Notes: generated from the sequence alone by a model not told the origin. Positions 1-64,000 are shown, numbered from the stretch's first letter. The stretch: DNA of 64,000 bases from Parasaccharibacter apium (GCF_002592045.1 NZ_MEJG01000005.1:1-64000), one strand, 5' to 3'. Program-made: numbers and translations.

Positions 1-798
1 TGGCGGGCTTGTCATGGCGACAAAACCGGGGACAGACCATCCCATCCCCTGCATGAGATTGACCTGCCCTCCATGGCCGAAGCTTTCGCATAATTTGCCA
101 TTTTCAGCGTCAACAGCGATGAGACGGTTATCTAACGTGGCTTCAATGATGCGATTGTGGCAGGGCTGGCCTTCCGCACTGGTGGAGGAGGTGTAATAGG
201 TTACAGCCTTACAAGCAGCCGTGTAGGGGATGGCATCATAACTCTCATGAGAGTGGAAATGCCATTTCTCTTGCCCTGTTGCGGCATCAACGCGCATCAT
301 GTCGTTTGTAGCGGAGCAGAGATAGAGGGAATCCCCAACCTTAATGGGGGTTGTCTCTGCGGCCCATTTATTTGCCTTATCTTTTGGCGGAAGGCTGCCA
401 GTATGATAGACGAAGGCCCGTTTTAACTGGCCAACATTTGCAGGTGTGATTTGGGTAAGCGGTGAATAACGGCTCGCTGAATCATCTCGGCCATAAGCGG
501 GCCAGTCTTCTGGCTTAGGGTTGGCACTTTCCTGCGGGACAGCTTGTGGAAGCTGGTCGATGGGAAGCTCATCAATATCGGGCAGATTTGCCGCATTCAC
601 ACCCGGTGCTTGAGGGGTATTAGGGGCGGGGTCGTGATAAATGCTGGAAGATGGATCGGCTGAGGAATCATCAGCATTGCCGGGGCCGGGTGTCTCAACT
701 GACGGCGGAATCTGCGCCAGAGAGGGCGAGACAAAAAAGGAAGCCCCTAGGATTGTCCCAGTAAGCAGTGCGGTGAGTGCATAAGTATGTTTACGCAT
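1..798 (-). CDS. sldA: PQQ-dependent polyol (sorbitol/glycerol) dehydrogenase large subunit, N-terminal part
   Basis: This is the quinoprotein subunit that oxidises polyols in the periplasm with pyrroloquinoline quinone and passes electrons to ubiquinone. Only the first 266 codons lie in the window; the gene runs off the left edge in frame. The start is the ATG at 798. A Sec signal peptide (Met-Arg-Lys, hydrophobic core, Ser-Leu-Ala-Gln) precedes a Pro-rich linker containing QAPGVNAANLPDI, which I recognise from Gluconobacter SldA. The propeller entry motif DWPAYGRDDSASRYSPL follows, then KWAAETTPIKV and a vicinal Cys region. The start overlaps the end of sldB by 8 bases, so the two are translationally coupled. 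A glucose dehydrogenase is less likely because the membrane domain is a separate gene. Confidence 0.9.
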   Translation of the reverse strand, partial: MRKHTYALTALLTGTILGASFFVSPSLAQIPPSVETPGPGNADDSSADPSSSIYHDPAPNTPQAPGVNAANLPDIDELPIDQLPQAVPQESANPKPEDWPAYGRDDSASRYSPLTQITPANVGQLKRAFVYHTGSLPPKDKANKWAAETTPIKVGDSLYLCSATNDMMRVDAATGQEKWHFHSHESYDAIPYTAACKAVTYYTSSTSAEGQPCHNRIIEATLDNRLIAVDAENGKLCESFGHGGQVNLMQGMGWSVPGFVAMTSPP

Positions 799-1171
799 GA
801 GGATATTCCCTTTGCTTACGGATAAGGAAAAGCAGGGAAATCACGACAGGAATAGCTAATAAAGTGGGACCAAAAAGGCGTGGCAGCCATCCCCACCAAT
901 TAAACCCAACCTCATAAATTGTCCATGGGATTGTCGCTGCCCAAGCGAGAAGATAGAGCCATGCCCCAAGGGGCCTACGGCAGAACAGATAAAAGCCCGA
1001 GAGGAAAAGGACGATACCACATAGGACGTAATACCATGACCCACCCAACCAAATGAGCCAAACACCGCCTATGATGAAATAAAGGCCAAAAAGCAGAATG
1101 ATAGCTGCAAGGGCAAAAATAACCCAGTCAGCGAATCCTAATGAGGTTTTGTGGTATGAGGGTGACGGCAC
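791..1171 (-). CDS. sldB: PQQ-dependent polyol dehydrogenase membrane subunit
   Basis: Small membrane anchor of the SldAB complex, corresponding to the N-terminal transmembrane domain of membrane glucose dehydrogenase and thought to serve ubiquinone reduction. I chose the GTG at 1171 because GGAGG lies 7 bases upstream and because it gives 126 residues, the size I recall for Gluconobacter SldB. An ATG at 1216 would add 15 residues with no visible ribosome site. The protein is almost entirely hydrophobic, with four or five membrane segments starting near residue 8 and a basic tail (Arg-Lys-Gln-Arg). The gene overlaps sldA, the usual sldB-sldA order. Confidence 0.9.
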   Translation of the reverse strand: MPSPSYHKTSLGFADWVIFALAAIILLFGLYFIIGGVWLIWLGGSWYYVLCGIVLFLSGFYLFCRRPLGAWLYLLAWAATIPWTIYEVGFNWWGWLPRLFGPTLLAIPVVISLLFLIRKQREYPHA

Positions 1172-1249
1172 GTTGTTGCCTCCAGTTGGTAGGGACCTAC
1201 CCTTGATATGAGTCAAAAATTAACAACTTGAAAAGTAAATATATAAGAT

Positions 1250-1274
1250 AAAACCTATATCATTAAAAGGTTTT
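1250..1274 (-). terminator. Possible weak terminator after chorismate mutase
   Basis: AAAACCT at 1250-1256 pairs with AGGTTTT at 1268-1274, giving a 7-bp stem with an 11-base loop. It lies between the chorismate mutase stop and sldB. The stem is AT-rich and no strong T run follows, so the call is tentative. The surrounding 1172-1311 gap is AT-rich and probably also holds the sldBA promoter. Confidence 0.3.
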
Positions 1275-1311
1275 TCCTATATTAAAATGGCAGGCTAGAG
1301 GCCGTCCGTGC

Positions 1312-1614
1312 TTATTTAGCCTGATTTTGACGTGCAATGATTTTATGTTTTGCGACTACTTCCCCCACAAGGAATGTGAAGAAAGCCTTTGTGAAGGCCA
1401 TATCTAACCCAGCATCTTCAGCAAGTTTTTTTAAACGCTGGATTTGTTCTGCCTCTCGTGCAGGGTCACAGGCGGGGAGATGCGTGGCAGCCTTTAAATG
1501 CCCAACCTCATTAGTACAGCGGAAACGCTCTGCCAGCATATAAATCAAAGCGGCATCAATATTATCAATGCGTTGACGAAGAACAGAAAGTTGTTGTGTG
1601 GCGTTAGAGGTCAT
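1312..1614 (-). CDS. Chorismate mutase, AroQ/PchB-like
   Basis: A 100-residue all-helical chorismate mutase, converting chorismate to prephenate for Phe and Tyr synthesis in the cytoplasm. The first helix carries LRQRIDNID, followed by the LAERF Arg, the GHLKA Lys and the DPAREAEQ block, in the order expected for the AroQ fold. The start at 1614 was chosen because translation then begins at MTSNATQQL, 11 bases inside the end of the upstream phosphoesterase. A longer frame up to 1731 would lie almost wholly inside that gene. It is the last gene of the long minus-strand series beginning at plsC. A role as an isochorismate lyase (PchB) cannot be excluded from sequence alone. Confidence 0.85.
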   Translation of the reverse strand: MTSNATQQLSVLRQRIDNIDAALIYMLAERFRCTNEVGHLKAATHLPACDPAREAEQIQRLKKLAEDAGLDMAFTKAFFTFLVGEVVAKHKIIARQNQAK

Positions 1615-2341
1615 TGAGATCAATCCATGCGAGATGCCCGCCTTTACCAGCACCAAGGTCCATAAATACAGCCTTACCACCCAGACGCCCTGTTTTGTAA
1701 AGGGGGCGGCCATCAAGGGAGCGTCTATCATGGCCTACATAAACTGTAATGCCTTCTGGTATGCGGTTTATCCAACTTAATCGGCGTTCTGGGTAGCCAT
1801 CAGGTTGGAGGCGGCTTGTAGTTTCTCCAAAGAGTGCGCGTGATAGCGGGGCGGACATATCAGCAAGGCCTGTCGCAGGTGGGGGGCCGGAGAGCATAGC
1901 TGTATGAAATCCCCCATGAACAAACAGTAAATTGCCAAGGCGTTGCCATGCTGGAGCTTCGGAAACAGCGGAATAAGCACGTTGGGCGAGATCCTCCATA
2001 GGGGAGGCGTGGATCTGCTGTAATGTGCTTTCTAAAGGAAGGTCGCGCCTTAAACGTCTCCCTTCTAAAGCACGGCCTAATTTGCGGTCATGATTGCCGA
2101 GGACAAACATGCCTTTTTTTGTTTCGAGCAAGTCCAGCATTGTTTCTAACACGCCAGCACTGTCAGGCCCGTGGTCCACAAGGTCGCCAAGTTGAATGAT
2201 AAAACGCTTTGTTGCGATAGCGTGACGAAAAGCATTGAGGTCACCGTGGACGTCTCCGACAACGCGCAGCCCATACTTGCGAATGCGGGATAAAACCGAT
2301 TCGGCAAGCCGTGGTTCAGAGAAAATAGGTCGCTCGTTCAC
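1604..2341 (-). CDS. Metallophosphoesterase (PP1/ApaH-like)
   Basis: A 245-residue calcineurin-like phosphoesterase with the full dimetal motif set: GDVHGD near residue 29, GDLVDHGPDS near 52, GNHD near 82, then LFVHGGF near 143 and VGHDRRS toward the end. Family members act on phosphoproteins or dinucleoside polyphosphates; the substrate here is unknown. There is no signal peptide, so it is cytoplasmic. It ends inside the start of the chorismate mutase gene, which suggests coupled translation, and begins 67 bases after the smc stop. Confidence 0.85.
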   Translation of the reverse strand: MNERPIFSEPRLAESVLSRIRKYGLRVVGDVHGDLNAFRHAIATKRFIIQLGDLVDHGPDSAGVLETMLDLLETKKGMFVLGNHDRKLGRALEGRRLRRDLPLESTLQQIHASPMEDLAQRAYSAVSEAPAWQRLGNLLFVHGGFHTAMLSGPPPATGLADMSAPLSRALFGETTSRLQPDGYPERRLSWINRIPEGITVYVGHDRRSLDGRPLYKTGRLGGKAVFMDLGAGKGGHLAWIDLNDL

Positions 2342-2408
2342 GGTTTTGGTAACTCAGCCTTCAACTACTCAAAAAGGGGGCTAATTCTCTGATGATAATG
2401 GCTGAAGG

Positions 2409-5400
2409 TCAACCATTTACCATGCGGATACTTTCATCAAGATTGACGGAGAGGAGACGACTCACTCCGCGCTCTTGCATTGTAATGCCGTAGAGCCGGT
2501 CCATATGAGCCATTGTGAGTTGGTGATGGGTAATGACTAAAAAGCGCGTTTTGGTTTGTTCTGTCATATCGCGTAATAAGGTGCAGAAACGTTCCACATT
2601 AGCATCATCTAAAGGGGCATCGACCTCATCAAGCACGCAGATGGGGGCTGGAGTGCAATGGAAGGCGGCAAAAATGAGCGATAAGGCCGTAAGGGCCTGC
2701 TCCCCACCAGAAAGGAGCGAGAGGGTAGAGAGCTTCTTACCCGGTGGTTGGGCAAAAATCTCCAACCCAGCTTCGAGCGGGTCATCACTGCCGACCATCT
2801 GCAAATGTGCTTGCCCCCCATTAAACATCCGGGTGAACAGCGTTTGGAAATGGGTGTTAATATCGGTAAAGACGGCCATAAGACGTTGCCGGCCTTCACG
2901 ATTGATAGCCCCAACTCCACCGCGCAGCCGGGCAATGGCCGTGGAGAGGTCTTGATGCTCTTTAGTGATTCGTTCTGCTTCCTCTTGGGCAGTGCGGAAT
3001 TCCTCCTCAGCGCAGAGATTAACAGCTCCTAGCTCATCACGTCTCTTGTTCGCGCGTTTGAGGGTTTGTCGTAAAGCTTGCTCTGTTTCTGCCGAGAGTG
3101 TCTCTGGGGCTTCGGCATCGTCAGGCAAAGGGGTCTCATGTTGGAGGAGGGCTAGGGCCTCTTGAGCTTGGGCGAGCCGCTCATTAAGGCGGATTGTGTC
3201 TTCACGATAGCGATGTGCCCCTTCTTGATGATGCTCTAACAGGGTTTGCTGTTCTTGGAGATGCTGTCGTGCTTGGGCAAGAGTGGCTAGGAGTGTTTGC
3301 TCTTGCTCTTCTAGCTGTTTAAGGGCTTCACTATCGCGTTGAAGCTGTTGCTCATGGCGCGCGAGGCTATCGTCATCTTTTTGCGCGGAGGCTGTTTTTT
3401 GTAAGGCAGCCTGACGCTCTGTGAGGTCTTGAAGCTGCATATTAAGCTGATTTTGTCGGTCGTTCGCTTGCTGATAGGTGTGGTTTAGATGCTCCTCACG
3501 TTCTTTGAGAAGGGAAAGTTGCTGGGTAAGGGCGTGGCGTTTGCCATGCGCGCGTCTGAGGGCCTCTTGTGTATGGTTGAGGTGCTCAGTGAGGCGATCC
3601 ACCGTTTCTTTTAGGGCAGAGAGGTCCGGTAGGGCAGCTTGCTCTGCTTGGCAGGTTCGTTCTTCCTGCTGACGTGTCGCGAGTGTAGCCTCACTTGATT
3701 GAATATGCTGGACCAACCCATCGCGGCGCGCTTGCAATCCTGTGAGCAAGCGTTTCTTTTCCTGCAAAGCCTGCTCTAGCTGCGTGGCGTTTTGGCGTGC
3801 TTCTGCAGCATGCTTAGCCGCTGCCTCTGCGGTGCTTTGCGCCTGTTGAAGGGCGGAATGAGCGTCTTCGTAACAAGCTTGGCGTGCGGGGAGGTCGCTC
3901 TTGGCGCGTTCTGCTTCTAAAGCGTGTTTTTGGGCTGTGATGTCCTCCAGCTCTTGCGTAAGCTGGGCGATATTTTGCTCTATTTCCTTTAAGCGTGTAA
4001 GACGTGCGTCATCCTGAAAGAGAGCTTGCTGTTGGTGTGTGGTTGCCTCTTGTGCGCGGGCGCGGGCCTGTTCTAACGCCTCGCGGGCGGCTTGTTCTTC
4101 AGCTTGTAGCGTTTTAAGCGTCAGAGCGGCTTCTGAGGGTTCAGCTTTGGGGGGTGGGAGGGTGGTTAAAGCCTCCTGTGCAGCATGATGTTCGGCCTTT
4201 ATCTGTGCAATGTGCGCCTCATGGGTTTGGACCTCATGGTTGATGAGGGCAAGTTGGTCTTGATGCAACGCATGGCGTTGTTTTAGCCCCTCCAGCGCGT
4301 GACGTTGTTGAGCATAATCCTCACGCATTGTGGTATAGTTGTCGCGTAAGTCCTTTAGCGTATGTTCCAGCACCGCGCATTGATGTGCGCTTTGTGAGGT
4401 TATCTGTTTTTGGGCATTATAATCTTGTGTCAGTTTTTCAATAAGATGGGCTGTTTTCTTTAGTTTTTGAACATGCTGAAGGCGAATCATTTCAGCAGTA
4501 GGGCTGTTCGGCTGGCGGATAAAACCATCCCATCGCCATAACGCCCCATCTTTTGTAACAAGCGATTGCCCCGGTTGTAGCTGGGTTTGCAAATCTGGGC
4601 CATCTTCTGGCGTATCAAGCAAAAAGATAGCATGGAGAGCCCGACTAAGAGGGGCCGGGGCGTTAATAAGAGCAGCCAAACAAGGGAGGGCGGCGATGGC
4701 AGGGGCAGGCCGCAGGGTAGCCCCATCATCGGGTAATAAACACCATTGCCGTGGGGTATCTGCCAGAGGGGCATCAGCTTGCGGCAAAGAGGCCTCTAAA
4801 CCATCAGTTAGGGCACTGGCCAAAGCATTGGTAAGCTCCTCTGGGATGTGGAGTTGCTCCATCACAGGGTGAGGAATGGTTTTTAAGCTGCTTGCAAGGC
4901 TTTGCTGTAGCCCTTCATATTCGCCTTTATGGCGGAGTAAATCCGTATCTATGTCACGGAGGAGCGTTTGTGCCTTCTGTGTAGCTTGCTGTTGTGTAGC
5001 AAGCTGGGCTTCCGTTTCTTCAATCGCGTTATGTTGGCTTGTGTTTTGAGCCTCTAATGATGCGAGGTTTTTTTGCGCTTCCTCAAGCGCATGATGAGGG
5101 ATGGCTTTGGCATGAACATCCTCAAGAGCGGCTTGTAATGTAGCAGAGCGTGCCGCTTGTGCCTTTAGTTGTTCGGCGAGGCGGGTGATATCGTGCTGCA
5201 AAGAGGTGCGGCGTTGTTGTTGTTTTTCTGTTTCGGCTTGCTCGTCTAACCAGCGTTTTTCAGCCTCTTGGCGGCGTTGTGTGAGGGCCTGCTCCACTTC
5301 CGCCGCTTTATGGGCGGCTTGTTGAGCGGTTTGTTGGGTTTGATGAAGGGCTGCTTTGGCATGGTCATCCAGCAAGGCGGCTTGGGTTTGTTTGGCTTGT

Positions 5401-6956
5401 GCTTGCTCTGCTGTAAGGCGTGCCTCCTGCTTGGTGAAGCGTTGTGTAAGCTCCTCCTCCCGTTGCTGAAGCTGCTGTAGTTGCGCGCGCATTTCCTGCA
5501 CATCCCGTTGGGCACGCTCTGTGATGAGGCGTTGCTCTTGGAAATGTTCTGCCGCTTTATGGGCTTGTTCGTCTTGTTGCCTTGCCTCGGTTATAGCATC
5601 CGTTACATGTTGGGCAGCATCGTCTGTAAGGGTGTGTTGCGCGCAATCTTCTTCAAGGCGTTTCAGCTCAGCTTTGAGATGGTCTAATGTGTTGCAATCA
5701 TCTGAGATTTGCCGAGCGAGAGCTTGTTGGCGGCTTTGTAACCGTTCTTGCTGAAGCAACCCGGCATGATACTGGGATGATGCGCTCTCAAGTTGGGTAT
5801 GTTGCTCGGTCTCTTGGGTGCGTAGAGCGGCAATTTGCTCTGTTATAGTTGGGTATTGCGCGTTGAGCGTATGTTGCTGAGCGGTGAGGTCCTCTAATGT
5901 CTGTTGGGCGTCTTTTTGCTGGCCGTCAAGGCGGTGCAGGTCCTCTTTAAGGCGGGCTATGTCTTCATCAAGTTGGGCTTTTTGGCGTGCGTGGTCCTCA
6001 GAGGCCTGCCGTTGATGCTGGAGAGAGGCCTGGGCGACCTCAATATGGATGCGATGCTGCTCCAAACGAGGGCGCAGGGCTGCGTGTTCATCCTCTTTTT
6101 GCTGGAGCGAGTGTGTTTTTTGGGCAAGCTGCTCTCGGGCTTCTTTTAGGGCTGCATCATTCTTAGTGAGTGTCTCTTGCGCTTTGTCCAAAGCGGTGCG
6201 GCGGGTTTGGACAAGCTGTTCCGCACGGGCATGTTGGAGGATGAGGAGAGAACGCTCATGCTGGCGGATTTCCTCTGAGACGGCGCGGTAAGTTTGGGCT
6301 TTTTCTGACTGGCGAGCTAATGTGGTGAGTTGTTGCTCAAGGCTTTGGCGGTGTTCTTCAGCACGCTCCAGATTTGCTTCTGCTTGGCGGAGTTTAAGTT
6401 CTGCATCACGGCGGCGTACATAGAGGCCACTAATGCCCGCAGCTTCTTCCAATAAGAGGCGTCTTTCCTCCGGCTTAGCGGCAATAAGCTGGCTAACACG
6501 ATTTTGGCTGATGATGGAGGAGCTACGCGCCCCAGAGGAGAGGTCGGCAAAGATGGTTTGCACATCCCGCGCGCGCATGACCCGATTATTAATACGGTAG
6601 GTGCTGCCCGTCCCACGCTCTGCTTGGCGGGAGACTTCTAACTCTCCCGCTTGGTGGAAGGGGGCGGGAGCAAGGCCCGTAGCCTCGGCAAGATGAAGCG
6701 TGACACGGGCTAGGTTACGCGCAGGGCGACTGCCTGTACCCGCAAAAATGAGGTCATCACTATCCCCGCCGCGTAAGGCACGGGCGGAGCTTTCCCCCAT
6801 GGTCCAGCGTAAGGCTTCGACAATATTAGATTTGCCGCAGCCATTAGGGCCGACAATCCCCGTTAGGCCGGGGAGGATATCCAGATGGACCTCATCAGCA
6901 AAGCTTTTGAAGCCAACAATATCGAGGCGGGTTGTGATCGCCTTATGTTGTGTCAT
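2409..6956 (-). CDS. smc: Chromosome segregation protein SMC, long-arm form
   Basis: A 1515-residue SMC ATPase that organises and segregates the chromosome with ScpA and ScpB. The N-terminal head has Walker A GPNGCGKSN near residue 37 and a Q-loop region. The C-terminal head has the signature LLSGGEQALTALSL and Walker B PICVLDEVDAPLDDAN. The hinge lies at roughly residues 690-790, ending with a VTKDGALWRWDGF segment. Between head and hinge are two very long coiled-coil arms rich in Gln, Ala, His, Glu and Leu. Typical bacterial SMC is about 1150-1200 residues, so the extra 300 or more lie in the arms. The gene starts 40 bases after the dsbA-like gene. Many antisense open frames inside it come from its biased composition. 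Confidence 0.95.
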   Translation of the reverse strand: MTQHKAITTRLDIVGFKSFADEVHLDILPGLTGIVGPNGCGKSNIVEALRWTMGESSARALRGGDSDDLIFAGTGSRPARNLARVTLHLAEATGLAPAPFHQAGELEVSRQAERGTGSTYRINNRVMRARDVQTIFADLSSGARSSSIISQNRVSQLIAAKPEERRLLLEEAAGISGLYVRRRDAELKLRQAEANLERAEEHRQSLEQQLTTLARQSEKAQTYRAVSEEIRQHERSLLILQHARAEQLVQTRRTALDKAQETLTKNDAALKEAREQLAQKTHSLQQKEDEHAALRPRLEQHRIHIEVAQASLQHQRQASEDHARQKAQLDEDIARLKEDLHRLDGQQKDAQQTLEDLTAQQHTLNAQYPTITEQIAALRTQETEQHTQLESASSQYHAGLLQQERLQSRQQALARQISDDCNTLDHLKAELKRLEEDCAQHTLTDDAAQHVTDAITEARQQDEQAHKAAEHFQEQRLITERAQRDVQEMRAQLQQLQQREEELTQRFTKQEARLTAEQAQAKQTQAALLDDHAKAALHQTQQTAQQAAHKAAEVEQALTQRRQEAEKRWLDEQAETEKQQQRRTSLQHDITRLAEQLKAQAARSATLQAALEDVHAKAIPHHALEEAQKNLASLEAQNTSQHNAIEETEAQLATQQQATQKAQTLLRDIDTDLLRHKGEYEGLQQSLASSLKTIPHPVMEQLHIPEELTNALASALTDGLEASLPQADAPLADTPRQWCLLPDDGATLRPAPAIAALPCLAALINAPAPLSRALHAIFLLDTPEDGPDLQTQLQPGQSLVTKDGALWRWDGFIRQPNSPTAEMIRLQHVQKLKKTAHLIEKLTQDYNAQKQITSQSAHQCAVLEHTLKDLRDNYTTMREDYAQQRHALEGLKQRHALHQDQLALINHEVQTHEAHIAQIKAEHHAAQEALTTLPPPKAEPSEAALTLKTLQAEEQAAREALEQARARAQEATTHQQQALFQDDARLTRLKEIEQNIAQLTQELEDITAQKHALEAERAKSDLPARQACYEDAHSALQQAQSTAEAAAKHAAEARQNATQLEQALQEKKRLLTGLQARRDGLVQHIQSSEATLATRQQEERTCQAEQAALPDLSALKETVDRLTEHLNHTQEALRRAHGKRHALTQQLSLLKEREEHLNHTYQQANDRQNQLNMQLQDLTERQAALQKTASAQKDDDSLARHEQQLQRDSEALKQLEEQEQTLLATLAQARQHLQEQQTLLEHHQEGAHRYREDTIRLNERLAQAQEALALLQHETPLPDDAEAPETLSAETEQALRQTLKRANKRRDELGAVNLCAEEEFRTAQEEAERITKEHQDLSTAIARLRGGVGAINREGRQRLMAVFTDINTHFQTLFTRMFNGGQAHLQMVGSDDPLEAGLEIFAQPPGKKLSTLSLLSGGEQALTALSLIFAAFHCTPAPICVLDEVDAPLDDANVERFCTLLRDMTEQTKTRFLVITHHQLTMAHMDRLYGITMQERGVSRLLSVNLDESIRMVNG

Positions 6957-6996
6957 TGCACCCTATAAACGCTGGGATGAGGTGAGTGAGAGCCTT

Positions 6997-7626
6997 TTAG
7001 GCCTTACTGACAAGCTCCGCAAATTTTTCCACCGTTTCGGGGTCTTGCGCATAAGGGGTATTATTGAAGCGGAAATAAGGCGTCCCTTTAATTTCGTACT
7101 CTTGGCCCTCTTTTTGTGTCTGCTGATAAAGAGCCTGACCAAAGCTCATATCCTTGCTGATTTTATCAAACTCAGCCGGAGCGATGCCCGCTAAAGCGGC
7201 TTCTTGCCTAAGGTGAGCGACCGGGTCATTGCCGGAGAAGGCCCATTGCATTTGTCGGGAGAACAGAGATTCAATGAAGGGTACATAACGCTCCTCTGGC
7301 AGGGAGCGTGCAACCATAGCGGCGATGAGGGCGACTTGGTCTAGTGGGAAATCGTGGAATTGAAAACGAACCTTCCCTGTATCGATGAATTGCTCTTTAA
7401 TTTTGGGGAATAATTCTGTCGCGAAATGAGCGCAATGGGTGCAAGTGAGGGAGAACCACTCTTGCACGAGGATAGGCGCTTGCGGATTACCAATAATGCG
7501 CGGGCCCATGCGTGGGTCTTGTGCAGCTTGTGCGTGGGCACGGCCCATCGTGATGAAGGGAGCAGCGAGCAGGGTAGCGCCCCCCATAAGGAGGTTACGG
7601 CGGGAGAGAGAAGATTGGGTGGACAT
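6997..7626 (-). CDS. DsbA-family thiol oxidoreductase with a twin-arginine leader
   Basis: A 209-residue periplasmic thioredoxin-fold protein. The leader SRRNLLMGG (Arg9-Arg10) plus a hydrophobic stretch and AHA-Q cleavage site look like a Tat signal. The active site is Cys62-Thr-His-Cys65, and the cis-proline loop is GTPY near residue 180. Family members oxidise or isomerise disulfides in exported proteins. It sits directly upstream of smc, an arrangement I know from other Alphaproteobacteria. Which partner (DsbB-like or none) reoxidises it is not visible here. Confidence 0.88.
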   Translation of the reverse strand: MSTQSSLSRRNLLMGGATLLAAPFITMGRAHAQAAQDPRMGPRIIGNPQAPILVQEWFSLTCTHCAHFATELFPKIKEQFIDTGKVRFQFHDFPLDQVALIAAMVARSLPEERYVPFIESLFSRQMQWAFSGNDPVAHLRQEAALAGIAPAEFDKISKDMSFGQALYQQTQKEGQEYEIKGTPYFRFNNTPYAQDPETVEKFAELVSKA

Positions 7627-7711
7627 GGTAGCTCCTTTGCGATGGCAATAGGTGGGGCAGAGGTCTAGGAGACCACGCTAGGCGAACATGAACGGCAAGA
7701 TAGCCCTGCCG

Positions 7712-8596
7712 TCAAGAGGGAGAAGGTGTGTTTGCTGCTTGACCCTCAGCCGTAGGAGGCTGGCGTCTAAGATGCGGGGGAACGCGCATCCGTAATGTAA
7801 GGATATGCCGCGCATCAGAATCAATAACACGAAATTCCAACCCGCTAGGATGAGCGAGGACTTCATCACGCGCGGGAACATGCTCGGCAAGGTGAAAGAC
7901 TAAACCGCCCACTGTTTCAATTTCGGCTTCACGCTCTTCACGTGTGAGGATAGGGCCAAGACGCTCTTCAAGCTCTTGGACGGTGAGGCGGGCATCAAGG
8001 TCTATGGTACCATCAGGGCGGTTGAACCATGGGGTTGTGACAGGCTCATCATGCTCATCAGAAATATCGCCCACAATGGTTTCGATAAGGTCTTCAATCG
8101 TGACGAGGCCATCAATACTGCCATATTCATCAATGACGAGGGCCATATGTGTCCGGCGTTGGCGCATTTGGAGCTGGAGGTCCAAAACGGGAATACTAGG
8201 AGCTACCAAAAGAGGTTGGCGCAAAAGCGCGCGTAGGCGGAAAGGTTCGTCCGTTCCGATATGGGCTACGAGGTCTTTAACATGAATCATCCCGATAATA
8301 TCGTCTAACTCGCCATGATAGACAGGCATACGGGAATGATTTTCCTCCCGCATGAGGGCTAAGGCTTCATCAAATGAGAGGTCATCGGACATGGCGATGA
8401 TGTCCGCTCTGGGGATCATAACATCATCAGCGGTGCTAGTGCGTAGGCGCAGCACATTCATGATGAGCGCGCGCTCTTGCCGGTCGAGTTCTGGTGTTTC
8501 GTGGCTATTCTTTCCAAGGCTGGCAGCTTCCCGGACAAGGTCAGCAATTTGCTGCCTAATAGTCTTGGTACGGGCCTTGCGATTGAAAAGTTTCAT
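7712..8596 (-). CDS. corC: CBS-domain transporter-associated protein CorC/TlyC family
   Basis: About 294 residues with a paired CBS domain (Bateman module, from RADIIAMSDDLSFDEAL through LVTIEDLIETIVGDI) and a C-terminal CorC/HlyC domain. Proteins of this kind are linked to Mg2+/Co2+ efflux or to envelope maintenance. No membrane region is present, so this is the soluble form. The ATG at 8596 was chosen because it falls 17 bases after the ybeY stop with AAGGA about 12 bases upstream; a start at 8674 would overlap ybeY by 60 bases. The miaB-phoH-ybeY-corC order is conserved in Alphaproteobacteria, where lnt often follows. Here it is followed by the dsbA-like gene instead. Confidence 0.85.
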   Translation of the reverse strand: MKLFNRKARTKTIRQQIADLVREAASLGKNSHETPELDRQERALIMNVLRLRTSTADDVMIPRADIIAMSDDLSFDEALALMREENHSRMPVYHGELDDIIGMIHVKDLVAHIGTDEPFRLRALLRQPLLVAPSIPVLDLQLQMRQRRTHMALVIDEYGSIDGLVTIEDLIETIVGDISDEHDEPVTTPWFNRPDGTIDLDARLTVQELEERLGPILTREEREAEIETVGGLVFHLAEHVPARDEVLAHPSGLEFRVIDSDARHILTLRMRVPPHLRRQPPTAEGQAANTPSPS

Positions 8597-8613
8597 TGTA
8601 AGAGCGGTCTTCC

Positions 8614-9132
8614 TTAACGCGATAAAATGAGAGGAGCAGGGGCTGACATATGGCCTTGTAGGCGTGGCTTCCATGGGTCTGGGAGGCCCATCCGGCGGAG
8701 GATGAAGGTCTCTAACCCTTCCATCTTGCGGGCCTCACTGGGGTGATGATGGTCATAACCAGCAAGATGAAGCAACCCGTGAATAAGAAGATGCGTTGTA
8801 TGTTCCCGCAGGCTCTTACGCCCCTGTTCAGCCTCGCGCTGCATGGTTTGATAAGCAAGAATAATATCGCCCCCCAGAAGGGGAGACGGTGGCTCGAATG
8901 TAAGAACATTAGTTGGTTTGTTCTTACCGCGGAATTGTGCATTCAGCCGTTGAATATGCCGATTATCCGAAAAGACAAATGAAGGCCCCGGCGCACCTGG
9001 TGCGAATATCATCCCATAACGCTGAACCATCTGGCATGTGCGTTGGACGAGCTGTTCGATATTTCCCACGCTAGCACGCCAACGAGGGTCGGAAACGATA
9101 ATCTCAGCGCGTGGGGCGATAGGGCGTTTCAT
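8614..9132 (-). CDS. ybeY: rRNA maturation endoribonuclease YbeY
   Basis: A metal-dependent RNase for 16S rRNA 3'-end maturation and ribosome quality control. The zinc motif HGLLHLAGYDHHH (pattern HxxxHxxxxxH) is intact near the C-terminus. It is preceded by NVLTFEPPSPLLGGDI, the conserved strand region. I prefer the ATG at 9132 ([11 protein letters not shown]), which overlaps the end of phoH by 29 bases; the ATG at 9162 would add 10 residues and overlap more. It is placed between phoH and corC as in many Alphaproteobacteria. Confidence 0.9.
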   Translation of the reverse strand: MKRPIAPRAEIIVSDPRWRASVGNIEQLVQRTCQMVQRYGMIFAPGAPGPSFVFSDNRHIQRLNAQFRGKNKPTNVLTFEPPSPLLGGDIILAYQTMQREAEQGRKSLREHTTHLLIHGLLHLAGYDHHHPSEARKMEGLETFILRRMGLPDPWKPRLQGHMSAPAPLILSR

Positions 9133-10162
9133 GATGCGTCCGGTAGGGGTGAGAGGTCTCATCTGCGTGGCGATCGTAAGCTTCTACAATGCGTGCGACA
9201 AGAGGATGACGGACCACATCCGCCGCGGTGAGGGGGCAAATAGAAATACCTTTTACCCCTTCAAGAGTTGTAACAGCATCACGCAGGCCAGAGGTGACCC
9301 CACGGGGGAGGTCAATTTGGCTCATATCTCCCGTAATTGCCATACGGGTCCCCGGCCCCATACGGGTGAGGAACATCTTCATCTGAGCTGAGGTGGTATT
9401 TTGGGCTTCATCAAGAATGACATAGGCATGAGCTAACGTCCGCCCCCGCATGAAGGCGAGGGGGGCGACTTCAATCTCGCCACTAGCCATGCGGCGACTG
9501 ACTTGATCCCCGGGCATCATGTCATGCAAGGCGTCATAAAGTGGGCGGAGATATGGGTCGATTTTTTCTCGCATATCACCGGGGAGGAAGCCGAGCCGCT
9601 CGCCTGCTTCCACCGCAGGGCGGGAGAGGATAATCCGGTCCACCTGCCCTGCTTGGAAGAGAGCCACCGCTTGCGCTACAGCGAGATACGTTTTCCCCGT
9701 TCCTGCTGGGCCAAGGCCAAAGACAAGCTCTTTGCGAGCAAGAGCCTGCATATAGTGCATCTGCCCCGGAGAGCGTGGCGAAATAACCCCCCGTTTGGTT
9801 TGTATTTGCGGTAGAACCCCTGGCGGTAAGGCGTCATCTTGGGTATGGGGGGCAGGATTTTGCACTGCCCGGCGATGAGAAGGGAGCGCGGTGAGGCGAA
9901 TCACGCCATCAACCTGTTCACTATCGACCGTCATGCCGTTCCCTGCTTGCTTATAGAGTGCGTGTAGCACGGCTTGTGCCCGCTCTACAGCGTCATTTTC
10001 GCCAGAGATGGCAACACGGTTGCCACGGCACACAAGCCGTGTTCCTGTCCCTTGCTCTAGGCGAATGAGATGGCGGTCATGGTCCCCAAGGACGTTTTGT
10101 AGCCTTTGGTTATCCTCAAATCGCAAGGTTGTCGTGCGATATCCTTCAGCAGAGCTGCTCAA
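9104..10162 (-). CDS. PhoH-like P-loop ATPase
   Basis: A 352-residue PhoH/YbeZ-type protein. Residues 1-110 contain a KH-like RNA-binding segment ([14 protein letters not shown]). The P-loop domain follows with Walker A GPAGTGKT near residue 172 and Walker [11 protein letters not shown], then a conserved [19 protein letters not shown] stretch. YbeZ proteins partner with YbeY in RNA metabolism, and here the genes overlap. The start overlaps the miaB stop by 4 bases (ATGA). Confidence 0.92.
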
Positions 10163-11544
10163 ATGGTTGTGCCTTCTTGTTTAGAGAGATGACCACCGAG
10201 GGAATTGGTGAAGGGGGTCGTAATATGTACCTTCACAATCTGCCCAATAAGGGCAGGGTCGCCCTCAAAATGCACAGGCTGAAGGTAAGGCGAGCGTCCA
10301 TTTAGCTGCCCTGGTTTACGACCGATTCCCGTTACAAGAATATCCTGAACTGTGCCAATCAGAGACGCATTGAAGGCATCTTGCTGCTCTCTAAGGAGGG
10401 CTTGCAAGGCTGCGAGGCGTTTTTCTTTTACATCTTCTGCCACTTGGAAGGGCTGCCCCGCAGCGGGTGTGCCAGGGCGTTGGGAGTATTTAAAGCTATA
10501 GGCACTGGCAAAGCGCACATCACGGACCAGTTGCATTGTTGCCTCAAAATCCTCATCCGTTTCCCCCGGATGGCCGACAATAAAGTCCGATGTTAGTGCA
10601 ATGTCAGGCCGAGCTGCCCTTAATTTACGGATGATGTCGCGATATTCATCCGCTGTATGGCCACGATTCATGGCTTTAAGCACTTTGTCGGAGCCACTCT
10701 GCACAGGGAGATGCAAATAAGGCATAAAGATGGGGTTATCGCGATGAGCATTAATCAGGGCTTGCTCCATATCGCGCGGATGAGACGTAACATAGCGCAG
10801 GCGTTTGAGCGCGGGAATCCGCTCATGGAGCAATGAGGCAAGCTCTGGCAGGCTGGCGATACCGTCCTGCCATTCCCCATGGAAGGCGTTTACATTTTGT
10901 CCTAACAGGGTAATTTCTTTGACCCCACTGGCGACAAGCCGCTCCGCCTCAGCAAGGATGGAGGCTACAGGGCGGCTTGTTTCTGCCCCGCGTGTGTAAG
11001 GGACTACGCAGAAGGAACAAAACTTATCGCATCCTTCCTGAATGGTCAGAAAGGCGGTGAGGTTGCCCTCATTCTGTGGGGCGGCATCCTCCGGTAGAAG
11101 GTCGAACTTCGATTCAACGGGGAAGTCCGTATCAATCACACTGCCGCCAGCACGCGCAATGCGGGCGACCATTTCCGGTAAGCGATGGTAGGTTTGTGGG
11201 CCGAGGACGAGGTCCACATAAGGAGCGCGGGCAAGAAGCTCTTTCCCTTCCGCTTGAGCAACACAGCCCGCAACGGCAATGAGGGTTTGCTTGCCCTCTA
11301 ATTTGCGCGCCTCCCGGATTTGCCGCAGACGCCCTAGCTCGGAAAACACCTTCTCTGCTGCTCTTTCACGAATATGGCAGGTATTGAGGATAATCATATC
11401 GGCATGGTCAGGACTATCTACCGGACTATAACCGAGCGGGCGCAACACATCTGCCATACGCGCACTGTCATAAACATTCATCTGACAGCCCCATGTGATG
11501 ATGTGCAGACCGCGAGCGGGGGAGGGGGTGAGCTGTTCTGGCAT
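10159..11544 (-). CDS. miaB: tRNA-2-methylthio-N6-dimethylallyladenosine synthase
   Basis: A 461-residue radical-SAM methylthiotransferase acting on i6A37 of tRNAs. The N-terminal UPF0004 domain has its three cluster cysteines in [18 protein letters not shown] and AGCVAQAEG. The radical-SAM motif is [17 protein letters not shown] near residue 175, followed by the GQNVNAFHG segment. A TRAM domain occupies the C-terminus. It is translationally coupled to phoH and lies 23 bases after the plsC-like gene. Confidence 0.95.
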
Positions 11545-11567
11545 AAGTAGAGAGGTGTGATTATCCG

Positions 11568-12542
11568 TTAATGGTCAGTATGGTCGGTTGTGGGGAGGAG
11601 ATGGTCCTCTGGGAGGCGATTTTGCCGGAGGTCCTCATTCCCTTGTTCGATAGCCGCGCGAGCTGCGTTAGAGAGTGCCTTACGGGAGGGGAAATCCTCC
11701 GGCTTTAGAGGAGGATGAAAGAGGACCGTTGCGCGCATAGAACGCCACCGTGTTAAGCCCACAAGATGGGGGCCGAAATCCATATCACCAAACCATGAGA
11801 AGACGAAGGACCGCCTATGCCGCCCGACAGGTAGCCCTTCTAAGCGGTCATAAGTAACAGTTACGGGTTGGATAAGGCAGGTTGGATGGTCATCTTCTGT
11901 TGGGTCATCACGCCGGCGTACGGGTTTAGCAATGGCAAAAAGGGAGGACATAAAGGGTAAAAGCTGTGTCCCTTTTGAGGTCGTCCCCTCCGGGAAGAAG
12001 GCGATATTATACCCTTTGCGGAGTTGGTTAATAACCTCCTGCACATCCTGCCCAGCTTCTTGCCGGTTGCGATTAATGAAAATTGTCCGGCCCAGATAGG
12101 TTAAATAACCAATCAATGGCCAATGGCGGACTTCCTGCTTAGCGATGAAGAAGGCAGGCAGCACCTTGCCCAGTACGAGGACATCCAACCATGAGCTATG
12201 ATTAGCGACATAAATAACACGCCGCCCATCAGGGCGCAGCGTCAGTGAGCCTTCCATCTTGCCAATAGTCCGCACTTTTATATTGAGGATTCGGCAAGCT
12301 ACTGTCCAGAAAAAGAGTGGAAAACGGCGGAACATCTTCCCTGGTAAGAGGAGACATGTCCCTTGGCCAATACACCCACATGCCGCCCAGAATAAGAGGG
12401 CTAACGCACGCAAGCGAATACGTAATTGATCCACGAATGTATCGCGCGTGCTAGGCTCTTCCTGCGCAAAAAGATGATCAGGATCAAAAACCGGACGGTT
12501 TTTGTTTCTTTGTTTAGGGGAGGAGGGGTTCGCAAAAGACAT
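11568..12542 (-). CDS. 1-acyl-glycerol-3-phosphate acyltransferase family (PlsC-like)
   Basis: A 324-residue membrane acyltransferase. The catalytic HxxxxD motif is NHSSWLD, near residue 115. Other family blocks are FINRN and the glycerol-phosphate-binding FPEGTTSKG. One membrane segment precedes the catalytic domain ([20 protein letters not shown]). Such enzymes acylate lysophosphatidic acid or other lysolipids. It heads the minus-strand series with miaB. An N-acyltransferase role (OlsA-like, ornithine lipid) cannot be excluded; no olsB is visible next to it. Confidence 0.85.
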
Positions 12543-12544
12543 AG

Positions 12545-12558
12545 TGCTTAAATAAGCA
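12545..12558. promoter_or_regulatory. 14-bp palindrome in the plsC/tamA divergent gap
   Basis: TGCTTA-AA-TAAGCA is a perfect inverted repeat two bases upstream of the plsC-like start codon. The 175-bp gap between the divergent genes must hold promoters for both. The palindrome could be an operator or a leader element. No clear Shine-Dalgarno was seen for the plsC-like start. Confidence 0.3.
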
Positions 12559-12717
12559 TTTTATGAACTGGAGACAATCTTTATCCGTATTGGAAGTTTA
12601 GGTTCTTAACTTCTTTACGCTTGCATTAATGATAGATGACAGAAGAGAAACTTTTTGTATCATGCTAAGAGTGGGATAAAGGGAAAGCCAGTATCGTCTA
12701 GCTATGGTGTATAGCAT

Positions 12718-14760
12718 TTGAGCAGGCAATTAAGGAAAAAAATACATGCTCTAGGAGGGGTGTTGCTTATAGCAAGCCTCTTTGGGGGGAAGTGTCTTTA
12801 TGCGGCAGGTCAGGATGATGCCCTCCTTACCATACAAACAATGCCTAAAAAGACCGTTTCTTATAATGTTGAGGTCCTTCCAACGGATGATAAGTCGATC
12901 AGCGATAGCATGGCAGCAGCCTCTCAGCTTGTGAGTTTGCAAAAAACGCGGAATGTGGGGCCTTATGCGTTAGCAGGACGCATAAGGGGGGATTATGCGC
13001 GTTTGCAAGGGGCGTTGCAGTCGCGTGGATATTATGCAGGGCGTGTTGTGGTGCGCGTGTCCCTCCATGGCAAAATTCTTGAGGGAACCGCCCCTGCCCT
13101 TGCTTCTCTCCTTAATGAGGCTGGAGCAGAAGATCAGGTTCAGGTGCGCATCCAAGCAGAACCGGGCATACAATTTACGATAGGACAGATTGTTATTACC
13201 CCCTTAGCGGCCACGCCTGCGGAGGGGCTTGCGAAGGATAAAGAGCCTAGCCTCTCCGAAGCAGAGCGTCAGAGTATGGGAGTGCAAGAAGGGCAACCGG
13301 CCATTGCAGGGGATATTTTAGCAGCGCAAGGGCGGCTTTCTCATTTTCTGCAAGAGGAAGGGTATGGCCTTGCAGACGTACAGACCCCCCAAGCGATGTT
13401 GCGGCCGAATCATCAGATTGATGTTTATATCAAGATGAGACGCGGGCCCAAATTGATTGTCGGCCCTATCGCGTTGGAGGGGCTAAAGCGCGTTAAGGAG
13501 CGATATGTAAGGCGGCGTTTAGCGTTAAAAGAGGGGCAGCTTTATCAACCCTCTGCTATTGAGCAAGCACGATTGGATTTAGGGAGTACAGGTCTATTTT
13601 CCTCCATCCAACAACGTAATGCGGATTATGTCCTGCCTTTGCCCCCTCAAGGGGCTTCAGCAAAAGGGAAGGTTGATAAAAAAGGGAAAGCTCCTCCCTT
13701 ACCCGCTGGGGCAGAGGGGGCATTGCCTCTCAGCTTTGATTTTGATGAAGGCAAACGCCATCGTATCACTGGCGATGTTGGGTATTCGACTGACCTTGGC
13801 GGGCGAGTAGGTGTTTCATGGCTGCATCGCAACCTTTTGGGGAATGGGGAGCAGTTGCGTGTTGCGGCTTTGGCAACCGGGCTGGGCGGTACGGCACAAC
13901 AAGGTGTGGGCTATGACGCTTATGTCGATTTTACAAAGCCTGATTTTCTCAAACGTAGTCAGACGCTTAATGTGCGGTTGGAGGGGATTCGACAGCTCCT
14001 TTACTCCTATGGGCAAACAGCCTTTTTGCTTCATGGTGGGGTGTCTCGTCCGTTAGGGAAGGACCTTTCAGGCAGTATAGGGGCTACGGTAGAACAAGAG
14101 CATATTCGGCAATTTGGCCATAAGGCGGAATATTTCATCGCGTCTCTTCCCCTTCAGTTGGATTATGACGGAACCCATCGCTCCAACCCGATTGAACCAG
14201 CAACTCATGGTGTGAAAGCCTCTATTGGGGTGACGCCTTCTTTATCGCTAGAGCATCAAACCTCCTTTTTTATCCCTATGAATGCACAGGCCTCCACATA
14301 TTTTGACCTTACCCATCTAGGGCTAACCAAACCGGGGAATAGTGTTATTGCTCTGCGTGCAATGGTTGGATCCGTACAAGGGGCAACGACATGGCATTTA
14401 CCACCAGATCAAAGGCTCTATGCCGGGGGGCCGGGCTCTGTTCGTGGTTATCGGTATCAAGGGGTTGGGCCGCAATATCAACATACAAAATATGCGATTG
14501 GTGGCACAGCTATGGATGCAGGGACTGTGGAGTTTCGTCAAAGACTGCCTAAGAATCTGGGGGTAGTTGGGTTTGTTGATGCGGGGCAGGTAAGTTCAGG
14601 CTCTATCCCTGCGCATGGTAAGCTACGGGTTGGGTATGGTGGTGGTGTGCGGTATTTTACGCCCATAGGCCCTGTGCGTGTGGATGTCGCCTTCCCGCTT
14701 CATCGGGCTGAACGGGGAGACCGGTGGGAACTTTATCTAGGGTTGGGGGAGACATTTTGA
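12718..14760 (+). CDS. tamA: TamA-like outer-membrane translocation/assembly protein (Omp85 family)
   Basis: A 680-residue Omp85 protein. A signal peptide (Ser-Arg-Gln-Leu-Arg-Lys-Lys, hydrophobic core, LYAAGQ) is followed by POTRA-like repeats to about residue 300. The C-terminal 16-strand barrel has YGGGVRYFTPIGPVRVDVAFPL and a terminal Phe. TamA works with TamB in envelope protein or phospholipid trafficking. The start is TTG, because an in-frame TAG lies at 12712-12714 and the basic n-region begins directly after the TTG. The stop overlaps the tamB ATG (TGATG), so the two are coupled. Confidence 0.88.
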   Translation: MSRQLRKKIHALGGVLLIASLFGGKCLYAAGQDDALLTIQTMPKKTVSYNVEVLPTDDKSISDSMAAASQLVSLQKTRNVGPYALAGRIRGDYARLQGALQSRGYYAGRVVVRVSLHGKILEGTAPALASLLNEAGAEDQVQVRIQAEPGIQFTIGQIVITPLAATPAEGLAKDKEPSLSEAERQSMGVQEGQPAIAGDILAAQGRLSHFLQEEGYGLADVQTPQAMLRPNHQIDVYIKMRRGPKLIVGPIALEGLKRVKERYVRRRLALKEGQLYQPSAIEQARLDLGSTGLFSSIQQRNADYVLPLPPQGASAKGKVDKKGKAPPLPAGAEGALPLSFDFDEGKRHRITGDVGYSTDLGGRVGVSWLHRNLLGNGEQLRVAALATGLGGTAQQGVGYDAYVDFTKPDFLKRSQTLNVRLEGIRQLLYSYGQTAFLLHGGVSRPLGKDLSGSIGATVEQEHIRQFGHKAEYFIASLPLQLDYDGTHRSNPIEPATHGVKASIGVTPSLSLEHQTSFFIPMNAQASTYFDLTHLGLTKPGNSVIALRAMVGSVQGATTWHLPPDQRLYAGGPGSVRGYRYQGVGPQYQHTKYAIGGTAMDAGTVEFRQRLPKNLGVVGFVDAGQVSSGSIPAHGKLRVGYGGGVRYFTPIGPVRVDVAFPLHRAERGDRWELYLGLGETF

Positions 14761-17700
14761 TGCTCTTTTGGCGTAGGTTTCTCCGTTATAGTGCCTATGT
14801 AGGTATTGTGCTGGATTGTGTGGTGATTGTTGCTCTCATAGGCATCAATTTGCCCCCGACAAAGCGTTTTATTGAGCATAAAGTCCCAAATTGGACGGGT
14901 GGGATGGTGGCGATAGAGGGGATGCAAAGCGTTTTGCCGTGGCATCTCTCTTTGGCGCATATTGTTTTGAAAGACCAGCAAGGCATCTGGTTGGAAGGGC
15001 GTGGGCTAGAGCTGCGTCTAAGTTTATTCGATCTGCTGGGAAAAACCATCCGTGTACGCACGATCGCTGCTGAGACGCTTGATTATAAGCGTAACCCCGT
15101 TTTCCCACCATCACCTCCATCATCTCATCCTTCGACAGGCCTGCCAGCATGGGGTGTGCGGCTTGATAAGCTAGCTATACCGCGTTTGACACTTGGCCCA
15201 TCTGTGATGGGGCAAGCAGTGTCTATGCAGCTGTCTGGTGATATGCAGATAAAGGATGTGAGTGCATTCTCTAAGCCCATCTCTTTTGCAGATGCGCCGC
15301 CTATGCAGCTCCATCTGCTCATGACGCGGTTAGATAACCCAGCGTATTTGCGCTTGCACTTTCGGATGGACCGTCATCAGATGATGAGCAATGTGCATTA
15401 TGATGAATCCGTAAATGGTTTTGCCGCCATGCCGGGGAAGGTCGGTGTGTTAGACCCTCTGTCGATTGATGTTACGGCTGAGGGCCCTTATGAGGCCTTA
15501 AAGACCAGTTTGGACATACAAGCGGCGACCCATCAGGCCACACCACTGGCAGTTATATTGAGGGGCAAGCTAAACCTCATCCAATATACAAATGACCTGC
15601 ATTTTTCCCTCAATGCTCCGGCTATGACCTTGCGCCCCGGTTTGGGGTGGGAGAGCCTGATGATGGAGGCGGAGCTTCACGGCCCTCTCCGCGCACCTTA
15701 TGGCACGGTTAAGTTAGAAGGGACGGGTTTGCTCGCCGCAGGTGCGGGTATTGGGCATATGTCCGTACAATTTGAAGGAGAAGGAAACAGCCTAGCCGCT
15801 GCTTTAGATGATACAACCTCCCGTCCAAAAACAGTGGGCGGAGGGGCGGATCATCTCGCTTTATCCGCTCGTTTTGATGGGATTAGCTTGCCGGGTAAGG
15901 CTTCGTCTCTTTTGGCTTCAGCACCTCTGACGATAGAGGCCATGCTTGCACCCCAGCAAGAGGGAAAGCCGTATCAGATTCATATCAAGCATGAGGCTAT
16001 GGCGTTAGATGTTACGGGGAAGGTAGAGAACCAGCTTTTTGGCCATGTGCAGCTTGCTATAGACAAACTACCAGACCTCACAGCCCTTATGGGGCAGAAG
16101 GTCGAGGGGACAGCGCATTTATTGGGTGATTTTACCGTACCCTTACAGCAAAGCGGAGCATTATCCGCGGCGTTAGAGGGGCAATTTGGTATAGAAAAAG
16201 GCCCTCCGCCACTTATGGCTCTCATCGGGCCGAAAGGCACCCTTACGTTCCATCTTGCACAGCAAAATGATGGTGCCTTCCTCGTAAAGCAGGCAGTTCT
16301 AACAGGGCGTGGCTTTCAGCTAGAGGGAGAGGGGCAGCTTGATGCAAAGAGGCATTTATCTTCTTCTGTAAAGCTATCATTGCTGGATTTAGAAGCTTTG
16401 CACAAAGTTTTGCGGGGTCATGCAGCCTTGCAGGCAGAGCTGCAAGGGCCTTTGGATGATATGGCAGTTCATACCCGTCTTGCGGGGGCGTTGGGCGTTG
16501 TTCATCCTTCAGCCTCCCTCCCTGTAGCCCCGTTGGAGATGACGGCGGATGTGGCGCATCTGCCTTCTCATCCTCAAGGGATGTTACATATAGAGGGCAT
16601 GTTGGATCGCGCGCCGCTGATTGTAGATACACAATTTGACCGTGCGAGTGATGGGACGATAAAAGCAGACCTCCATAAATTAGCGTGGAAAGACGCGCAA
16701 GGGCGTGCCTCTTTGTTGCTCCCAGCGGGGACGATGGTTCCGCAAGGGGAGGTCATGCTTAATGTCCCGCGATTGGATATATTTAGCCGCTTAATTGGCC
16801 AGCCCCTTACGGGGCATCTCCATGTGGGTATGGAAAATACGGCACATGACCATATGCAGATTGCGCTTGATGGTCAGGCTTTCATGAAAGATTATGCCGT
16901 TAAGGCAGCGCATTTGCAGGCTGATTTACATAATATAACGCAGAATCCTAACGTGGTGATGAATCTGCATCTTACGGGGGTGCGGTTTAAAGAGATAATG
17001 GGGGCGGCACAGCTTTCTCTCAAAGGGCCGCAAACAGCGTTGGATGTGCAAGCCCGTGGAGCGTTTGAGAATGTTATGCACGCGCCTGCGCGGTTTGATG
17101 TTGTTGCACAGCTCCATCTACCAGAGCAAAGCGTTAGAGTGGATAGGGCGTTAGCGTCTATAAAGGGCGATATATTCAAATTAACCGCCCCTGCCATTGT
17201 ACATTACGGGGCGGACCTCGCCGTGGAGCATATGGCGATGGAGCTTAGCCCGCCTCATGGCGTGGCTGGGCGTGTTTTCCTCAATGGGACGATAAAGCCA
17301 AATCTGGTTCTTGAAGCGCGATTGGAGCATATCACCCCTGCTCTAGCCGCACCGTTTCTACCGGCTTTACAGGCGGAGGGGGATGTCTCTGCAGCGGCAA
17401 AACTACGCGGCACATTAGCCTATCCTACCGGGCGGTTTACGATGGAGGGGCGAGGTCTTCGCCTCATCAGTGCCGCGACAGCGTCCTTACCGGCGGGGCA
17501 ACTGCATATAGAGGCCGATTTAGCCGGGACGCAGGCACTCCTTCATACGACATTCCGTGTGGGGGAACCGTTGGCCTTCATACTTTCTGGGAAGGTGCCA
17601 TTATCTCCTACGGGACAATTTGCTGTAACCGCAAAAGGACGAGCTGACCTTTCCATTGCCAATGCGTTTTTAGGGGCTGATGGTATGGGGGCCGGGGGGC

Positions 17701-18935
17701 AGTTGGACTTAGACCTTGGCGTAAATGGCCTTCTCAAACAGCCGCAGCTTACAGGGTCGATTCAATTACATAATGGTTCGTTCGAGGAATATGCCGATGG
17801 TGTGCATGTTGAGGCGGGAGACGGGCTCATCAAAGCGCAGGGCGACCGCCTCACAATCGAGCATTTTACCGCGCGCGCAGGGCAGGGCTCTTTAGGGGTA
17901 ACAGGGCAGATTGGTGTTTTACAACCCGGCCTGCCGGTGGATGTCCATTTTACCATGGATAAGGCAGAACCGGTTCAAAGTGATTTATTGACCGAGCAGA
18001 TAGATAGTCGGCTTCATATTTATGGCCAAGCGGCAACACGCTTGGATGTAGAGGGGGATGTTACTATCCCAGAGGCGGCCATTACGATACCGGATTCCAT
18101 GCCGGCTTCTGTCCCGCAACTAGAGCTTATCACACCAGAACAAACCAAGACGCCAGTTAAGCCACCGCCCAAGATGATTATCGGCTTGAATGTTAATGTC
18201 ATGTCCCCGGGGGCATTATTTGTGCGTGGGCATGGGCTTTTTGCTGAAATGCAGGGGAAATTACATATTGGAGGGCTGAGTACGGCCCCCGTTGTGACGG
18301 GGGGGATTGCCCTTAAGCAGGGTAATTTCAACTTAGCGGGGATTAATCTTAATTTTACGCGGGGGGAAATTGGTTTTTCTGGGGCTAGTGCAGCGCATAA
18401 ATTAGACCCAACAATAGATTTTCGCGCTGATCGCAATGCAGATGGCACATTAGCGAGTTTGCTCGTTCGTGGTTATGCGAGTGAGCCAAAGCTTGAATTT
18501 GTTTCAAACCCTCAATTACCGCGAGATGAGGTATTATCGATTTTGCTTTTTGGGACAAAGCGCAGCTCCTTATCGCCTGCTCAATTAGCGTCTTTAGGCG
18601 TGGCGGTTGTGCAGATTGGGGGAGGTTCCGCTTTTGACCCTATAAGTAAGGTGAGGAATGGCTTAGGGTTAGATCATCTTGCTATAGGTGGGGGGAGCAG
18701 CGTTGGTAATGGCGGTACGAGTTTAGAAGCAGGCAAATATATTACAAAACGCGTTTATGTTGGCGCGAGGGAAGGGCTCTCCAGCAAGGGGACGCAAGCG
18801 CAGGTGAAGGTAGATCTTACAAAAAGGCTCCAACTCAACACAACTGTTGGTACAGGTGGGCAAGTGACGGGCTTTACCACACCAGAAAATGACCCTGGCT
18901 CCAGCATTGGGCTCTCTTATGGGATAGATTATTAA
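14760..18935 (+). CDS. tamB: TamB-like translocation/assembly module protein
   Basis: A 1391-residue AsmA-like/TamB protein. One N-terminal membrane anchor (FLRYSAYVGIVLDCVVIVALIGINL) is followed by a very long stretch of beta-rich repeats spanning the periplasm. The conserved DUF490/TamB C-terminal domain has LDPTIDFRADR, SILLFGTKRSSLSPAQ and a final LSYGIDY. TamB proteins form a hydrophobic groove that can carry phospholipids to the outer membrane. The ATG at 14760 was chosen because it overlaps the tamA stop by one base; a longer frame from 14724 would add only 12 unlikely residues. Confidence 0.92.
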   Translation: MLFWRRFLRYSAYVGIVLDCVVIVALIGINLPPTKRFIEHKVPNWTGGMVAIEGMQSVLPWHLSLAHIVLKDQQGIWLEGRGLELRLSLFDLLGKTIRVRTIAAETLDYKRNPVFPPSPPSSHPSTGLPAWGVRLDKLAIPRLTLGPSVMGQAVSMQLSGDMQIKDVSAFSKPISFADAPPMQLHLLMTRLDNPAYLRLHFRMDRHQMMSNVHYDESVNGFAAMPGKVGVLDPLSIDVTAEGPYEALKTSLDIQAATHQATPLAVILRGKLNLIQYTNDLHFSLNAPAMTLRPGLGWESLMMEAELHGPLRAPYGTVKLEGTGLLAAGAGIGHMSVQFEGEGNSLAAALDDTTSRPKTVGGGADHLALSARFDGISLPGKASSLLASAPLTIEAMLAPQQEGKPYQIHIKHEAMALDVTGKVENQLFGHVQLAIDKLPDLTALMGQKVEGTAHLLGDFTVPLQQSGALSAALEGQFGIEKGPPPLMALIGPKGTLTFHLAQQNDGAFLVKQAVLTGRGFQLEGEGQLDAKRHLSSSVKLSLLDLEALHKVLRGHAALQAELQGPLDDMAVHTRLAGALGVVHPSASLPVAPLEMTADVAHLPSHPQGMLHIEGMLDRAPLIVDTQFDRASDGTIKADLHKLAWKDAQGRASLLLPAGTMVPQGEVMLNVPRLDIFSRLIGQPLTGHLHVGMENTAHDHMQIALDGQAFMKDYAVKAAHLQADLHNITQNPNVVMNLHLTGVRFKEIMGAAQLSLKGPQTALDVQARGAFENVMHAPARFDVVAQLHLPEQSVRVDRALASIKGDIFKLTAPAIVHYGADLAVEHMAMELSPPHGVAGRVFLNGTIKPNLVLEARLEHITPALAAPFLPALQAEGDVSAAAKLRGTLAYPTGRFTMEGRGLRLISAATASLPAGQLHIEADLAGTQALLHTTFRVGEPLAFILSGKVPLSPTGQFAVTAKGRADLSIANAFLGADGMGAGGQLDLDLGVNGLLKQPQLTGSIQLHNGSFEEYADGVHVEAGDGLIKAQGDRLTIEHFTARAGQGSLGVTGQIGVLQPGLPVDVHFTMDKAEPVQSDLLTEQIDSRLHIYGQAATRLDVEGDVTIPEAAITIPDSMPASVPQLELITPEQTKTPVKPPPKMIIGLNVNVMSPGALFVRGHGLFAEMQGKLHIGGLSTAPVVTGGIALKQGNFNLAGINLNFTRGEIGFSGASAAHKLDPTIDFRADRNADGTLASLLVRGYASEPKLEFVSNPQLPRDEVLSILLFGTKRSSLSPAQLASLGVAVVQIGGGSAFDPISKVRNGLGLDHLAIGGGSSVGNGGTSLEAGKYITKRVYVGAREGLSSKGTQAQVKVDLTKRLQLNTTVGTGGQVTGFTTPENDPGSSIGLSYGIDY

Positions 18936-19006
18936 GGGGCCCCCCTGTAAGGATGAAAACGGTCATGCATTGTGTTTGTATGCTAATTAAAGGGAGCCTC
19001 TCTGTT

Positions 19007-19651
19007 ATGTCGTTTAAATTTCGTACGGTGTTTGCGGTAGCAGCATTAGCTTGTTCTGCACCATTGACTGCATTTGCCCAGGTTGTAACGGATCCGGCAC
19101 AGGTCCAGGCCGGGTATTATAAAGTGGAGCCCTTGCATACGCAGGTTAGTTTCTCTGTATTACATCTTGGCTTTACAGTTTATGAAGGGCTATTTTCCGG
19201 GGCTTCTGGCGTTCTTCTATTGGACCCCCGCCAACCGGAATCGTCTAGTTTAACGGTTTCTGTGCCTGTTGCTTCTGTGCAGACAACCAGTAGCAAGTTA
19301 ACAGAAGAGCTAAAAGGGAAGGATTGGTTGGGAGCGGAGCAGTTTCCTAAAGCTGAGTTCGTATCGGTCAGTGTGAAGAGAACAAGTAATGGGGATGCCC
19401 TAGTGAGTGGTAATCTTACTTTGCACGGTATTACGCGGCCGGAAACATTGCATGTTCATTTTATCGGCGCCGGTGTGAATATGTTGGATAAGAAATACAC
19501 GGTTGGGTTTGATGCCACTAGTACAATTAAACGTAGCGAGTTTGGTATTAAGACTTTCGTGCCATATATTAGTGATGAAGTAGAGTTAAAAATTGCTGGC
19601 GCCTTCGAGCGGCAAGATACTCAGCCTGCTATGAAGGACCCGAATGACTAA
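19007..19651 (+). CDS. YceI-family periplasmic lipid-binding-like protein
   Basis: A 214-residue protein with a Sec signal (MSFKFRTVFAVAALACS to AFAQ). The YceI lipocalin-like barrel follows: YKVEPLHTQVSFSVLHLGF, LKGKDWLGAEQFPKAEF, GNLTLHGITRPETL, and a final FVPYISDEVEL. YceI barrels bind polyisoprenoid-type amphiphiles. The ATG at 19007 was preferred because it starts the signal peptide directly, with AAAGGGAG about 10 bases upstream; a frame from 18953 would add 18 poor residues. It follows tamB by about 70 bases. Confidence 0.88.
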   Translation: MSFKFRTVFAVAALACSAPLTAFAQVVTDPAQVQAGYYKVEPLHTQVSFSVLHLGFTVYEGLFSGASGVLLLDPRQPESSSLTVSVPVASVQTTSSKLTEELKGKDWLGAEQFPKAEFVSVSVKRTSNGDALVSGNLTLHGITRPETLHVHFIGAGVNMLDKKYTVGFDATSTIKRSEFGIKTFVPYISDEVELKIAGAFERQDTQPAMKDPND

Positions 19652-19677
19652 AATGCTGCTATAAATAGCGGTAACAG

Positions 19678-19721
19678 TAAAGGACGGAGAGTAGTTTGTG
19701 AAAACCCCTCTCCGTCCTTTA
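19678..19721. terminator. Bidirectional terminator between yceI and the SDR gene
   Basis: TAAAGGACGGAGAG (19678-19691) pairs perfectly with CTCTCCGTCCTTTA (19708-19721), a 14-bp stem with a 16-base loop. It lies between two convergent genes. Confidence 0.85.
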
Positions 19722-19744
19722 TGTTTATGGTATGATAGTTCGTT

Positions 19745-20545
19745 TTAAGAAGACCAGTTCTTCTCAAAATCCCCAAAGAGGGTTAAGCCCCCATCGACGT
19801 AGAGTGTCTGGCCTGTGATGTAGCTGCTTTCCTCAGAAGCGAGGAAGCCCATAGCATCGGCAATTTCTTGGCTTTCACCTGGTCGTTTCATAGGGATATG
19901 GCTGGCAACGGCTTTATATTGCTCAGGGTCTTTTACCCATGAATCGTTAATTGGTGTTACGATGGCACCGGGGGCTACAGCGTTAACGCGGATGCCGCGG
20001 GAGGCATATTCCAACGCTAATGTACGCACCATATTATCGACTGCCCCTTTAGAGGCAGAATAACCTAGATAATGGGGCTTAGGGATTAATTGATGCACGG
20101 AGGAGTTTACAACAACCCTTCCTTTAACTCCGTGTTTTAGCCAATAGCGCAGGGCCTCGCGGCAGCAAAGCATTACCCCTGTGACATTAACGGACAATAC
20201 ACCTTCAAAATCTGCCAATTTGACATCTTCAGAAGGGGAAGGGATTTGATAGCCGGCATTGCAAATGAGTACATCCAAGCCGCCCATGGTCTCAATACTC
20301 TCTTTAAAGAGCTTTTGGACTGTCTCCTCATGTGAAATATCACCTGTAGCGATGACGTGTTCACCTGCCTCGACTTTAGGCAATGTCTCTAAAACGGCCC
20401 GTAATTTATCTTCTTTACGGCCATTAATAGCAACGCGGGCCCCTTCTTTGGCAAAATATTGTGCAGCAGCCTCGCCAATTCCCTGGGAGGCCCCAGTGAT
20501 GAGGACATTCTGCCCCTTAAAACGTTTTGATGGATTTGTGGACAT
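19745..20545 (-). CDS. Short-chain dehydrogenase, glucose 1-dehydrogenase-like
   Basis: A 266-residue classical SDR. The cofactor motif is TGASQGIGEA near residue 17, followed by ICNAGYQIP, the catalytic Ser in NSSVHQLIPKP, and Tyr-x-x-x-Lys in YSASKGA. The C-terminus has GQTLYVDGGLTLFGDF. SSVHQLIP and the C-terminal pattern resemble NAD(P)-glucose 1-dehydrogenases, and acetic acid bacteria have a cytosolic enzyme of this type. Arg in INGRKED suggests NADP(H) use. Substrate is inferred only. It lies downstream of carD in the same direction, with a hairpin between them. Confidence 0.8.
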   Translation of the reverse strand: MSTNPSKRFKGQNVLITGASQGIGEAAAQYFAKEGARVAINGRKEDKLRAVLETLPKVEAGEHVIATGDISHEETVQKLFKESIETMGGLDVLICNAGYQIPSPSEDVKLADFEGVLSVNVTGVMLCCREALRYWLKHGVKGRVVVNSSVHQLIPKPHYLGYSASKGAVDNMVRTLALEYASRGIRVNAVAPGAIVTPINDSWVKDPEQYKAVASHIPMKRPGESQEIADAMGFLASEESSYITGQTLYVDGGLTLFGDFEKNWSS

Positions 20546-20590
20546 ATAAACCTCAAACCTTTCCCGTTAGGGTTGCGGGAAGGAAAACCC

Positions 20591-20614
20591 CTCCCAGCAG
20601 GAATCCTGTGGGAG
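20591..20614 (-). terminator. Hairpin between carD and the SDR gene
   Basis: CTCCCAGCAGGA pairs with TCCTGTGGGAG around a short loop, with one bulged G. Read on the minus strand it follows the carD stop and is succeeded by GGGTTTTCC. A carD terminator is likely but the T run is short. Confidence 0.5.
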
Positions 20615-20627
20615 AGGGAGAGGAAAA

Positions 20628-21218
20628 TCAAGCGTTTTTCATCGTTTGGGTGAGGTCATCCAAAACTTTGCCGGGGTCTTTATTTTCCAACACGGCAAGC
20701 TCTGCAACAAAGCGCTCCTGTGCGGCTTCAAAAAGTTTCCGCTCAGAGAAGCTACCATCCAAGCTATCGACATTGCGGCGGAGGTCACGCAGTACTTCGG
20801 CGATTTGGACGAGATCGCCAGAGTTAATTTTCTCTTGATACGCTACAGCACGACGTGCCCACATACCACGGCTAACATGCGGCTTTCCTTTAACCACAGC
20901 CATGGCTTTATCGACAATCTCGCGCGTTGCAATTTTACGTAAGCCGGATTTGCGTGCCTTAGCCAGCGGGATGCGCAAAGTCATTTGATTGCCGGGGAAG
21001 GAAATCTGAATCATTTCGATCTTCGTATCTGCGATTTCTTCTTCACCGATGCGGTCAACGCGGCCAACACCATGGGCTGCGTAAACGATAGCGTCCCCCT
21101 CGCGGAAAGGATTCTTTTCCTGCTCAGGGTCTTTCTGACGGGCAGTGTGCTCGGCGGCGGCGCGGGCCATCTCGTCAGTCACACCACCCTTATGGGGCAT
21201 TCTGAAGCTGTTGTTCAT
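20628..21218 (-). CDS. CarD-family transcriptional regulator
   Basis: A 196-residue CarD protein. An extended N-terminal tail precedes the RNA-polymerase-interacting domain, which begins FREGDAIVYAAHGVGRV near residue 38. The helical DNA-binding domain follows, with SRGMWARRAVAYQEKINSGDLVQIAEVLRDL. CarD proteins bind the polymerase beta subunit and stabilise open complexes, notably at rRNA promoters. It is monocistronic or joined to the bestrophin gene 81 bases upstream. Confidence 0.92.
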   Translation of the reverse strand: MNNSFRMPHKGGVTDEMARAAAEHTARQKDPEQEKNPFREGDAIVYAAHGVGRVDRIGEEEIADTKIEMIQISFPGNQMTLRIPLAKARKSGLRKIATREIVDKAMAVVKGKPHVSRGMWARRAVAYQEKINSGDLVQIAEVLRDLRRNVDSLDGSFSERKLFEAAQERFVAELAVLENKDPGKVLDDLTQTMKNA

Positions 21219-21299
21219 GGAGCGACCTTACCAGAAAAAGAGGAAGTTGTCTTGTTTTACGTAATGTTTAATTCGTCTTTTTACGAATTATTTCCTCCT

Positions 21300-22175
21300 T
21301 TAAGGAACGCGTCCAAAACGTGGGGTGGGCATGGGGTGAGGTGTTTCTCCAAGAGGTTGGAGTAAGTCACGCTCAATCGTGCGGCTAATAGTCAGCATAG
21401 GTAGAGCATGAGGGCTATCGCGGAAGGGTTCTTGCAGGTTTCGCCCGCTTCTATCAAGCATTTGGAAGAGCACACCGATAATGCTGGAGCCTAAGGGGGT
21501 AATCCACCCTAGGGTTTGTACAGCCGAAAGCGGAAGTAAGATGCAAAATAGGTGCGTAACGATGTTCGGCAGCATCGAATATTGAATAGGTAATGGTGTA
21601 TTACGAATACGCTCTAGCCCCCCTTGTGCATTGGCAAGGTCGGAGAGGATGCGATCCACTGTTCCATGAACAGCACCATCAACATTACGTTCTATAACAA
21701 GATGGCGGACAGACTGACCCAGCTTATAAAGCAATGCATTAGCTGGATTGCCGCATGAAAATACAAAGCTATAGGTATCTTCATCTAGCAATGTGCGAAT
21801 GACAGCATCAGGTTCATTATTACTGAGGGAAGATTTGAGGATATAAGGATAGGCTGCCATAGCCCGTGCAAGATCCGGTGCTCCGCCGAGAAGGGAGTCG
21901 ACCTCACGGCCAAAAGAGCGGCAATTATTGGTGACAGAGCCCCATAAGGTACGTCCCTCCCACCAGCGTGCGTAAGCAGCATTATTGCGGATACCTAGGA
22001 AGATAGCCAAAGCCGACCCCATAAGGGAGAAGGGTAAGGCAGGTTGCTCCATCCATTCTTGATGAAAGATTTGGAAGAGAATCACAACCACGCAATCCCA
22101 TCCCGTAAGGATGATGAGTGGGGGAAGAATCTCTCTAAACAATATGGAGAAGCCGTACCGGCGTTTGATAATCAC
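21300..22175 (-). CDS. Bestrophin-family (UPF0187) anion channel-like protein
   Basis: A 291-residue membrane protein with the bestrophin pattern: two N-terminal membrane segments (LPPLIILTGWDCVVVILF and FSLMGSALAIFLGIRNNAAYARWWEGR), a cytosolic helical region, then further segments around LPLSAVQTLGWITPLGSSIIG. The RNNxAYxRWWEGR motif and the FRDSPHALPM block near the C-terminus are typical of bacterial UPF0187 proteins. Members form pentameric ion channels; the ion here is not known. It sits upstream of carD. Confidence 0.85.
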   Translation of the reverse strand: MIIKRRYGFSILFREILPPLIILTGWDCVVVILFQIFHQEWMEQPALPFSLMGSALAIFLGIRNNAAYARWWEGRTLWGSVTNNCRSFGREVDSLLGGAPDLARAMAAYPYILKSSLSNNEPDAVIRTLLDEDTYSFVFSCGNPANALLYKLGQSVRHLVIERNVDGAVHGTVDRILSDLANAQGGLERIRNTPLPIQYSMLPNIVTHLFCILLPLSAVQTLGWITPLGSSIIGVLFQMLDRSGRNLQEPFRDSPHALPMLTISRTIERDLLQPLGETPHPMPTPRFGRVP

Positions 22176-22214
22176 GGGGGCAGAATCCTCACATAATTAG
22201 CAGTGATGACATCA

Positions 22215-22227
22215 GGGCTTGAAGCCC
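22215..22227. promoter_or_regulatory. 13-bp palindrome in the frmA/bestrophin divergent gap
   Basis: GGGCTT-G-AAGCCC is perfectly symmetrical. A possible weak promoter overlaps it: TTGAAG at 22219-22224 and CACAAT at 22241-22246, 16 bases apart. The site lies about 60 bases upstream of frmA and may be an operator for formaldehyde response. This is a pattern observation only. Confidence 0.3.
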
Positions 22228-22284
22228 GCTCATTCTGTGGCACAATCCAGATAACAGAAACTGTTGAGATAAGGTAATTACGCA

Positions 22285-23406
22285 ATGGATGTTCGCGCTG
22301 CAATCGCTTTAGAAGCAGGACAGCCGCTGGTTGTCGATACTGTTCAGCTCGAAGGCCCTCGCGAAGGGGAAGTTTTGGTAGAGCTGATGGCTACCGGGCT
22401 ATGCCATACGGATAAATATACACTCTCCGGTAAAGACCCGGAGGGGCTGTTCCCCTCTATCTTGGGGCATGAGGGTGCAGGGGTTGTGCGTGAGGTAGGC
22501 GCAGGTGTGAAGCATCTGAGACCTGGCGACCACGTCATTCCTCTTTACACGCCAGAATGTCGGGAATGTCCGTCTTGCCTTTCTCGTAAGACGAATCTGT
22601 GCACGTCTATCCGCAGCACACAGGGCAAGGGCCTTATGCCTGATGGGACGACACGTTTTTCCTATAAAGGGAAGCCTGTTCATCATTATATGGGCTGCTC
22701 TACCTTTGCTAATTTCACGGTCATGCCGGAGATTGCTTTGGCAAAGATTCGCTCTGACGCACCGTTTGATAAAGTTTGCTATATTGGCTGCGGTGTGACC
22801 ACGGGTATCGGCGCGGTATTATTTACGGCGAAGGTTGAAGCAGGCTCCACCGTGGCTGTGTTTGGCCTCGGCGGTATTGGGCTGAATGTCATCCAAGGGG
22901 CTAAAATGGTCGGGGCAAATCGCATCATCGGTATTGATGTGAACCCAGAGCGTGAGGCCATTGCCCGTAAGTTTGGGATGACAGATTTTGTGAATCCTAA
23001 AGAGCTTGGTGAGAAGGGTGACCTTGTTGCGCACTTAATTGAGCTGACCAATGGTGGGGCGGATTATACGTTCGAATGTGTGGGTAATGTTAGCCTCATG
23101 CGTCAGGCCCTAGAGAGTGCCCATCGCGGTTGGGGTGTTTCCTGCGTGATTGGTGTTGCCGGTGCGGGGGAAGAAATTAGCACGCGTCCCTTCCAGCTTG
23201 TGACAGGTCGGCGTTGGATTGGTTCTGCCTTTGGGGGGGCGCGTGGCCGGACGGATGTGCCCAAAATTGTTGATTGGTACATGGAAGGACGCATCAATAT
23301 TGATGACCTCATCACCCATGAGATGAAGCTAGAGGACATCAATAAAGGTTTTGACATGATGGGGCGCGGCGAAGGGATTCGTAATGTCGTGAATTACAGA
23401 TTATGA
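22285..23406 (+). CDS. frmA: S-(hydroxymethyl)glutathione dehydrogenase (class III alcohol dehydrogenase)
   Basis: A 373-residue zinc alcohol dehydrogenase that oxidises the formaldehyde-glutathione adduct. The catalytic-zinc region is TGLCHTDKYTLSG with GHEGAGVVREVG, and the structural-zinc cysteines are in CRECPSCLSRKTNLC. The Rossmann motif is FGLGGIGLNVIQGAK, and the C-terminus has FGGARGRTDVPKIVDWYMEGRINIDDLITH. These are class III signatures. It overlaps the following esterase gene by 4 bases, forming the usual two-step formaldehyde detoxification operon. No frmR repressor is adjacent. Confidence 0.95.
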   Translation: MDVRAAIALEAGQPLVVDTVQLEGPREGEVLVELMATGLCHTDKYTLSGKDPEGLFPSILGHEGAGVVREVGAGVKHLRPGDHVIPLYTPECRECPSCLSRKTNLCTSIRSTQGKGLMPDGTTRFSYKGKPVHHYMGCSTFANFTVMPEIALAKIRSDAPFDKVCYIGCGVTTGIGAVLFTAKVEAGSTVAVFGLGGIGLNVIQGAKMVGANRIIGIDVNPEREAIARKFGMTDFVNPKELGEKGDLVAHLIELTNGGADYTFECVGNVSLMRQALESAHRGWGVSCVIGVAGAGEEISTRPFQLVTGRRWIGSAFGGARGRTDVPKIVDWYMEGRINIDDLITHEMKLEDINKGFDMMGRGEGIRNVVNYRL

Positions 23407-24254
23407 CGGCAAATCCTTTCACACTTCTTGAGAGCCATGCATGCTGTGGGGGGGAAGTACGCTTCCTCTCCCATCAATCCCGTGAGCTAGGCTTGCCAGC
23501 GCGGGTTAATCTTTTCCTCCCAGAAAGTGCCGTGGCGGGTGCGGCTGTCCCGGCTGTGTATTGTCTGGCTGGGCTGACATGCGACCAAGATACGTTTTTG
23601 ATTAAAAGTAATGCCATCCGCTATGCGGCAGCGCATGGCTTGGCCCTTATTGCGCCTGATACTTCTCCACGTGGCGCAGATGTCGCGGGGGAAGATGAGG
23701 CTTACGACCTAGGGACAGCGGCTGGTTATTATCTGGACGCCACTGCGGACCCTTGGGCAGCTCATTATCGTATGGGCTCCTATATCCGCAAAGAGCTTCC
23801 TGCTTTGATGGAAGCCCATTTCCCCCTTAAAGCGGGATGCCGTGGCATTATGGGTCATTCTATGGGCGGGATGGGGGCGTTAGCCATTGCGTTGGGGGAT
23901 GCCTCTGCTTGGCAAACGATCTCCGCTTTTGCGCCTATTTCTGCCCCTGCGCGTGTCGAATGGGGCCAGAAAGTCACAAAGGCTTATTTTGGGGGCTATG
24001 AGGCTGAATGGGGGCAATATGACCCTTGTTTACTTTTAGCCGCAGGGAAGACGCATCCCGGGCCTTTGCTGGTTGATCAGGGTACAGATGATGAGTTCCT
24101 CGACCGCTTACGCCCTGATTTGTTGGAGGAAGCGGCCGCGAAGGTAGGCCAAGCCCTCATCCTACGTCGCCATAAAGGCTATGACCATTCCTATTGGTTT
24201 GTGCAGAGCTTTGTGAAGGATCACCTCGCTCATCACGCTAAAGGCTTGCTGTAA
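23403..24254 (+). CDS. frmB: S-formylglutathione hydrolase
   Basis: A 283-residue alpha/beta-hydrolase (esterase D family) that cleaves S-formylglutathione to formate and glutathione. The nucleophile elbow is GHSMGGMGAL near residue 147. The other triad residues fit DQGTDDEF (Asp) and KGYDHSYWF (His). LTCDQDTFLIKS near residue 58 is a family hallmark. It is coupled to frmA through an ATGA overlap and followed by a strong terminator. Confidence 0.95.
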   Translation: MTANPFTLLESHACCGGEVRFLSHQSRELGLPARVNLFLPESAVAGAAVPAVYCLAGLTCDQDTFLIKSNAIRYAAAHGLALIAPDTSPRGADVAGEDEAYDLGTAAGYYLDATADPWAAHYRMGSYIRKELPALMEAHFPLKAGCRGIMGHSMGGMGALAIALGDASAWQTISAFAPISAPARVEWGQKVTKAYFGGYEAEWGQYDPCLLLAAGKTHPGPLLVDQGTDDEFLDRLRPDLLEEAAAKVGQALILRRHKGYDHSYWFVQSFVKDHLAHHAKGLL

Positions 24255-24266
24255 GGTCCTTATTAT

Positions 24267-24306
24267 AAAAAATCCCCTTCCTGTTGTATAAGAGGAAGGG
24301 GATTTT
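24267..24306. terminator. Bidirectional terminator between frmB and hisI
   Basis: AAAATCCCCTTCCT-type arm at 24267-24281 pairs with AGGAAGGGGATTTT at 24293-24306; T runs flank both sides. It separates convergent genes. Confidence 0.9.
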
Positions 24307-24310
24307 CCTT

Positions 24311-24754
24311 TTATGATGATGTTTTTGCCCCATACAGGGCATCTGGTGTGATGTCTGGTTCGGTAAGTTCTATGAGGCCGGTGGGGGTAAGGGCGTTATA
24401 AAAGCAGCTACGCCGCCCTGTATGGCAGGCCACACCTTTTTGCCTTACAGTCAGCAAGAGACAATCCAAATCACAATCTAGCGCAGCGGCAAGAAGATGC
24501 TGCACTTGGCCAGAGCTTTCCCCTTTACGCCAGAGTGTTTTGCGGCTGCGTGAATAATAACAAACCCGCCCCGTTGTGAGTGTTTCTGCTAGGGCCTCTC
24601 GATTCATCCAGGCGAGCATAAGGACGTTTCTGCTATCATCTTGAGCAATGGCACTGATAAGCCCTTGCTCATTAAAGCGGACTTTTCCCAAAAGCTCTGT
24701 CAAAATAGGCGCGACTATAGGGACCCATTCCGCTTTATTGGCCTGCTGTGTCAT
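24311..24754 (-). CDS. hisI: Phosphoribosyl-AMP cyclohydrolase
   Basis: A 147-residue monofunctional HisI, opening the purine ring of PR-AMP in histidine synthesis. Family motifs are [27 protein letters not shown], the metal site DCDLDCLLL and the cysteine loop [10 protein letters not shown]. There is no fused HisE domain. The start overlaps the end of ygfZ by 20 bases, so the two are probably cotranscribed, although their functions are unrelated. Confidence 0.93.
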
Positions 24755-25574
24755 GTTTCATCTCCTCACGGGGTAGCCAATCTGGCCAATTAAGTGTGAT
24801 GGGGCATAGTCCGAGCATAAGGTTAGTCGCCTCCCAAGCACGGCGATGGAGCAGAGCAAGACCGTGAGAGCCGTGATAGGAGCGGAGTTCCCCTACCTCT
24901 TGCCCATTAAGCGTGATAGCTGCCTCAGCAGGGAGGGGTGTCCCATCTCGTGATGAAATCGGCAAAATCCGCTTTTTGATAAGCCCACGATAATGGGTAC
25001 GGGCCGTAACCTCTTGGCCGAGGTAGCAGCCTTTCTCCCACGAGACACCATGCAAATAATCCATATTCGCTTCTAATACGAGCGTTTGGCCGGGTATGAT
25101 GTCCGCATCATCAGGGACGCCAATCATTAGACGACGTGTTATTAAGTCATTATCTCTTGCAGCCGTGGCTTCAATAATGGGGTGAGGACAAATAGCTCTC
25201 CACCCAAGAGCAAGGTGCCGAGGATCACTTACAGCGAGGATCGCCTGTTGTGGTGGTGGCGTTTCAACCGGGCCAGTGAGAATGCTGTAGTTTGTTAGCT
25301 CTATTTGTACATCTGCGCGTAAGCGAAAACGGTTTAGGGTTTTGATGATTGTCTCAGCATGTTCGGTGGCGATGTCTAGGAATAAGATATCATCCGCTCT
25401 CCAGAGGTAGAAGAGTGCTTGTATACGCCCTTGAGCATTTAACAAGGCTGTCCAACAGCTTTGTTGCGGGGCAAGAGCAAGAACGTCATTCGTTACCAAC
25501 CCTTGGAGGAAAATAGCCCGTTCACTTCCGGTAAAAGAAATGACAGAACGGTGTGAAAGATGGTTGCGCTTCAT
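24735..25574 (-). CDS. ygfZ: Folate-binding YgfZ/GcvT-like protein
   Basis: About 279 residues of the YgfZ/IBA57 family, needed for repair or assembly of certain Fe-S enzymes through folate. The hallmark KGCYLGQEV motif is present as [18 protein letters not shown] near residue 190. The N-terminus begins with the [10 protein letters not shown] block. The ATG at 25574 (MKRNHLS) is preferred over one four codons upstream. It is divergent from the dCache gene across about 115 bases and overlaps hisI downstream. Confidence 0.9.
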
Positions 25575-25688
25575 CAGTGTCCGCATAATAGTGGGATATC
25601 AAGAAGAGAGAGTTTCACCTCATTTGAGGGTGCGATACAAGAAGAGATCGTATCTGTGTGTCGGATGATCAGAAGGGATTTTTGAGCC

Positions 25689-26906
25689 TTGTTAACAGAT
25701 GAAATCGTTGATCCCGCTATTGATACCACCGGACGGCGTTGGCAGCTTTTCCAATTTATTGGGCCGATTTTGGGTGTCATTCTCGTCATCGTGACCATTG
25801 CTTTAGTGACACTCTATACCTATCGCACCATGCGGGAAGGAGCAATCACGCTCTCCCGTAATTTGCTGCGTAGTCAACAGCGATATATTACAGAAGAAGT
25901 TAGCCATTATCTTTCGCCGGCCACGGGAATTTCCTTCATGGCAAGCAATATGCTGACAGGCGATGATATTAAGCAAAATGCAGCTACGTTTATGACGCTT
26001 GGTCGCTCAGTTTTGCGGGATATGCCGCATGTTGATAGTTTTTATCTGGCTGATGATCAAGGTCATTTTTGGATGGCAAGCCGGCGTGATAATGCCTATG
26101 AAGAAACAACTATGCAGATTGAGGATGGCGCTCCTTATTACCGTCATAAAGTGACGGATAAAGATGGTCGCTTTATCTCGACAGATCGTTTTTCGGCTGA
26201 AGGATATGACCCTCGCTTGCGTCTTTGGTATAAAAAGGCTGTAGAGCGTGAAAGTAGAACGCCTGATCGTCGTTTATTTTGGACGGCACCTTATTTGCAT
26301 CTTTCAACACGTCAATTTATCGTAACAGCTTCATTAGCTTTCCAAGCCTTAGATGGTCATAAAATTGTCTTTGCAATTAATATTTCTCTTAATCAGCTCA
26401 CCAAGTTTGTAAATAGTCTTAAAGTTGGCAAAAGTGGACAGGCCGTAATTGTAGATTTGGATGGCCATGTGATTGCAGGTCATAATATGGCTGATATTGG
26501 TAAACCTGGTTTTGATGCCGCCAATGTTAGTTTAGACCCAAAGACACAGCCTGTTTTTGTTCGTGCTTTAGATGTATTTCGCGTTATGGGGGATGGCTCA
26601 GGCATTGTCCATGCACGTGGGACAAGTTACGTTACAATCGCAGCGGCGATGCCCTTAGCAAAACGGTCTTGGGTTTTATTACTTAATGCGCCAGAGGGTG
26701 ACTTTGCTAATTTTACACAGGTTGTAAAACATCAAACTGTTTATTTCTCTGTTATTATTGTCGGTTTGGCTTTGGTGCTGGCTGCAGGGTTGATTTATCA
26801 AGGTCGACGGGTAGAACGTCTACAAAAAGAGTTGGGGACGTTTGGTGAGGAAAAAAAGAAGATAATATTATTCTCCTTAAAATTATTAATACAGTTGGTT
26901 TATTAA
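25689..26906 (+). CDS. Membrane dCache sensor, zero-frame product
   Basis: A 405-residue protein. A first membrane segment lies at about residues 20-43, an extracytoplasmic double-Cache domain follows to about 340, and a second membrane segment (FSVIIVGLALVLAAGLIYQ) ends near residue 372. The YDPRLRLWYKKA motif and WTAPYL are typical of dCache_1 ligand pockets. The start is TTG, since TGA lies just upstream in frame. The zero frame continues 17 junk-like residues past a run of seven A and stops at 26906. The adjacent -1 frame continues into a GAF and cyclase-like module with no upstream start, so one roughly 790-residue protein is likely the real or ancestral product. Confidence 0.8.
   Translation: MLTDEIVDPAIDTTGRRWQLFQFIGPILGVILVIVTIALVTLYTYRTMREGAITLSRNLLRSQQRYITEEVSHYLSPATGISFMASNMLTGDDIKQNAATFMTLGRSVLRDMPHVDSFYLADDQGHFWMASRRDNAYEETTMQIEDGAPYYRHKVTDKDGRFISTDRFSAEGYDPRLRLWYKKAVERESRTPDRRLFWTAPYLHLSTRQFIVTASLAFQALDGHKIVFAINISLNQLTKFVNSLKVGKSGQAVIVDLDGHVIAGHNMADIGKPGFDAANVSLDPKTQPVFVRALDVFRVMGDGSGIVHARGTSYVTIAAAMPLAKRSWVLLLNAPEGDFANFTQVVKHQTVYFSVIIVGLALVLAAGLIYQGRRVERLQKELGTFGEEKKKIILFSLKLLIQLVY
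26852..26858 (+). other. A AAA AAG slippery heptamer at the sensor/effector junction
   Basis: In the zero frame the codons read GAG GAA AAA AAG AAG. The heptamer A AAA AAG at 26852-26858 is the same slip sequence used for -1 frameshifting in E. coli dnaX. A -1 slip continues as GAA GAT AAT into the downstream open frame. GGGGA at 26834-26838, 13 bases upstream, could act as a stimulatory Shine-Dalgarno-like site. I see no strong downstream hairpin. A single A deletion from an original run of eight, or a sequencing error, would look the same. Confidence 0.6.
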
Positions 26907-28060
26907 ATCCAAAACAAGAGCAGCCTTACTTATGTGAGGCTTTATCTGAAAGATCAGTATCACGACGCGCTAGTATTTGGAGATTACTTTCTGATGGTGA
27001 CAGGCTTCTGTGTGAAGATATGTTTGATCGTGATCGTAATGCCCATCGGCTTGGTATGGAGCTAACGCGGACAGGCCATCCAGGTTTATTTGAGTGTCTT
27101 GAAGGTGGTCATCCTGTAGATGTTCCTAATGCAGAAGAAGATCCGCGTTTACAAAGTGTACAGCGTGTTGTCATGCGCATGATCGATACCCATCATCTCT
27201 TTTTGCTGCCTGTTATGGAAGAACATCGCCTCGTCGGGGCGATTATGCTTGAAGACCCTATTCAACTCACTGAGGCGGAACGTGTTGTTATGTTAATCGC
27301 ATCCGTCCTAGCGGTGCGGTTTGGACAGGTGCAGGAGGAAGAAGGCAACAAGGAGGATTCTGTCCCAACTTCTACAACGCCTTCGCCGTCTGCCTCACGG
27401 TCGGCGAGGCCCCAATTGCGGGTTATAGAAGGTTTCCTTTTACGTTCTAATACAGACAGTTCTAATCCAACCAATATGCCAGAACCAGGTTTGTACCCAA
27501 GTGTACCGATTATGGTTTTGGAATTCTCAGAAGCCTATTCCTCAAATCATGATGCCGCTCGCGCTATGCTAGACTTGGTAGGCGAGCTAACGGACAAGAT
27601 TCAATCTATTGCACGAGAGCATAATCTCTTTTCTGTACAGGTGGCTGGTAATCGGTTCATCTTTTTGGGGAGTTGTTCTCAAACGCTTGATTCAGAGGGA
27701 GCGGCAAATTTAGCAGACGCCGCGATTGGTATTCGCGAAGTTTGCTTGATGATTATTTCTCATATGAATACGCGACTTATGTTCCGTATTGGAATTGATG
27801 TAGGAGCGGTGTTGGTTGCTCATCTTGGGAAGAATCGTGATGTCTTTAATTTGTGGGGAGAGGGGCTGACCATGGCTGGTGCCCTTGCACATAATGCGCC
27901 AGATGGAGGGCAAATACAGGTTTCCGATCGTGCTTATCAGATTTTGCAGGGATTGTTCTTATTCCGGCTACGGGGGGAGTTCTTTTTACCTGGGAGTGGC
28001 ATAGCCAACAGCTATATTTTGGCAGGTAAGGGGGATGTTGGAATGGTAGTTAAAAAATGA
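26858..28060 (+). CDS. GAF plus degenerate class III adenylate/guanylate cyclase-fold module (-1 frame part of the dCache protein)
   Basis: Open in the -1 frame from the slip site for 400 codons. The first ATG that could start it alone is at 27020, with no good ribosome site. A GAF domain (HPVDVPNAEEDPRLQ, LLPVMEEHRLVGAIMLEDP) is followed by a Pro/Ser/Thr linker and, from about 27500, a class III cyclase fold with FRIGIDVGAV, VFNLWGE and GGQIQVSDRAYQIL. Aligned by eye, the catalytic residues are missing. No Asp is in the first metal strand (MVLEFSEAY), the second metal Asp is Asn (VAGN), and the Asn/Arg of the VNxAxR helix are Thr and Ala. It is probably a pseudo-cyclase. The stop overlaps the mlaE-like ATG. 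Confidence 0.75.
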   Translation, partial: EDNIILLKIINTVGLLNPKQEQPYLCEALSERSVSRRASIWRLLSDGDRLLCEDMFDRDRNAHRLGMELTRTGHPGLFECLEGGHPVDVPNAEEDPRLQSVQRVVMRMIDTHHLFLLPVMEEHRLVGAIMLEDPIQLTEAERVVMLIASVLAVRFGQVQEEEGNKEDSVPTSTTPSPSASRSARPQLRVIEGFLLRSNTDSSNPTNMPEPGLYPSVPIMVLEFSEAYSSNHDAARAMLDLVGELTDKIQSIAREHNLFSVQVAGNRFIFLGSCSQTLDSEGAANLADAAIGIREVCLMIISHMNTRLMFRIGIDVGAVLVAHLGKNRDVFNLWGEGLTMAGALAHNAPDGGQIQVSDRAYQILQGLFLFRLRGEFFLPGSGIANSYILAGKGDVGMVVKK

Positions 28061-28875
28061 ACTTCTCTGAGCGATTCTCTATACTCCATATCGGGTTAGC
28101 CCTACTTGGGCGTTTTGCCCGCTCCTTGCCTCGTTTTTTTCTTATTGTCATTGGTGGCGGATGGGGTGTCTTTTACAGCATACTACATCCTAGCGCGTGG
28201 CGTCGCACTGTGATCATTGAGTTCCGTCGTAGTTTGCGGCAGTTGGTTGCGGGTGGTTTTTTTAGTGTTGTCGTAGTGGCTTGCCTTACGGGGTTTGGTT
28301 TGGTGTCGCAAGCTGTGTATTGGCTCGGCTTCGCTGGAATGTCTCAGATGACAGGTGGTTTGTTATCTAGTGTTCTTTTGCGGGAAATGGCACCCATATT
28401 GGTCGGCGTTATTTTATTGGGTCGTTCTGGCATGTTAATGCTGACAGAAATGGGAGGCCTAACCAAAGGGGGGCGTTTGAGTTCGCTCAATGGGATGGGG
28501 GTTGATCCCTTTTTAATTTTCGTTGTCCCGCGAACTATTGCGATGACTGTGGGAGGAATCACGCTCGGAACGCTTTTTGGTGCGATCGCGTTAGCGACGG
28601 GTTATGTAGCATGCTGGGTCAAAGGGATTGTTACAGTATCTATTTGGTCTTTCCTTTTCGAAGTTGTTAATAGTATGCAATTGGTGGATTATATAGGTAT
28701 CCCTTTGAAGTTTTTATTGAGTGGGTCAAGTGTAGGGTTGTGTTGTTGTCTTTCAGGCATTGATATAACGGCTGAGGATAATTTAACAACATTGATGCCC
28801 CGAGGGTTCTCGCGGGGGATTATGTCTGTATTGGTCATTAATGTGGTCATTGACGTAATTTTGGGGAGTTTCTAA
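28057..28875 (+). CDS. MlaE/YrbE-family ABC permease
   Basis: A 272-residue integral membrane protein of the MlaE type, the permease of MCE lipid-transport systems. After an amphipathic N-terminus it has about five or six membrane segments. The central MlaE signature is recognisable as LLREMAPILVGVILLGRSGMLMLTEMGG, followed by a region matching the usual EQIDAL segment (LSSLNGMGVDPFLIFVVPR). Divergence from typical MlaE is marked. The start overlaps the cyclase-fold stop by 4 bases and its stop shares a base with the next start, so the operon is tightly coupled. Confidence 0.8.
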   Translation: MNFSERFSILHIGLALLGRFARSLPRFFLIVIGGGWGVFYSILHPSAWRRTVIIEFRRSLRQLVAGGFFSVVVVACLTGFGLVSQAVYWLGFAGMSQMTGGLLSSVLLREMAPILVGVILLGRSGMLMLTEMGGLTKGGRLSSLNGMGVDPFLIFVVPRTIAMTVGGITLGTLFGAIALATGYVACWVKGIVTVSIWSFLFEVVNSMQLVDYIGIPLKFLLSGSSVGLCCCLSGIDITAEDNLTTLMPRGFSRGIMSVLVINVVIDVILGSF

Positions 28876-29609
28876 TGGCAGATGACCCCAGTGGAACAGG
28901 AAGAGATTATGACTTTGTCCTGAAACTGGATGAAGCTGTTCCTGTATCAGATTCTACAGGACTCCCCCCAGTAAAATATAATCTTTTTGTCGAGCCGGGC
29001 GAATGTGTTTTTATAGAATGCCGGGATGAATTTCGGGCAGCTCAGTTTACGGATTTTTGTGCAGGTATTTTGCCCGTTAAAGAGGATCCAGCAACAAGAA
29101 AGAGACGTGGCGCTGTCAGTTGTATGGGGCTGGATTGGTCGGATCTTGATGAACGTAGGGCTAACGCATTACGTGGTCGTATAGGGCGTATTACAGCTGA
29201 GAGCGGCTGGATCGACTTGTATGAGATGCATCTCAATATTCTATGGCCAAGCTTACACCATAGTCGCGCACCCTATGATACCTTAGTGGGAGAGGCAGTT
29301 AAATTGTGTCAATCATTTGGTTTGCCTGGTTTGCCTACGCAATTACCGGAAAAACTTTCTGTACTTGATAGAAAGAGGTCGGAATATGTGAGGGCCTTTA
29401 TGAATAGACCCTCCTTGCTTTTATTGGAAAATCCCGTCAGTCTTACTGCGCCGGTTGAGCTCTATAATGCGTTTTTTACTGAGTTGACAGCAGCAAGAGA
29501 ACGAGGCTGTGCGGTTATATGGATCGGGGCGGAGCGCTCTGCATGGTCAGGCTATATTCAGCAAGGCATGCAACGTTTTCGTCTAGGTGATAATGGACTC
29601 TTAAAGTGA
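28875..29609 (+). CDS. Degenerate ABC-ATPase-fold protein (MlaF-like pseudo-ATPase)
   Basis: A 244-residue protein laid out like MlaF but without its catalytic motifs. The Walker A position (about residues 48-57) reads IECRDEFRAA, lacking the GxxGxGKS/T loop. The signature position (161-168) is LSVLDRKR instead of LSGGxRKR. Walker B (181-187) is LLLLENP where LLLLDEP is usual. The switch His region is IWIGAERS. The helical part NILWPSLHH and the YVRAFMNRP stretch still match MlaF. ATP hydrolysis is therefore improbable, although nothing else about the gene looks decayed. It sits between permease and MCE genes, where the motor subunit should be. Confidence 0.75.
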   Translation: MADDPSGTGRDYDFVLKLDEAVPVSDSTGLPPVKYNLFVEPGECVFIECRDEFRAAQFTDFCAGILPVKEDPATRKRRGAVSCMGLDWSDLDERRANALRGRIGRITAESGWIDLYEMHLNILWPSLHHSRAPYDTLVGEAVKLCQSFGLPGLPTQLPEKLSVLDRKRSEYVRAFMNRPSLLLLENPVSLTAPVELYNAFFTELTAARERGCAVIWIGAERSAWSGYIQQGMQRFRLGDNGLLK

Positions 29610-29616
29610 GAGATGA

Positions 29617-30588
29617 ATGATGCGTTCCCTGCGTTTACGTCGCCAGACGGGTTTGTCTGCTCCCTTATTTCGAAGCACTTTTGTTGATGAATGGGTGGGA
29701 TTGTTGGTCTTAATTGCCATTGTAATCCTAACAGCGACCCTAGTGGAGGCGGGCTTATTGAAGCAATGGTTGACGCCTGCTGGACGTATTCACTTTGTCT
29801 TGCCAGAGAGTGGTGTAGCGGGGTTGGCAGTTAATAATGATATTGAGGTTATGGGGGTGCGTGTTGGAGAGATACGCAAACTGGACCTTAATGAGTCTGG
29901 TCGGATGTATGCTGAAGGGACGATTGAGCCACATTTTGAGCGTTATATCCGTAGCGATAGCATTGCCACTATTAAGAGACGTCTAGTTGTAACCGGTGCG
30001 GGATATATCGAAATTAGTCGTGGGCAAGGCCAGCCGTTAAATTGGGGCTACGCAGTTTTAAACACAAATATTGATCCCAATCCGGCCGATATGATCATTC
30101 AAACCTTAACAGACCTACGTGCGAGCCTTCTTCCAGCTATGAGTAATGTTCAGGATATTACGAAGCAAGCACGTGATATTATGACGGATTTACACGCGGG
30201 TAAGGGAACAGCCGGGGCACTGTTAACGCGGGAGGAAACAGCTGATCATATTAACGCGATTCTTCTCAGTCTGAACCAAGCGATTGAGAATGTTCAGCCA
30301 CTAGAGCGTAAGCTTCAGATCACTTTAGATGAAGCTAATGGCACGATGAAGAACGTAAATAATATGACAAATGGCTTTAAAAATTCGGTCCCAGATGTCA
30401 ATCGAACAATTCATAATGTTGCAGAAGCAACTGATCAGTTACCGTCTGTTTTGGCTGAGGCTGAAGCAACAGCGGAAAGTCTTAGACAGTTGAGCGAGCA
30501 GTTACGTGGTTTGTGGTTCCTTGGTGGGCATGGGAGCTATAAAAAATCTCAAACACGTCGCCTTCCAGCACGGGAGGTAAAGCCATGA
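29617..30588 (+). CDS. MCE-domain substrate-binding protein (MlaD-like)
   Basis: A 323-residue protein with one N-terminal membrane anchor (WVGLLVLIAIVILTATLVEAGLL) and one MCE domain at about residues 55-150 (GLAVNNDIEVMGVRVGEIRKLDL, TIKRRLVVTGAGYIEIS). A long helical tail resembling coiled coil follows, with repeated NVNNMTNGFKN-like segments. MlaD proteins form hexameric rings that pass lipids between the membranes. The gene starts 7 bases after the ATPase-like gene and overlaps the lipoprotein gene by 4 bases. Confidence 0.88.
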   Translation: MMRSLRLRRQTGLSAPLFRSTFVDEWVGLLVLIAIVILTATLVEAGLLKQWLTPAGRIHFVLPESGVAGLAVNNDIEVMGVRVGEIRKLDLNESGRMYAEGTIEPHFERYIRSDSIATIKRRLVVTGAGYIEISRGQGQPLNWGYAVLNTNIDPNPADMIIQTLTDLRASLLPAMSNVQDITKQARDIMTDLHAGKGTAGALLTREETADHINAILLSLNQAIENVQPLERKLQITLDEANGTMKNVNNMTNGFKNSVPDVNRTIHNVAEATDQLPSVLAEAEATAESLRQLSEQLRGLWFLGGHGSYKKSQTRRLPAREVKP

Positions 30589-31379
30589 GGTCGTGGCTGC
30601 TTCCTGGTTTTGCGTTGTTTACAATAGGAGCGCTCGCAGGGTGTTTTGGAGGCGGGGGGGATCAAAAAGGATGGAACGATCCACGCTATAAAAATGCAAT
30701 GGATGTTGGGAATAGCATATTTTCCTTAGAACATATAAAGCCTGCCCGGCAGCAATATAAAGCTGCGTTGGATAGGGCTTTGCTGGCTAATAATACGCAG
30801 GCCATTTACGATGCAGGTTTTAATCTGGCCCTGAGTGAGTTGCGTTTAAAAGCTTTTCAGGACTGCCTTGCCACCGTTCAAAAAGTGATGCAGGCCCTTA
30901 CCGTGCGCGGCTGGACAGACGCACAACAGGCCGGTTTACACCTAATTCGTGCCAGTGTTTTTTATGAGCAGAGGCGCTGGCACGATTCTTTAACAGAAGC
31001 CAATTTGGCACGTAATAGTAGAGATAGTGATATCCAGGCAGAAGCTTATGCTGTAGCTGGTTTAGATGCTGCTATATTGCAGGATAGGCCTCAACTGGAA
31101 GAATCTATTACACATCTTTCTACAAGTCATGACCTGCGGGATAAGACGAATTTGCGAGAATTGCTTGTTCATAGAGAGTTGATGGATCAACAGTGGCAGC
31201 GTGCCGCGGATGATGCACATAGTCTTGCGCAAAGTCGAGAAGAAGCGTTGAATTACGAATCAATGCGGCGCGCACTCAGACTGCAGGCCCAGGCTTTAGA
31301 GGCCATGGGACAGAAGGAAGAGGCACGTAATCTCCTTCAACAAGTGGTGGATAGTCAAAAGACACAATCCACCCCGTGA
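30585..31379 (+). CDS. TPR-like lipoprotein of the MCE operon
   Basis: A 264-residue protein. The signal peptide ends in the lipobox LAGC (Cys19), followed by Phe-Gly-Gly, so it is probably a lipoprotein. The mature part is helical with TPR-like pairs (NTQAIYDAGFNLALSELRLKAF, AGLHLIRASVFYEQRRWHDSLTEANLARNS, ALRLQAQALEAMGQKEEARNLLQQVV). It is the last gene before a terminator. MCE operons often include an outer-membrane lipoprotein (for example PqiC, LetA-associated or ABC-type auxiliary proteins), but this TPR type is not one I can match to a named component. Confidence 0.8.
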   Translation: MRSWLLPGFALFTIGALAGCFGGGGDQKGWNDPRYKNAMDVGNSIFSLEHIKPARQQYKAALDRALLANNTQAIYDAGFNLALSELRLKAFQDCLATVQKVMQALTVRGWTDAQQAGLHLIRASVFYEQRRWHDSLTEANLARNSRDSDIQAEAYAVAGLDAAILQDRPQLEESITHLSTSHDLRDKTNLRELLVHRELMDQQWQRAADDAHSLAQSREEALNYESMRRALRLQAQALEAMGQKEEARNLLQQVVDSQKTQSTP

Positions 31380-31390
31380 TTGTTTTAGAA

Positions 31391-31422
31391 AACAGGCTCC
31401 CAAATAAAAATGAGAGCCTGTT
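31391..31422. terminator. Bidirectional terminator after the MCE operon and bioB
   Basis: AACAGGCTC (31391-31399) pairs with GAGCCTGTT (31414-31422). It lies between convergent genes, with TTTT runs on the bioB side. Confidence 0.75.
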
Positions 31423-31430
31423 GGGGGCTA

Positions 31431-32414
31431 TTAAGCGTGGACCATAGGCGTCATGCCCAGCATGGCCAGGAGTTTGGTATCACGGTTCTGGGCAGGATTG
31501 GGTGTAGTAAGGAGTTTTTCTCCCCAGAAGATAGAGTTGGCCCCAGCGAGGAAGCAGAGCGCGTGTGTGGATTCGGACATATTTTCACGCCCTGCGGCAA
31601 GGCGTACATGGCTTGCAGGCATCATAATGCGTGCTGTGGCAATGACACGGGCAAAAGTAATGGGATCCACAGTCTCTTCATCAGCTAGGGGAGTGCCCTC
31701 CACGCGGACAAGGAGATTAATCGGCACACTTTCTGGGTGTGTTGGTAAAGTTGCTAAGGTAGTGAGCAATCCGGCACGGTCTTGGCTATCTTCGCCCATG
31801 CCGATAATCCCGCCACAACAGATTTTAATCCCCGCATCACGCACATTCGCCAGCGTATCCAAACGCTCTTGGTAGGTGCGTGTGGTGATAATCTTGCCGT
31901 AAAAATCCTCTGACGTATCAAGATTATGGTTGTAATAATCCAACCCGGCATCCTTTAACCGTGCAGACTGGCTAGGGGTAAGCATCCCAATGGTTAGGCA
32001 TGTCTCAAGACCCAAAGCTTTTACCTCTTCTACCATGCGGCATACGGCATCAAGGTCGCGGTCTTTAGGTGCGCGCCAGGCTGCTCCCATACAAAACCGG
32101 CCTGCCCCGGCCTCTTTAGAGCGTTTGGCATCAGCGATAACGCGCTCTAACGGCATGAGTTTTTCTGCCTCCATGCGCTTATCGTGATGGGCACTTTGTG
32201 GGCAGTAGGCGCAATCCTCCGGGCAGCCCCCACTCTTGATGGAAAGTAGAGTCGATATCTGCACTTTAGTAGGGTCAAAAAACTGACGATGTGCCTGTTG
32301 CGCTTGGAAGATTAATTCGGGGAAGGGCAGGGCCAATAGGGCTTCTGCTTCCTCTCGTGTCCAATCATGCCGAAGGTGAGGGGCGTGCGGCACAGGGCAG
32401 GGTTGTTCAGTCAT
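31431..32414 (-). CDS. bioB: Biotin synthase
   Basis: A 327-residue radical-SAM enzyme inserting sulfur into dethiobiotin. The SAM-cluster motif is [11 protein letters not shown] near residue 52. Other conserved blocks are [26 protein letters not shown] and GGIIGMGE. The Arg-containing RLAAGRENM segment near residue 260 supplies the unusual Arg ligand of the [2Fe-2S] cluster. No other biotin genes are adjacent. It lies divergent from the ferritin-like gene, with GGAGAG before the start. Confidence 0.95.
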
Positions 32415-32536
32415 TAAGCTTTTCTCTCCAAGTTAGCTGCCTACACCTATCCAAAATGAGCACGCTATGCCATCTGAAAAGTGTGCTAAATACACGATGG
32501 TTGCATAATCATCATGGGTATGAGGAGTGTGGTTGT

Positions 32537-33364
32537 ATGAAACATTGGCAGATCGACCAAATGGACTGGGATGCTTTTGACGCTACAAAAGTGAGTCCGG
32601 ATATCCTTGCTTTGGTAAAGGCGGCCTCCGTAGTGGAGCGTAATGCGCGGGATTATACAATTTACCTTCGCAATGTCTTTCATGATGATTCGGGCTTTCG
32701 CGATGCTGCAGAGAATTGGGCTGAAGAAGAAGTCCAACATGGCGATGCATTAGGTAAATGGGCGATGCTGGCAGATCCCAATTGGGATTATAGGGAGGCA
32801 TTTAATCGCTACCGTGAAGCCTATAAAATTGATACGGATGTCTCGTCCTCCATCCGTGGCTCACGCACGGGTGAGTTGATTGCACGTTGTATGGTGGAGA
32901 CGGGGACATCCTCCTTTTATACCGCGCTAGCTGATGCGACAGATGAACCCGTTTTAAAGGCCGTTTGCAAACAAATAGCCGCTGACGAATATCGGCATTT
33001 CAAGCTTTTTTATGACAATATGCACCGTTATTTAGACCGTGAAAAATTAGGCCGCTGGTTCCGGTTGCGGATTGCCCTCAGCCGCGTAATGGAAAGTGAA
33101 GATGATGAATTAGCCACTGCTTATTACATTACGAATACACACGGTGAAGCACATTATAATCATAAAGACTTCATCGCGGCTTATATGGCGCGTGCTTTGT
33201 CTTTTTATCAGCAGAAGCATCTGGACCGTGTAACGGCAATGATTCTCAAAACTTCTGGTTTGACACCACATTCCAAGATGCAGGCATGGTTAGCAAAGCT
33301 GTTCCATAAAATTATTGCATGGAAGCAGAAATCCTACGCGCGCTATTTAGCACAACAGGCTTGA
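32537..33364 (+). CDS. Ferritin-like diiron protein, acyl-ACP desaturase-like
   Basis: A 275-residue helical protein. Two diiron motifs can be seen: AENWAEEEVQHGDAL near residue 62 and IAADEYRHFKLF near 155, the EExxH/ExxRH pattern of ferritin-like enzymes. The spacing and the AADExRH block recall soluble acyl-ACP desaturases, but the protein is shorter than those. The ATG at 32537 has GAGGAG about 10 bases upstream; a longer frame from 32291 would run through the bioB gene on the opposite strand. The function is unknown. It precedes the M13 peptidase gene by only a few bases, so the two may be cotranscribed. Confidence 0.78.
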   Translation: MKHWQIDQMDWDAFDATKVSPDILALVKAASVVERNARDYTIYLRNVFHDDSGFRDAAENWAEEEVQHGDALGKWAMLADPNWDYREAFNRYREAYKIDTDVSSSIRGSRTGELIARCMVETGTSSFYTALADATDEPVLKAVCKQIAADEYRHFKLFYDNMHRYLDREKLGRWFRLRIALSRVMESEDDELATAYYITNTHGEAHYNHKDFIAAYMARALSFYQQKHLDRVTAMILKTSGLTPHSKMQAWLAKLFHKIIAWKQKSYARYLAQQA

Positions 33365-33368
33365 GGGT

Positions 33369-35480
33369 ATGATGAAAGTTAACGCTCTATCATTGCGTAA
33401 ATTATTAAAGCAGGGCAGCATCCTCATGATGATGGGGGCTGGATTTATGGGGGGGGCTGTAACGCCTAGCCTTGCTCAAGAGCCTGCATCATCTATTCAG
33501 CCTTATCAAAATGGCTGGGGGTTTGACCAAGAGGGCATGGACCCAACCACCCCACCGGGGCGAGATTTCTTCACCTACGCTAATGGGCGTTACATCACGC
33601 AGCTGCATATCCCCGATGATATGAGTAGCTATGGGCCGTTTCATATTCTATTTGAGTTATCCCAAGCGCGGCAGCGGAGCTTATTGGAGTCTTTATCGCC
33701 TTCAGGGAAGAATGATGAACAACATAAGCTTGCTATCTTTTACCATAGCTATTTGGACCAAGCCGCTGTGGATGCACAAGGGATAACCCCTTTGCATGAT
33801 GAGTTAGCACAAATCCAAGCTGCAAAAGATGCGCCTTCCTTTGCTCATCTCTTTGGAGCAGCGGCAGGCTCCTTATCGTTTAGTCCTTTTGCATTGGATA
33901 TTGAGCAAGACCAAGCAGACCCAACCCGGTATATGTTAATGCTGGACCAAGGGATGAGTATTGGCATTAGCGGTGGCTTGGGCTTGCCTGACATTAGCTA
34001 TTATACAAACCCTAAATTAGCCCCGCAAAAGCAAGCATATCAGGCTTATATCTTGCAAATGCTCAAGCTTATTCAATGGCCGGAGCCAGAGCATAACGCC
34101 GCTGCTATTATGGAGTTAGAGACAGCCCTCGCGAAGGTTGAGACACCACGGGATCAAACGCGTGACCCATTAAAAATGTTCAACCCGATGAAGGTGAAAG
34201 ATCTCATCACTCTCGCACCCTCTATAGATTGGATGACCTACTTACGCTCTATGGGGCTGCCGGAGCGTGGTTTAGCAGAGCGTGTGATTGATGTGCGGGA
34301 GCCTCACTCAATTGCGGCGATGGCGCAGATTATTGCAGGGACAGAGAGCACAACATTGCGGGCATGGCTGGCATTTCATCTCGCCGATAATGCTGCCCCC
34401 TATCTGTCCCATGATGTCTCCGATGCGTCCTTTGCTTTTAATGGCCGTACGCTAAGCGGTATCACGCAACAGCCAGTCCGTTGGAAGCGGGCCGTGCGTG
34501 CTACAAACACGGCAATGGGTTGGGCTTTAGGACGGCTTTATGTGCAGCATTATTTCCCTCCAGAGGCCAAAGAGCGCATCACCAACCTTGTTAATGAGCT
34601 AAAAACCGCCTTTCGTTGGCGGTTAGAGCATAATGATTGGATGGACAGCCCCACGCGTAAAGCTGCGTTGGTAAAGTTGGATCATTTCGCTATGCAGGTT
34701 GGCTACCCGCGGAAATGGTGGGATTATTCCGCTTTGGAGGTCCGAGCGGGGGATGTGTATGGCAATGCTTCACGCGCAACGGCGTTTAATTGGCAGCATC
34801 GCCTCCATCAGCTTGACCGCCCCGTGGACCGGGACGAATGGGATATGACGCCACAAACCGTCAATGCCTATAATGACCCGGTAAAGAACGAAATTGTCTT
34901 CCCCGCAGCCATTCTTCAACCGCCCTTTTTTGACCCTAAAGGCGATATGGCGGTGAATTATGGTGGGATTGGCGGCGTTATTGGCCATGAGATGAGCCAT
35001 GGTTTTGATGACCAAGGCCGCCATTATGATGAGCATGGCCGTTTGCATGATTGGTGGAGCCAAGCATCTTCACGGGCTTTTGAGGCACGAGCAAAACGGC
35101 TCGGGGCGCAATATGACGCCCAAGAGGTTCTACCGGGGCTGCATGTAAATGGCACGATGACCATGGGGGAGAATATTGCAGACCTTGGCGGGCTGAATCT
35201 TGCCCTCCAAGCCTATCATAATAGCCTTCACGGTAAGGATGACCAACCATTGCATGGTTGGACAGGGGACCAGCGTGTGTTCCTAGGCTGGGCGCAGGTA
35301 TGGCGCGAGAAGGACCGCCCCGATGCGCTGCGGCGTCAGGTCTTATCGAACGAGCATGCACCAGCGCGTAGCCGGGTGAATATGCCCGCTCATAATATCG
35401 ACCTCTGGTATAAAGCTTTTGCAGTTCATGCAGGAGATGCGCTTTACCTACCACCGCAAGAGCGCGTTAAAATTTGGTAG
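33369..35480 (+). CDS. M13-family zinc metallopeptidase (PepO/neprilysin-like)
   Basis: A 703-residue exported endopeptidase. A signal peptide ends at SLAQEPAS near residue 37. The catalytic zinc motif HEMSH lies in VIGHEMSHGFDDQGRHYD near residue 540, and the third ligand is in GENIADLGGL near 600. The substrate-binding NAYNDPVKNEIVFPAAILQPPFF block precedes the zinc site and the C-terminus ends in Lys-Ile-Trp. Enzymes of this family degrade small peptides in the periplasm. Confidence 0.93.
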   Translation: MMKVNALSLRKLLKQGSILMMMGAGFMGGAVTPSLAQEPASSIQPYQNGWGFDQEGMDPTTPPGRDFFTYANGRYITQLHIPDDMSSYGPFHILFELSQARQRSLLESLSPSGKNDEQHKLAIFYHSYLDQAAVDAQGITPLHDELAQIQAAKDAPSFAHLFGAAAGSLSFSPFALDIEQDQADPTRYMLMLDQGMSIGISGGLGLPDISYYTNPKLAPQKQAYQAYILQMLKLIQWPEPEHNAAAIMELETALAKVETPRDQTRDPLKMFNPMKVKDLITLAPSIDWMTYLRSMGLPERGLAERVIDVREPHSIAAMAQIIAGTESTTLRAWLAFHLADNAAPYLSHDVSDASFAFNGRTLSGITQQPVRWKRAVRATNTAMGWALGRLYVQHYFPPEAKERITNLVNELKTAFRWRLEHNDWMDSPTRKAALVKLDHFAMQVGYPRKWWDYSALEVRAGDVYGNASRATAFNWQHRLHQLDRPVDRDEWDMTPQTVNAYNDPVKNEIVFPAAILQPPFFDPKGDMAVNYGGIGGVIGHEMSHGFDDQGRHYDEHGRLHDWWSQASSRAFEARAKRLGAQYDAQEVLPGLHVNGTMTMGENIADLGGLNLALQAYHNSLHGKDDQPLHGWTGDQRVFLGWAQVWREKDRPDALRRQVLSNEHAPARSRVNMPAHNIDLWYKAFAVHAGDALYLPPQERVKIW

Positions 35481-35602
35481 CTCTTAGGGGCAAATCTTTT
35501 ATAGAGGCCTTTAGTGGGTGGGAAAACAGAGCCTAAGGGCTTCACAAAGGGGTAGGCTATAGCTATCCCAAGGCATCTTTTATAAACGTAAGGCGGTTTT
35601 CT

Positions 35603-36328
35603 ATGTTATATCTCACTATTGGTCATCTCTACACGGCGTTACATGCTGCCTGTGCTAGTGGCGTGGCCCGTGTTATCGAGGCGAATGGTGAGGATGTCGC
35701 CTATGCGGATTTAAGCGCAGATGAACGCTTAGCTGCGTTGGATGAGGGGCGTGTTGATATTCTTGTCTCAGCATGGTTCCCGCAGGATGATGCTTTATTA
35801 GCTCATGGTCATGAGATTCTCGGCAGTTTATATCATCCAGAGCTCAAGCTTTCTGCTCTTCAAAAAGCAGGGAAAGGGGCGAATTGGACAGTAGGGGAGT
35901 TTACCTCCTTGCTGACCACCGCAGCAGCGCAGCCTTATCTTGAAAAAGCTATGGAAGCCCGGCCGGAGCTTAAAGAGCTGCCCCTAGAAGTTCTAACCCC
36001 GGAGGCTGTTTTAGAGCGTGTAAAGCAGGCAGAAGAAGCGGGGGAATGCCCATTGATTGCTCTATGGCAACCTCACGCTATCTTCCATACCGATATGCTG
36101 GCCGAGCTACCGGGGGGAGACCTCTTAGCGGGGCAGGAGCAAACTGCACGGTTGGTTTTGCGTAAAGGACTACGCGATGAAGTGGATGAGGATATGTTGG
36201 ATGAATTATCCATCATGATGCTCAGTAATAAGGTAATGAGTGCTTTGGATTATGCAGTGAGCGTTGATGGTATGGGGCCGGAGGAGGCCGCTGAATCATG
36301 GCAGCGTGGCCGACTGATTCCTCGGTAA
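35603..36328 (+). CDS. OpuAC/ProX-like substrate-binding-domain protein without signal peptide
   Basis: A 241-residue protein resembling the glycine-betaine-binding domain of ABC transporters. It begins LTIGHLYTALHAACASGVARVIEANGEDV and has an IALWQPHAIFHTDM segment like the hinge region of OpuAC proteins. There is no signal peptide, lipobox or membrane segment, and no permease or ATPase gene nearby. It may be a cytoplasmic ligand-binding protein. It lies immediately upstream of fabD, with about 27 bases between the stop and the fabD start. Substrate and function are unknown. Confidence 0.6.
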   Translation: MLYLTIGHLYTALHAACASGVARVIEANGEDVAYADLSADERLAALDEGRVDILVSAWFPQDDALLAHGHEILGSLYHPELKLSALQKAGKGANWTVGEFTSLLTTAAAQPYLEKAMEARPELKELPLEVLTPEAVLERVKQAEEAGECPLIALWQPHAIFHTDMLAELPGGDLLAGQEQTARLVLRKGLRDEVDEDMLDELSIMMLSNKVMSALDYAVSVDGMGPEEAAESWQRGRLIPR

Positions 36329-36355
36329 TAATCTAGTAGTTTGGAGAGAGTGAAT

Positions 36356-37300
36356 ATGATAGGTCAGGCATTTGTTTTCCCCGGTCAGGGGAGTCAATCT
36401 GTCGGGATGGGAGCGGAGCTTCATAAGGCCTTCCCCGTTGCCCGCGCTGTGTTTGAAGAAGTGGACGAGGCTCTTAGCTTCAATCTGTCTCGGTTGATGT
36501 TCGAGGGGGATGCTGCAGAGCTTACAGCAACAGAGAATACCCAACCCGCGTTATTTGCCGTCTCTATGGCCGTTGTGCGTGTTTTGGAACATGAGGGTGG
36601 GTTTGCCCTTAAAGAGAAAGCCGCGGTGTTAGCAGGTCATTCTCTAGGGGAATATGCCGCTTTAACTGCTGCTGGTGTTATGGGGATCAGCGAGGGCGCA
36701 CGTCTTTTACGGTTGCGTGGGCAAGCTATGCAACGCGCCGTCCCTGTTGGGCAAGGCGGTATGGCTGCTCTCCTAGGGGTAGAGCCAGATGTAGCACAAA
36801 ATATTTGTACCGAATGTGCCAAAGGGGACGTGTTAGAAATTGCTAATGACAATGGCGGTGGTCAGATTGTTCTTTCTGGTCATATAGCGGCAATAGAGCG
36901 CGCCATGGAGGCAGCAAAAGCGCGGGGTATCCGCCGCGTTGTCAAATTGCCGGTGTCCGCTCCCTTCCATTCTTCCCTGATGGCTCCAGCCGCGCAGGAG
37001 ATGAAGGAGGCCTTGGCAGAGGCAGAACTTCATCCAGCAGAGATTCCGGTTATCGCTAATGTGACTGCTGCGATCGTCTCCCAACCGGATGAGATTCGGT
37101 CTTTATTAGTGCAACAAGTAACTGGACGTGTACGGTGGCGGGAGACGGTTCTCGCTATGGCTGATAAAGCTATTACAAACCAGCATGAGCTAGGGGCTGG
37201 TAAGGTGCTGACAGGGCTTGCACGCCGCATCGTACCGGATTTATCAGCCGACCATGCCGGAACCCCGGCAGAAATTGAAGCGATGTTGAAGACGTTTTAA
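36356..37300 (+). CDS. fabD: Malonyl-CoA:acyl-carrier-protein transacylase
   Basis: A 314-residue enzyme loading malonyl groups onto ACP. The oxyanion and substrate loop is FPGQGSQSVGMG at the N-terminus, the nucleophile is GHSLGEYAAL near residue 88, and the catalytic His is in SAPFHSSLM near 200. The ATG at 36356 has GGAGAG 8 bases upstream; a start five codons earlier is possible. It heads the fabD-fabG-acpP-fabF-mltG run. The other end of the classical cluster (plsX, fabH) is not here. Confidence 0.95.
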   Translation: MIGQAFVFPGQGSQSVGMGAELHKAFPVARAVFEEVDEALSFNLSRLMFEGDAAELTATENTQPALFAVSMAVVRVLEHEGGFALKEKAAVLAGHSLGEYAALTAAGVMGISEGARLLRLRGQAMQRAVPVGQGGMAALLGVEPDVAQNICTECAKGDVLEIANDNGGGQIVLSGHIAAIERAMEAAKARGIRRVVKLPVSAPFHSSLMAPAAQEMKEALAEAELHPAEIPVIANVTAAIVSQPDEIRSLLVQQVTGRVRWRETVLAMADKAITNQHELGAGKVLTGLARRIVPDLSADHAGTPAEIEAMLKTF

Positions 37301-37312
37301 GAGGAATAAGCG

Positions 37313-38056
37313 ATGTTTTCTTTATCAGGTAAAATGGCATTGATTACGGGGGCATCTGGCGGGATTGGTGCCGCCATTGCACGCCAGCTACATGAGCGCG
37401 GTGCTATTGTAGTCCTCAGTGGCACGCGTGAGGGGGCCTTGCAGGAGGTCGCTGCGACTCTAGGGCAAGAGCGTGTTCATATCGTGACAGCCAACCTCTC
37501 TGATGCCACAGCCGCAGATGAGCTTGTCAGCCGTGCAGAGGAGGCAGCGGGGCATCCCTTGGATATTCTCGTCAATAATGCTGGTCTGACGCGGGATACT
37601 TTGGCAGTACGGATGAAAGATGAAGATTGGACGCAGGTGCTCAAGGTGGATTTGGAGAGCCCATTTCGCCTCGCCCGTGCGGCCTTAAAGGGCATGCAAC
37701 GGCGGCGGAGCGGGCGGATTATTTCTATTTCCTCCATCGTAGGGACAATCGGCAATCCCGGTCAGGCCAATTACGCAGCGGCTAAGGCTGGCCTTGTTGG
37801 GATGAGCAAATCCCTTGCTCAAGAGGCTGGGCGTCGTGGGGTAACGGTTAATGTTGTAGCCCCCGGTTTTGTCGAGACCGCTATGACGGATGCCCTACCA
37901 GACTCTGTGCGTGAGAAATTAACAAGCAATATCCCGCTTGGGCGTATGGGCAAACCAGAAGATGTGGCGGGAGCCGTGGTTTACCTAGCCTCAGATGAGG
38001 CTGGGTGGGTGACGGGTACGACACTTCATGTTAATGGTGGGATGGCCATGGTCTGA
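37313..38056 (+). CDS. fabG: 3-oxoacyl-ACP reductase
   Basis: A 247-residue SDR reducing 3-oxoacyl-ACP with NADPH. The motifs are TGASGGIGAAIA near residue 13, NNAGLTRD near 88, the catalytic Ser in ISSIVG, and YAAAKAGLVGMSKSLA (Tyr/Lys). The C-terminal GTTLHVNGGMAM is typical of FabG. It starts 12 bases after fabD. Confidence 0.95.
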   Translation: MFSLSGKMALITGASGGIGAAIARQLHERGAIVVLSGTREGALQEVAATLGQERVHIVTANLSDATAADELVSRAEEAAGHPLDILVNNAGLTRDTLAVRMKDEDWTQVLKVDLESPFRLARAALKGMQRRRSGRIISISSIVGTIGNPGQANYAAAKAGLVGMSKSLAQEAGRRGVTVNVVAPGFVETAMTDALPDSVREKLTSNIPLGRMGKPEDVAGAVVYLASDEAGWVTGTTLHVNGGMAMV

Positions 38057-38186
38057 AAAGTTTGGCGTTTATCAGAAAACGTGCTAAGCGCGCCCTGCTT
38101 TGCCTGACGAAGATCAGAGTATGGCTTTAAATCGGGCAGGTTTTTTTCTTAAGCAAACCCAGTAGGGTAGTAAGGATTTAAGACAG

Positions 38187-38429
38187 ATGAGCAACGAAAT
38201 CGCTGACAAGGTGAAGAAGATCGTCGTCGAGCATTTGGGTGTTGAGGAAGATAAGGTAAAGCCGGATGCTTCCTTCATCGATGATCTCGGTGCTGACAGC
38301 CTGGATACGGTTGAGCTTGTAATGGCTTTTGAAGAGGCATTCTCCGTTGAAATTCCGGAAGATGCTGCAGAGAAAATCGCCACCGTAAATGACGCGATTG
38401 AATATATCAGCAAGCAGAAAGCTGCCTGA
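38187..38429 (+). CDS. acpP: Acyl carrier protein
   Basis: An 80-residue acidic ACP of fatty-acid synthesis. The phosphopantetheine serine is in [17 protein letters not shown] near residue 38. The gap of 130 bases from fabG and a Shine-Dalgarno-like TAAGGA suggest its own promoter, as is usual for this highly expressed gene. It differs clearly from the second ACP at 51700-51954. Confidence 0.97.
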
Positions 38430-38554
38430 TTTTATAGTGTGGTAGAATGATGGGGAGCGGGCAGCTTGGGTTGTTCGCTCTTACCGTCATGGGGGCGAAG
38501 CGGAAGATACCGTTTCGCTTTATCTGTATTTAGGAATTATGAGGTAAGGCGGCG

Positions 38555-39838
38555 ATGAGCGGTTCTGGAACGAGCAGAAAACGTGTGGTCGTTACGGGGA
38601 TAGGCGTAGTAAGCCCGTTGGCTGTTGGTGCAGAACTGACGTGGAAACGTCTTATCGAGTCACAATCTGGCATTGGGCGCATCACGCAGTTTGATGCTTC
38701 CGGTTTGCCTGCGCAAATTGCTGGAGAAGTGCCAGAAGGGCCAACGGCAGAAGGTGGTTTAACCCTCTCTGATTGGGTTCCCGTTAAAGAGCAAAAGAAG
38801 ATGGATCGTTTTATCCATCTTGGTTTGGCAGCGGGGATTCAAGCTGTAGAAGATTCTGGATGGAAACCAGAATCTGAGGAGGACCGTTGCGCAACAGGGG
38901 TCATGATGGGCTCTGGCATTGGTGGATTAAAGACGATTTATGATAACTCCGTTCTGGTGTCCTCTGGGAAGGCACGCCGCCTGTCGCCTTTCTTTATTCC
39001 ATCTTCCTTAATCAATTTGACGGCAGGGCATCTGTCCATCCGTTACGGTTTTAAAGGTCCAAATCATGCCGTTGTGACGGCTTGTGCTTCTGGCACTCAC
39101 GCAATTGGTGATGCATCACGCTTGATCCAACATGGTGATGCTGATGTGATGATTGCTGGCGGCGCGGAATCGGCCATTTGTGAACTAGGAATTGCCGGTT
39201 TCTGTTCAGCACGTGCACTTTCTACAAGCTTTAATGACAGCCCGACGACTGCATCCCGTCCGTGGGATGAAGAACGTGATGGCTTCATTATGGGCGAGGG
39301 GGCCGGTGTTGTCGTACTAGAAGAATACGAACATGCTAAACGGCGTGGTGCCAAAATTTATGGTGAAATTGGTGGATATGGCCTCTCTGGCGATGCGTAT
39401 CATATCACTGCTCCCGCCGAGAATCATGAAGGTGCCTTCCGGGCTATGCAAGCAGCCCTAAAAGATGCGCGCGTAACGCCTTCCGATATTGGTTATGTCA
39501 ATGCTCATGGTACATCCACTATGGCAGATGATTTAGAGTTAGGGGCTGTAGAACGCCTCTTTGGGGATGCTGCGGCCGGGGCGAGTATGTCCTCCACCAA
39601 GTCTGCTATCGGTCATTTGCTCGGTGCAGCTGGCGCTGTGGAAGCTATCTTCTGTTTGCAAGCTATGCGTGACGGTATTCTGCCGCCAACGCTTAATCTC
39701 GATAAACCTTCTCGTGAGAGTGTGATGGATCGTATCCCCCATACAGCTAAGGAGAAGCATGTTGATATCGCTCTCTCCAACAGTTTTGGCTTCGGCGGCA
39801 CGAATGCAAGCCTTATCCTAAAACGCTTTAAAGCATGA
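38555..39838 (+). CDS. fabF: 3-oxoacyl-ACP synthase II
   Basis: A 427-residue condensing enzyme. The nucleophile Cys is in VTACASGTHAIG near residue 175. The two His residues are in NAHGTSTMADD and SAIGHLLGAAGA, and the C-terminal NSFGFGGTNASL glycine-rich loop is intact. It elongates acyl-ACP in the cytoplasm. A small N-terminal extension of about six residues precedes the RVVVTGIGVVSPL start block. Confidence 0.96.
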   Translation: MSGSGTSRKRVVVTGIGVVSPLAVGAELTWKRLIESQSGIGRITQFDASGLPAQIAGEVPEGPTAEGGLTLSDWVPVKEQKKMDRFIHLGLAAGIQAVEDSGWKPESEEDRCATGVMMGSGIGGLKTIYDNSVLVSSGKARRLSPFFIPSSLINLTAGHLSIRYGFKGPNHAVVTACASGTHAIGDASRLIQHGDADVMIAGGAESAICELGIAGFCSARALSTSFNDSPTTASRPWDEERDGFIMGEGAGVVVLEEYEHAKRRGAKIYGEIGGYGLSGDAYHITAPAENHEGAFRAMQAALKDARVTPSDIGYVNAHGTSTMADDLELGAVERLFGDAAAGASMSSTKSAIGHLLGAAGAVEAIFCLQAMRDGILPPTLNLDKPSRESVMDRIPHTAKEKHVDIALSNSFGFGGTNASLILKRFKA

Positions 39839-39892
39839 TCTTCCCCGTAAGATAGTTTTAGGTGTTGCTTAGCATGGCTTAAGGAGAGAAAA

Positions 39893-40933
39893 ATGCCGGA
39901 GACCCCTGCGCCAAGTAACCAAGAAAAAGAGGCAGTGCCCAATAGTACACGTCGCCGATTTGTTACTAAGGGACGTGTGTTAGCCTTAATGCTTGTTGCG
40001 GCGGGGGGAAGCCTTTTTGCGGGATATGGACATTATACGGACCCTGGGCCTTTGCAGGGGGAGCGTGTCGTTGTTATTCCACGCGGAGGGGTTGATCGTG
40101 TTGTCCATGTTCTACAAGAAAATGGAATATTGGCGCCTGGTCTTGTTTCTTCTCTCTTTTTTAAGCTGGCCCTTTTTTCGACAAAGTCTCAAGGGCCGAT
40201 CCATGCTGCCGAGTTAAAATTCCCTGATAGGGTTTCTATAGCACATAGTTTGGTTATTTTGCGTCATGGTCAACCTGTACCGCATAGCTTGACCATAGCA
40301 GAAGGGCTAACGGCTAGTCGTATTCACGCTTTGCTTATACAGGCTCCGGTATTGCAGGGAACAGTGGAAGAAATTCGGGAAGGAGAGGTCGCGCCGCAAA
40401 CATTTTTTTATGTGTGGGGAACGGAGAGGCAGACACTCCTAACCCATATGAAAAAATTGATGAATACCCAACTAAAAGAGGTCTGGGAGAATAGAGACCA
40501 AAGTGCTTTACAAGGGGTCATCACAACACCAGAGCAATTATTAATTTTAGCTTCGTTAATTGAGAGAGAAACCGCCCTACCAGAAGAACGGGCACAAATA
40601 GCAAGAGTCTTTATCAATCGTTTAAAACGCGGGATGAAATTACAAACAGATCCAACAGTGATTTATGCGGTAAGTCAAGGCGAGGGTATTCTTCCAAGGG
40701 CTTTGACAAAAGCAGATCTGCAATTCGATAGTCCATATAATAGTTATTTATACGTGGGCCTTCCGCCAGGGCCGATATGTTCACCAGGACGGGATGCTTT
40801 AGAGGCAGCGGCTCATCCTGCTGAAGGGGATGCTTTATATTTTGTCGCGACAGGACATGGAGGTCATAATTTTTCTCATAGTTTAGCTGAGCATATCGAG
40901 CATGTTCATAGTTACCGCCATATAAGCCACTGA
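39893..40933 (+). CDS. mltG: Endolytic murein transglycosylase MltG
   Basis: A 346-residue YceG-family lytic transglycosylase that cuts nascent glycan strands. A short cytoplasmic tail and one membrane segment (VLALMLVAAGGSLFAGYGHY) precede the LysM-like and catalytic domain. The catalytic Glu is in ILASLIERETALPEERAQIARVF, followed by the KLQTDPTVIYA and YNSYLYVGLPPGPICSPG blocks. Following fabF is the usual position in Proteobacteria. A bidirectional terminator ends the run. Confidence 0.93.
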   Translation: MPETPAPSNQEKEAVPNSTRRRFVTKGRVLALMLVAAGGSLFAGYGHYTDPGPLQGERVVVIPRGGVDRVVHVLQENGILAPGLVSSLFFKLALFSTKSQGPIHAAELKFPDRVSIAHSLVILRHGQPVPHSLTIAEGLTASRIHALLIQAPVLQGTVEEIREGEVAPQTFFYVWGTERQTLLTHMKKLMNTQLKEVWENRDQSALQGVITTPEQLLILASLIERETALPEERAQIARVFINRLKRGMKLQTDPTVIYAVSQGEGILPRALTKADLQFDSPYNSYLYVGLPPGPICSPGRDALEAAAHPAEGDALYFVATGHGGHNFSHSLAEHIEHVHSYRHISH

Positions 40934-40957
40934 GGCTTTAACTTTTAACCATTCTTA

Positions 40958-40993
40958 AAAAAAAGCCCTCCTTTTTAATAAGAGGGCTTTTTG
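40958..40993. terminator. Bidirectional terminator between mltG and the SYLF gene
   Basis: AAAAAGCCCTC (40960-40970) pairs with GAGGGCTTTTT (40982-40992); A and T runs flank the stem on both sides. Confidence 0.9.
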
Positions 40994-41019
40994 TTTAGCA
41001 AAAATTAGAAATTGCGCTT

Positions 41020-41709
41020 TTAGCGAGCAACAGCTTTCATCATCATACGACGAAGAGGATCTGCCGCCTTATTGTTGACGCGCATGTTAATGACAATATC
41101 CTCAGGACCAACAACTTGTCCGTAATAAGCACGGTTTGCCGCATTATTAGGCTTGAGTTTGCTGCTCCCTAAAGAGACGCCAGCAAAAACACCATTGCTT
41201 TTTTGTAGGGCATAAACTTCGCGATGATCGTTCGTAGCATTTGTTGCATGTGGGCCAAAACCAGCATCAGCACTAGCATCAAACGTATACTCGTGATCCA
41301 TCATAGATAAAACAGCTTTATGAGACGTAATGATGAGGAAGAGCTGGCTATGCTGATAACCTGCTTGCAATCCAAAAGAGCCAGCACTGAGATGATAGAA
41401 TGCAGGGTCAGACCAAGAGTTATTGGCACCACGCCCCATGAGAACGCATGTCCCCCCAGTACCACCGAAAACTAGGGACATCTTGGTGACATCAGGGCAA
41501 ATAACAATTGCCTTGGCATCGCGAAGTAGTTGTACAGTGTGCAAGTTTGACTTAGAATCGATGAAGGCAGATTGTACCGCAAAAGCTGCTTTATCGATTA
41601 ATGCCTGTTGCTTCCGCGGGGTGGAAACATCGGCTGCACATGCATTCATCGCCAGTATGCTTGTGGCGACGACTACAGCACGAGTAATGAACGCAAAAGG
41701 TTTTGACAT
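41020..41709 (-). CDS. SYLF (YSC84)-domain lipid-binding protein, exported
   Basis: A 229-residue protein with an N-terminal signal region (FAFITRAVVVATSILAMNACAAD). The Cys near residue 24 could be lipidated, but the lipobox is imperfect (Met-Asn-Ala-Cys). The SYLF/Ysc84 domain follows: AKAIVICPDVTKMSLVFGGTGGTCVLMGRG, then the SAGSFGLQAGYQHSQLFLIITS and VFAGVSLGSSKLKPNNAANRAYYG blocks. SYLF domains bind phosphoinositides in eukaryotes; in bacteria they are found in periplasmic proteins of unclear role. The inositol-phosphatase-like gene is its upstream neighbour. Confidence 0.85.
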   Translation of the reverse strand: MSKPFAFITRAVVVATSILAMNACAADVSTPRKQQALIDKAAFAVQSAFIDSKSNLHTVQLLRDAKAIVICPDVTKMSLVFGGTGGTCVLMGRGANNSWSDPAFYHLSAGSFGLQAGYQHSQLFLIITSHKAVLSMMDHEYTFDASADAGFGPHATNATNDHREVYALQKSNGVFAGVSLGSSKLKPNNAANRAYYGQVVGPEDIVINMRVNNKAADPLRRMMMKAVAR

Positions 41710-41756
41710 AAAGCTCTCCTATCATGAATAAAGGGACTGCCCTTACTAATATAAAC

Positions 41757-42551
41757 TTAATTTAGTGGAACGCCTAGAGCTTTAGATAAAGGATTTACAA
41801 TTAATGGGGCAGAAGCAAATATCGGGGTACGTTGGGTCAATCCTCCGTTTTTTAGGAAAGGGGATACATAAGCCCCTGCCTCATGTAATATGACAAGAGC
41901 AGCGGCTACATCCCATAGAAAAATAACATACTCATAATAACCATCAGAACGCCCACAAGCGACATCGGCAAGTGCTAAAGCACCGGAGCCAAGAGAACGT
42001 GGCATGGAGCCTTGCTCTATAAGGGAATTCATTTTCTCTGGGTACCATCCCTTTGGTACATAAGGAGACCACCCGATTTCCACCATGGACTCTTTTATAT
42101 TGTCAGTTGTCGCGGCATGGATCTTTTTATCATTCAGAAAGGCACCTTGGCCTAGACGGGCAGTAAAAGTTTCGTTCAGAAGCGGCGCTTCAATAATGCC
42201 AGCAACGGGCGTCTCACCATGCATTAATCCTACAGAAATACACCATCTTTTTCGCCCCCGAGCATAATTAGACGTTCCGTCAATAGGATCAATAATCCAG
42301 CGAAAGAGACCTACGGTTGTTTCGCCATATTCCTCACCTAAGAAAGAATCGTTGGGGAATAAATCGGATAAGTGCTCTACGAGAAAAGTTTCAACAGCTT
42401 TATCAGCTGCTGTCACATAATTTTGATGCCCTTTCAATTCAGCAACAGGCTTTCCAGGAGCAGGCTGCATTTTTATTGCCAACTTTGAAGCGTCTTTAAT
42501 AATTTTTAATGCCGCTTGGAAGCGGGAATCAATCTCAGATGTGCACGGCAT
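41757..42551 (-). CDS. Inositol monophosphatase-family phosphatase
   Basis: A 264-residue Mg2+-dependent sugar-phosphate phosphatase. Family motifs are the Glu-Glu of FLGEEYGE near residue 70, IDPIDGTSNYARG near 88 and WDVAAALVILHEAGAYV near 215. Members act on inositol phosphate, 3'-phosphoadenosine nucleotides or histidinol phosphate; the substrate is not clear from sequence. A histidinol-phosphatase role is an alternative. It lies about 190 bases from the divergent GINT1-like gene of the sphingolipid locus. Confidence 0.85.
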   Translation of the reverse strand: MPCTSEIDSRFQAALKIIKDASKLAIKMQPAPGKPVAELKGHQNYVTAADKAVETFLVEHLSDLFPNDSFLGEEYGETTVGLFRWIIDPIDGTSNYARGRKRWCISVGLMHGETPVAGIIEAPLLNETFTARLGQGAFLNDKKIHAATTDNIKESMVEIGWSPYVPKGWYPEKMNSLIEQGSMPRSLGSGALALADVACGRSDGYYEYVIFLWDVAAALVILHEAGAYVSPFLKNGGLTQRTPIFASAPLIVNPLSKALGVPLN

Positions 42552-42623
42552 TTCAGGATCTCTCGATGAGTTATTTAAAAAATAAAGGGACGTTGGGGAG
42601 GATATAAGGTGAAGGAATTTTTC

Positions 42624-42637
42624 TCAACTAGAGTTGA
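42624..42637. promoter_or_regulatory. 14-bp palindrome upstream of the GINT1-like gene
   Basis: TCAACT-AG-AGTTGA is perfectly symmetrical and lies in the divergent gap between the phosphatase and the sphingolipid-locus gene at 42745. It may be an operator. The sequence does not obviously match the larger repeat at 48450-48475. Confidence 0.3.
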
Positions 42638-42744
42638 TATAGAACATTGAACAATATGGGGTTGAAATGAAAAGGAGCCTTTCATACGGAAAAAGGGGAT
42701 TGTATGATGGGGGAACTAGAGAACACATCTGTAAGGTAAAAATT

Positions 42745-43632
42745 ATGCAACTTTTTAAAATGGATTATTGGCGCTCAGCAATTTTGCATGCCCCTTTTGA
42801 ACAGATCTTTCATCAAAATAGTTTAGATGATGTTGACATGACCTTTTTGCCATCATGTGGTCAAGAAGGGTTTTTGGCTGATCCTTTTGGGTTATGGCAG
42901 GACGGCAAGCTTTATGTCTTTGCTGAATTTTATGATTATAAGAAAAGCAAAGGCGTTATTGATGTTCTTATTTATGATCAAACATTTACCTTATTAGAGC
43001 GACGCACTGTTTTAAAAGAGAAATGGCACCTCTCATATCCATATGTTTTTCGATATGAGGGAGCGATTTATATGCTTCCCGAAGGTTATAAGTCAGGACG
43101 CTTAACTTTATACAAGGCTCGTTCCTTCCCTTACGAATGGGAGAAGGTTTCTGCTTTTATGTTTCCGATTGGTGCTATTGATGCAACACCGCTTTATCAT
43201 GCCGGGCGGTGGTGGTTATTTTGGACTCCTCCTGAACCAAAATCATGCAGGCAAAGTACCCTACATATCGCTCTAGCAGAGGAGTTGACAGGCCCGTGGT
43301 GTGATCTAGGTCGTTTTCTTATTGATAAGAGTGGAGCACGCCCCGGCGGTACACCGTTTGTAGAAGGAGAGGATGTTTTTTTACCAGTTCAGGATTGCAG
43401 CGTAACTTATGGAGGGGGGCTGCGCCTTCTTCAGTTATCTGGGTTTAATAAAGGAAGGCCTTCATTATGTGGAGGTGAAGCTGTACCGTTACATACGCCG
43501 GAATTGAGAGAATATCCTGATGGTATGCATACGCTTTCGGCGGCAGGACCTGTCACCTTAGTTGATTTTAAAAAAATTCGATGTGGAGTACGGCCGGCCA
43601 TTCTTAAGCTTAGAAAAACCTTCCTAAAGTAA
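42745..43632 (+). CDS. GINT1-N-terminal-domain-like protein (putative sphingolipid glycosyl transfer)
   Basis: About 295 residues. ADPFGLWQDGKLYVFAEF, SYPYVFRYEGAIYMLPEGYKSGRLTLY, and IGAIDATPLYHAGRWWLFWT are blade-like repeats of a five-bladed propeller. I recognise them as the domain at the N-terminus of plant glucosamine inositolphosphorylceramide transferase 1 and of bacterial proteins in polysaccharide loci. The ATG at 42745 has AAGG 8 bases upstream; a start at 42667 would add 26 residues of doubtful character. No partner glycosyltransferase domain is fused to it. It ends convergently against the MobA-like gene. Involvement in ceramide head-group modification is inferred from location. 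Confidence 0.6.
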   Translation: MQLFKMDYWRSAILHAPFEQIFHQNSLDDVDMTFLPSCGQEGFLADPFGLWQDGKLYVFAEFYDYKKSKGVIDVLIYDQTFTLLERRTVLKEKWHLSYPYVFRYEGAIYMLPEGYKSGRLTLYKARSFPYEWEKVSAFMFPIGAIDATPLYHAGRWWLFWTPPEPKSCRQSTLHIALAEELTGPWCDLGRFLIDKSGARPGGTPFVEGEDVFLPVQDCSVTYGGGLRLLQLSGFNKGRPSLCGGEAVPLHTPELREYPDGMHTLSAAGPVTLVDFKKIRCGVRPAILKLRKTFLK

Positions 43633-43651
43633 TCTTGCTTTAGGAAGGTTT
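43616..43651. terminator. Bidirectional terminator between the GINT1-like and MobA-like genes
   Basis: AAACCTTCCTAAAG (43616-43629) pairs perfectly with CTTTAGGAAGGTTT (43638-43651), a 14-bp stem. It overlaps the ends of both convergent reading frames. Confidence 0.85.
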
Positions 43652-44405
43652 ATAAGCCTTTCAATAATTGCGTTGCAAGTTGAGCATCGGCGGGTTTATC
43701 AACGTCCACAGCGGCACGTCCGTCCGAGAGAGGCAGCAACCGGACATAGGCCCCTGTTAATGTGTGAATTCTCTCTTCTAATCGTTGTACGCTAAGTGTT
43801 TTGGTAAGGAGGCGTAAAATAACAGGTAATCCTAATATCCGTGCCATGCGCCAGGGATGCTTACGATGATGCTGTAACCGACACCATAGTTTGATGACGT
43901 TTAGAGATTTGGCCGTGCCTAACCAAAAAAGATTACACCCTGAAAAACTGATATCAGAAAGGTGAATATAAGTCCGTTTTGTTTGGGGCACGTCCCGTTG
44001 GATTGTACTCTTTAAAGCGATCCCGGCAGAAATATCCGCCTTGATCAAAAGGCTTTTTTGGAGAAACTCCTTAACCCATTCAGGTTGAAGCAGTGCATGA
44101 TCAGCTGTTGTTACAAGACAAGGCGTGCCAATTCGTGTAATGGCTTGCAGAACACTTTCACTAGGAGAAGGGCCAGCTTGTAAAATAGCAACACGCCCCC
44201 TCAAATGACTAAGGCAGTGAGGTTGTTCTATGCTGACCCATATGTGTCCGATCTCAGGGGTTTGTTCTAACGCGTGGACAACACGATCAATCATCGGCAC
44301 TCCTTGGATTGGAAGGAGTGCCTTATGTGTAACATTACCCATTTGAGCCAACGGATCACGCTCTCCATCGCGTGATCCGGCTAAAATCAAAACAGGAATT
44401 GTCAT
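43650..44405 (-). CDS. MobA-like nucleotidyltransferase (sphingolipid locus)
   Basis: A 251-residue NTP-transferase with the Rossmann-like nucleotidyltransferase fold. The N-terminus is PVLILAGSRDGERDPLA, followed by HKALLPIQGVPMIDRVV and a TTADHALLQP strand holding the metal Asp. The G-x-G-x-x-R loop of typical enzymes is altered to GSRDGERDP. The C-terminal part (residues 180-250) has two hydrophobic helices. The start overlaps the hydroxylase stop by 4 bases. Similar NTP-transferases sit in known alphaproteobacterial sphingolipid loci, where they may activate an anionic head group. Substrate is unknown. Confidence 0.72.
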   Translation of the reverse strand: MTIPVLILAGSRDGERDPLAQMGNVTHKALLPIQGVPMIDRVVHALEQTPEIGHIWVSIEQPHCLSHLRGRVAILQAGPSPSESVLQAITRIGTPCLVTTADHALLQPEWVKEFLQKSLLIKADISAGIALKSTIQRDVPQTKRTYIHLSDISFSGCNLFWLGTAKSLNVIKLWCRLQHHRKHPWRMARILGLPVILRLLTKTLSVQRLEERIHTLTGAYVRLLPLSDGRAAVDVDKPADAQLATQLLKGL

Positions 44406-45208
44406 GCGCTTTTGGCAAGCTCTTCTTTTTTTGGTGCACGTGCAGGGTCAGGCCGATCACGCGGAGGTGCGCCCGTACGGCGCATAACCCAAGGATAGCG
44501 CTCGGCTTCTTCCACTGTGTAGCCTAGATTAAAAACATAAGGACTGCGAGGACGGTCTTTAGCCGCGCGATAGAAAGTTCCCATTAAACGATCAGGAAGA
44601 TAATTCGTGATACCATAGTTCCCATCTTCATCATGAAAATGATGTAGCACATGAAGTTGTTTAATATATACCACCCACTGCCAGCGCGGTTTATAAGCGA
44701 GGTGCTGGATACAATGAAAAAATTCGTAAATACATGTCATCACCAAGGCTGTAGACAACGCAGAAAAGGCACCACTCCAACCACCAATGATAGCACCAAT
44801 TGGCATGGTTATTGCCATCATTGTTGGAACCGTATTTAAAGGAGAACCGAACAATACTTCCAAAAGATGCGGGTCTTGATGATGATCGAAGTGAATACGC
44901 TTCCACATAGATGCTGTAATTGGATTGCGATAAAACCAACGTCCGTGAAGGATATAGCGATGAATAATATACCAGGCTGTTGGGTAAACAGCGACGATAA
45001 CAGGAATAGGAATAATTAATCCCCACCAGCTATGGCGTAGATACAAGCTGAGCGCAGCCGTTGTGATAATAAGGGCAAAATAGAGCAAGATCGTAGGATA
45101 AGTGAGATAGGCAGCCCATAATTGAGAAAGGTTCATCTTTCCCAAGTCATAACTTCTGCCTTGATGCATAAGAGTCGTGCCCTGAAAAAACTTTTTAAAC
45201 GTACTCAT
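44402..45208 (-). CDS. Fatty acid hydroxylase superfamily membrane protein (probable ceramide/fatty-acyl hydroxylase)
   Basis: A 268-residue diiron membrane hydroxylase. Four membrane helices surround the histidine motifs: HRYILH (about residue 84), HFDHHQDPH (about 107), HCIQH (about 165) and LHVLHHFHDE (about 185). The set matches yeast Scs7/human FA2H, which 2-hydroxylates ceramide fatty acids, but lacks their cytochrome b5 domain. A C-terminal Pro/Arg/Lys-rich tail ends the protein. The ATG at 45208 was chosen because it overlaps the lptG-like stop (ATGA). Hydroxylation of the ceramide acyl chain or long-chain base is inferred from location and family. Confidence 0.82.
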   Translation of the reverse strand: MSTFKKFFQGTTLMHQGRSYDLGKMNLSQLWAAYLTYPTILLYFALIITTAALSLYLRHSWWGLIIPIPVIVAVYPTAWYIIHRYILHGRWFYRNPITASMWKRIHFDHHQDPHLLEVLFGSPLNTVPTMMAITMPIGAIIGGWSGAFSALSTALVMTCIYEFFHCIQHLAYKPRWQWVVYIKQLHVLHHFHDEDGNYGITNYLPDRLMGTFYRAAKDRPRSPYVFNLGYTVEEAERYPWVMRRTGAPPRDRPDPARAPKKEELAKSA

Positions 45209-46305
45209 TTTTCCTCCATTCGCAGTATCCAGGCCAAGCTGAACAGGGCCGCCACAACCTGACCAGAACATATAGCGAGTAATATGGGAAGGGAACCCGC
45301 ATTTCCCAAGGCAGAAATCATACCTTGGAGGATAACGATACCCAACCCAGCTGCCATCACATATACAGGGAGAGGGGTTCTTAACCCCGCACGTGGTGGA
45401 ATATATGTGATAGGCAACGTAACAAGAAGCATTACGGCCATCTGCAACGGCAAGAACAAGATAGCATATAGTGCCATAAAATAATTTGACTTAGGTAAAT
45501 TTAAGGGGGCTTTTCCAGAAAAAATTTCTCGGAATTGATGGGGAGTATAATAAATTCCAGGAAGGGTCATATTAATGATCTCTGTTGGCGTGACCGCAAG
45601 AGACGGCGGAAAAAACTCAGACGTTATCTTTGCTTGCGTATTGTTTTGGTACAAATTAATGCGACTAAATGTCCCATGGGCCACCCATTGCTTATTTTCG
45701 TATGTTAAATTTTCGTAATATTGTGTGGCTGTGAGGGCTCCCCCTTCTGGATCACGGCGATAAAGCGTAACGTGCGATAATATATTCCCACCGTGACTTA
45801 TGGATTCTATTCTAACAATGTCAGACCCCGTACGAAACCACAGACTATGGAGGTCATCTGTAGCATGAGCTTGAGTTGCGCCTTCATTCCACCAGCGGTT
45901 TAACTCCTGTTCAAAAGGAGGCACAACCCAAAATTTTAAAGCAATACAAATAATACTTAGGAGTAATGGGCCAGGCAAAAGATAACGAAACATATTAAGT
46001 GTGGAAAGACCCGCGGCGCGTAATACAGCGATTTCGCTTGAAAGAGCCATTCTTAATAAGGTGAATAGACCGCCAATCATTACGGAAAGGGGCATAATCT
46101 CAACAAGTAGTGTGGGGAGATGTAGTCCTACATATTTTAAGATACCGATAAAGCCTAGATTACGATCAAGAATGGTCGAAGCATCATCTAACAAGGCTAG
46201 AATTTCAAGAAGTGCCGTCAATACGCAACAGCAAATGAGTATTTTAGAAATAAGAGGACGAAGGAAAACCTTCAATAAGGTGGTTTGGAAGAAGAGAAAT
46301 CTCAT
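45205..46305 (-). CDS. LptF/LptG-family permease, LptG-like
   Basis: A 366-residue membrane protein of the YjgP/YjgQ family. Three N-terminal helices, the jellyroll periplasmic domain (about residues 135-250) and three C-terminal helices are evident. EIAVLRAAGLS and MLLVTLPITYIPPRAGLRTPL fit the family. LptFG complexes extract lipopolysaccharide from the inner membrane. This pair is embedded between a metallophosphoesterase and a lipid hydroxylase in an operon of the sphingolipid locus, so ceramide-type cargo is likely. It starts 4 bases after the lptF-like stop. Whether a separate housekeeping lptFG exists lies outside the window. Confidence 0.82.
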   Translation of the reverse strand: MRFLFFQTTLLKVFLRPLISKILICCCVLTALLEILALLDDASTILDRNLGFIGILKYVGLHLPTLLVEIMPLSVMIGGLFTLLRMALSSEIAVLRAAGLSTLNMFRYLLPGPLLLSIICIALKFWVVPPFEQELNRWWNEGATQAHATDDLHSLWFRTGSDIVRIESISHGGNILSHVTLYRRDPEGGALTATQYYENLTYENKQWVAHGTFSRINLYQNNTQAKITSEFFPPSLAVTPTEIINMTLPGIYYTPHQFREIFSGKAPLNLPKSNYFMALYAILFLPLQMAVMLLVTLPITYIPPRAGLRTPLPVYVMAAGLGIVILQGMISALGNAGSLPILLAICSGQVVAALFSLAWILRMEEK

Positions 46306-46309
46306 ATCA

Positions 46310-47476
46310 TTAATCCATCTTTTTTAGATGTTTTTGCCGGCTATTGCGCCACGAAATTTGAGAGCGAGATAATAAAGCGGCCGTGCACCCAATACAAAAA
46401 ATTGCTTCAGGCAACCAAAGTGTTAGCCATACTGAAGCTGTTCCGTTTGCAGCAAGGCTATCACCAAACAAAAGAACTTCGTCAAACCCAACGAGAATAA
46501 CTGCAAGTAAAATTTGCCCAAGAGCAGACCGTCTGCGTTTCTTTCCAACAGCGAAAGCGATGGACAAAAAAGGAATAAACATAATGCTTATAGCGCGCGC
46601 TAAACGAAAATCTATTTCAGCACGAAGGCTTGTATGAGAAATATGTGATGAATTACTTCGTAAGGCTTGGATAAGCTCCATGGTGGTCAGTTCTCGCTCA
46701 TCGTTACCGCGAGAGCGAAAAGCTTGTTGACTGCTAGAACGTTCAATCAAACGGGCAATATGTTCAAAATGGGTGACAGAAACATGACCATCTGGCTGTT
46801 CGGGTGATTGAGTCCGAACAATCTGACCATCCCAAAGGTCAAGTTGAGTGGATTTATCTCTTTCAGAGAGGGTAAGTAAGCCCTTGGGGGCTGTAATTAA
46901 TTCCGTTGTACCATTTTCTTTCACGTCACGTATAAAAATCCGGCGTAAACGGGAACCGCCATGATCAACATAATCGGCTGTTAAAAGAGTCGTTGTAGAT
47001 GTTGTTGCAAACATATCAGATTGCAGGTGAGGAGCCCAGCCGGTATGTCTGGCAAAATAAAAACCCTCGCGATAATCATATCGAGCAATTGGTTGCAGAT
47101 AACCGTAAAGTAAAACACTTAAAACAGCAAGAATAGTACCGACTTTGATATAAGGCTGGCTGATGCGGAGCAAAGAAATGTGTCCTGCATATAACACGTC
47201 GATCTCATTATGCTCACTCATGCGATTAATCGTCATAAAAACGGAAATACAGAGTGCTGCAGGAAGTGCCAATCCCATGTAATGGGGAAGAAGATCACTT
47301 AAAAGAGTTAATAAGGTCGCAATAGAACTTCCACTGCTTGCAAGACGGTTGAAGAGAGCTAAGAGCCTATCCAGCAGTAAAGCAATGAGCATAGTCCCCA
47401 AAGCAATTGTGAAGGGAGGTATCAACTGGCGCAGCAAGTAGCGATCAAGAGTAGGCAGAGAACTGCGAATTAACAT
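46310..47476 (-). CDS. LptF/LptG-family permease, LptF-like
   Basis: A 388-residue permease partner. It begins LPTLDRYLLRQLIPPFTIALGTMLIAL, the LptF opening, with a MSEHNEIDVLYAGHISLLRI loop. The periplasmic domain (about residues 130-260) is followed by FRLARAISIMFIPFLSIAFAVGKKRRRS. The ATG at 47476 was chosen because it overlaps the phosphoesterase stop by 7 bases (ATGTTAA); a start at 47515 would overlap by 46. It is coupled to the lptG-like gene. Confidence 0.82.
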   Translation of the reverse strand: MLIRSSLPTLDRYLLRQLIPPFTIALGTMLIALLLDRLLALFNRLASSGSSIATLLTLLSDLLPHYMGLALPAALCISVFMTINRMSEHNEIDVLYAGHISLLRISQPYIKVGTILAVLSVLLYGYLQPIARYDYREGFYFARHTGWAPHLQSDMFATTSTTTLLTADYVDHGGSRLRRIFIRDVKENGTTELITAPKGLLTLSERDKSTQLDLWDGQIVRTQSPEQPDGHVSVTHFEHIARLIERSSSQQAFRSRGNDERELTTMELIQALRSNSSHISHTSLRAEIDFRLARAISIMFIPFLSIAFAVGKKRRRSALGQILLAVILVGFDEVLLFGDSLAANGTASVWLTLWLPEAIFCIGCTAALLSRSQISWRNSRQKHLKKMD

Positions 47477-48393
47477 TCTACCCGCCTTAAAGAGGATGTA
47501 GCGGCAGTATGCCACGTAAAATGTGAAAAAGTATGCCCCGAAATGGTTCTACGTTGCACAGTAATGTTCCAACCTTCTCGGTCTGGTTTAAAGCTAAGAT
47601 AATTCCAGCCAGCCATACGCCTTAGTTTTTGACTGTCCATCGCTGCGGCGCTAACCCCAAGTAAAGGTATGTTTGTGTTTTCAACCGTCGTGAAGGTAGC
47701 ATCGTGGGAATGACCATGCAAAACTAGTTCAGCGCCACAAGAACTTAAAATTTCACCTAAGGCATGGGTATTGATAAGGGATTTTCTATAAGGGAGCAGG
47801 CCCTTGCGAGGAGGATGATGTAACATGACCACCCGGCAGTATCCCTCTTTTCCTAGTTCTGCAAGAAGTTTAGCTAAATTATTACGCTGTTTTTTGTTAA
47901 TAAAACCATAAGCTGTAAAAGGAAGAGTTGGGAGTGCAGAGTTTAAACCAACAACAGCAACGCCATCAAAAAAACGAACAAAAGGAAATGTTTTTCCAGA
48001 CCATTCTTCCCATAAGGCTAGACTGTTTTTATGAGAGATTGGCGCCATGAAATCATGATTCCCTGGCACGACGATTGGAAGGTTAGGTAAAGATTTAAGC
48101 CATGTTGTAGCCTGTATATATTCTTCTTTTGTCCCAAAATTAGTTAGGTCGCCACTAATAAGTAAGGCACGTATGTGCGTATATGTAGAAATATTTTTAA
48201 GAAGTTGTTCAGTAATGATGGGGCGTAATAAATGACGTCTTTTGCTGGCCCATAACACACGACTCAATAATCTCTTATTGAGGAATGATGTCCATGGAAT
48301 TGTAGGAGGAGGCAGGTGAGGATCTGATATATGAGCTAAATGAATTATGGAGTCGTGCCGATTAAGAGAGGAGGGAGGTATATTAAAAAACAT
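47470..48393 (-). CDS. Calcineurin-like metallophosphoesterase of the sphingolipid operon
   Basis: About 307 residues. The motif set is HISDPHLPP near residue 20, SGDLTNFGTKEEY near 80, PGNHDFM near 108, LHHPP near 190 and HGHSHDATF near 230. These resemble 3',5'-cAMP phosphodiesterase CpdA or lipid phosphatases such as LpxH-like enzymes. It is first in the minus-strand operon that includes lptF-like, lptG-like, hydroxylase and MobA-like genes, all overlapping or nearly so. The ATG at 48393 is preferred to GTG at 48411. A role in removing a phosphate from ceramide-phosphate or LPS-like lipids is a guess from location. Confidence 0.78.
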   Translation of the reverse strand: MFFNIPPSSLNRHDSIIHLAHISDPHLPPPTIPWTSFLNKRLLSRVLWASKRRHLLRPIITEQLLKNISTYTHIRALLISGDLTNFGTKEEYIQATTWLKSLPNLPIVVPGNHDFMAPISHKNSLALWEEWSGKTFPFVRFFDGVAVVGLNSALPTLPFTAYGFINKKQRNNLAKLLAELGKEGYCRVVMLHHPPRKGLLPYRKSLINTHALGEILSSCGAELVLHGHSHDATFTTVENTNIPLLGVSAAAMDSQKLRRMAGWNYLSFKPDREGWNITVQRRTISGHTFSHFTWHTAATSSLRRVEC

Positions 48394-48449
48394 TGTGGCA
48401 CCATGGGTCACGATAGAGAACAGTCTTTACAGGGAAACTCCCTTCTGGT

Positions 48450-48475
48450 TCCTTTAACATAGTCATGTTAAAGGA
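48450..48475. promoter_or_regulatory. Perfect 11-bp inverted repeat between divergent sphingolipid operons
   Basis: TCCTTTAACAT at 48450-48460 and ATGTTAAAGGA at 48465-48475 are exact reverse complements with a 4-base AGTC spacer. The repeat lies between the metallophosphoesterase start (48393) and the lipid-kinase start (48528). The symmetry and position fit an operator for a dimeric regulator controlling both operons. A hairpin in the kinase leader is an alternative. Confidence 0.6.
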
Positions 48476-48527
48476 TTTCGACCAGCTTGTGAAACAAGAT
48501 GGTATTCTGTTTCTGGGCGGGTGTGTG

Positions 48528-49523
48528 ATGGATAATTGCAAGAGTTCTATGAAAAATTTACAACCAGCTCTGATCCATAATCCGAATAGTCGTAAAAACA
48601 TACAAGATGATGGTCGTTTTATAAGGATGGCGCGTCGGAAGATGGGAGATTTTTGTGTCTCTACGTTAAATGATAGTTATCTTGCAGGCCATTTAGCCGA
48701 ATTAAAAAAGAAAGGCGTCAATTTTATCGCTATTGATGGTGGCGATGGGACCGTAAGTGCTTGTCTAACAGCCATTGCCAATGCGTATCGTGGAATGCCT
48801 TTACCAGCGGTTGCTGTTTTGCCATCTGGCAATACAAATCTTATAGCTGGAGACGTGGGCTTTGGACTACGTGGAGAATTAGCTCTTGATAGAATTATGA
48901 ATCCGGCGAGTTTAAGAAGTTCCATCCGAGCCCCAATTAAATTATCTTGGATAGGAAAAAACTGTCCTCCCGTATTAGGCATGTTTGGGGGGTGTACGGG
49001 CTATGCTCGTGCTGTTCGTATTGCTCATTCACCACATGTTTTAAGGTTTGCCCCGCATGATCTAGCAGTTTTTTTCACAATCTTTAGTAGTTTGGCGAGT
49101 CTCTTGTTCCGTCGCAGTCGGAAATCTTGGATGAGGGGAAATGAATTATCTTGGCTTTCTGAAAATGATAATGGAATGAAAGAAGAAAAGAGAGGACGCA
49201 GTTTCCTTTACATGGCTACAGCTTTAGAAAAACTTTCTTACGGCATTTGGCCATTTTGGAATGCAGGATCAGGACGAAGTGGTTTTCATTTTTTAGATGT
49301 TAATGCCTGTCCTAAACGCCTTCCTTCGGCATTCTTTTATCTTTTGAGGGGGCGTGTCCCCGGTTGGTTATGGTCGCATGAAGATTATCAAAGTATGGTT
49401 GTAAAGAAGATGATTTTAGAAACTGATAGTGATTTTGTTTTAGATGGTGAGGTTTTTCCTGCGTCTGGGAATGAAAAAATTATGTTAGAAGAGGGGCCGA
49501 GCTTTCGGTTTTTACATGTTTGA
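48528..49523 (+). CDS. Diacylglycerol/ceramide kinase-family lipid kinase
   Basis: About 331 residues of the DAGK catalytic family. It begins PALIHNPNSRKN, continues with the nucleotide loop AIDGGDGTVSACLTAI, then VLPSGNTNLIAGD, and ends with DSDFVLDGEVFPASG. Known alphaproteobacterial sphingolipid loci carry such a kinase acting on ceramide, so ceramide or a long-chain base is the likely substrate. I prefer the ATG at 48528 over 48465 because the latter lies inside an inverted repeat and has no ribosome site. The start remains uncertain. The stop overlaps the next gene by 8 bases. Confidence 0.75.
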   Translation: MDNCKSSMKNLQPALIHNPNSRKNIQDDGRFIRMARRKMGDFCVSTLNDSYLAGHLAELKKKGVNFIAIDGGDGTVSACLTAIANAYRGMPLPAVAVLPSGNTNLIAGDVGFGLRGELALDRIMNPASLRSSIRAPIKLSWIGKNCPPVLGMFGGCTGYARAVRIAHSPHVLRFAPHDLAVFFTIFSSLASLLFRRSRKSWMRGNELSWLSENDNGMKEEKRGRSFLYMATALEKLSYGIWPFWNAGSGRSGFHFLDVNACPKRLPSAFFYLLRGRVPGWLWSHEDYQSMVVKKMILETDSDFVLDGEVFPASGNEKIMLEEGPSFRFLHV

Positions 49524-50457
49524 TCTAATAGATAAGATACTCATTAACGATTTAACCACATCAGTTCCTGAAGAAGTAGTAGAATTCTCAGAATCTATTG
49601 TTAATAGATTAAATGTGCTTCCGGTAGGAATATTGTTTTATGGATCCGTTCTACGAGAGCTGAATCCAGAAGGAATATTAGACTTTTACGTTATTACAGA
49701 GAAAACGTCTGTGTTTAACGGTAATGTTGTCTCGTGTTTGGCGAGTTATGTTCTTCCTCCTAATGTTTATTATATGGAACATAAGGTAAGAGGAGTAACG
49801 TTACGTGCAAAAGTTGCTTTTTTATCAGAAGAGCAATTTTTAAAAAGAAGTACCTTTTCTAGCATCGACACAACTATTTGGGCACGTTTTTGTCAACCTG
49901 TACGCTTAGTTTGGGTACAGAATCAGCAAGGGGCGGACTGTATTTTACGCAGTTTACGACAGTGTGTCATAACCGCGTCCTGTTGGGCAGCTTTATTAGG
50001 ACCAGAGAGAGGAGAAGCCATGACTTATTGGCACAATCTTTTTTCACATACCTATGCCGTAGAGCTGCGTGTAGAAAAGAAAGGACGGAGTTCGACTTTA
50101 TTAGAGGGGCGGGCAAGTCGATATACTGCATTACTTATAGGGGCATGGCAGAATGTAAATCTGCGATATTCCCAACAGGGTGATTTTTTGTACCCTCAAT
50201 TAACTGCTTTATCTCGTAATAAAGCTAAGAAGAAATGGCAAAGAATTTCTTCTATTGGACGTCCATTAAATATAGTGCGTCTTATAAAAGCTGCTTTCAC
50301 CTTCCAAGGTGGTATGGCGTATTTATTGTGGAAAATAAAAAGACACACTGGCATAGAGATTCATGTATCTGACTTTGAACGCAATCACCCTATATTAACC
50401 TTACCCCTCTTTTTATGGCGTATTAGAAGAATGAAGAAAAATATCAGTAAAATTTAA
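49516..50457 (+). CDS. Nucleotidyltransferase-fold protein of the sphingolipid locus (Tam41-like?)
   Basis: A 313-residue cytoplasmic protein. Near residue 35 it has GILFYGSVLRELNPEGILDFYVITE, which matches the strand and Gly-Ser...Asp-x-Asp/Tyr start of nucleotidyltransferase-fold enzymes. The nearest family I can suggest is mitochondrial-type CDP-diacylglycerol synthase Tam41. Later parts (residues 150-310) have no motif I recognise; a basic patch lies around KNKAKKKW. It is coupled to the lipid kinase, which would supply a phosphorylated lipid as substrate for nucleotidyl transfer. That pathway is inference. Confidence 0.6.
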   Translation: MFDLIDKILINDLTTSVPEEVVEFSESIVNRLNVLPVGILFYGSVLRELNPEGILDFYVITEKTSVFNGNVVSCLASYVLPPNVYYMEHKVRGVTLRAKVAFLSEEQFLKRSTFSSIDTTIWARFCQPVRLVWVQNQQGADCILRSLRQCVITASCWAALLGPERGEAMTYWHNLFSHTYAVELRVEKKGRSSTLLEGRASRYTALLIGAWQNVNLRYSQQGDFLYPQLTALSRNKAKKKWQRISSIGRPLNIVRLIKAAFTFQGGMAYLLWKIKRHTGIEIHVSDFERNHPILTLPLFLWRIRRMKKNISKI

Positions 50458-50466
50458 ACGTTAATA

Positions 50467-50499
50467 GAAGCCCCCGTCAGTTGTTCTGAGGGGGGCTTC
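50467..50499. terminator. Bidirectional terminator between the nucleotidyltransferase-like gene and spt
   Basis: GAAGCCCCCGTCAG (50467-50480) pairs with CTGAGGGGGGCTTC (50486-50499) around a 5-base loop, with one mismatch. It lies between convergent genes. Confidence 0.85.
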
Positions 50500-50503
50500 G
50501 TGA

Positions 50504-51703
50504 CTAAGCAATACTCAAATGTTTAGCAATTGACCCGAAAGCTTCTACAGCACGGTCTATTTCCTCAAAAGAATGAGTAGCCATTACAGAACAACGTAAT
50601 AATGGTCGATTATCCGGGGTAGCTGGCGGCAAAGAGAGATTAACATATACGCCAGCATCCAGCAAAGCATTCCAAAAGGAAAGGGCCTGCGGCACATCAT
50701 CTAATGTTACGGCGATCACCGGAGAAATAAAATTACTGGTGTTTAAGCCGACAGACTTAAATCCATTATGGAGGCGTGCTGCATTCCGCTGTAAATTTTC
50801 TCTTAGCTCCGGCGCGCTCTGAATTTCTTCTAGAGCTGCTAAGGTGGCAGCGATAATTTCTGGTGGCAGTGATGCTGTAAACATATATGGGCGTGAACAC
50901 AGACGGATTAGGTCAATCTCATCGTGGTTCGTTACACAATAGCCCCCAACCGTTCCGAGTGACTTTGAAAATGTACCTACAACAAAGTCGATATCATCTT
51001 CACAATTCTGCATTTCTGCAACGCCTCGCCCATGTTGGCCGAGTACCCCAAAGGAATGGGCTTCATCAACCAGCAGTGGAATATTATGGCGTTTCTTAAT
51101 TTCAACAAACTCATCCAGAGGAGCAATATTCCCTGTCATGGAATAAATACCCTCAGCAATGATAAGACGCGCTCCTGTTCCTTTATTGCTGCGAGCAACG
51201 CGTTTCTCAAGGTCAGCAGGGTCATTATGACGAAAACGAATAACTTGAGCGCCAGACAGGCGCGCGCCATCGTAAATAGACGCATGGCTATCCGCATCTA
51301 GGAAGAGCGTATCATCTTTATTTACGAGAGCAGAAATCGTACCTAAATTAGCCTGGTAGCCAGTAGAGAAAACCATAGCATGTTTTCTCTTAAATGTTTT
51401 GGCTAGGGCGTGTTCCAGCTTTTGATGCAAACTAAAGGTGCCGTTCGCAATTCGTGATCCGGTGGTCCCAACACCCATAGTCTTTGCCGCATGAATAGCC
51501 GCATCTCGGGCAGCATTGGATTGACTAAGCCCAAGATAGTTATTTGTCCCAAAAAGGAGCGTTTCACGTCCTTCAATAATGCCTACCGTAGCAGAGAGTG
51601 GCCGCTCTATAACAACACCAAAAGGATTGCGAGGACTCGCCGCCATGAGGGATTCATAATTCCCACGAAGAGTGGCATATTTATCAAACAACCCCACACT
51701 CAT
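50504..51703 (-). CDS. spt: Serine palmitoyltransferase (alpha-oxoamine synthase family)
   Basis: A 399-residue soluble PLP enzyme condensing L-serine with an acyl thioester to 3-ketosphinganine. The domain has NNYLGLSQSN, GTTGSRIANGTFSLHQKLE, LVDEAHSFGVLGQHGRG and the PLP Lys in GTFSKSLGTVGGYC near residue 245. The same family includes KBL and BioF. Coupling by a 4-base overlap to a dedicated ACP and an acyl-AMP ligase points to SPT, as in Caulobacter, rather than BioF. It is the last gene of its operon. Confidence 0.85.
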   Translation of the reverse strand: MSVGLFDKYATLRGNYESLMAASPRNPFGVVIERPLSATVGIIEGRETLLFGTNNYLGLSQSNAARDAAIHAAKTMGVGTTGSRIANGTFSLHQKLEHALAKTFKRKHAMVFSTGYQANLGTISALVNKDDTLFLDADSHASIYDGARLSGAQVIRFRHNDPADLEKRVARSNKGTGARLIIAEGIYSMTGNIAPLDEFVEIKKRHNIPLLVDEAHSFGVLGQHGRGVAEMQNCEDDIDFVVGTFSKSLGTVGGYCVTNHDEIDLIRLCSRPYMFTASLPPEIIAATLAALEEIQSAPELRENLQRNAARLHNGFKSVGLNTSNFISPVIAVTLDDVPQALSFWNALLDAGVYVNLSLPPATPDNRPLLRCSVMATHSFEEIDRAVEAFGSIAKHLSIA

Positions 51704-51954
51704 GCTTGCTCTGCCTTAATCGCGTGGAGGCATCCAGCTAGATCGTCAATAGTGCGGATGTCAGCGAGTTTATCAAGTGGGACAGAGACATCAAGCGTAT
51801 CTTCAATTTCCATCACGAAATTCATGACAGCAAGACTATCAAAGGCCAGGTCCTCTACAATACGACTATCTCCGTTAATGTCACGTGGGACTTTAGGATT
51901 CTCCAATAACTTCTGGAGAATCATGTGGGAGATATCAGAAACACTATCGGTCAT
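51700..51954 (-). CDS. Dedicated acyl carrier protein for sphingolipid synthesis
   Basis: An 84-residue ACP with the phosphopantetheine Ser in DLAFDSLAVMNFVMEIE near residue 38. It is not the fatty-acid-synthesis ACP at 38187, from which it differs clearly. Located between the acyl-AMP ligase and spt, it probably carries the acyl chain to serine palmitoyltransferase. The stop overlaps the spt start. Confidence 0.88.
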   Translation of the reverse strand: MTDSVSDISHMILQKLLENPKVPRDINGDSRIVEDLAFDSLAVMNFVMEIEDTLDVSVPLDKLADIRTIDDLAGCLHAIKAEQA

Positions 51955-52029
51955 GTTTTGTCCCTTTGTAGCCTACGGAGGATGGGAGATTATAGAGCCA
52001 TCCTTCGTAAGGAGATAGTCCTCTTGGAC

Positions 52030-53778
52030 TTATTCAAATTCGTTGTTCAGATACATCGCTTTAGCGCGAGCCCTTGTCAACTTTCCGGAAGATGTCTGGG
52101 GGAGGGACCGGGGAGGGACCAACACAACATCTACATCGATTCCATGCATACGGCGGAAAAGAGCAATGAGTTCGTCTTTTAATGCGCGGCGAGGCTCATC
52201 ATCGGTAAAACGACATTGCACCAAAGCGACTACAACTTCACCTTTTCCTGAATCAACAGAAAAAACAGCAACATCACGAGAGCGAAGAGAACTTATCTCA
52301 TGTTCGGCAGCCCATTCCAAATCTTGGGGCCAGATATTACGAGCATTAATAATGATGAGGTCTTTTGCTCGGCCTGTAATGACGATTTGTCCGTCTAGCA
52401 TATAGCCAATATCGCCAGTATTTAACCAGCCGTCAGGTGAGAGTACGGCTTCCGTTTCTTCTGGTCGGTTAAAATAACCTGACATTAAGCTTGGTCCGCT
52501 AACAAAGACAGTACCGATTTCACGCTCTTTTAGGGCATTACCGGAAGAATCGCGTACCTCAATCTGATGGTGTGGTAGGGGGAGGCCACAAAGGACAAAA
52601 TCGCGCGCACTTTCCGTCCCTTCATGGGAGGGGCAGGCAAAATCCTCTCGCTCCATAGTCGCTAGATCAATCGTATCGACACGCAAACCCGTATTCAGCG
52701 GAGCAAAGCTGATAGCTAATGTCGTCTCGGCCATGCCGTAACTAGCAACGAAAGCGCGTTTATCGAAGTTACGCTTCTCGAATATTTCAGCAAAATTATG
52801 AATGATATGGGGGCGAATCATATCCCCACCAATACCGGCGACACGCCATGAGGACAGATCTATATCCTCCCGGGCACCACGTCGCGCGCACAACTCATAT
52901 CCAAAAGAGGGACTATAAGACATAGTACCTTTATTACGCGCAATGAGCTCTAACCAAACATTTGGCCGACGGGCAAACTCACGTGTTGGAAGCAAATCGA
53001 CTGAAAGTTGACACGTCATGGGCGTAAGGAAAAAACCAACTAACCCCATATCATGATAGAGCGGCAGCCAAGAAACACAGCGATCCTCACGAGGATCATC
53101 ACTAGGATGGACCTGCAGACCATATTTCGCGATAGCATGAGCGTTCGCCATCCCTGCCTTTTGGGTTACGCTGATTCCCATAGGGAAGCGCGTGCTGCCA
53201 GAGGAAAATTGCAGGTAGGAGAGTTCATCCCCAGTGACCTGGGGTAGAGGAATCTCCTTTTCTTCAAGGGCCATCAATTCTGCAGGGGAGCCACCGAAAA
53301 CAAGGGAGAAGCCCTCAATAATATCAGCTGTCCATCCCCCGATGACGTCGGGCACCACAACAGCACGAGCATCTGCGCTAGTGATCATCCCACGTAGTGT
53401 GGCGATATAGCCTTCTTTCCCTCCAAAAGCGACCGGCAAGGGAAGGGGAGCAGGGACTAAACCAGCATACTGACAACCGAAAAAAATACGCGCGAAATCA
53501 CCGTCGCTCTCGGCAATGATAGCGACTCTATCTCCAGGTTCTAAGCCTGCACTAAGCAAACGTCGAGCCGTTTTATGAGCCTGTTGGCGCAGCTTCCTGT
53601 AGGGTAAAGCCTCAAGGAGAGTGCCACGGCCTGAGTAAATGTTGAAACCACTTTCCCCCTGGGCTGCATAGTCCAAAGCAGCAGGAAAGCTGGGGAAATC
53701 TCCATAACGGCGTTCGATTCCTGAACGGCTCGGTGTGATGGAAAGAGCGGGGGGGGTATTTTGGTTGGCCTCGGTCAA
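52030..53778 (-). CDS. Fatty acyl-AMP ligase / acyl-ACP synthetase of the sphingolipid locus
   Basis: A 582-residue adenylate-forming enzyme. The motifs are LQFSSGSTRFPMGISVT (P-loop), LPLYHDMGLVGFFL, the adenine-binding ASYGMAETTL, DGWLNTGDIGY and the C-terminal lysine region LPQTSSGKLTRARAK. LPLYHDMGL is typical of fatty acyl-AMP ligases. It should charge the adjacent ACP for serine palmitoyltransferase. It is first in the ligase-ACP-spt operon, with a 75-base gap before the ACP start. Confidence 0.88.
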   Translation of the reverse strand: MTEANQNTPPALSITPSRSGIERRYGDFPSFPAALDYAAQGESGFNIYSGRGTLLEALPYRKLRQQAHKTARRLLSAGLEPGDRVAIIAESDGDFARIFFGCQYAGLVPAPLPLPVAFGGKEGYIATLRGMITSADARAVVVPDVIGGWTADIIEGFSLVFGGSPAELMALEEKEIPLPQVTGDELSYLQFSSGSTRFPMGISVTQKAGMANAHAIAKYGLQVHPSDDPREDRCVSWLPLYHDMGLVGFFLTPMTCQLSVDLLPTREFARRPNVWLELIARNKGTMSYSPSFGYELCARRGAREDIDLSSWRVAGIGGDMIRPHIIHNFAEIFEKRNFDKRAFVASYGMAETTLAISFAPLNTGLRVDTIDLATMEREDFACPSHEGTESARDFVLCGLPLPHHQIEVRDSSGNALKEREIGTVFVSGPSLMSGYFNRPEETEAVLSPDGWLNTGDIGYMLDGQIVITGRAKDLIIINARNIWPQDLEWAAEHEISSLRSRDVAVFSVDSGKGEVVVALVQCRFTDDEPRRALKDELIALFRRMHGIDVDVVLVPPRSLPQTSSGKLTRARAKAMYLNNEFE

Positions 53779-53809
53779 ACCTGAACTAGCTCCGTTCGGA
53801 CCGTCAGAT

Positions 53810-53821
53810 TAAGATATCTTA
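53810..53821. promoter_or_regulatory. 12-bp palindrome upstream of the acyl-AMP ligase
   Basis: TAAGATATCTTA is perfectly symmetrical and lies about 32 bases upstream of the ligase start codon, in the 256-bp gap between ligase and alr. It may be a promoter or operator element. The rest of this gap is AT-rich leader with no other gene that I can see. Confidence 0.3.
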
Positions 53822-53961
53822 GGGCCCCTGCGAAATCAAAAAACATATCCCTTTTAACAGGGCAAAGGCTGTTAGGCCTATAGCTAAACAGCATCTGTGC
53901 CTGCTCTCTAATACAAAAAGGGGTTTCTCCTCAAGCTTATGTCATAATTTTCACGGACAAA

Positions 53962-53990
53962 ATTGCAAAGAATGGCTATTTTAGTGCAAT
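53962..53990. promoter_or_regulatory. Spaced inverted repeat upstream of alr
   Basis: ATTGCA at 53962-53967 and TGCAAT at 53985-53990 are reverse complements 17 bases apart, a spacing seen for dimeric regulators. The GTG start of alr lies about 45 bases downstream. Evidence is the symmetry only. Confidence 0.25.
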
Positions 53991-54034
53991 CTTTATAAAA
54001 GGTTGATGAGAAAGAACCTAAAAGAGGGGGCTTT

Positions 54035-55120
54035 GTGAAGCCATATTGCAAGCATAAGCAAGTGAGCGCACGTCTGATGGTGGACCTAGGGGCCATTAGG
54101 CATAACCATGCATCCTTAGCGGCTTTTGCCTCGGGTGCGGAATGCGCTGCTGTTGTGAAAGCTGACGCATATGGCCTTGGAATGAAACAAATTTCGGCAG
54201 CCCTTGTTGGAAAGGTGAATACATTTTTTGTTGCTCACCCGGAAGAAGGTATTACACTGCGTAAATTATATCCAGATAAGACTATTTTTGTTTTGCATGG
54301 TTTCTTACCTGGTTACGCTGAAGTCATGTCCTATTATAATTTATATCCTGTACTAAATAGTGTATCACAAGTACATAATTGGCAGTCTTTTTGTCATGAT
54401 AAGGGATATAACTATCCTGCGGCTATACAATTTGATACAGGTATGTCACGTTTTGGTATTTCAGAGAGTGAGTTGCACAACGAATATGTACAAAGATTAA
54501 AGCCTGTGTTGGTTATGAGCCATTTAGCGTGTGCCGATCAACCAAATCATCCGGCAAATGCGGCGCAACGCGCGTGTTTTTTGAGGATGAGTGCCGCTTT
54601 CCCAGGTGTGCCACGCTCACTTTCGGCCTCAGCAGGAATTCTTTTAGGTAAAGAATATCATTTTGAAATGGTCCGTCCTGGAGTGAGTCTTTACGGATTG
54701 ACCGAACAGCAAACACATATGTCGCTTCGTCCTGCAGTCGGGTTGGAGGCTCAAATATTACAGATTAGGGAAATTCCAGCAGGAGCAGCTATTGGCTATG
54801 GTTTAACCTATTGTGCTGAGCGCCCCACACGGGTTGCTACGGTAGGGATTGGTTACGCAGATGGGGTTTTTCGTTCTTTTGCTCAGAAAGGTTTTTTGTG
54901 GAAAGGAAACGTACCCCTGCCAGTAATTGGCCGAATTTCAATGGACAGTCTTTCTGTTGATATAACAGTTCTTTCCCCTGATTCTGTTTTAGAAGGTGAT
55001 TGGTTAACATTGATTGGTCCTGAACAAGATTTAGCCCGTATGGCAGAGCAAGCTGGAACGATTAGTTATGAGATTTTAACGTCGCTGGGATACCGTTTTG
55101 ATCGTTTTTATCAAGATTAA
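54035..55120 (+). CDS. alr: Alanine racemase
   Basis: A 361-residue PLP enzyme making D-alanine for peptidoglycan. The PLP lysine is in AAVVKADAYGLG near residue 43. The second catalytic region is TVGIGYADGVFRSF, with the catalytic Tyr in IGYGLTYC and YADG, and ISMDSLSVDIT carries a substrate-binding stretch. The GTG start has AGAGGGGG about 6 bases upstream. It shows no obvious link with the sphingolipid genes next door. Confidence 0.93.
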   Translation: MKPYCKHKQVSARLMVDLGAIRHNHASLAAFASGAECAAVVKADAYGLGMKQISAALVGKVNTFFVAHPEEGITLRKLYPDKTIFVLHGFLPGYAEVMSYYNLYPVLNSVSQVHNWQSFCHDKGYNYPAAIQFDTGMSRFGISESELHNEYVQRLKPVLVMSHLACADQPNHPANAAQRACFLRMSAAFPGVPRSLSASAGILLGKEYHFEMVRPGVSLYGLTEQQTHMSLRPAVGLEAQILQIREIPAGAAIGYGLTYCAERPTRVATVGIGYADGVFRSFAQKGFLWKGNVPLPVIGRISMDSLSVDITVLSPDSVLEGDWLTLIGPEQDLARMAEQAGTISYEILTSLGYRFDRFYQD

Positions 55121-55245
55121 AAGAATAGCCTGTGTGTTTCGTAGAGCGGGTTTATGATTAGTTGGCATAATATATATTATAAGATTATTCCTAAGGAATC
55201 CTCTCTTGAGTGTGTTTAGATCAAAAGTGCTGTTATAATCTCCTG

Positions 55246-56625
55246 ATGATTAGTCATTCATCTAACGAACGAAATTTAAACGCGACAGAAATTTGGGGAC
55301 ATCCTAAGGGCTTATGGGTGCTCTTTGGGACAGAAGGATGGTTATCGTTTGCCCAATATGGAATGCTCTCTATTTTAGTACTTTATCTCAAAGACCTCTT
55401 GCAGCATTCAGAACGAGCTCAGCATGTTATAGGGTTACAGTCCCTCCTGACTGTTAATCAATTTTTTTATAATCCGAGCGGTGTGGACGCCACTGCTGGT
55501 AGTCTTTCTGGATTCATAATGGCGGTGATTTTTGCCGCGCCTTTTATAGGAAGTTTTATAGCTGACCATGGTTTAGGACGCACGCGCTCCAGCTTAATTG
55601 GTATTAGCGTGTTAACAGTTAGTTTCGGCCTCATGGCCGTGGAAAAATACTTTATTATAGCGATAGGACTATTTTTAGTTGGTGTGGGTTTCTCAGGAAG
55701 TTTGAAAGCACAAGTTGGTGCACTTTATAGACTTGAGGATCGTCGACGGTCCGATGCTTATCAGATATATAGTCAGAGTATTCAAATTATGGCAATTATT
55801 TCTCCTCTTCTCTGCTCTTTTTTAGGTGCGATTGTATGGTACTGGGCTTTTCTTACGGCAGCTGCTGGAATGATTATTGCTTTACTTTTTTATCTTACAG
55901 GCTGCCACTATTTACCATCAGAAAGGCAATATCCCTTAGATTCCATTGAAAGTTCTCCTACAGCCCATTGTTCTAAAAGAGAAAAACAACGCATTTTGTT
56001 TCTTCTTTGGCTTGTTCTTCTATTCGCAATAGGCGTGCTTCCCAATCAAGAAATTATGGACGGGTACCTTCTCTGGGGTGAAGAGCATTATCAGCTTACA
56101 ATACTTGGTATTACGTGCCCTGTTAGTTCATTAATATCGTTAGACAGTATCATCAGTATGGTAACGGGGTTTGTCGTTTTGTGGTTCTGGCAATGGTACG
56201 ATCTTCATCATGGTACTGTTCGTGATATGGCAAAAATCATTATTGGTAGTGCAATTGCAACATTGGGACCATTGTTTTTAATAAGCGGGGAATTCTTCTC
56301 TCCAAGACTGCATCAAGTGAGTCTTTGGTGGGGTGTGGCATTTCATATTGTTAACGATATAGGCTGCGGGATGACTTTTCCTATTGGTATGGCCCTCTTC
56401 TCCCGTTATGCACCATCGCGGTACAATACGACATTGATGTCGTGTTTCACACTGCATATCTTTTTGGGGAACCTCCTCGTTGGTAAATTAGCAGCTATGT
56501 TACATCAGATTCCCGATAGTATATTTTGGTTGCTGCATTCAGGAGGAGCTTTGCTTTCTACACTAGGTTTATTGGCATCCAATCGGCTATCGAAAAAACT
56601 ATTCCCCATTAGCACTATGGTCTGA
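55246..56625 (+). CDS. POT/PTR-family peptide transporter-like protein, ExxER motif altered
   Basis: About 459 residues with around 12-14 membrane segments. The family motif GSFIADHGLGRTRSSLIG near residue 95 identifies a proton-dependent oligopeptide (POT) transporter relative. The TM1 proton-coupling motif usually reads ExxER, as in TEAWERFSYYGM. Here it is TEGWLSFAQYGM, so the second Glu and the Arg are gone. Family assignment is firm; transport of peptides with proton coupling is uncertain. The ATG at 55246 (MISHSS) is preferred to a GTG 12 codons upstream. Confidence 0.8.
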   Translation: MISHSSNERNLNATEIWGHPKGLWVLFGTEGWLSFAQYGMLSILVLYLKDLLQHSERAQHVIGLQSLLTVNQFFYNPSGVDATAGSLSGFIMAVIFAAPFIGSFIADHGLGRTRSSLIGISVLTVSFGLMAVEKYFIIAIGLFLVGVGFSGSLKAQVGALYRLEDRRRSDAYQIYSQSIQIMAIISPLLCSFLGAIVWYWAFLTAAAGMIIALLFYLTGCHYLPSERQYPLDSIESSPTAHCSKREKQRILFLLWLVLLFAIGVLPNQEIMDGYLLWGEEHYQLTILGITCPVSSLISLDSIISMVTGFVVLWFWQWYDLHHGTVRDMAKIIIGSAIATLGPLFLISGEFFSPRLHQVSLWWGVAFHIVNDIGCGMTFPIGMALFSRYAPSRYNTTLMSCFTLHIFLGNLLVGKLAAMLHQIPDSIFWLLHSGGALLSTLGLLASNRLSKKLFPISTMV

Positions 56626-56636
56626 TAAGAAGTTTA

Positions 56637-59219
56637 CTATTTCTCAACATGGGGGGAAATAATAAAGCCGGCCTCATGAGCAGGAGAGATTGTTTCACCT
56701 TCTTTTGTAATAACAACATTGGCTCCTAAAGTACCCTCAAGGCGCATGTCATGCCGTCTAGTAATTTGACGTTTTACAATAGGGAACGTTTTTAACAATT
56801 TATCAAAATCAGCTTGGGGGATAGCAAGTAAATGAGAAAATTGTAAAGAGCGGACGGTATTCTGTGCGCGCTGTTTGAGTATATGGCTATTCGCCCCAAT
56901 TAGATCCCCTGCCCCTAACATGACATCTTGAGTGTCCGTACTTGTAGCGCTTTCTACCAGTCCTGCCACTTGGGCATAGATTGTATGGATACGCTCTCCT
57001 TTGTGGATTAACACCTCACCTGGGGAGAGAAAACAGATAAAGACGCGCCCAGCCAGCTCATGCAACGCGCCATCAGGGACACCATTAAAAGCTTGAAACA
57101 TCCGGAGGCGTTGCTCAATCCCACTCCGCAAATTGAAGCGCAGAGGTGTATCTAGTCGTGTTCTTTGTCGTTCGATAGAACGATGCAGTTCGCGGTGCAA
57201 CTCTTGTGAAATAAGGTTGTCTTTTGCGAGAGTTGTATATTCTTCATCTTCTAATCGAAGGGCTATTTGTCGCAATAAACGACTTTCCAAAGCTTCAGAA
57301 TATCCAGAGTAATGTAGCCGCAACGTCGCTAAGGCGTCTTCTAAGAGTTTACGCTGGCGGCCTAATACTTCAGAAACGATTTCTGTAATGCGGCGTCCTA
57401 ATGTTGGCTCCATCCTTTCGCGAACAAAGCGAATCAAAGAGGTCGAAACAAGGTGAGAAATGATAAGTGTCTCGAAACGTTCCATCATGCATAGTGTTAA
57501 TGGACGATCAATGTGGAAGCGTCGATGGAGCATTTGAGCAAAACGAAGGCGCCAGGAAGGCTGAAGACTTTTACGACGAGTTTTAACATAGCCGTACCGA
57601 CCTTCTAATTGTGTGGCATCAACAATAGCTTCTATTGCGCGTAATAATGTCTCGATGACACGACGGCTTGACATCCCCTGGACACAAAAGAGGTCTAGTA
57701 AAAGAGAACGTTCTTGGTTGGCAATAGTCAGTAGGGCAAGATTCACCCTATCTCGGTCACTAAGAGCGGTCTCAAAATTATTACTAGCTTTCTCTTTTTC
57801 GGCTCGTTGTTCCAAACGCCCAATAACACCGCTGCGCGTGCGAAGACTAAAACTAAGTTCATCTGAAACATGCGCGACTCGCTGCGCAACATGGCTAAGA
57901 CCAATACCGATAATCTGATTACGCAAAGCTTCATCAATGGGCGATAAGCGGTCTAATTTCAAAAATAAAACTAATGAGCGTAGCGTCGTCCCGTTTATAA
58001 GTAAGGTAACGAGCACAAAACCCGTCGCGACAATCCCTACAAAATGCGTGATGGAATCATTAATATGTGGGTTTTCATTAACTGCTAAAGCTAGGGCTAG
58101 AGTAATCGCTCCGCGCAAGCCACCCCATGCCATAGTAACTTTAAAACGCGTTGGGACGGGTGGAGATAAACGCGTAAATGTCAGAATTGGGAGCATGCCG
58201 AAGATCACAACAGCTCGTGCGAATAAACCAGCTAAACTGGCGATGACAATAAGGACTAGATCCCAGCGAGTAATGCCGATCATCATCCTGGGGACGAGTA
58301 ATGCTGCAAGCATAAACACAAGGGTGCTCGCCCAGAATTCTAATTGCTCCCACAATTCTTTAAGAAAATGCCATGTTTGTGGACGGAACGTTGAAGGACC
58401 ATATGCTGAGATAGTGAGACCGGCAGAGGCAGTGGCAACAACACCGGAAAACCCTAAAATATCATCACATAAAATATAAACACCGTATGGGAGTACGAGT
58501 GAAAGAGTAATTTCTGCGGCAGGATAACCACTAATTGAAGTGATCATAAGTAAGGCTAGCCGTGCAACGGCCACACCAATGATGATGGCCCCACCAAAAT
58601 TAGCTAAAAAATCGGTACAGGCCTCACTAAAACTGATTTCATGATGTGCTGTAATAGCAGCGACAAGGATGGTAAAGATGGCAATAGCGGCAGCATCGTT
58701 AAGAAGGGCCTCCCCTTCTACTAAGCGGCTTAACCGCGCGGCAGCCCCAATCTCACGAAAGATGCTTGCCACTGCCGAAGGGTCTGTCGTAGCAACAATA
58801 GCACCAAGTAAGAGACAAGCTACCAAGGTTTGTTGAGCAAAGGGGTATAAAGCAAAGCCGATTGTAGCTGTAGATACGATCACCGCTACAATAGCTAATA
58901 GCAGTACTGTTGCAATTTCATGTGTGAGGCTACGGACATTTATCCCCATCGCCCCTTTAAAAACTAATAAAGGGAGAAAGATGAGTAGAAAACCTTCACT
59001 ATCGATAGGGAATGATAATAAAGCACTTGCTGGACCCTCCAATAGATCCAGCCCCATAGAGCTATTAATAAGGGAGGATATCCCTCCTAAGGCGATCCCT
59101 AAGAGAGCGATAATGACCGTTTCCGGTAGATTGATTTTCTTCGCCAGAGGGGGAATAAAACTGATTAGAGCGAGCAGAAAGGCAAGTGTTAGTAGAACCT
59201 CAGCAAGCCCCACTTCCAT
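56637..59219 (-). CDS. CPA1-type Na+/H+ antiporter with C-terminal cyclic-nucleotide-binding-like domain
   Basis: An 860-residue protein. Residues 1-420 hold about 12 membrane segments with CPA1 motifs ATTDPSAVASIF and EGEALLNDAAAIAIFT (the ion-binding Asn-Asp), plus AWGGLRGAITLALAL. A long cytosolic helical region follows. The C-terminal domain at about residues 735-845 (FICFLSPGEVLIHKGERIHTIYAQVAGLVES, GAGDLIGANSHIL) matches the cyclic-nucleotide-binding fold. The layout resembles plant SOS1 and sperm NHE. The phosphate-binding cassette of canonical cAMP binders is not evident, so ligand binding is open. Confidence 0.85.
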   Translation of the reverse strand: MEVGLAEVLLTLAFLLALISFIPPLAKKINLPETVIIALLGIALGGISSLINSSMGLDLLEGPASALLSFPIDSEGFLLIFLPLLVFKGAMGINVRSLTHEIATVLLLAIVAVIVSTATIGFALYPFAQQTLVACLLLGAIVATTDPSAVASIFREIGAAARLSRLVEGEALLNDAAAIAIFTILVAAITAHHEISFSEACTDFLANFGGAIIIGVAVARLALLMITSISGYPAAEITLSLVLPYGVYILCDDILGFSGVVATASAGLTISAYGPSTFRPQTWHFLKELWEQLEFWASTLVFMLAALLVPRMMIGITRWDLVLIVIASLAGLFARAVVIFGMLPILTFTRLSPPVPTRFKVTMAWGGLRGAITLALALAVNENPHINDSITHFVGIVATGFVLVTLLINGTTLRSLVLFLKLDRLSPIDEALRNQIIGIGLSHVAQRVAHVSDELSFSLRTRSGVIGRLEQRAEKEKASNNFETALSDRDRVNLALLTIANQERSLLLDLFCVQGMSSRRVIETLLRAIEAIVDATQLEGRYGYVKTRRKSLQPSWRLRFAQMLHRRFHIDRPLTLCMMERFETLIISHLVSTSLIRFVRERMEPTLGRRITEIVSEVLGRQRKLLEDALATLRLHYSGYSEALESRLLRQIALRLEDEEYTTLAKDNLISQELHRELHRSIERQRTRLDTPLRFNLRSGIEQRLRMFQAFNGVPDGALHELAGRVFICFLSPGEVLIHKGERIHTIYAQVAGLVESATSTDTQDVMLGAGDLIGANSHILKQRAQNTVRSLQFSHLLAIPQADFDKLLKTFPIVKRQITRRHDMRLEGTLGANVVITKEGETISPAHEAGFIISPHVEK

Positions 59220-59335
59220 CAGACATCTCCCCTATCCATTTTGCTAGCCTTATTGTGAGATTACGCACAAAACCATTATTGCGCAACCCAGGCCCTTACC
59301 CCCTCTTGGATGCACTGAATTAGAAAAATATTAGT

Positions 59336-61159
59336 TCATTCAACTGTGACAGATTTTGCCAAATTGCGCGGTTGGTCCACATCCGTCCCTTTCAGCAAAG
59401 CAACCTCATATGCCAAAATCTGCACGGGGATTGTATAAAGGATGGGAGCTACAAAGGCATTAACATCCGGTAGGATAATAATATGCTCTGCAATATCCTT
59501 TAATTGCTCTGCTCCCTTGGCATCCGTAAAGACAAGGATGCGGCCGCCACGTGCACGTGCCTCTTGTAAATTGGAGAGTGTTTTCTCAAACAAAATAGTG
59601 GATGGTGCAATGGCTACAACCGGCACGCTGGGGTCAATAAGACTGATAGGCCCATGTTTGAGTTCACCTGCTGCATAAGCCTCAGCGTGAATATAACTAA
59701 TCTCTTTGAGTTTTAGCGCTCCCTCCTGAGCAATGGGCATACAGATGCCTCGGCCTAAATATAAAACATCACGTGCTTGAGCGATGATGCGAGCCATACT
59801 ACGAATTGCGTCGAATAACCCTAAAACTTCCATCGCGTGAGAAGGAAGATCCAAAAGACTATCGGTTAATTCACGTTCTTTAGCTTCATCAAGAAGGGAA
59901 CGTTGACGAGCAAAATCAAGCGTTAAGGCTGCCAGAACAGAGAGTTGTGCGGTGAAGGCCTTCGTGGATGCGACTGAAATTTCTGGTCCAGCAACCATGC
60001 CAAGAACAAGGTCACTTTCACGACCCATGGTAGAATGTTCTACATTTAAGACTGAAACAACATGCTGCCCCGCGGCTTTAAGCTCTCGTAAAACACCGAG
60101 TGTATCGGCTGTTTCGCCTGATTGGGAGATAAGTAGCGCGAGACCACGATCGGGTTGTGGCGGATTGCGATAGCGAAGCTCTGAAGCAACATCAATATCA
60201 ATGGGAAGACGTGCCAATTCCTCTAGCCAATAACGGCCTACCATTCCTGCATAAAAAGCAGATCCACAAGCAGTGATAGTTACCCGTGGCAAAGTGGCAA
60301 CGTCAAAAGGCATAGGCGGTAAAGCAATACGCCGTGTAACGGGGTCTGTAATTCGTTGGAGAGTTTGTCCAATCGCTACAGGATGCTCATGCAGCTCTTT
60401 CTCCATAAAATGGCGATAGCCATCTTTACCAATCTGCCCTGTAGTAAGGGAAGCCGTCTGAATAGGACGATGAACAGCTTTGCCCTGCCCATCCAAAATC
60501 TCAATATGATCCCGTGTCAGGACGCACCAGTCGCCATCCTCTAAGTAGGTAATTTGATTAGAAAGTGGTGCTAACGCCAAACTGTCAGAACCGAGAAACA
60601 TCTCCCCTTCCCCATACCCAACGGCTAGAGGAGCACCATGCCGCGCACCGATGAGCAAATTATCATGCCCCTCAAAAATCATGGCAATAGCGTAAGCCCC
60701 ATGCAACTGCTTGATTGTTGCAAAAGCGGCATCTTTAGGGGATAGTCCTTGTTGAATATAATCATCTAAGAGATGCGCTACGGCCTCTGAGTCCGTCTCT
60801 GTCTCAAAGGTGCGGCCTTTAGCTTCTAAGCTGCGTTTGAGATCAGCAAAATTTTCAATAATGCCATTATGGACAATTGCAACATGTCCAGCATGATGAG
60901 GGTGAGCATTTTGTGTTGTAGGGGCACCATGCGTTGCCCAACGGGTATGGCCAATCCCCGTTGTGCCAGAGAGCGGTGTTTTCTCCAACGTATGCTTTAA
61001 ATTATCCAGCTTCCCTGCTGCACGGCACCGCGCGATCTTCCCATCTTTAACTGTAGCAATACCGGCAGAATCATAACCACGATATTCTAGCCGCCGTAAT
61101 CCTTCAAAAACGATAGGAGTAGCGGGACGATGTCCAACAACACCACAAATACCACACAT
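59336..61159 (-). CDS. glmS: Glutamine--fructose-6-phosphate aminotransferase (isomerizing)
   Basis: A 607-residue enzyme making glucosamine-6-phosphate for peptidoglycan and LPS. The N-terminal nucleophile domain starts MCGICGVVG with RRLEYRGYDSAG. The two SIS domains follow with TACGSAFYAGMVG, SQSGETADTLGVL and the C-terminal KGTDVDQPRNLAKSVTVE. Its start shares one base with the glmU stop (TAATG), so both are translated from one transcript. No glmS ribozyme is visible upstream. Confidence 0.96.
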   Translation of the reverse strand: MCGICGVVGHRPATPIVFEGLRRLEYRGYDSAGIATVKDGKIARCRAAGKLDNLKHTLEKTPLSGTTGIGHTRWATHGAPTTQNAHPHHAGHVAIVHNGIIENFADLKRSLEAKGRTFETETDSEAVAHLLDDYIQQGLSPKDAAFATIKQLHGAYAIAMIFEGHDNLLIGARHGAPLAVGYGEGEMFLGSDSLALAPLSNQITYLEDGDWCVLTRDHIEILDGQGKAVHRPIQTASLTTGQIGKDGYRHFMEKELHEHPVAIGQTLQRITDPVTRRIALPPMPFDVATLPRVTITACGSAFYAGMVGRYWLEELARLPIDIDVASELRYRNPPQPDRGLALLISQSGETADTLGVLRELKAAGQHVVSVLNVEHSTMGRESDLVLGMVAGPEISVASTKAFTAQLSVLAALTLDFARQRSLLDEAKERELTDSLLDLPSHAMEVLGLFDAIRSMARIIAQARDVLYLGRGICMPIAQEGALKLKEISYIHAEAYAAGELKHGPISLIDPSVPVVAIAPSTILFEKTLSNLQEARARGGRILVFTDAKGAEQLKDIAEHIIILPDVNAFVAPILYTIPVQILAYEVALLKGTDVDQPRNLAKSVTVE

Positions 61160-62487
61160 TAGCCCCGCTCCTTCTTTTTCTTCAACGCTGCTTGAAGGGC
61201 ACGCCCTTGCTCCAGCTTATTTGCCTGACGTGCACGCCCAAAGGCAAGAGCCCCCGCTGGGACATCATGAGTGATGATACTGCCTGCAGCTGTCATCGCC
61301 TCATTTTCTATCTTTACAGGAGCCACCATAACGCTGTTGGAGCCTATAAAACAATCATCACCAATCATCGTTTTATGTTTAAAGACGCCATCATAATTAC
61401 AGCTAATGCTTCCGGCTCCAATATTGCTGTGAATGCCAACCTCACTATCACCCAAGTAGCTGAGATGGTTAACCTTACTGCCTGCTCCAAGAGTCGTATT
61501 TTTAAGCTCTACAAAATTACCAACATGCGTTTCTTCATGGCAAAGCGTCCCCGGTCGTAGGCGGGCATAAGGCCCTATCACTGCATTTGTTTTAACGTGA
61601 CATCCCTCCAAATGTGAAAAAGCACGAATAAGACAGCCTTCCTCCAGCGTAACGCCGGGGCCGATGAAAACATGTGGCTCAATAGTGACATCAGTGGCGA
61701 GCTTCGTATCCGTACTGAGAAAAGTACTGGCAGGGTCAATTAACGTAACCCCCTGCTCCATAGCGTGGAGACGCAATCTATCCTGGAGCCGTGCTTCAGC
61801 TTGCGCTAATTCCGCGCGGGAATTAATGCCCGCAAGTTCTTCCTCCCCACCCTCAACGCATGTTACATGGCCTTCACGTGCAGCAAAGGCGACAATATCT
61901 GTCAGATAATATTCATTTTGCGCATTATTAGGGGTAATTTCCGCTAACCACCGCTTAAGGTCGTTTACATCAGCACACATCATCCCAGCATTACAAAGGG
62001 TCGTCTGTTTTTCTGCCTCGGTGGCATCTTTATACTCAACAATACGTTCGACCATTCCCTTTTGGTCCACAATAATACGTCCATAATGCCCCGGATTGTG
62101 CGGACGCATACCCAAAAGGGATAGTTTGTTATCGTGCGTATGAGCCTCTAACAGGCGTTGCATCGTGTCTTCTGTGAGAAGGGGATTATCCGCATAGAGG
62201 ATAACAGCTTTCCCCTCTGCCAGCGAAGAGACGCCTATTTTCGCTGCATGTCCCGTCCCTAACCGCTCGGTCTGAATAACAGTTTGATGCGGCTGAACAT
62301 AATGGGTAAGCTCCTCCATCCCCGGCCCAACCACAACGATAATTTGGTCAACACTATGTTGGGCTGTCTCTAGCAAATGGCCAATCATAGGGCGGTTCCC
62401 TAGGCGTTGCATTGCTTTAGGGTAGCGGGACTTCATACGCGTCCCCATCCCGGCGGCCAAAATAATGGCAGTGGTTGTGGAACTCAT
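61159..62487 (-). CDS. glmU: Bifunctional UDP-N-acetylglucosamine pyrophosphorylase / glucosamine-1-phosphate N-acetyltransferase
   Basis: A 442-residue enzyme producing UDP-GlcNAc. The uridylyltransferase domain starts ILAAGMGTRMKSRYPKAMQ, and the left-handed beta-helix acetyltransferase domain runs from about residue 250 (VTIEPHVFIGPGVTLEEGCLI to NCNYDGVFKHKTMIGDDCFIGSNS-type repeats). The catalytic His is in NHLSYLGDSEVG. It follows the DUF3108-like gene by 16 bases. Confidence 0.95.
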   Translation of the reverse strand: MSSTTTAIILAAGMGTRMKSRYPKAMQRLGNRPMIGHLLETAQHSVDQIIVVVGPGMEELTHYVQPHQTVIQTERLGTGHAAKIGVSSLAEGKAVILYADNPLLTEDTMQRLLEAHTHDNKLSLLGMRPHNPGHYGRIIVDQKGMVERIVEYKDATEAEKQTTLCNAGMMCADVNDLKRWLAEITPNNAQNEYYLTDIVAFAAREGHVTCVEGGEEELAGINSRAELAQAEARLQDRLRLHAMEQGVTLIDPASTFLSTDTKLATDVTIEPHVFIGPGVTLEEGCLIRAFSHLEGCHVKTNAVIGPYARLRPGTLCHEETHVGNFVELKNTTLGAGSKVNHLSYLGDSEVGIHSNIGAGSISCNYDGVFKHKTMIGDDCFIGSNSVMVAPVKIENEAMTAAGSIITHDVPAGALAFGRARQANKLEQGRALQAALKKKKERG

Positions 62488-62503
62488 AAATGACCTCGTA
62501 ACA

Positions 62504-63379
62504 TTATTTTGGAGCTGCTTGAGCAGGAACAGCCGATAAATAAGGGGGCGTTTGTAAGACGACCAAGAGCATCCCTATTTTGGGATGCGAGAATTGTAAC
62601 CGTACTGGGATTAGCCCCGCTTTTGGGTCCCGAACAAACCATACAGACCCGGGATGAGGTGTTGCTTTTGCATCCTTAAAGGGGGAACCTATAGAGAAAC
62701 CGCCAATCTGCTTCCCCGTAAAATCGCATCGCATCGCATCCCCGGTATAGAAAGGATGATGGTCTGTTGGAAGTGTTGTCTTAAAGGGGCCGTGCATATC
62801 CATGTAAGAAAGACGAATCCCATCAAAAACAGATTGTCCCGTAGTGCAGTTCTGACGAACATCCATGTGATGGACTAGTCCAACGAGATAGCTGAGCATA
62901 TCCACAGACTGCCGAAACTCCACTTCTGGCATAGCTTCTCGCCCTGTTTCTGGCGGTTGAAGCACCGTGACATGAGGGCCTGTATGGTCGAACTCAATAT
63001 GTGTATGCAGCTCTTCTCCTCGGGAGAAGCCACGATTATCATAAGATAGAGGCCGCGTGTCTACTTCATTGAAATGACCTTGCGCGGTGCTGAGCAAATT
63101 AACCGTAAAAAACCAACTTGCTAAACCAACACTATAAAGATGCGTCTGTATGCCATAACCCCAAGGTTGCAGCACATAATCAGCATCAACATTTACAAAA
63201 TGATAACCACGTACATACATGTTGTAATGAAGATGAACATTCTGCCCTGTGGAGGTCTCTCTCGGCATCACAGCGGCGTGTGAGGGAGATGGTTGGGCCA
63301 TCCCAACCCTTGCCCCCCCAAAGCAGCTCCCCCCTATTAAAAGAGCAGAGAGCCATGCGATGCGATAAAGACGATCCAT
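62504..63379 (-). CDS. Exported DUF3108-like protein
   Basis: About 291 residues. A signal peptide (Arg-Leu-Tyr-Arg, hydrophobic core, GMAQ) is followed by a beta-rich domain resembling DUF3108 proteins of Alphaproteobacteria: YVLQPWGYGIQTHLYSVGLASWFFTVN, SVDMLSYLVGLVHHMDVRQNC and FDGIRLSYMDM. Two Cys residues (in QNCTTG and MRCDF) may form a disulfide. The start at 63379 (MDRLYR) follows the gyrB stop by 8 bases. Function is unknown; DUF3108 proteins are periplasmic. It sits between gyrB and glmU. Confidence 0.7.
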   Translation of the reverse strand: MDRLYRIAWLSALLIGGSCFGGARVGMAQPSPSHAAVMPRETSTGQNVHLHYNMYVRGYHFVNVDADYVLQPWGYGIQTHLYSVGLASWFFTVNLLSTAQGHFNEVDTRPLSYDNRGFSRGEELHTHIEFDHTGPHVTVLQPPETGREAMPEVEFRQSVDMLSYLVGLVHHMDVRQNCTTGQSVFDGIRLSYMDMHGPFKTTLPTDHHPFYTGDAMRCDFTGKQIGGFSIGSPFKDAKATPHPGSVWFVRDPKAGLIPVRLQFSHPKIGMLLVVLQTPPYLSAVPAQAAPK

Positions 63380-63386
63380 AAAGCAC

Positions 63387-64000
63387 TCAAACATCAAGAT
63401 TAGCGACCTTTAGAGCATTATCGACGATGAATTCACGCCGAGGCTCCACAACATCTCCCATTAAGGTAGAAAATACTTGGTCAGCATCCTCACTATCACC
63501 AACCTGTACTTGCAGAAGGGTACGAGTAGCCGGGTCGAGCGTTGTGTGCCAGAGCTGCTCATCATTCATCTCACCAAGGCCTTTAAAGCGGTTGATAGCT
63601 AACCCGCGCCGACCTTGTGTAAGGACTTGCTCCATCAACAGCCCCGGACCAGAGAAATGATGTTCTTTCTGGTCTAACTGCAATGTGACGGGCTGAGCAA
63701 AAATCTGCGCTAACCATTCTTGCTGCATACGGAGACGCCGTGCCTCACTAGAACGCAGAAGCGTAGGCTCGAACACATAACGCTCCCCCACACCACGCAA
63801 GAAGCGGCGACATATGATGGCATCGCCCTCACATTGAACCTGCCAGCCTCGTTCATTCTCAGGCGAGGCTTCTTCAAGCCGTGTACGAAAGCGATCAATA
63901 GCTTGTTCACGCGCTGAGGCGTCAGCATCAATAATGCCACTCACAGCAGCTTGGTCCATAATCCACAGCGGAATCCGAGCAGAAAGCGCGCGTAAATCTT
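63387..64000 (-). CDS. gyrB: DNA gyrase subunit B, C-terminal part
   Basis: The gene enters from the right edge in frame; about 204 codons lie in the window, with no start present. The Toprim/C-terminal signature reads [34 protein letters not shown], then [29 protein letters not shown]. This ending is characteristic of alphaproteobacterial GyrB rather than ParE. GyrB supplies the ATPase and strand-passage parts of gyrase. It leads the gyrB, DUF3108-like, glmU, glmS run. Confidence 0.92.

Follow-up and report, generated by a model that had tools for sequence, protein, structure and literature searches.

A predicted locus for the synthesis, modification, and export of a phosphoceramide in a Bombella-like acetic acid bacterium

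Gene content and conservation of the locus

The window is a 64,000-nucleotide stretch of the genome of a bee-associated, Bombella-like acetic acid bacterium (AAB), and the genes in Table 1 make up what we will term the Bombella locus. All of the gene classes that the earlier note had named here were found where it had placed them. The left end that it gave (42745) coincides with an in-frame ATG in the GINT1_N gene on the plus strand, which is listed as 42667-43632; the start at 42745 is also used in congeners. The SuhB/IMPase-family gene beyond this end is probably outside of the sphingolipid pathway. Within the locus, acpR is immediately upstream of spt and aasR is nearby, all on the same strand. 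The true start of the hydroxylase is probably the ATG at 45208, which, in the junction sequence, overlaps the stop of lptG2 as ATGA, so that the two genes are ATGA-coupled. The inverted repeat between cpgC and spt is likely a terminator that they share.

Table 1. Genes and features of the Bombella locus and its left neighbor, with positions counted from the first nucleotide of the window.
Feature	Position	Strand	Evidence and remarks
aasR, fatty acyl-AMP ligase / acyl-ACP synthetase loading AcpR (predicted)	52030..53778	-	PF00501; NF006624, 874 bits vs cut-off 600
acpR, dedicated acyl carrier protein	51700..51954	-	PF00550; 4-nt ATGA overlap with spt
spt, serine palmitoyltransferase	50504..51703	-	NF047599 equivalog, 596.3 bits vs cut-off 500
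GC-rich inverted repeat between convergent cpgC and spt ends	50466..50505	.	Sequence read
cpgC ortholog, predicted Tam41-like CTP:ceramide-1-phosphate cytidylyltransferase	49516..50457	+	Orthology, AlphaFold model, Tam41 fold
cpgB ortholog, ceramide kinase (DAGK_cat, GGDGT)	48465..49523	+	PF00781; 8-nt overlap with cpgC; ortholog in Caulobacter-type loci
Calcineurin-type metallophosphoesterase, heading the export operon	47470..48411	-	PF00149; conserved position
lptF2, permease paralog, predicted sphingolipid exporter	46310..47515	-	PF03739; start probably near 47476
lptG2, permease paralog, partner of LptF2	45205..46305	-	PF03739
Fatty-acid hydroxylase, di-iron histidine type	44402..45208	-	PF04116, 68.6 bits vs 31; listed ORF to 45271
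MobA/IspD-like NTP transferase, CC_1153-position ortholog, not CpgD	43650..44405	-	PF12804
GINT1_N-domain protein, five-bladed propeller, GH130/GH43-like fold	42745..43632	+	PF24793, 116.6 bits vs 27
SuhB/IMPase-family gene, conserved left neighbor	41757..42551	-	PF00459; synteny

The order AasR-AcpR-Spt / CpgC-kinase / metallophosphoesterase-LptF2-LptG2-hydroxylase-NTP transferase recurs in six congeners and in four other genera, all of them compared whole. Contig ends permitting, the same order from AasR to the NTP transferase is found in most of the named AAB loci (Gluconobacter, Asaia, Komagataeibacter, Acetobacter, and Commensalibacter). Because the gene order is kept across congeners and other AAB genera, the locus is more than a chance assembly. 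The observation in the earlier note is confirmed, and its interpretation is supported in part.

CpgC and the Tam41 fold

The earlier note described the head-group genes as additions to the alphaproteobacterial loci. For the most part, they are not: Caulobacter has orthologs of the kinase (CpgB), of the nucleotidyltransferase without a Pfam family (CpgC), and of the NTP transferase (CC_1153). In Caulobacter sp. AP07, the ortholog of CpgC is encoded between spt and the ceramide kinase gene, and in most of the Alpha- and Gammaproteobacteria loci that carry cpgC, it adjoins (and usually overlaps) the ceramide kinase gene. In Caulobacter, ceramide phosphoglycerate (CPG) requires two genes, CC_1160 and CC_1161 (CpgB and CpgC; PMC11324152). 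CpgB is a ceramide kinase (PMC10331486), and the CpgC route from ceramide-1-phosphate to CPG has been called "yet unidentified" (PMC12275187).

The AlphaFold model of CpgC is confident (mean pLDDT of 91.8), and its sole strong structural match is Tam41, across both domains (Z of 15.5-18.2). The match to 7ecd (Tam41) has a Z of 18.2 over 230 residues at 3.2 Å and comprises the nucleotidyltransferase and winged-helix fold; the next fold has a Z of 7.2 over half the length. Of the three acidic residues typical of this fold, Tam41 has retained just one (PMC11646218). CpgC shares this signature: D56 is invariant and the +2 position is an invariant tyrosine (Y58), as are Y42, G43, and S44 (YGS), in all 30 of the CpgC sequences that we aligned. 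Besides the two-domain fold, CpgC and Tam41/TAMM41, the mitochondrial CDP-DAG synthase, thus have the YGS and the single conserved acidic residue in common. They differ in that they are only 11-13% identical and in that the context of CpgC points to ceramide-1-phosphate rather than phosphatidic acid. A sequence search with CpgC finds no Tam41 structure, and the kinship is visible in the fold alone. Also, none of the CpgC sequences matched the Pfam Tam41 family, even at E = 10, and so we would say that CpgC works like Tam41 and not that it is a member of the family.

Given this fold, we propose that CpgC transfers CMP from CTP onto ceramide-1-phosphate to form CDP-ceramide, although having a fold in common is not proof of the reaction or of the lipid substrate. 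The fold thus hints at CDP-ceramide as the activated form of ceramide in bacteria; we found no mention of it as a lipid intermediate in the 5.39 million papers searched.

Alternatively, CpgC could act on ceramide-1-phosphate directly, either as a transferase of the phosphoglycerate type or as an adaptor. There would be no CDP-ceramide, the Tam41 fold would reflect ancestry only, and the locus would simply make CPG. This would fit the published scheme, which draws the conversion of ceramide-1-phosphate to CPG by CpgC as a single step (PMC12275187), and the fact that CC_1160 and CC_1161 are the only head-group genes that CPG needs (PMC11324152). We still consider it rather unlikely, because the two-domain match singles out a lipid-phosphate cytidylyltransferase that uses CTP and is far above that to other nucleotidyltransferases, and because the single-acidic-residue signature is common to both proteins.

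It is much less probable that CpgC is a general CDP-DAG synthase for glycerophospholipids and that its place in the locus is an accident of gene order. Its fold is indeed that of CDP-DAG synthases, and a PROSITE-type motif search found no standard CdsA (the search was run on stretches covering only part of the genome and hence is uninformative). However, deletion of the Caulobacter ortholog removes phosphosphingolipids and leaves a viable mutant (PMC11324152), and the close linkage of cpgC to the ceramide kinase gene in most loci also argues against a general role.

Ceramide synthesis, head group, and export

The NTP transferase is the ortholog of the gene after cerS (the CC_1153 position). 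We rejected it as CpgD (phosphoglycerate cytidylyltransferase), as R12 and K28 are spaced by sixteen, while the spacing in the CpgD signature (R16 to K26) is ten, and as cpgD is a separate, neighboring gene in Caulobacter-type loci. CpgD was not found among the seven PF12804 genes in the genome, which are the locus gene and GlmU-, KdsB-, IspD-, RmlA-, ManC-, and GalU-like genes (PF12804 gives 54 bits for a CpgD-type protein). Nor was CpgA found, as the genome has just two PF01066 (CDP-alcohol transferase) genes, which are PgsA- and PssA-like. That no other candidate was found for the transferase that would use CDP-ceramide weighs against our proposal. With CpgA and CpgD absent as far as the genome was searched, the ceramide diphosphoglycerate (CPG2) of Caulobacter would not be makeable by the known route. 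By analogy, a CPG-type (phosphoglycerate) lipid is the most parsimonious product. We predict that the outer membrane contains a ceramide whose polar head is modified; a lipid analysis of Bombella or a ceramide structure from AAB was not found in the literature searched.

The model of the GINT1_N protein matches GH130 propellers (Z of about 21), and its gene co-occurs with CerS. A role in tailoring the head group is possible, and we claim no hydrolase function because the GH43 match is below the cut-off. As the domain (PF24793) is the N-terminal domain of the plant glucosamine inositolphosphorylceramide transferase GINT1, the product might be a plant-like glycosyl inositol phosphoryl ceramide, with the GINT1_N protein, the IMPase, and the CTP-transferase-like protein supplying inositol phosphate and sugar. 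The IMPase-family gene does adjoin the locus, and in several AAB loci, a gene for a GT4 glycosyltransferase separates the NTP transferase from GINT1_N. But the Bombella locus has no GT4 gene, and its GINT1_N protein is a lone GH130/GH43-like propeller that is missing the plant enzyme's C-terminal, catalytic glycosyltransferase domain. No inositol-1-phosphate synthase was found in the genome, for which reason we rejected an inositol head group; the plant-like product is very improbable.

The reading that the locus is unrelated to sphingolipids and that Spt works as a BioF or KBL enzyme, which the earlier note had raised, can nearly be dismissed: these enzymes and Spt are all alpha-oxoamine synthases, and the BioF and KBL profiles do score on Spt, but they remain below their cut-offs (bioF, 344 vs 426; glycine C-acetyltransferase or KBL, 327 vs 460) while the Spt equivalog is above its own, the genome encodes further alpha-oxoamine synthases at other sites, and it has orthologs of the ceramide kinase and of CerS. 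The PLP lysine motif of Spt (TFSKS) is invariant in the alignment.

CerS lies outside of the window (G000:C5:88187-89365; 331 and 707 bits with two CerS profiles), 35 kb from the locus, in a divergent pair with a short-chain dehydrogenase (SDR); the pair as a whole is 34-36 kb away. The SDR carries TGxxxGxG and YxxxK motifs and retrieves only generic SDRs from the PDB. It is divergent from CerS in 30 of the 39 genomes of the AAB family with CerS, and in six of the other nine, a true CerR lies in or beside the CerS locus. CerR was not found in our genome as far as it was searched. The best match (84-99 bits, versus 256-364 bits for the CerR genes that adjoin CerS or Spt in relatives) was rejected, as it is HpnA, beside squalene-hopene cyclase in a hopanoid cluster. 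From these arrangements, the SDR next to CerS appears to replace CerR in AAB. Because the best CerR-like match in Bombella is HpnA and the SDR pairs with CerS, the published assignment of GOX1849 (Gluconobacter oxydans 621H) as CerR is doubtful. CerR is a periplasmic enzyme without a known electron donor, and it is disputed in which order the sphingolipid pathway runs reduction and acylation. The swap touches on these points, and AAB would be a natural case in which reduction is probably cytoplasmic.

In the hydroxylase, the HX4H, HX2HH, HX3H, and HX2HH clusters are invariant in the alignment. Its only relative in the PDB is the yeast ceramide fatty-acid hydroxylase Scs7, at weak similarity (31 bits); the conserved histidines of the two align, but the locus protein has no cytochrome b5 domain. 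The earlier note considered this gene to be extra, which holds relative to the Caulobacter loci examined, where it is absent, but not more widely, as it is common in related loci outside of AAB.

LptF2/LptG2 is a second pair (the canonical LptF/LptG are at G000:C3:59578-61781), and it groups with the pair from the Caulobacter sphingolipid cluster rather than with the LPS pair of the same genome; we take it to be ancient. This grouping, along with the Spt score, bears out the view that the locus is for sphingolipid synthesis and export. One LptC was found, adjoining LptA/LptB, although a diverged second copy could escape the search.

Proposed pathway and comparison with known systems

We think it reasonably probable that a hydroxylated phosphoceramide is the product of the locus, made via CDP-ceramide from CpgC and then exported. 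AasR would load a fatty acid on AcpR, and Spt, judging from its family, would join the loaded acyl group with serine to give 3-ketosphinganine. The SDR and CerS would carry out reduction and N-acylation to dihydroceramide, and the Scs7-like enzyme probably hydroxylates the ceramide. From ceramide-1-phosphate, the expected product of the ceramide kinase CpgB, CpgC would then form CDP-ceramide. This would be the activated donor for the polar head group, which in the simplest case gives a CPG-type lipid as in Caulobacter. Tailoring of the head group is probably the role of the NTP transferase, the phosphoesterase, and the GINT1_N protein, and LptF2/LptG2, with the one LptB and LptC set found, would pull the product from the inner towards the outer membrane. 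More tentatively, in AAB without CpgA and CpgD, the housekeeping PgsA or PssA might use the CDP-ceramide to form ceramide versions of phosphatidylglycerol or phosphatidylethanolamine, with the cytoplasmic SDR in place of the periplasmic CerR. This would parallel CDP-DAG-based phospholipid synthesis.

CPG helps Caulobacter to survive without LPS. The reaction that we propose for CpgC is a candidate for the unassigned step from ceramide-1-phosphate to CPG in the model pathway, and because it comes with named residues, it makes the question directly testable. Also, bees and other insects are host to Bombella and its relatives, whose outer-membrane lipids may therefore matter for interactions with the host.

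By its gene content, we describe the Bombella locus as a reduced variant of the phosphosphingolipid cluster of Caulobacter, to which a hydroxylase resembling Scs7 and the GINT1_N protein are added. The C. crescentus cluster (CC_1168-CC_1152), which makes CPG2, matches it in relative order and strands for AasR, AcpR, Spt, CpgC, CpgB, the metallophosphoesterase, LptF2/LptG2, and the NTP transferase. In contrast, the NTP transferase gene adjoins cerS in C. crescentus, whereas CerS of Bombella is at a distance, beside the SDR. The Bombella locus is without CerS, CerR, CpgA, and CpgD, and no LptC2 was found in it; it has the PF04116 hydroxylase and the GINT1_N protein. Some AAB loci, including those of Gluconobacter, keep a GT4 glycosyltransferase that the Bombella locus does not have. 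Two Gluconobacter loci are syntenic with the Bombella locus, and the spt locus of G. oxydans 621H (GOX2056-GOX2058) is of the same family and has the same acpR-spt-aasR arrangement (PMC9386255).

Gene content and organization of the locus

Gene calls and family profile matches bore out the gene list that an earlier note had given for the locus. That note had allowed that Spt might instead be a BioF/KBL enzyme, but this is disfavored because only the proteobacterial Spt equivalog clears its cut-off (596 bits; cut-off 500). The bioF and glycine C-acetyltransferase profiles reach 344 and 327 bits, below their cut-offs of 426 and 460. On these profile scores, the locus enzyme is a serine palmitoyltransferase. 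Further alpha-oxoamine synthases are encoded elsewhere in the genome (1.85 Mb, estimated complete), which belongs to a Bombella-like member of the Acetobacteraceae; the window corresponds to G000:C5:1-64000. All other enzyme activities that we discuss for this organism are likewise predictions.

Gene overlaps imply three transcription units: aasR-acpR-spt (− strand), kinase-cpgC (+ strand, with an 8-nt overlap), and metallophosphoesterase-lptF2-lptG2-hydroxylase-NTP transferase (− strand, where lptG2/hydroxylase and hydroxylase/NTP transferase each overlap by ATGA). Where spt and cpgC converge, a GC-rich inverted repeat resembles a terminator serving both genes. The GINT1_N gene is solitary and lies outside these units. 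In 20-kb stretches from six congeners and four other genera, the genes, their order, and their strands are identical except for the variable GINT1_N slot. Spt is 86–91% identical in all nine congeners searched and 66–71% identical in five further genera of Acetobacteraceae. Scanning with the Spt alignment gathered 80 named loci, and most of those from acetic acid bacteria (AAB) match this order as far as their contigs extend. Between positions 40001 and 60000 of the window, G+C falls from about 0.51 in the left part to 0.40–0.48 across the locus; since congeners keep the gene order, this can be explained without recent transfer. An IMPase/SuhB-family gene is a conserved neighbor of the locus in AAB.

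Coordinates of the locus genes discussed and of related genes elsewhere (C, contig; L, stretch examined)
Feature	Position	Strand
IMPase/SuhB-family gene	window 41757-42551	
GINT1_N gene	window 42745-43632	+
NTP transferase	window 43650-44405	-
CpgC	window 49516-50457	+
SDR-CerS pair, outside the window	G000:C5:87322-89365 (L155:7322-9365)	
CerS	C5:88187-89365	
Psd-like decarboxylase, PssA-like CDP-alcohol transferase, and second DAGK-type lipid kinase, near canonical LptF/LptG	G000:C3:47095-50149 (L201:5095-8149)	
Canonical LptF/LptG	C3:59578-61781	
CerS, SDR, and alpha-oxoamine synthase group	L167 (G019:C110) 3823-7168	
GT4 genes after NTP transferase	L060:18001-19071	
	L050:13988-15058	
	L051:12248-13321	
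	L077:11671-12759	

CerS, its neighboring SDR, and the hydroxylase

CerS is absent from the window but is found on the same contig, where a 267-aa SDR is encoded divergently from it. This SDR carries TGASSGIG and YSGSK motifs, and no signal peptide is apparent in it. We did not find CerR in the genome: the best match (84–99 bits) is HpnA in the hopanoid cluster and can be ruled out, as genuine CerR genes adjoining CerS or Spt in relatives score 256–364 bits. Among 120 genomes of the family, 39 encode CerS (above 420 bits), and in 30 of these the SDR is divergent next to it. Six of the remaining nine (G100, G130, G081, G118, G132, and G103) have a true CerR within the CerS locus, two have neither gene in the stretch examined, and one (G030) was left unclassified. 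CerR was not seen beside an SDR-paired CerS in any of the 39 genomes. From this pattern, it appears that the SDR replaces CerR in acetic acid bacteria, where it would reduce 3-ketosphinganine. Bacteroides carries out this reduction with the SDR BT_0972 (PMC9278070). In Caulobacter, CerR is periplasmic and its electron donor is unknown (PMC11087976). (We take the location of CerR, the activities of CpgB and CpgD, and mutant phenotypes from the papers.) Separately, loci from Methylopila, Chenggangzhangella, Pararhizobium, and Hansschlegelia (L094, L101, L102, and L110) do not have CerR between aasR and acpR, and no AAB-type SDR was seen. In one genus (G019), an alpha-oxoamine synthase only distantly related to Spt comes after the CerS-SDR pair, and this group is possibly an independent sphingolipid-like unit.

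Several other Acetobacteraceae (L202, L206, and L207) have LptF2-LptG2-hydroxylase-CerS-NTP transferase in that order, so cerS may have been relocated out of the operon in AAB. The hydroxylase belongs to PF04116 and has the histidine clusters HX4H, HX2HH, HX3H, and HX2HH; its single relative in the PDB is a weak match (31 bits), yeast Scs7, a ceramide fatty-acid hydroxylase. Any hydroxylation target assigned to it is putative. Acyl-chain hydroxylation in Caulobacter is attributed to a different, DesA-family gene (PMC11324152).

CpgC and a putative CDP-ceramide step

CpgC (313 aa) and 29 orthologs have no Pfam match beyond noise, even at E = 10. The AlphaFold model, built from 30 sequences, has high confidence scores (pLDDT 91.8, pTM 0.89), and all of its strong structural matches are Tam41 (Foldseek E = 2e-9). 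The model aligns with a Firmicutes Tam41 bound to CTP-Mg (7ecd; Z = 18.2, 230 residues, 3.2 Å) and with S. pombe Tam41 (6ig4 and 6ig2; Z = 15.5). The next folds, aminoglycoside nucleotidyltransferases, reach Z = 7.2 with about half coverage. Tam41 uses CTP to attach CMP to phosphatidic acid; of the three acidic residues of the fold, only one is retained in the Tam41 active site (PMC7018664, PMC11646218). In CpgC, the YGS motif, D56, and K99 are invariant, and so is a Tyr at position +2. As cpgC overlaps the ceramide kinase gene and both are needed for the phosphoglycerate-type lipid CPG in Caulobacter, ceramide-1-phosphate is the natural candidate for its substrate, and we infer from the modeled fold that CpgC may form CDP-ceramide. 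Our search of 5.39 million papers, with most subscription journals outside its scope, found no occurrence of this term, and novelty is unproven. PgsA and PssA are hypothetical users of CDP-ceramide.

Export, head group, and comparison with Caulobacter

In a maximum-likelihood tree, LptF2 and LptG2 of the locus cluster with those of other sphingolipid loci, while the canonical LptF/LptG pair falls outside that group, on long branches. The tree thus favors LptF2/LptG2 as old paralogs with a dedicated role, whose predicted export substrate would be the sphingolipid. Only one LptC was found in the genome, beside LptA and LptB. LptF2/LptG2 would therefore either draw on the same LptB and LptC as the canonical pair or work with a diverged LptC.

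The GINT1_N protein (116.6 bits to PF24793) is modeled as a propeller with five blades, and the best structural matches of the model are GH130 mannoside phosphorylases and GH62/GH43 (Z of about 20–22). GINT1_N proteins occur in 27 of the 39 CerS genomes versus 10 of the 81 others (Fisher P = 6e-10, ignoring kinship), and in those ten the open frame is longer (432–629 aa in most matches). In two genera (G031 and G017) the domain lies elsewhere in the genome, so the co-occurrence persists without synteny. In several AAB loci, among them those of Gluconobacter, Asaia, and one Commensalibacter, the NTP transferase gene is followed by one for a GT4 glycosyltransferase, and a sugar-bearing head group is thus plausible in some AAB; the Bombella locus has no GT4 gene at this site. 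A search of the genome found no inositol-phosphate synthase, which makes an inositol head group unlikely.

Many loci from Caulobacter, Phenylobacterium, Azospirillum, Solimonas, and others combine AasR-AcpR-Spt with CpgC-kinase, metallophosphoesterase, LptF2/LptG2, and NTP transferase. In Caulobacter sp. AP07 (L079), the first block is flippase-like, AasR, CerR, AcpR, and Spt; the second is CpgC, kinase, and, at the CpgA position, a protein with the CDP-alcohol phosphotransferase motif DGx2ARx8Gx3Dx3D; and the third is metallophosphoesterase, HIT, LptF2, LptG2, CerS, and NTP transferase. This agrees with the published CC_1168-CC_1152 order (PMC11324152), although our mapping uses the AP07 order and homology rather than C. 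crescentus sequences. The Bombella NTP transferase corresponds to the gene after cerS (the CC_1153 position), which is required in Caulobacter for CPG2, ceramide diphosphoglycerate (PMC11324152). It is not CpgD, whose signature residues are R16, K26, and D112 (PMC12275187): it has R12 and K28, spaced sixteen apart rather than ten, and in several Caulobacteraceae loci cpgD is encoded separately, converging with the NTP transferase gene. We did not find CpgD among the seven PF12804 genes of the G000 genome (a CpgD-type protein reaches 54 bits with this family), nor CpgA, as its just two CDP-alcohol transferases are PgsA-like and PssA-like. In Caulobacter, CPG needs CpgB and CpgC, and CPG2 needs CpgA, CpgD, and two more genes (PMC11324152). 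Of these head-group genes, Bombella retains only CpgB and CpgC, plus the CC_1153-position gene. A CPG-type lipid is therefore the simplest forecast, and the known route would not be expected to yield CPG2.
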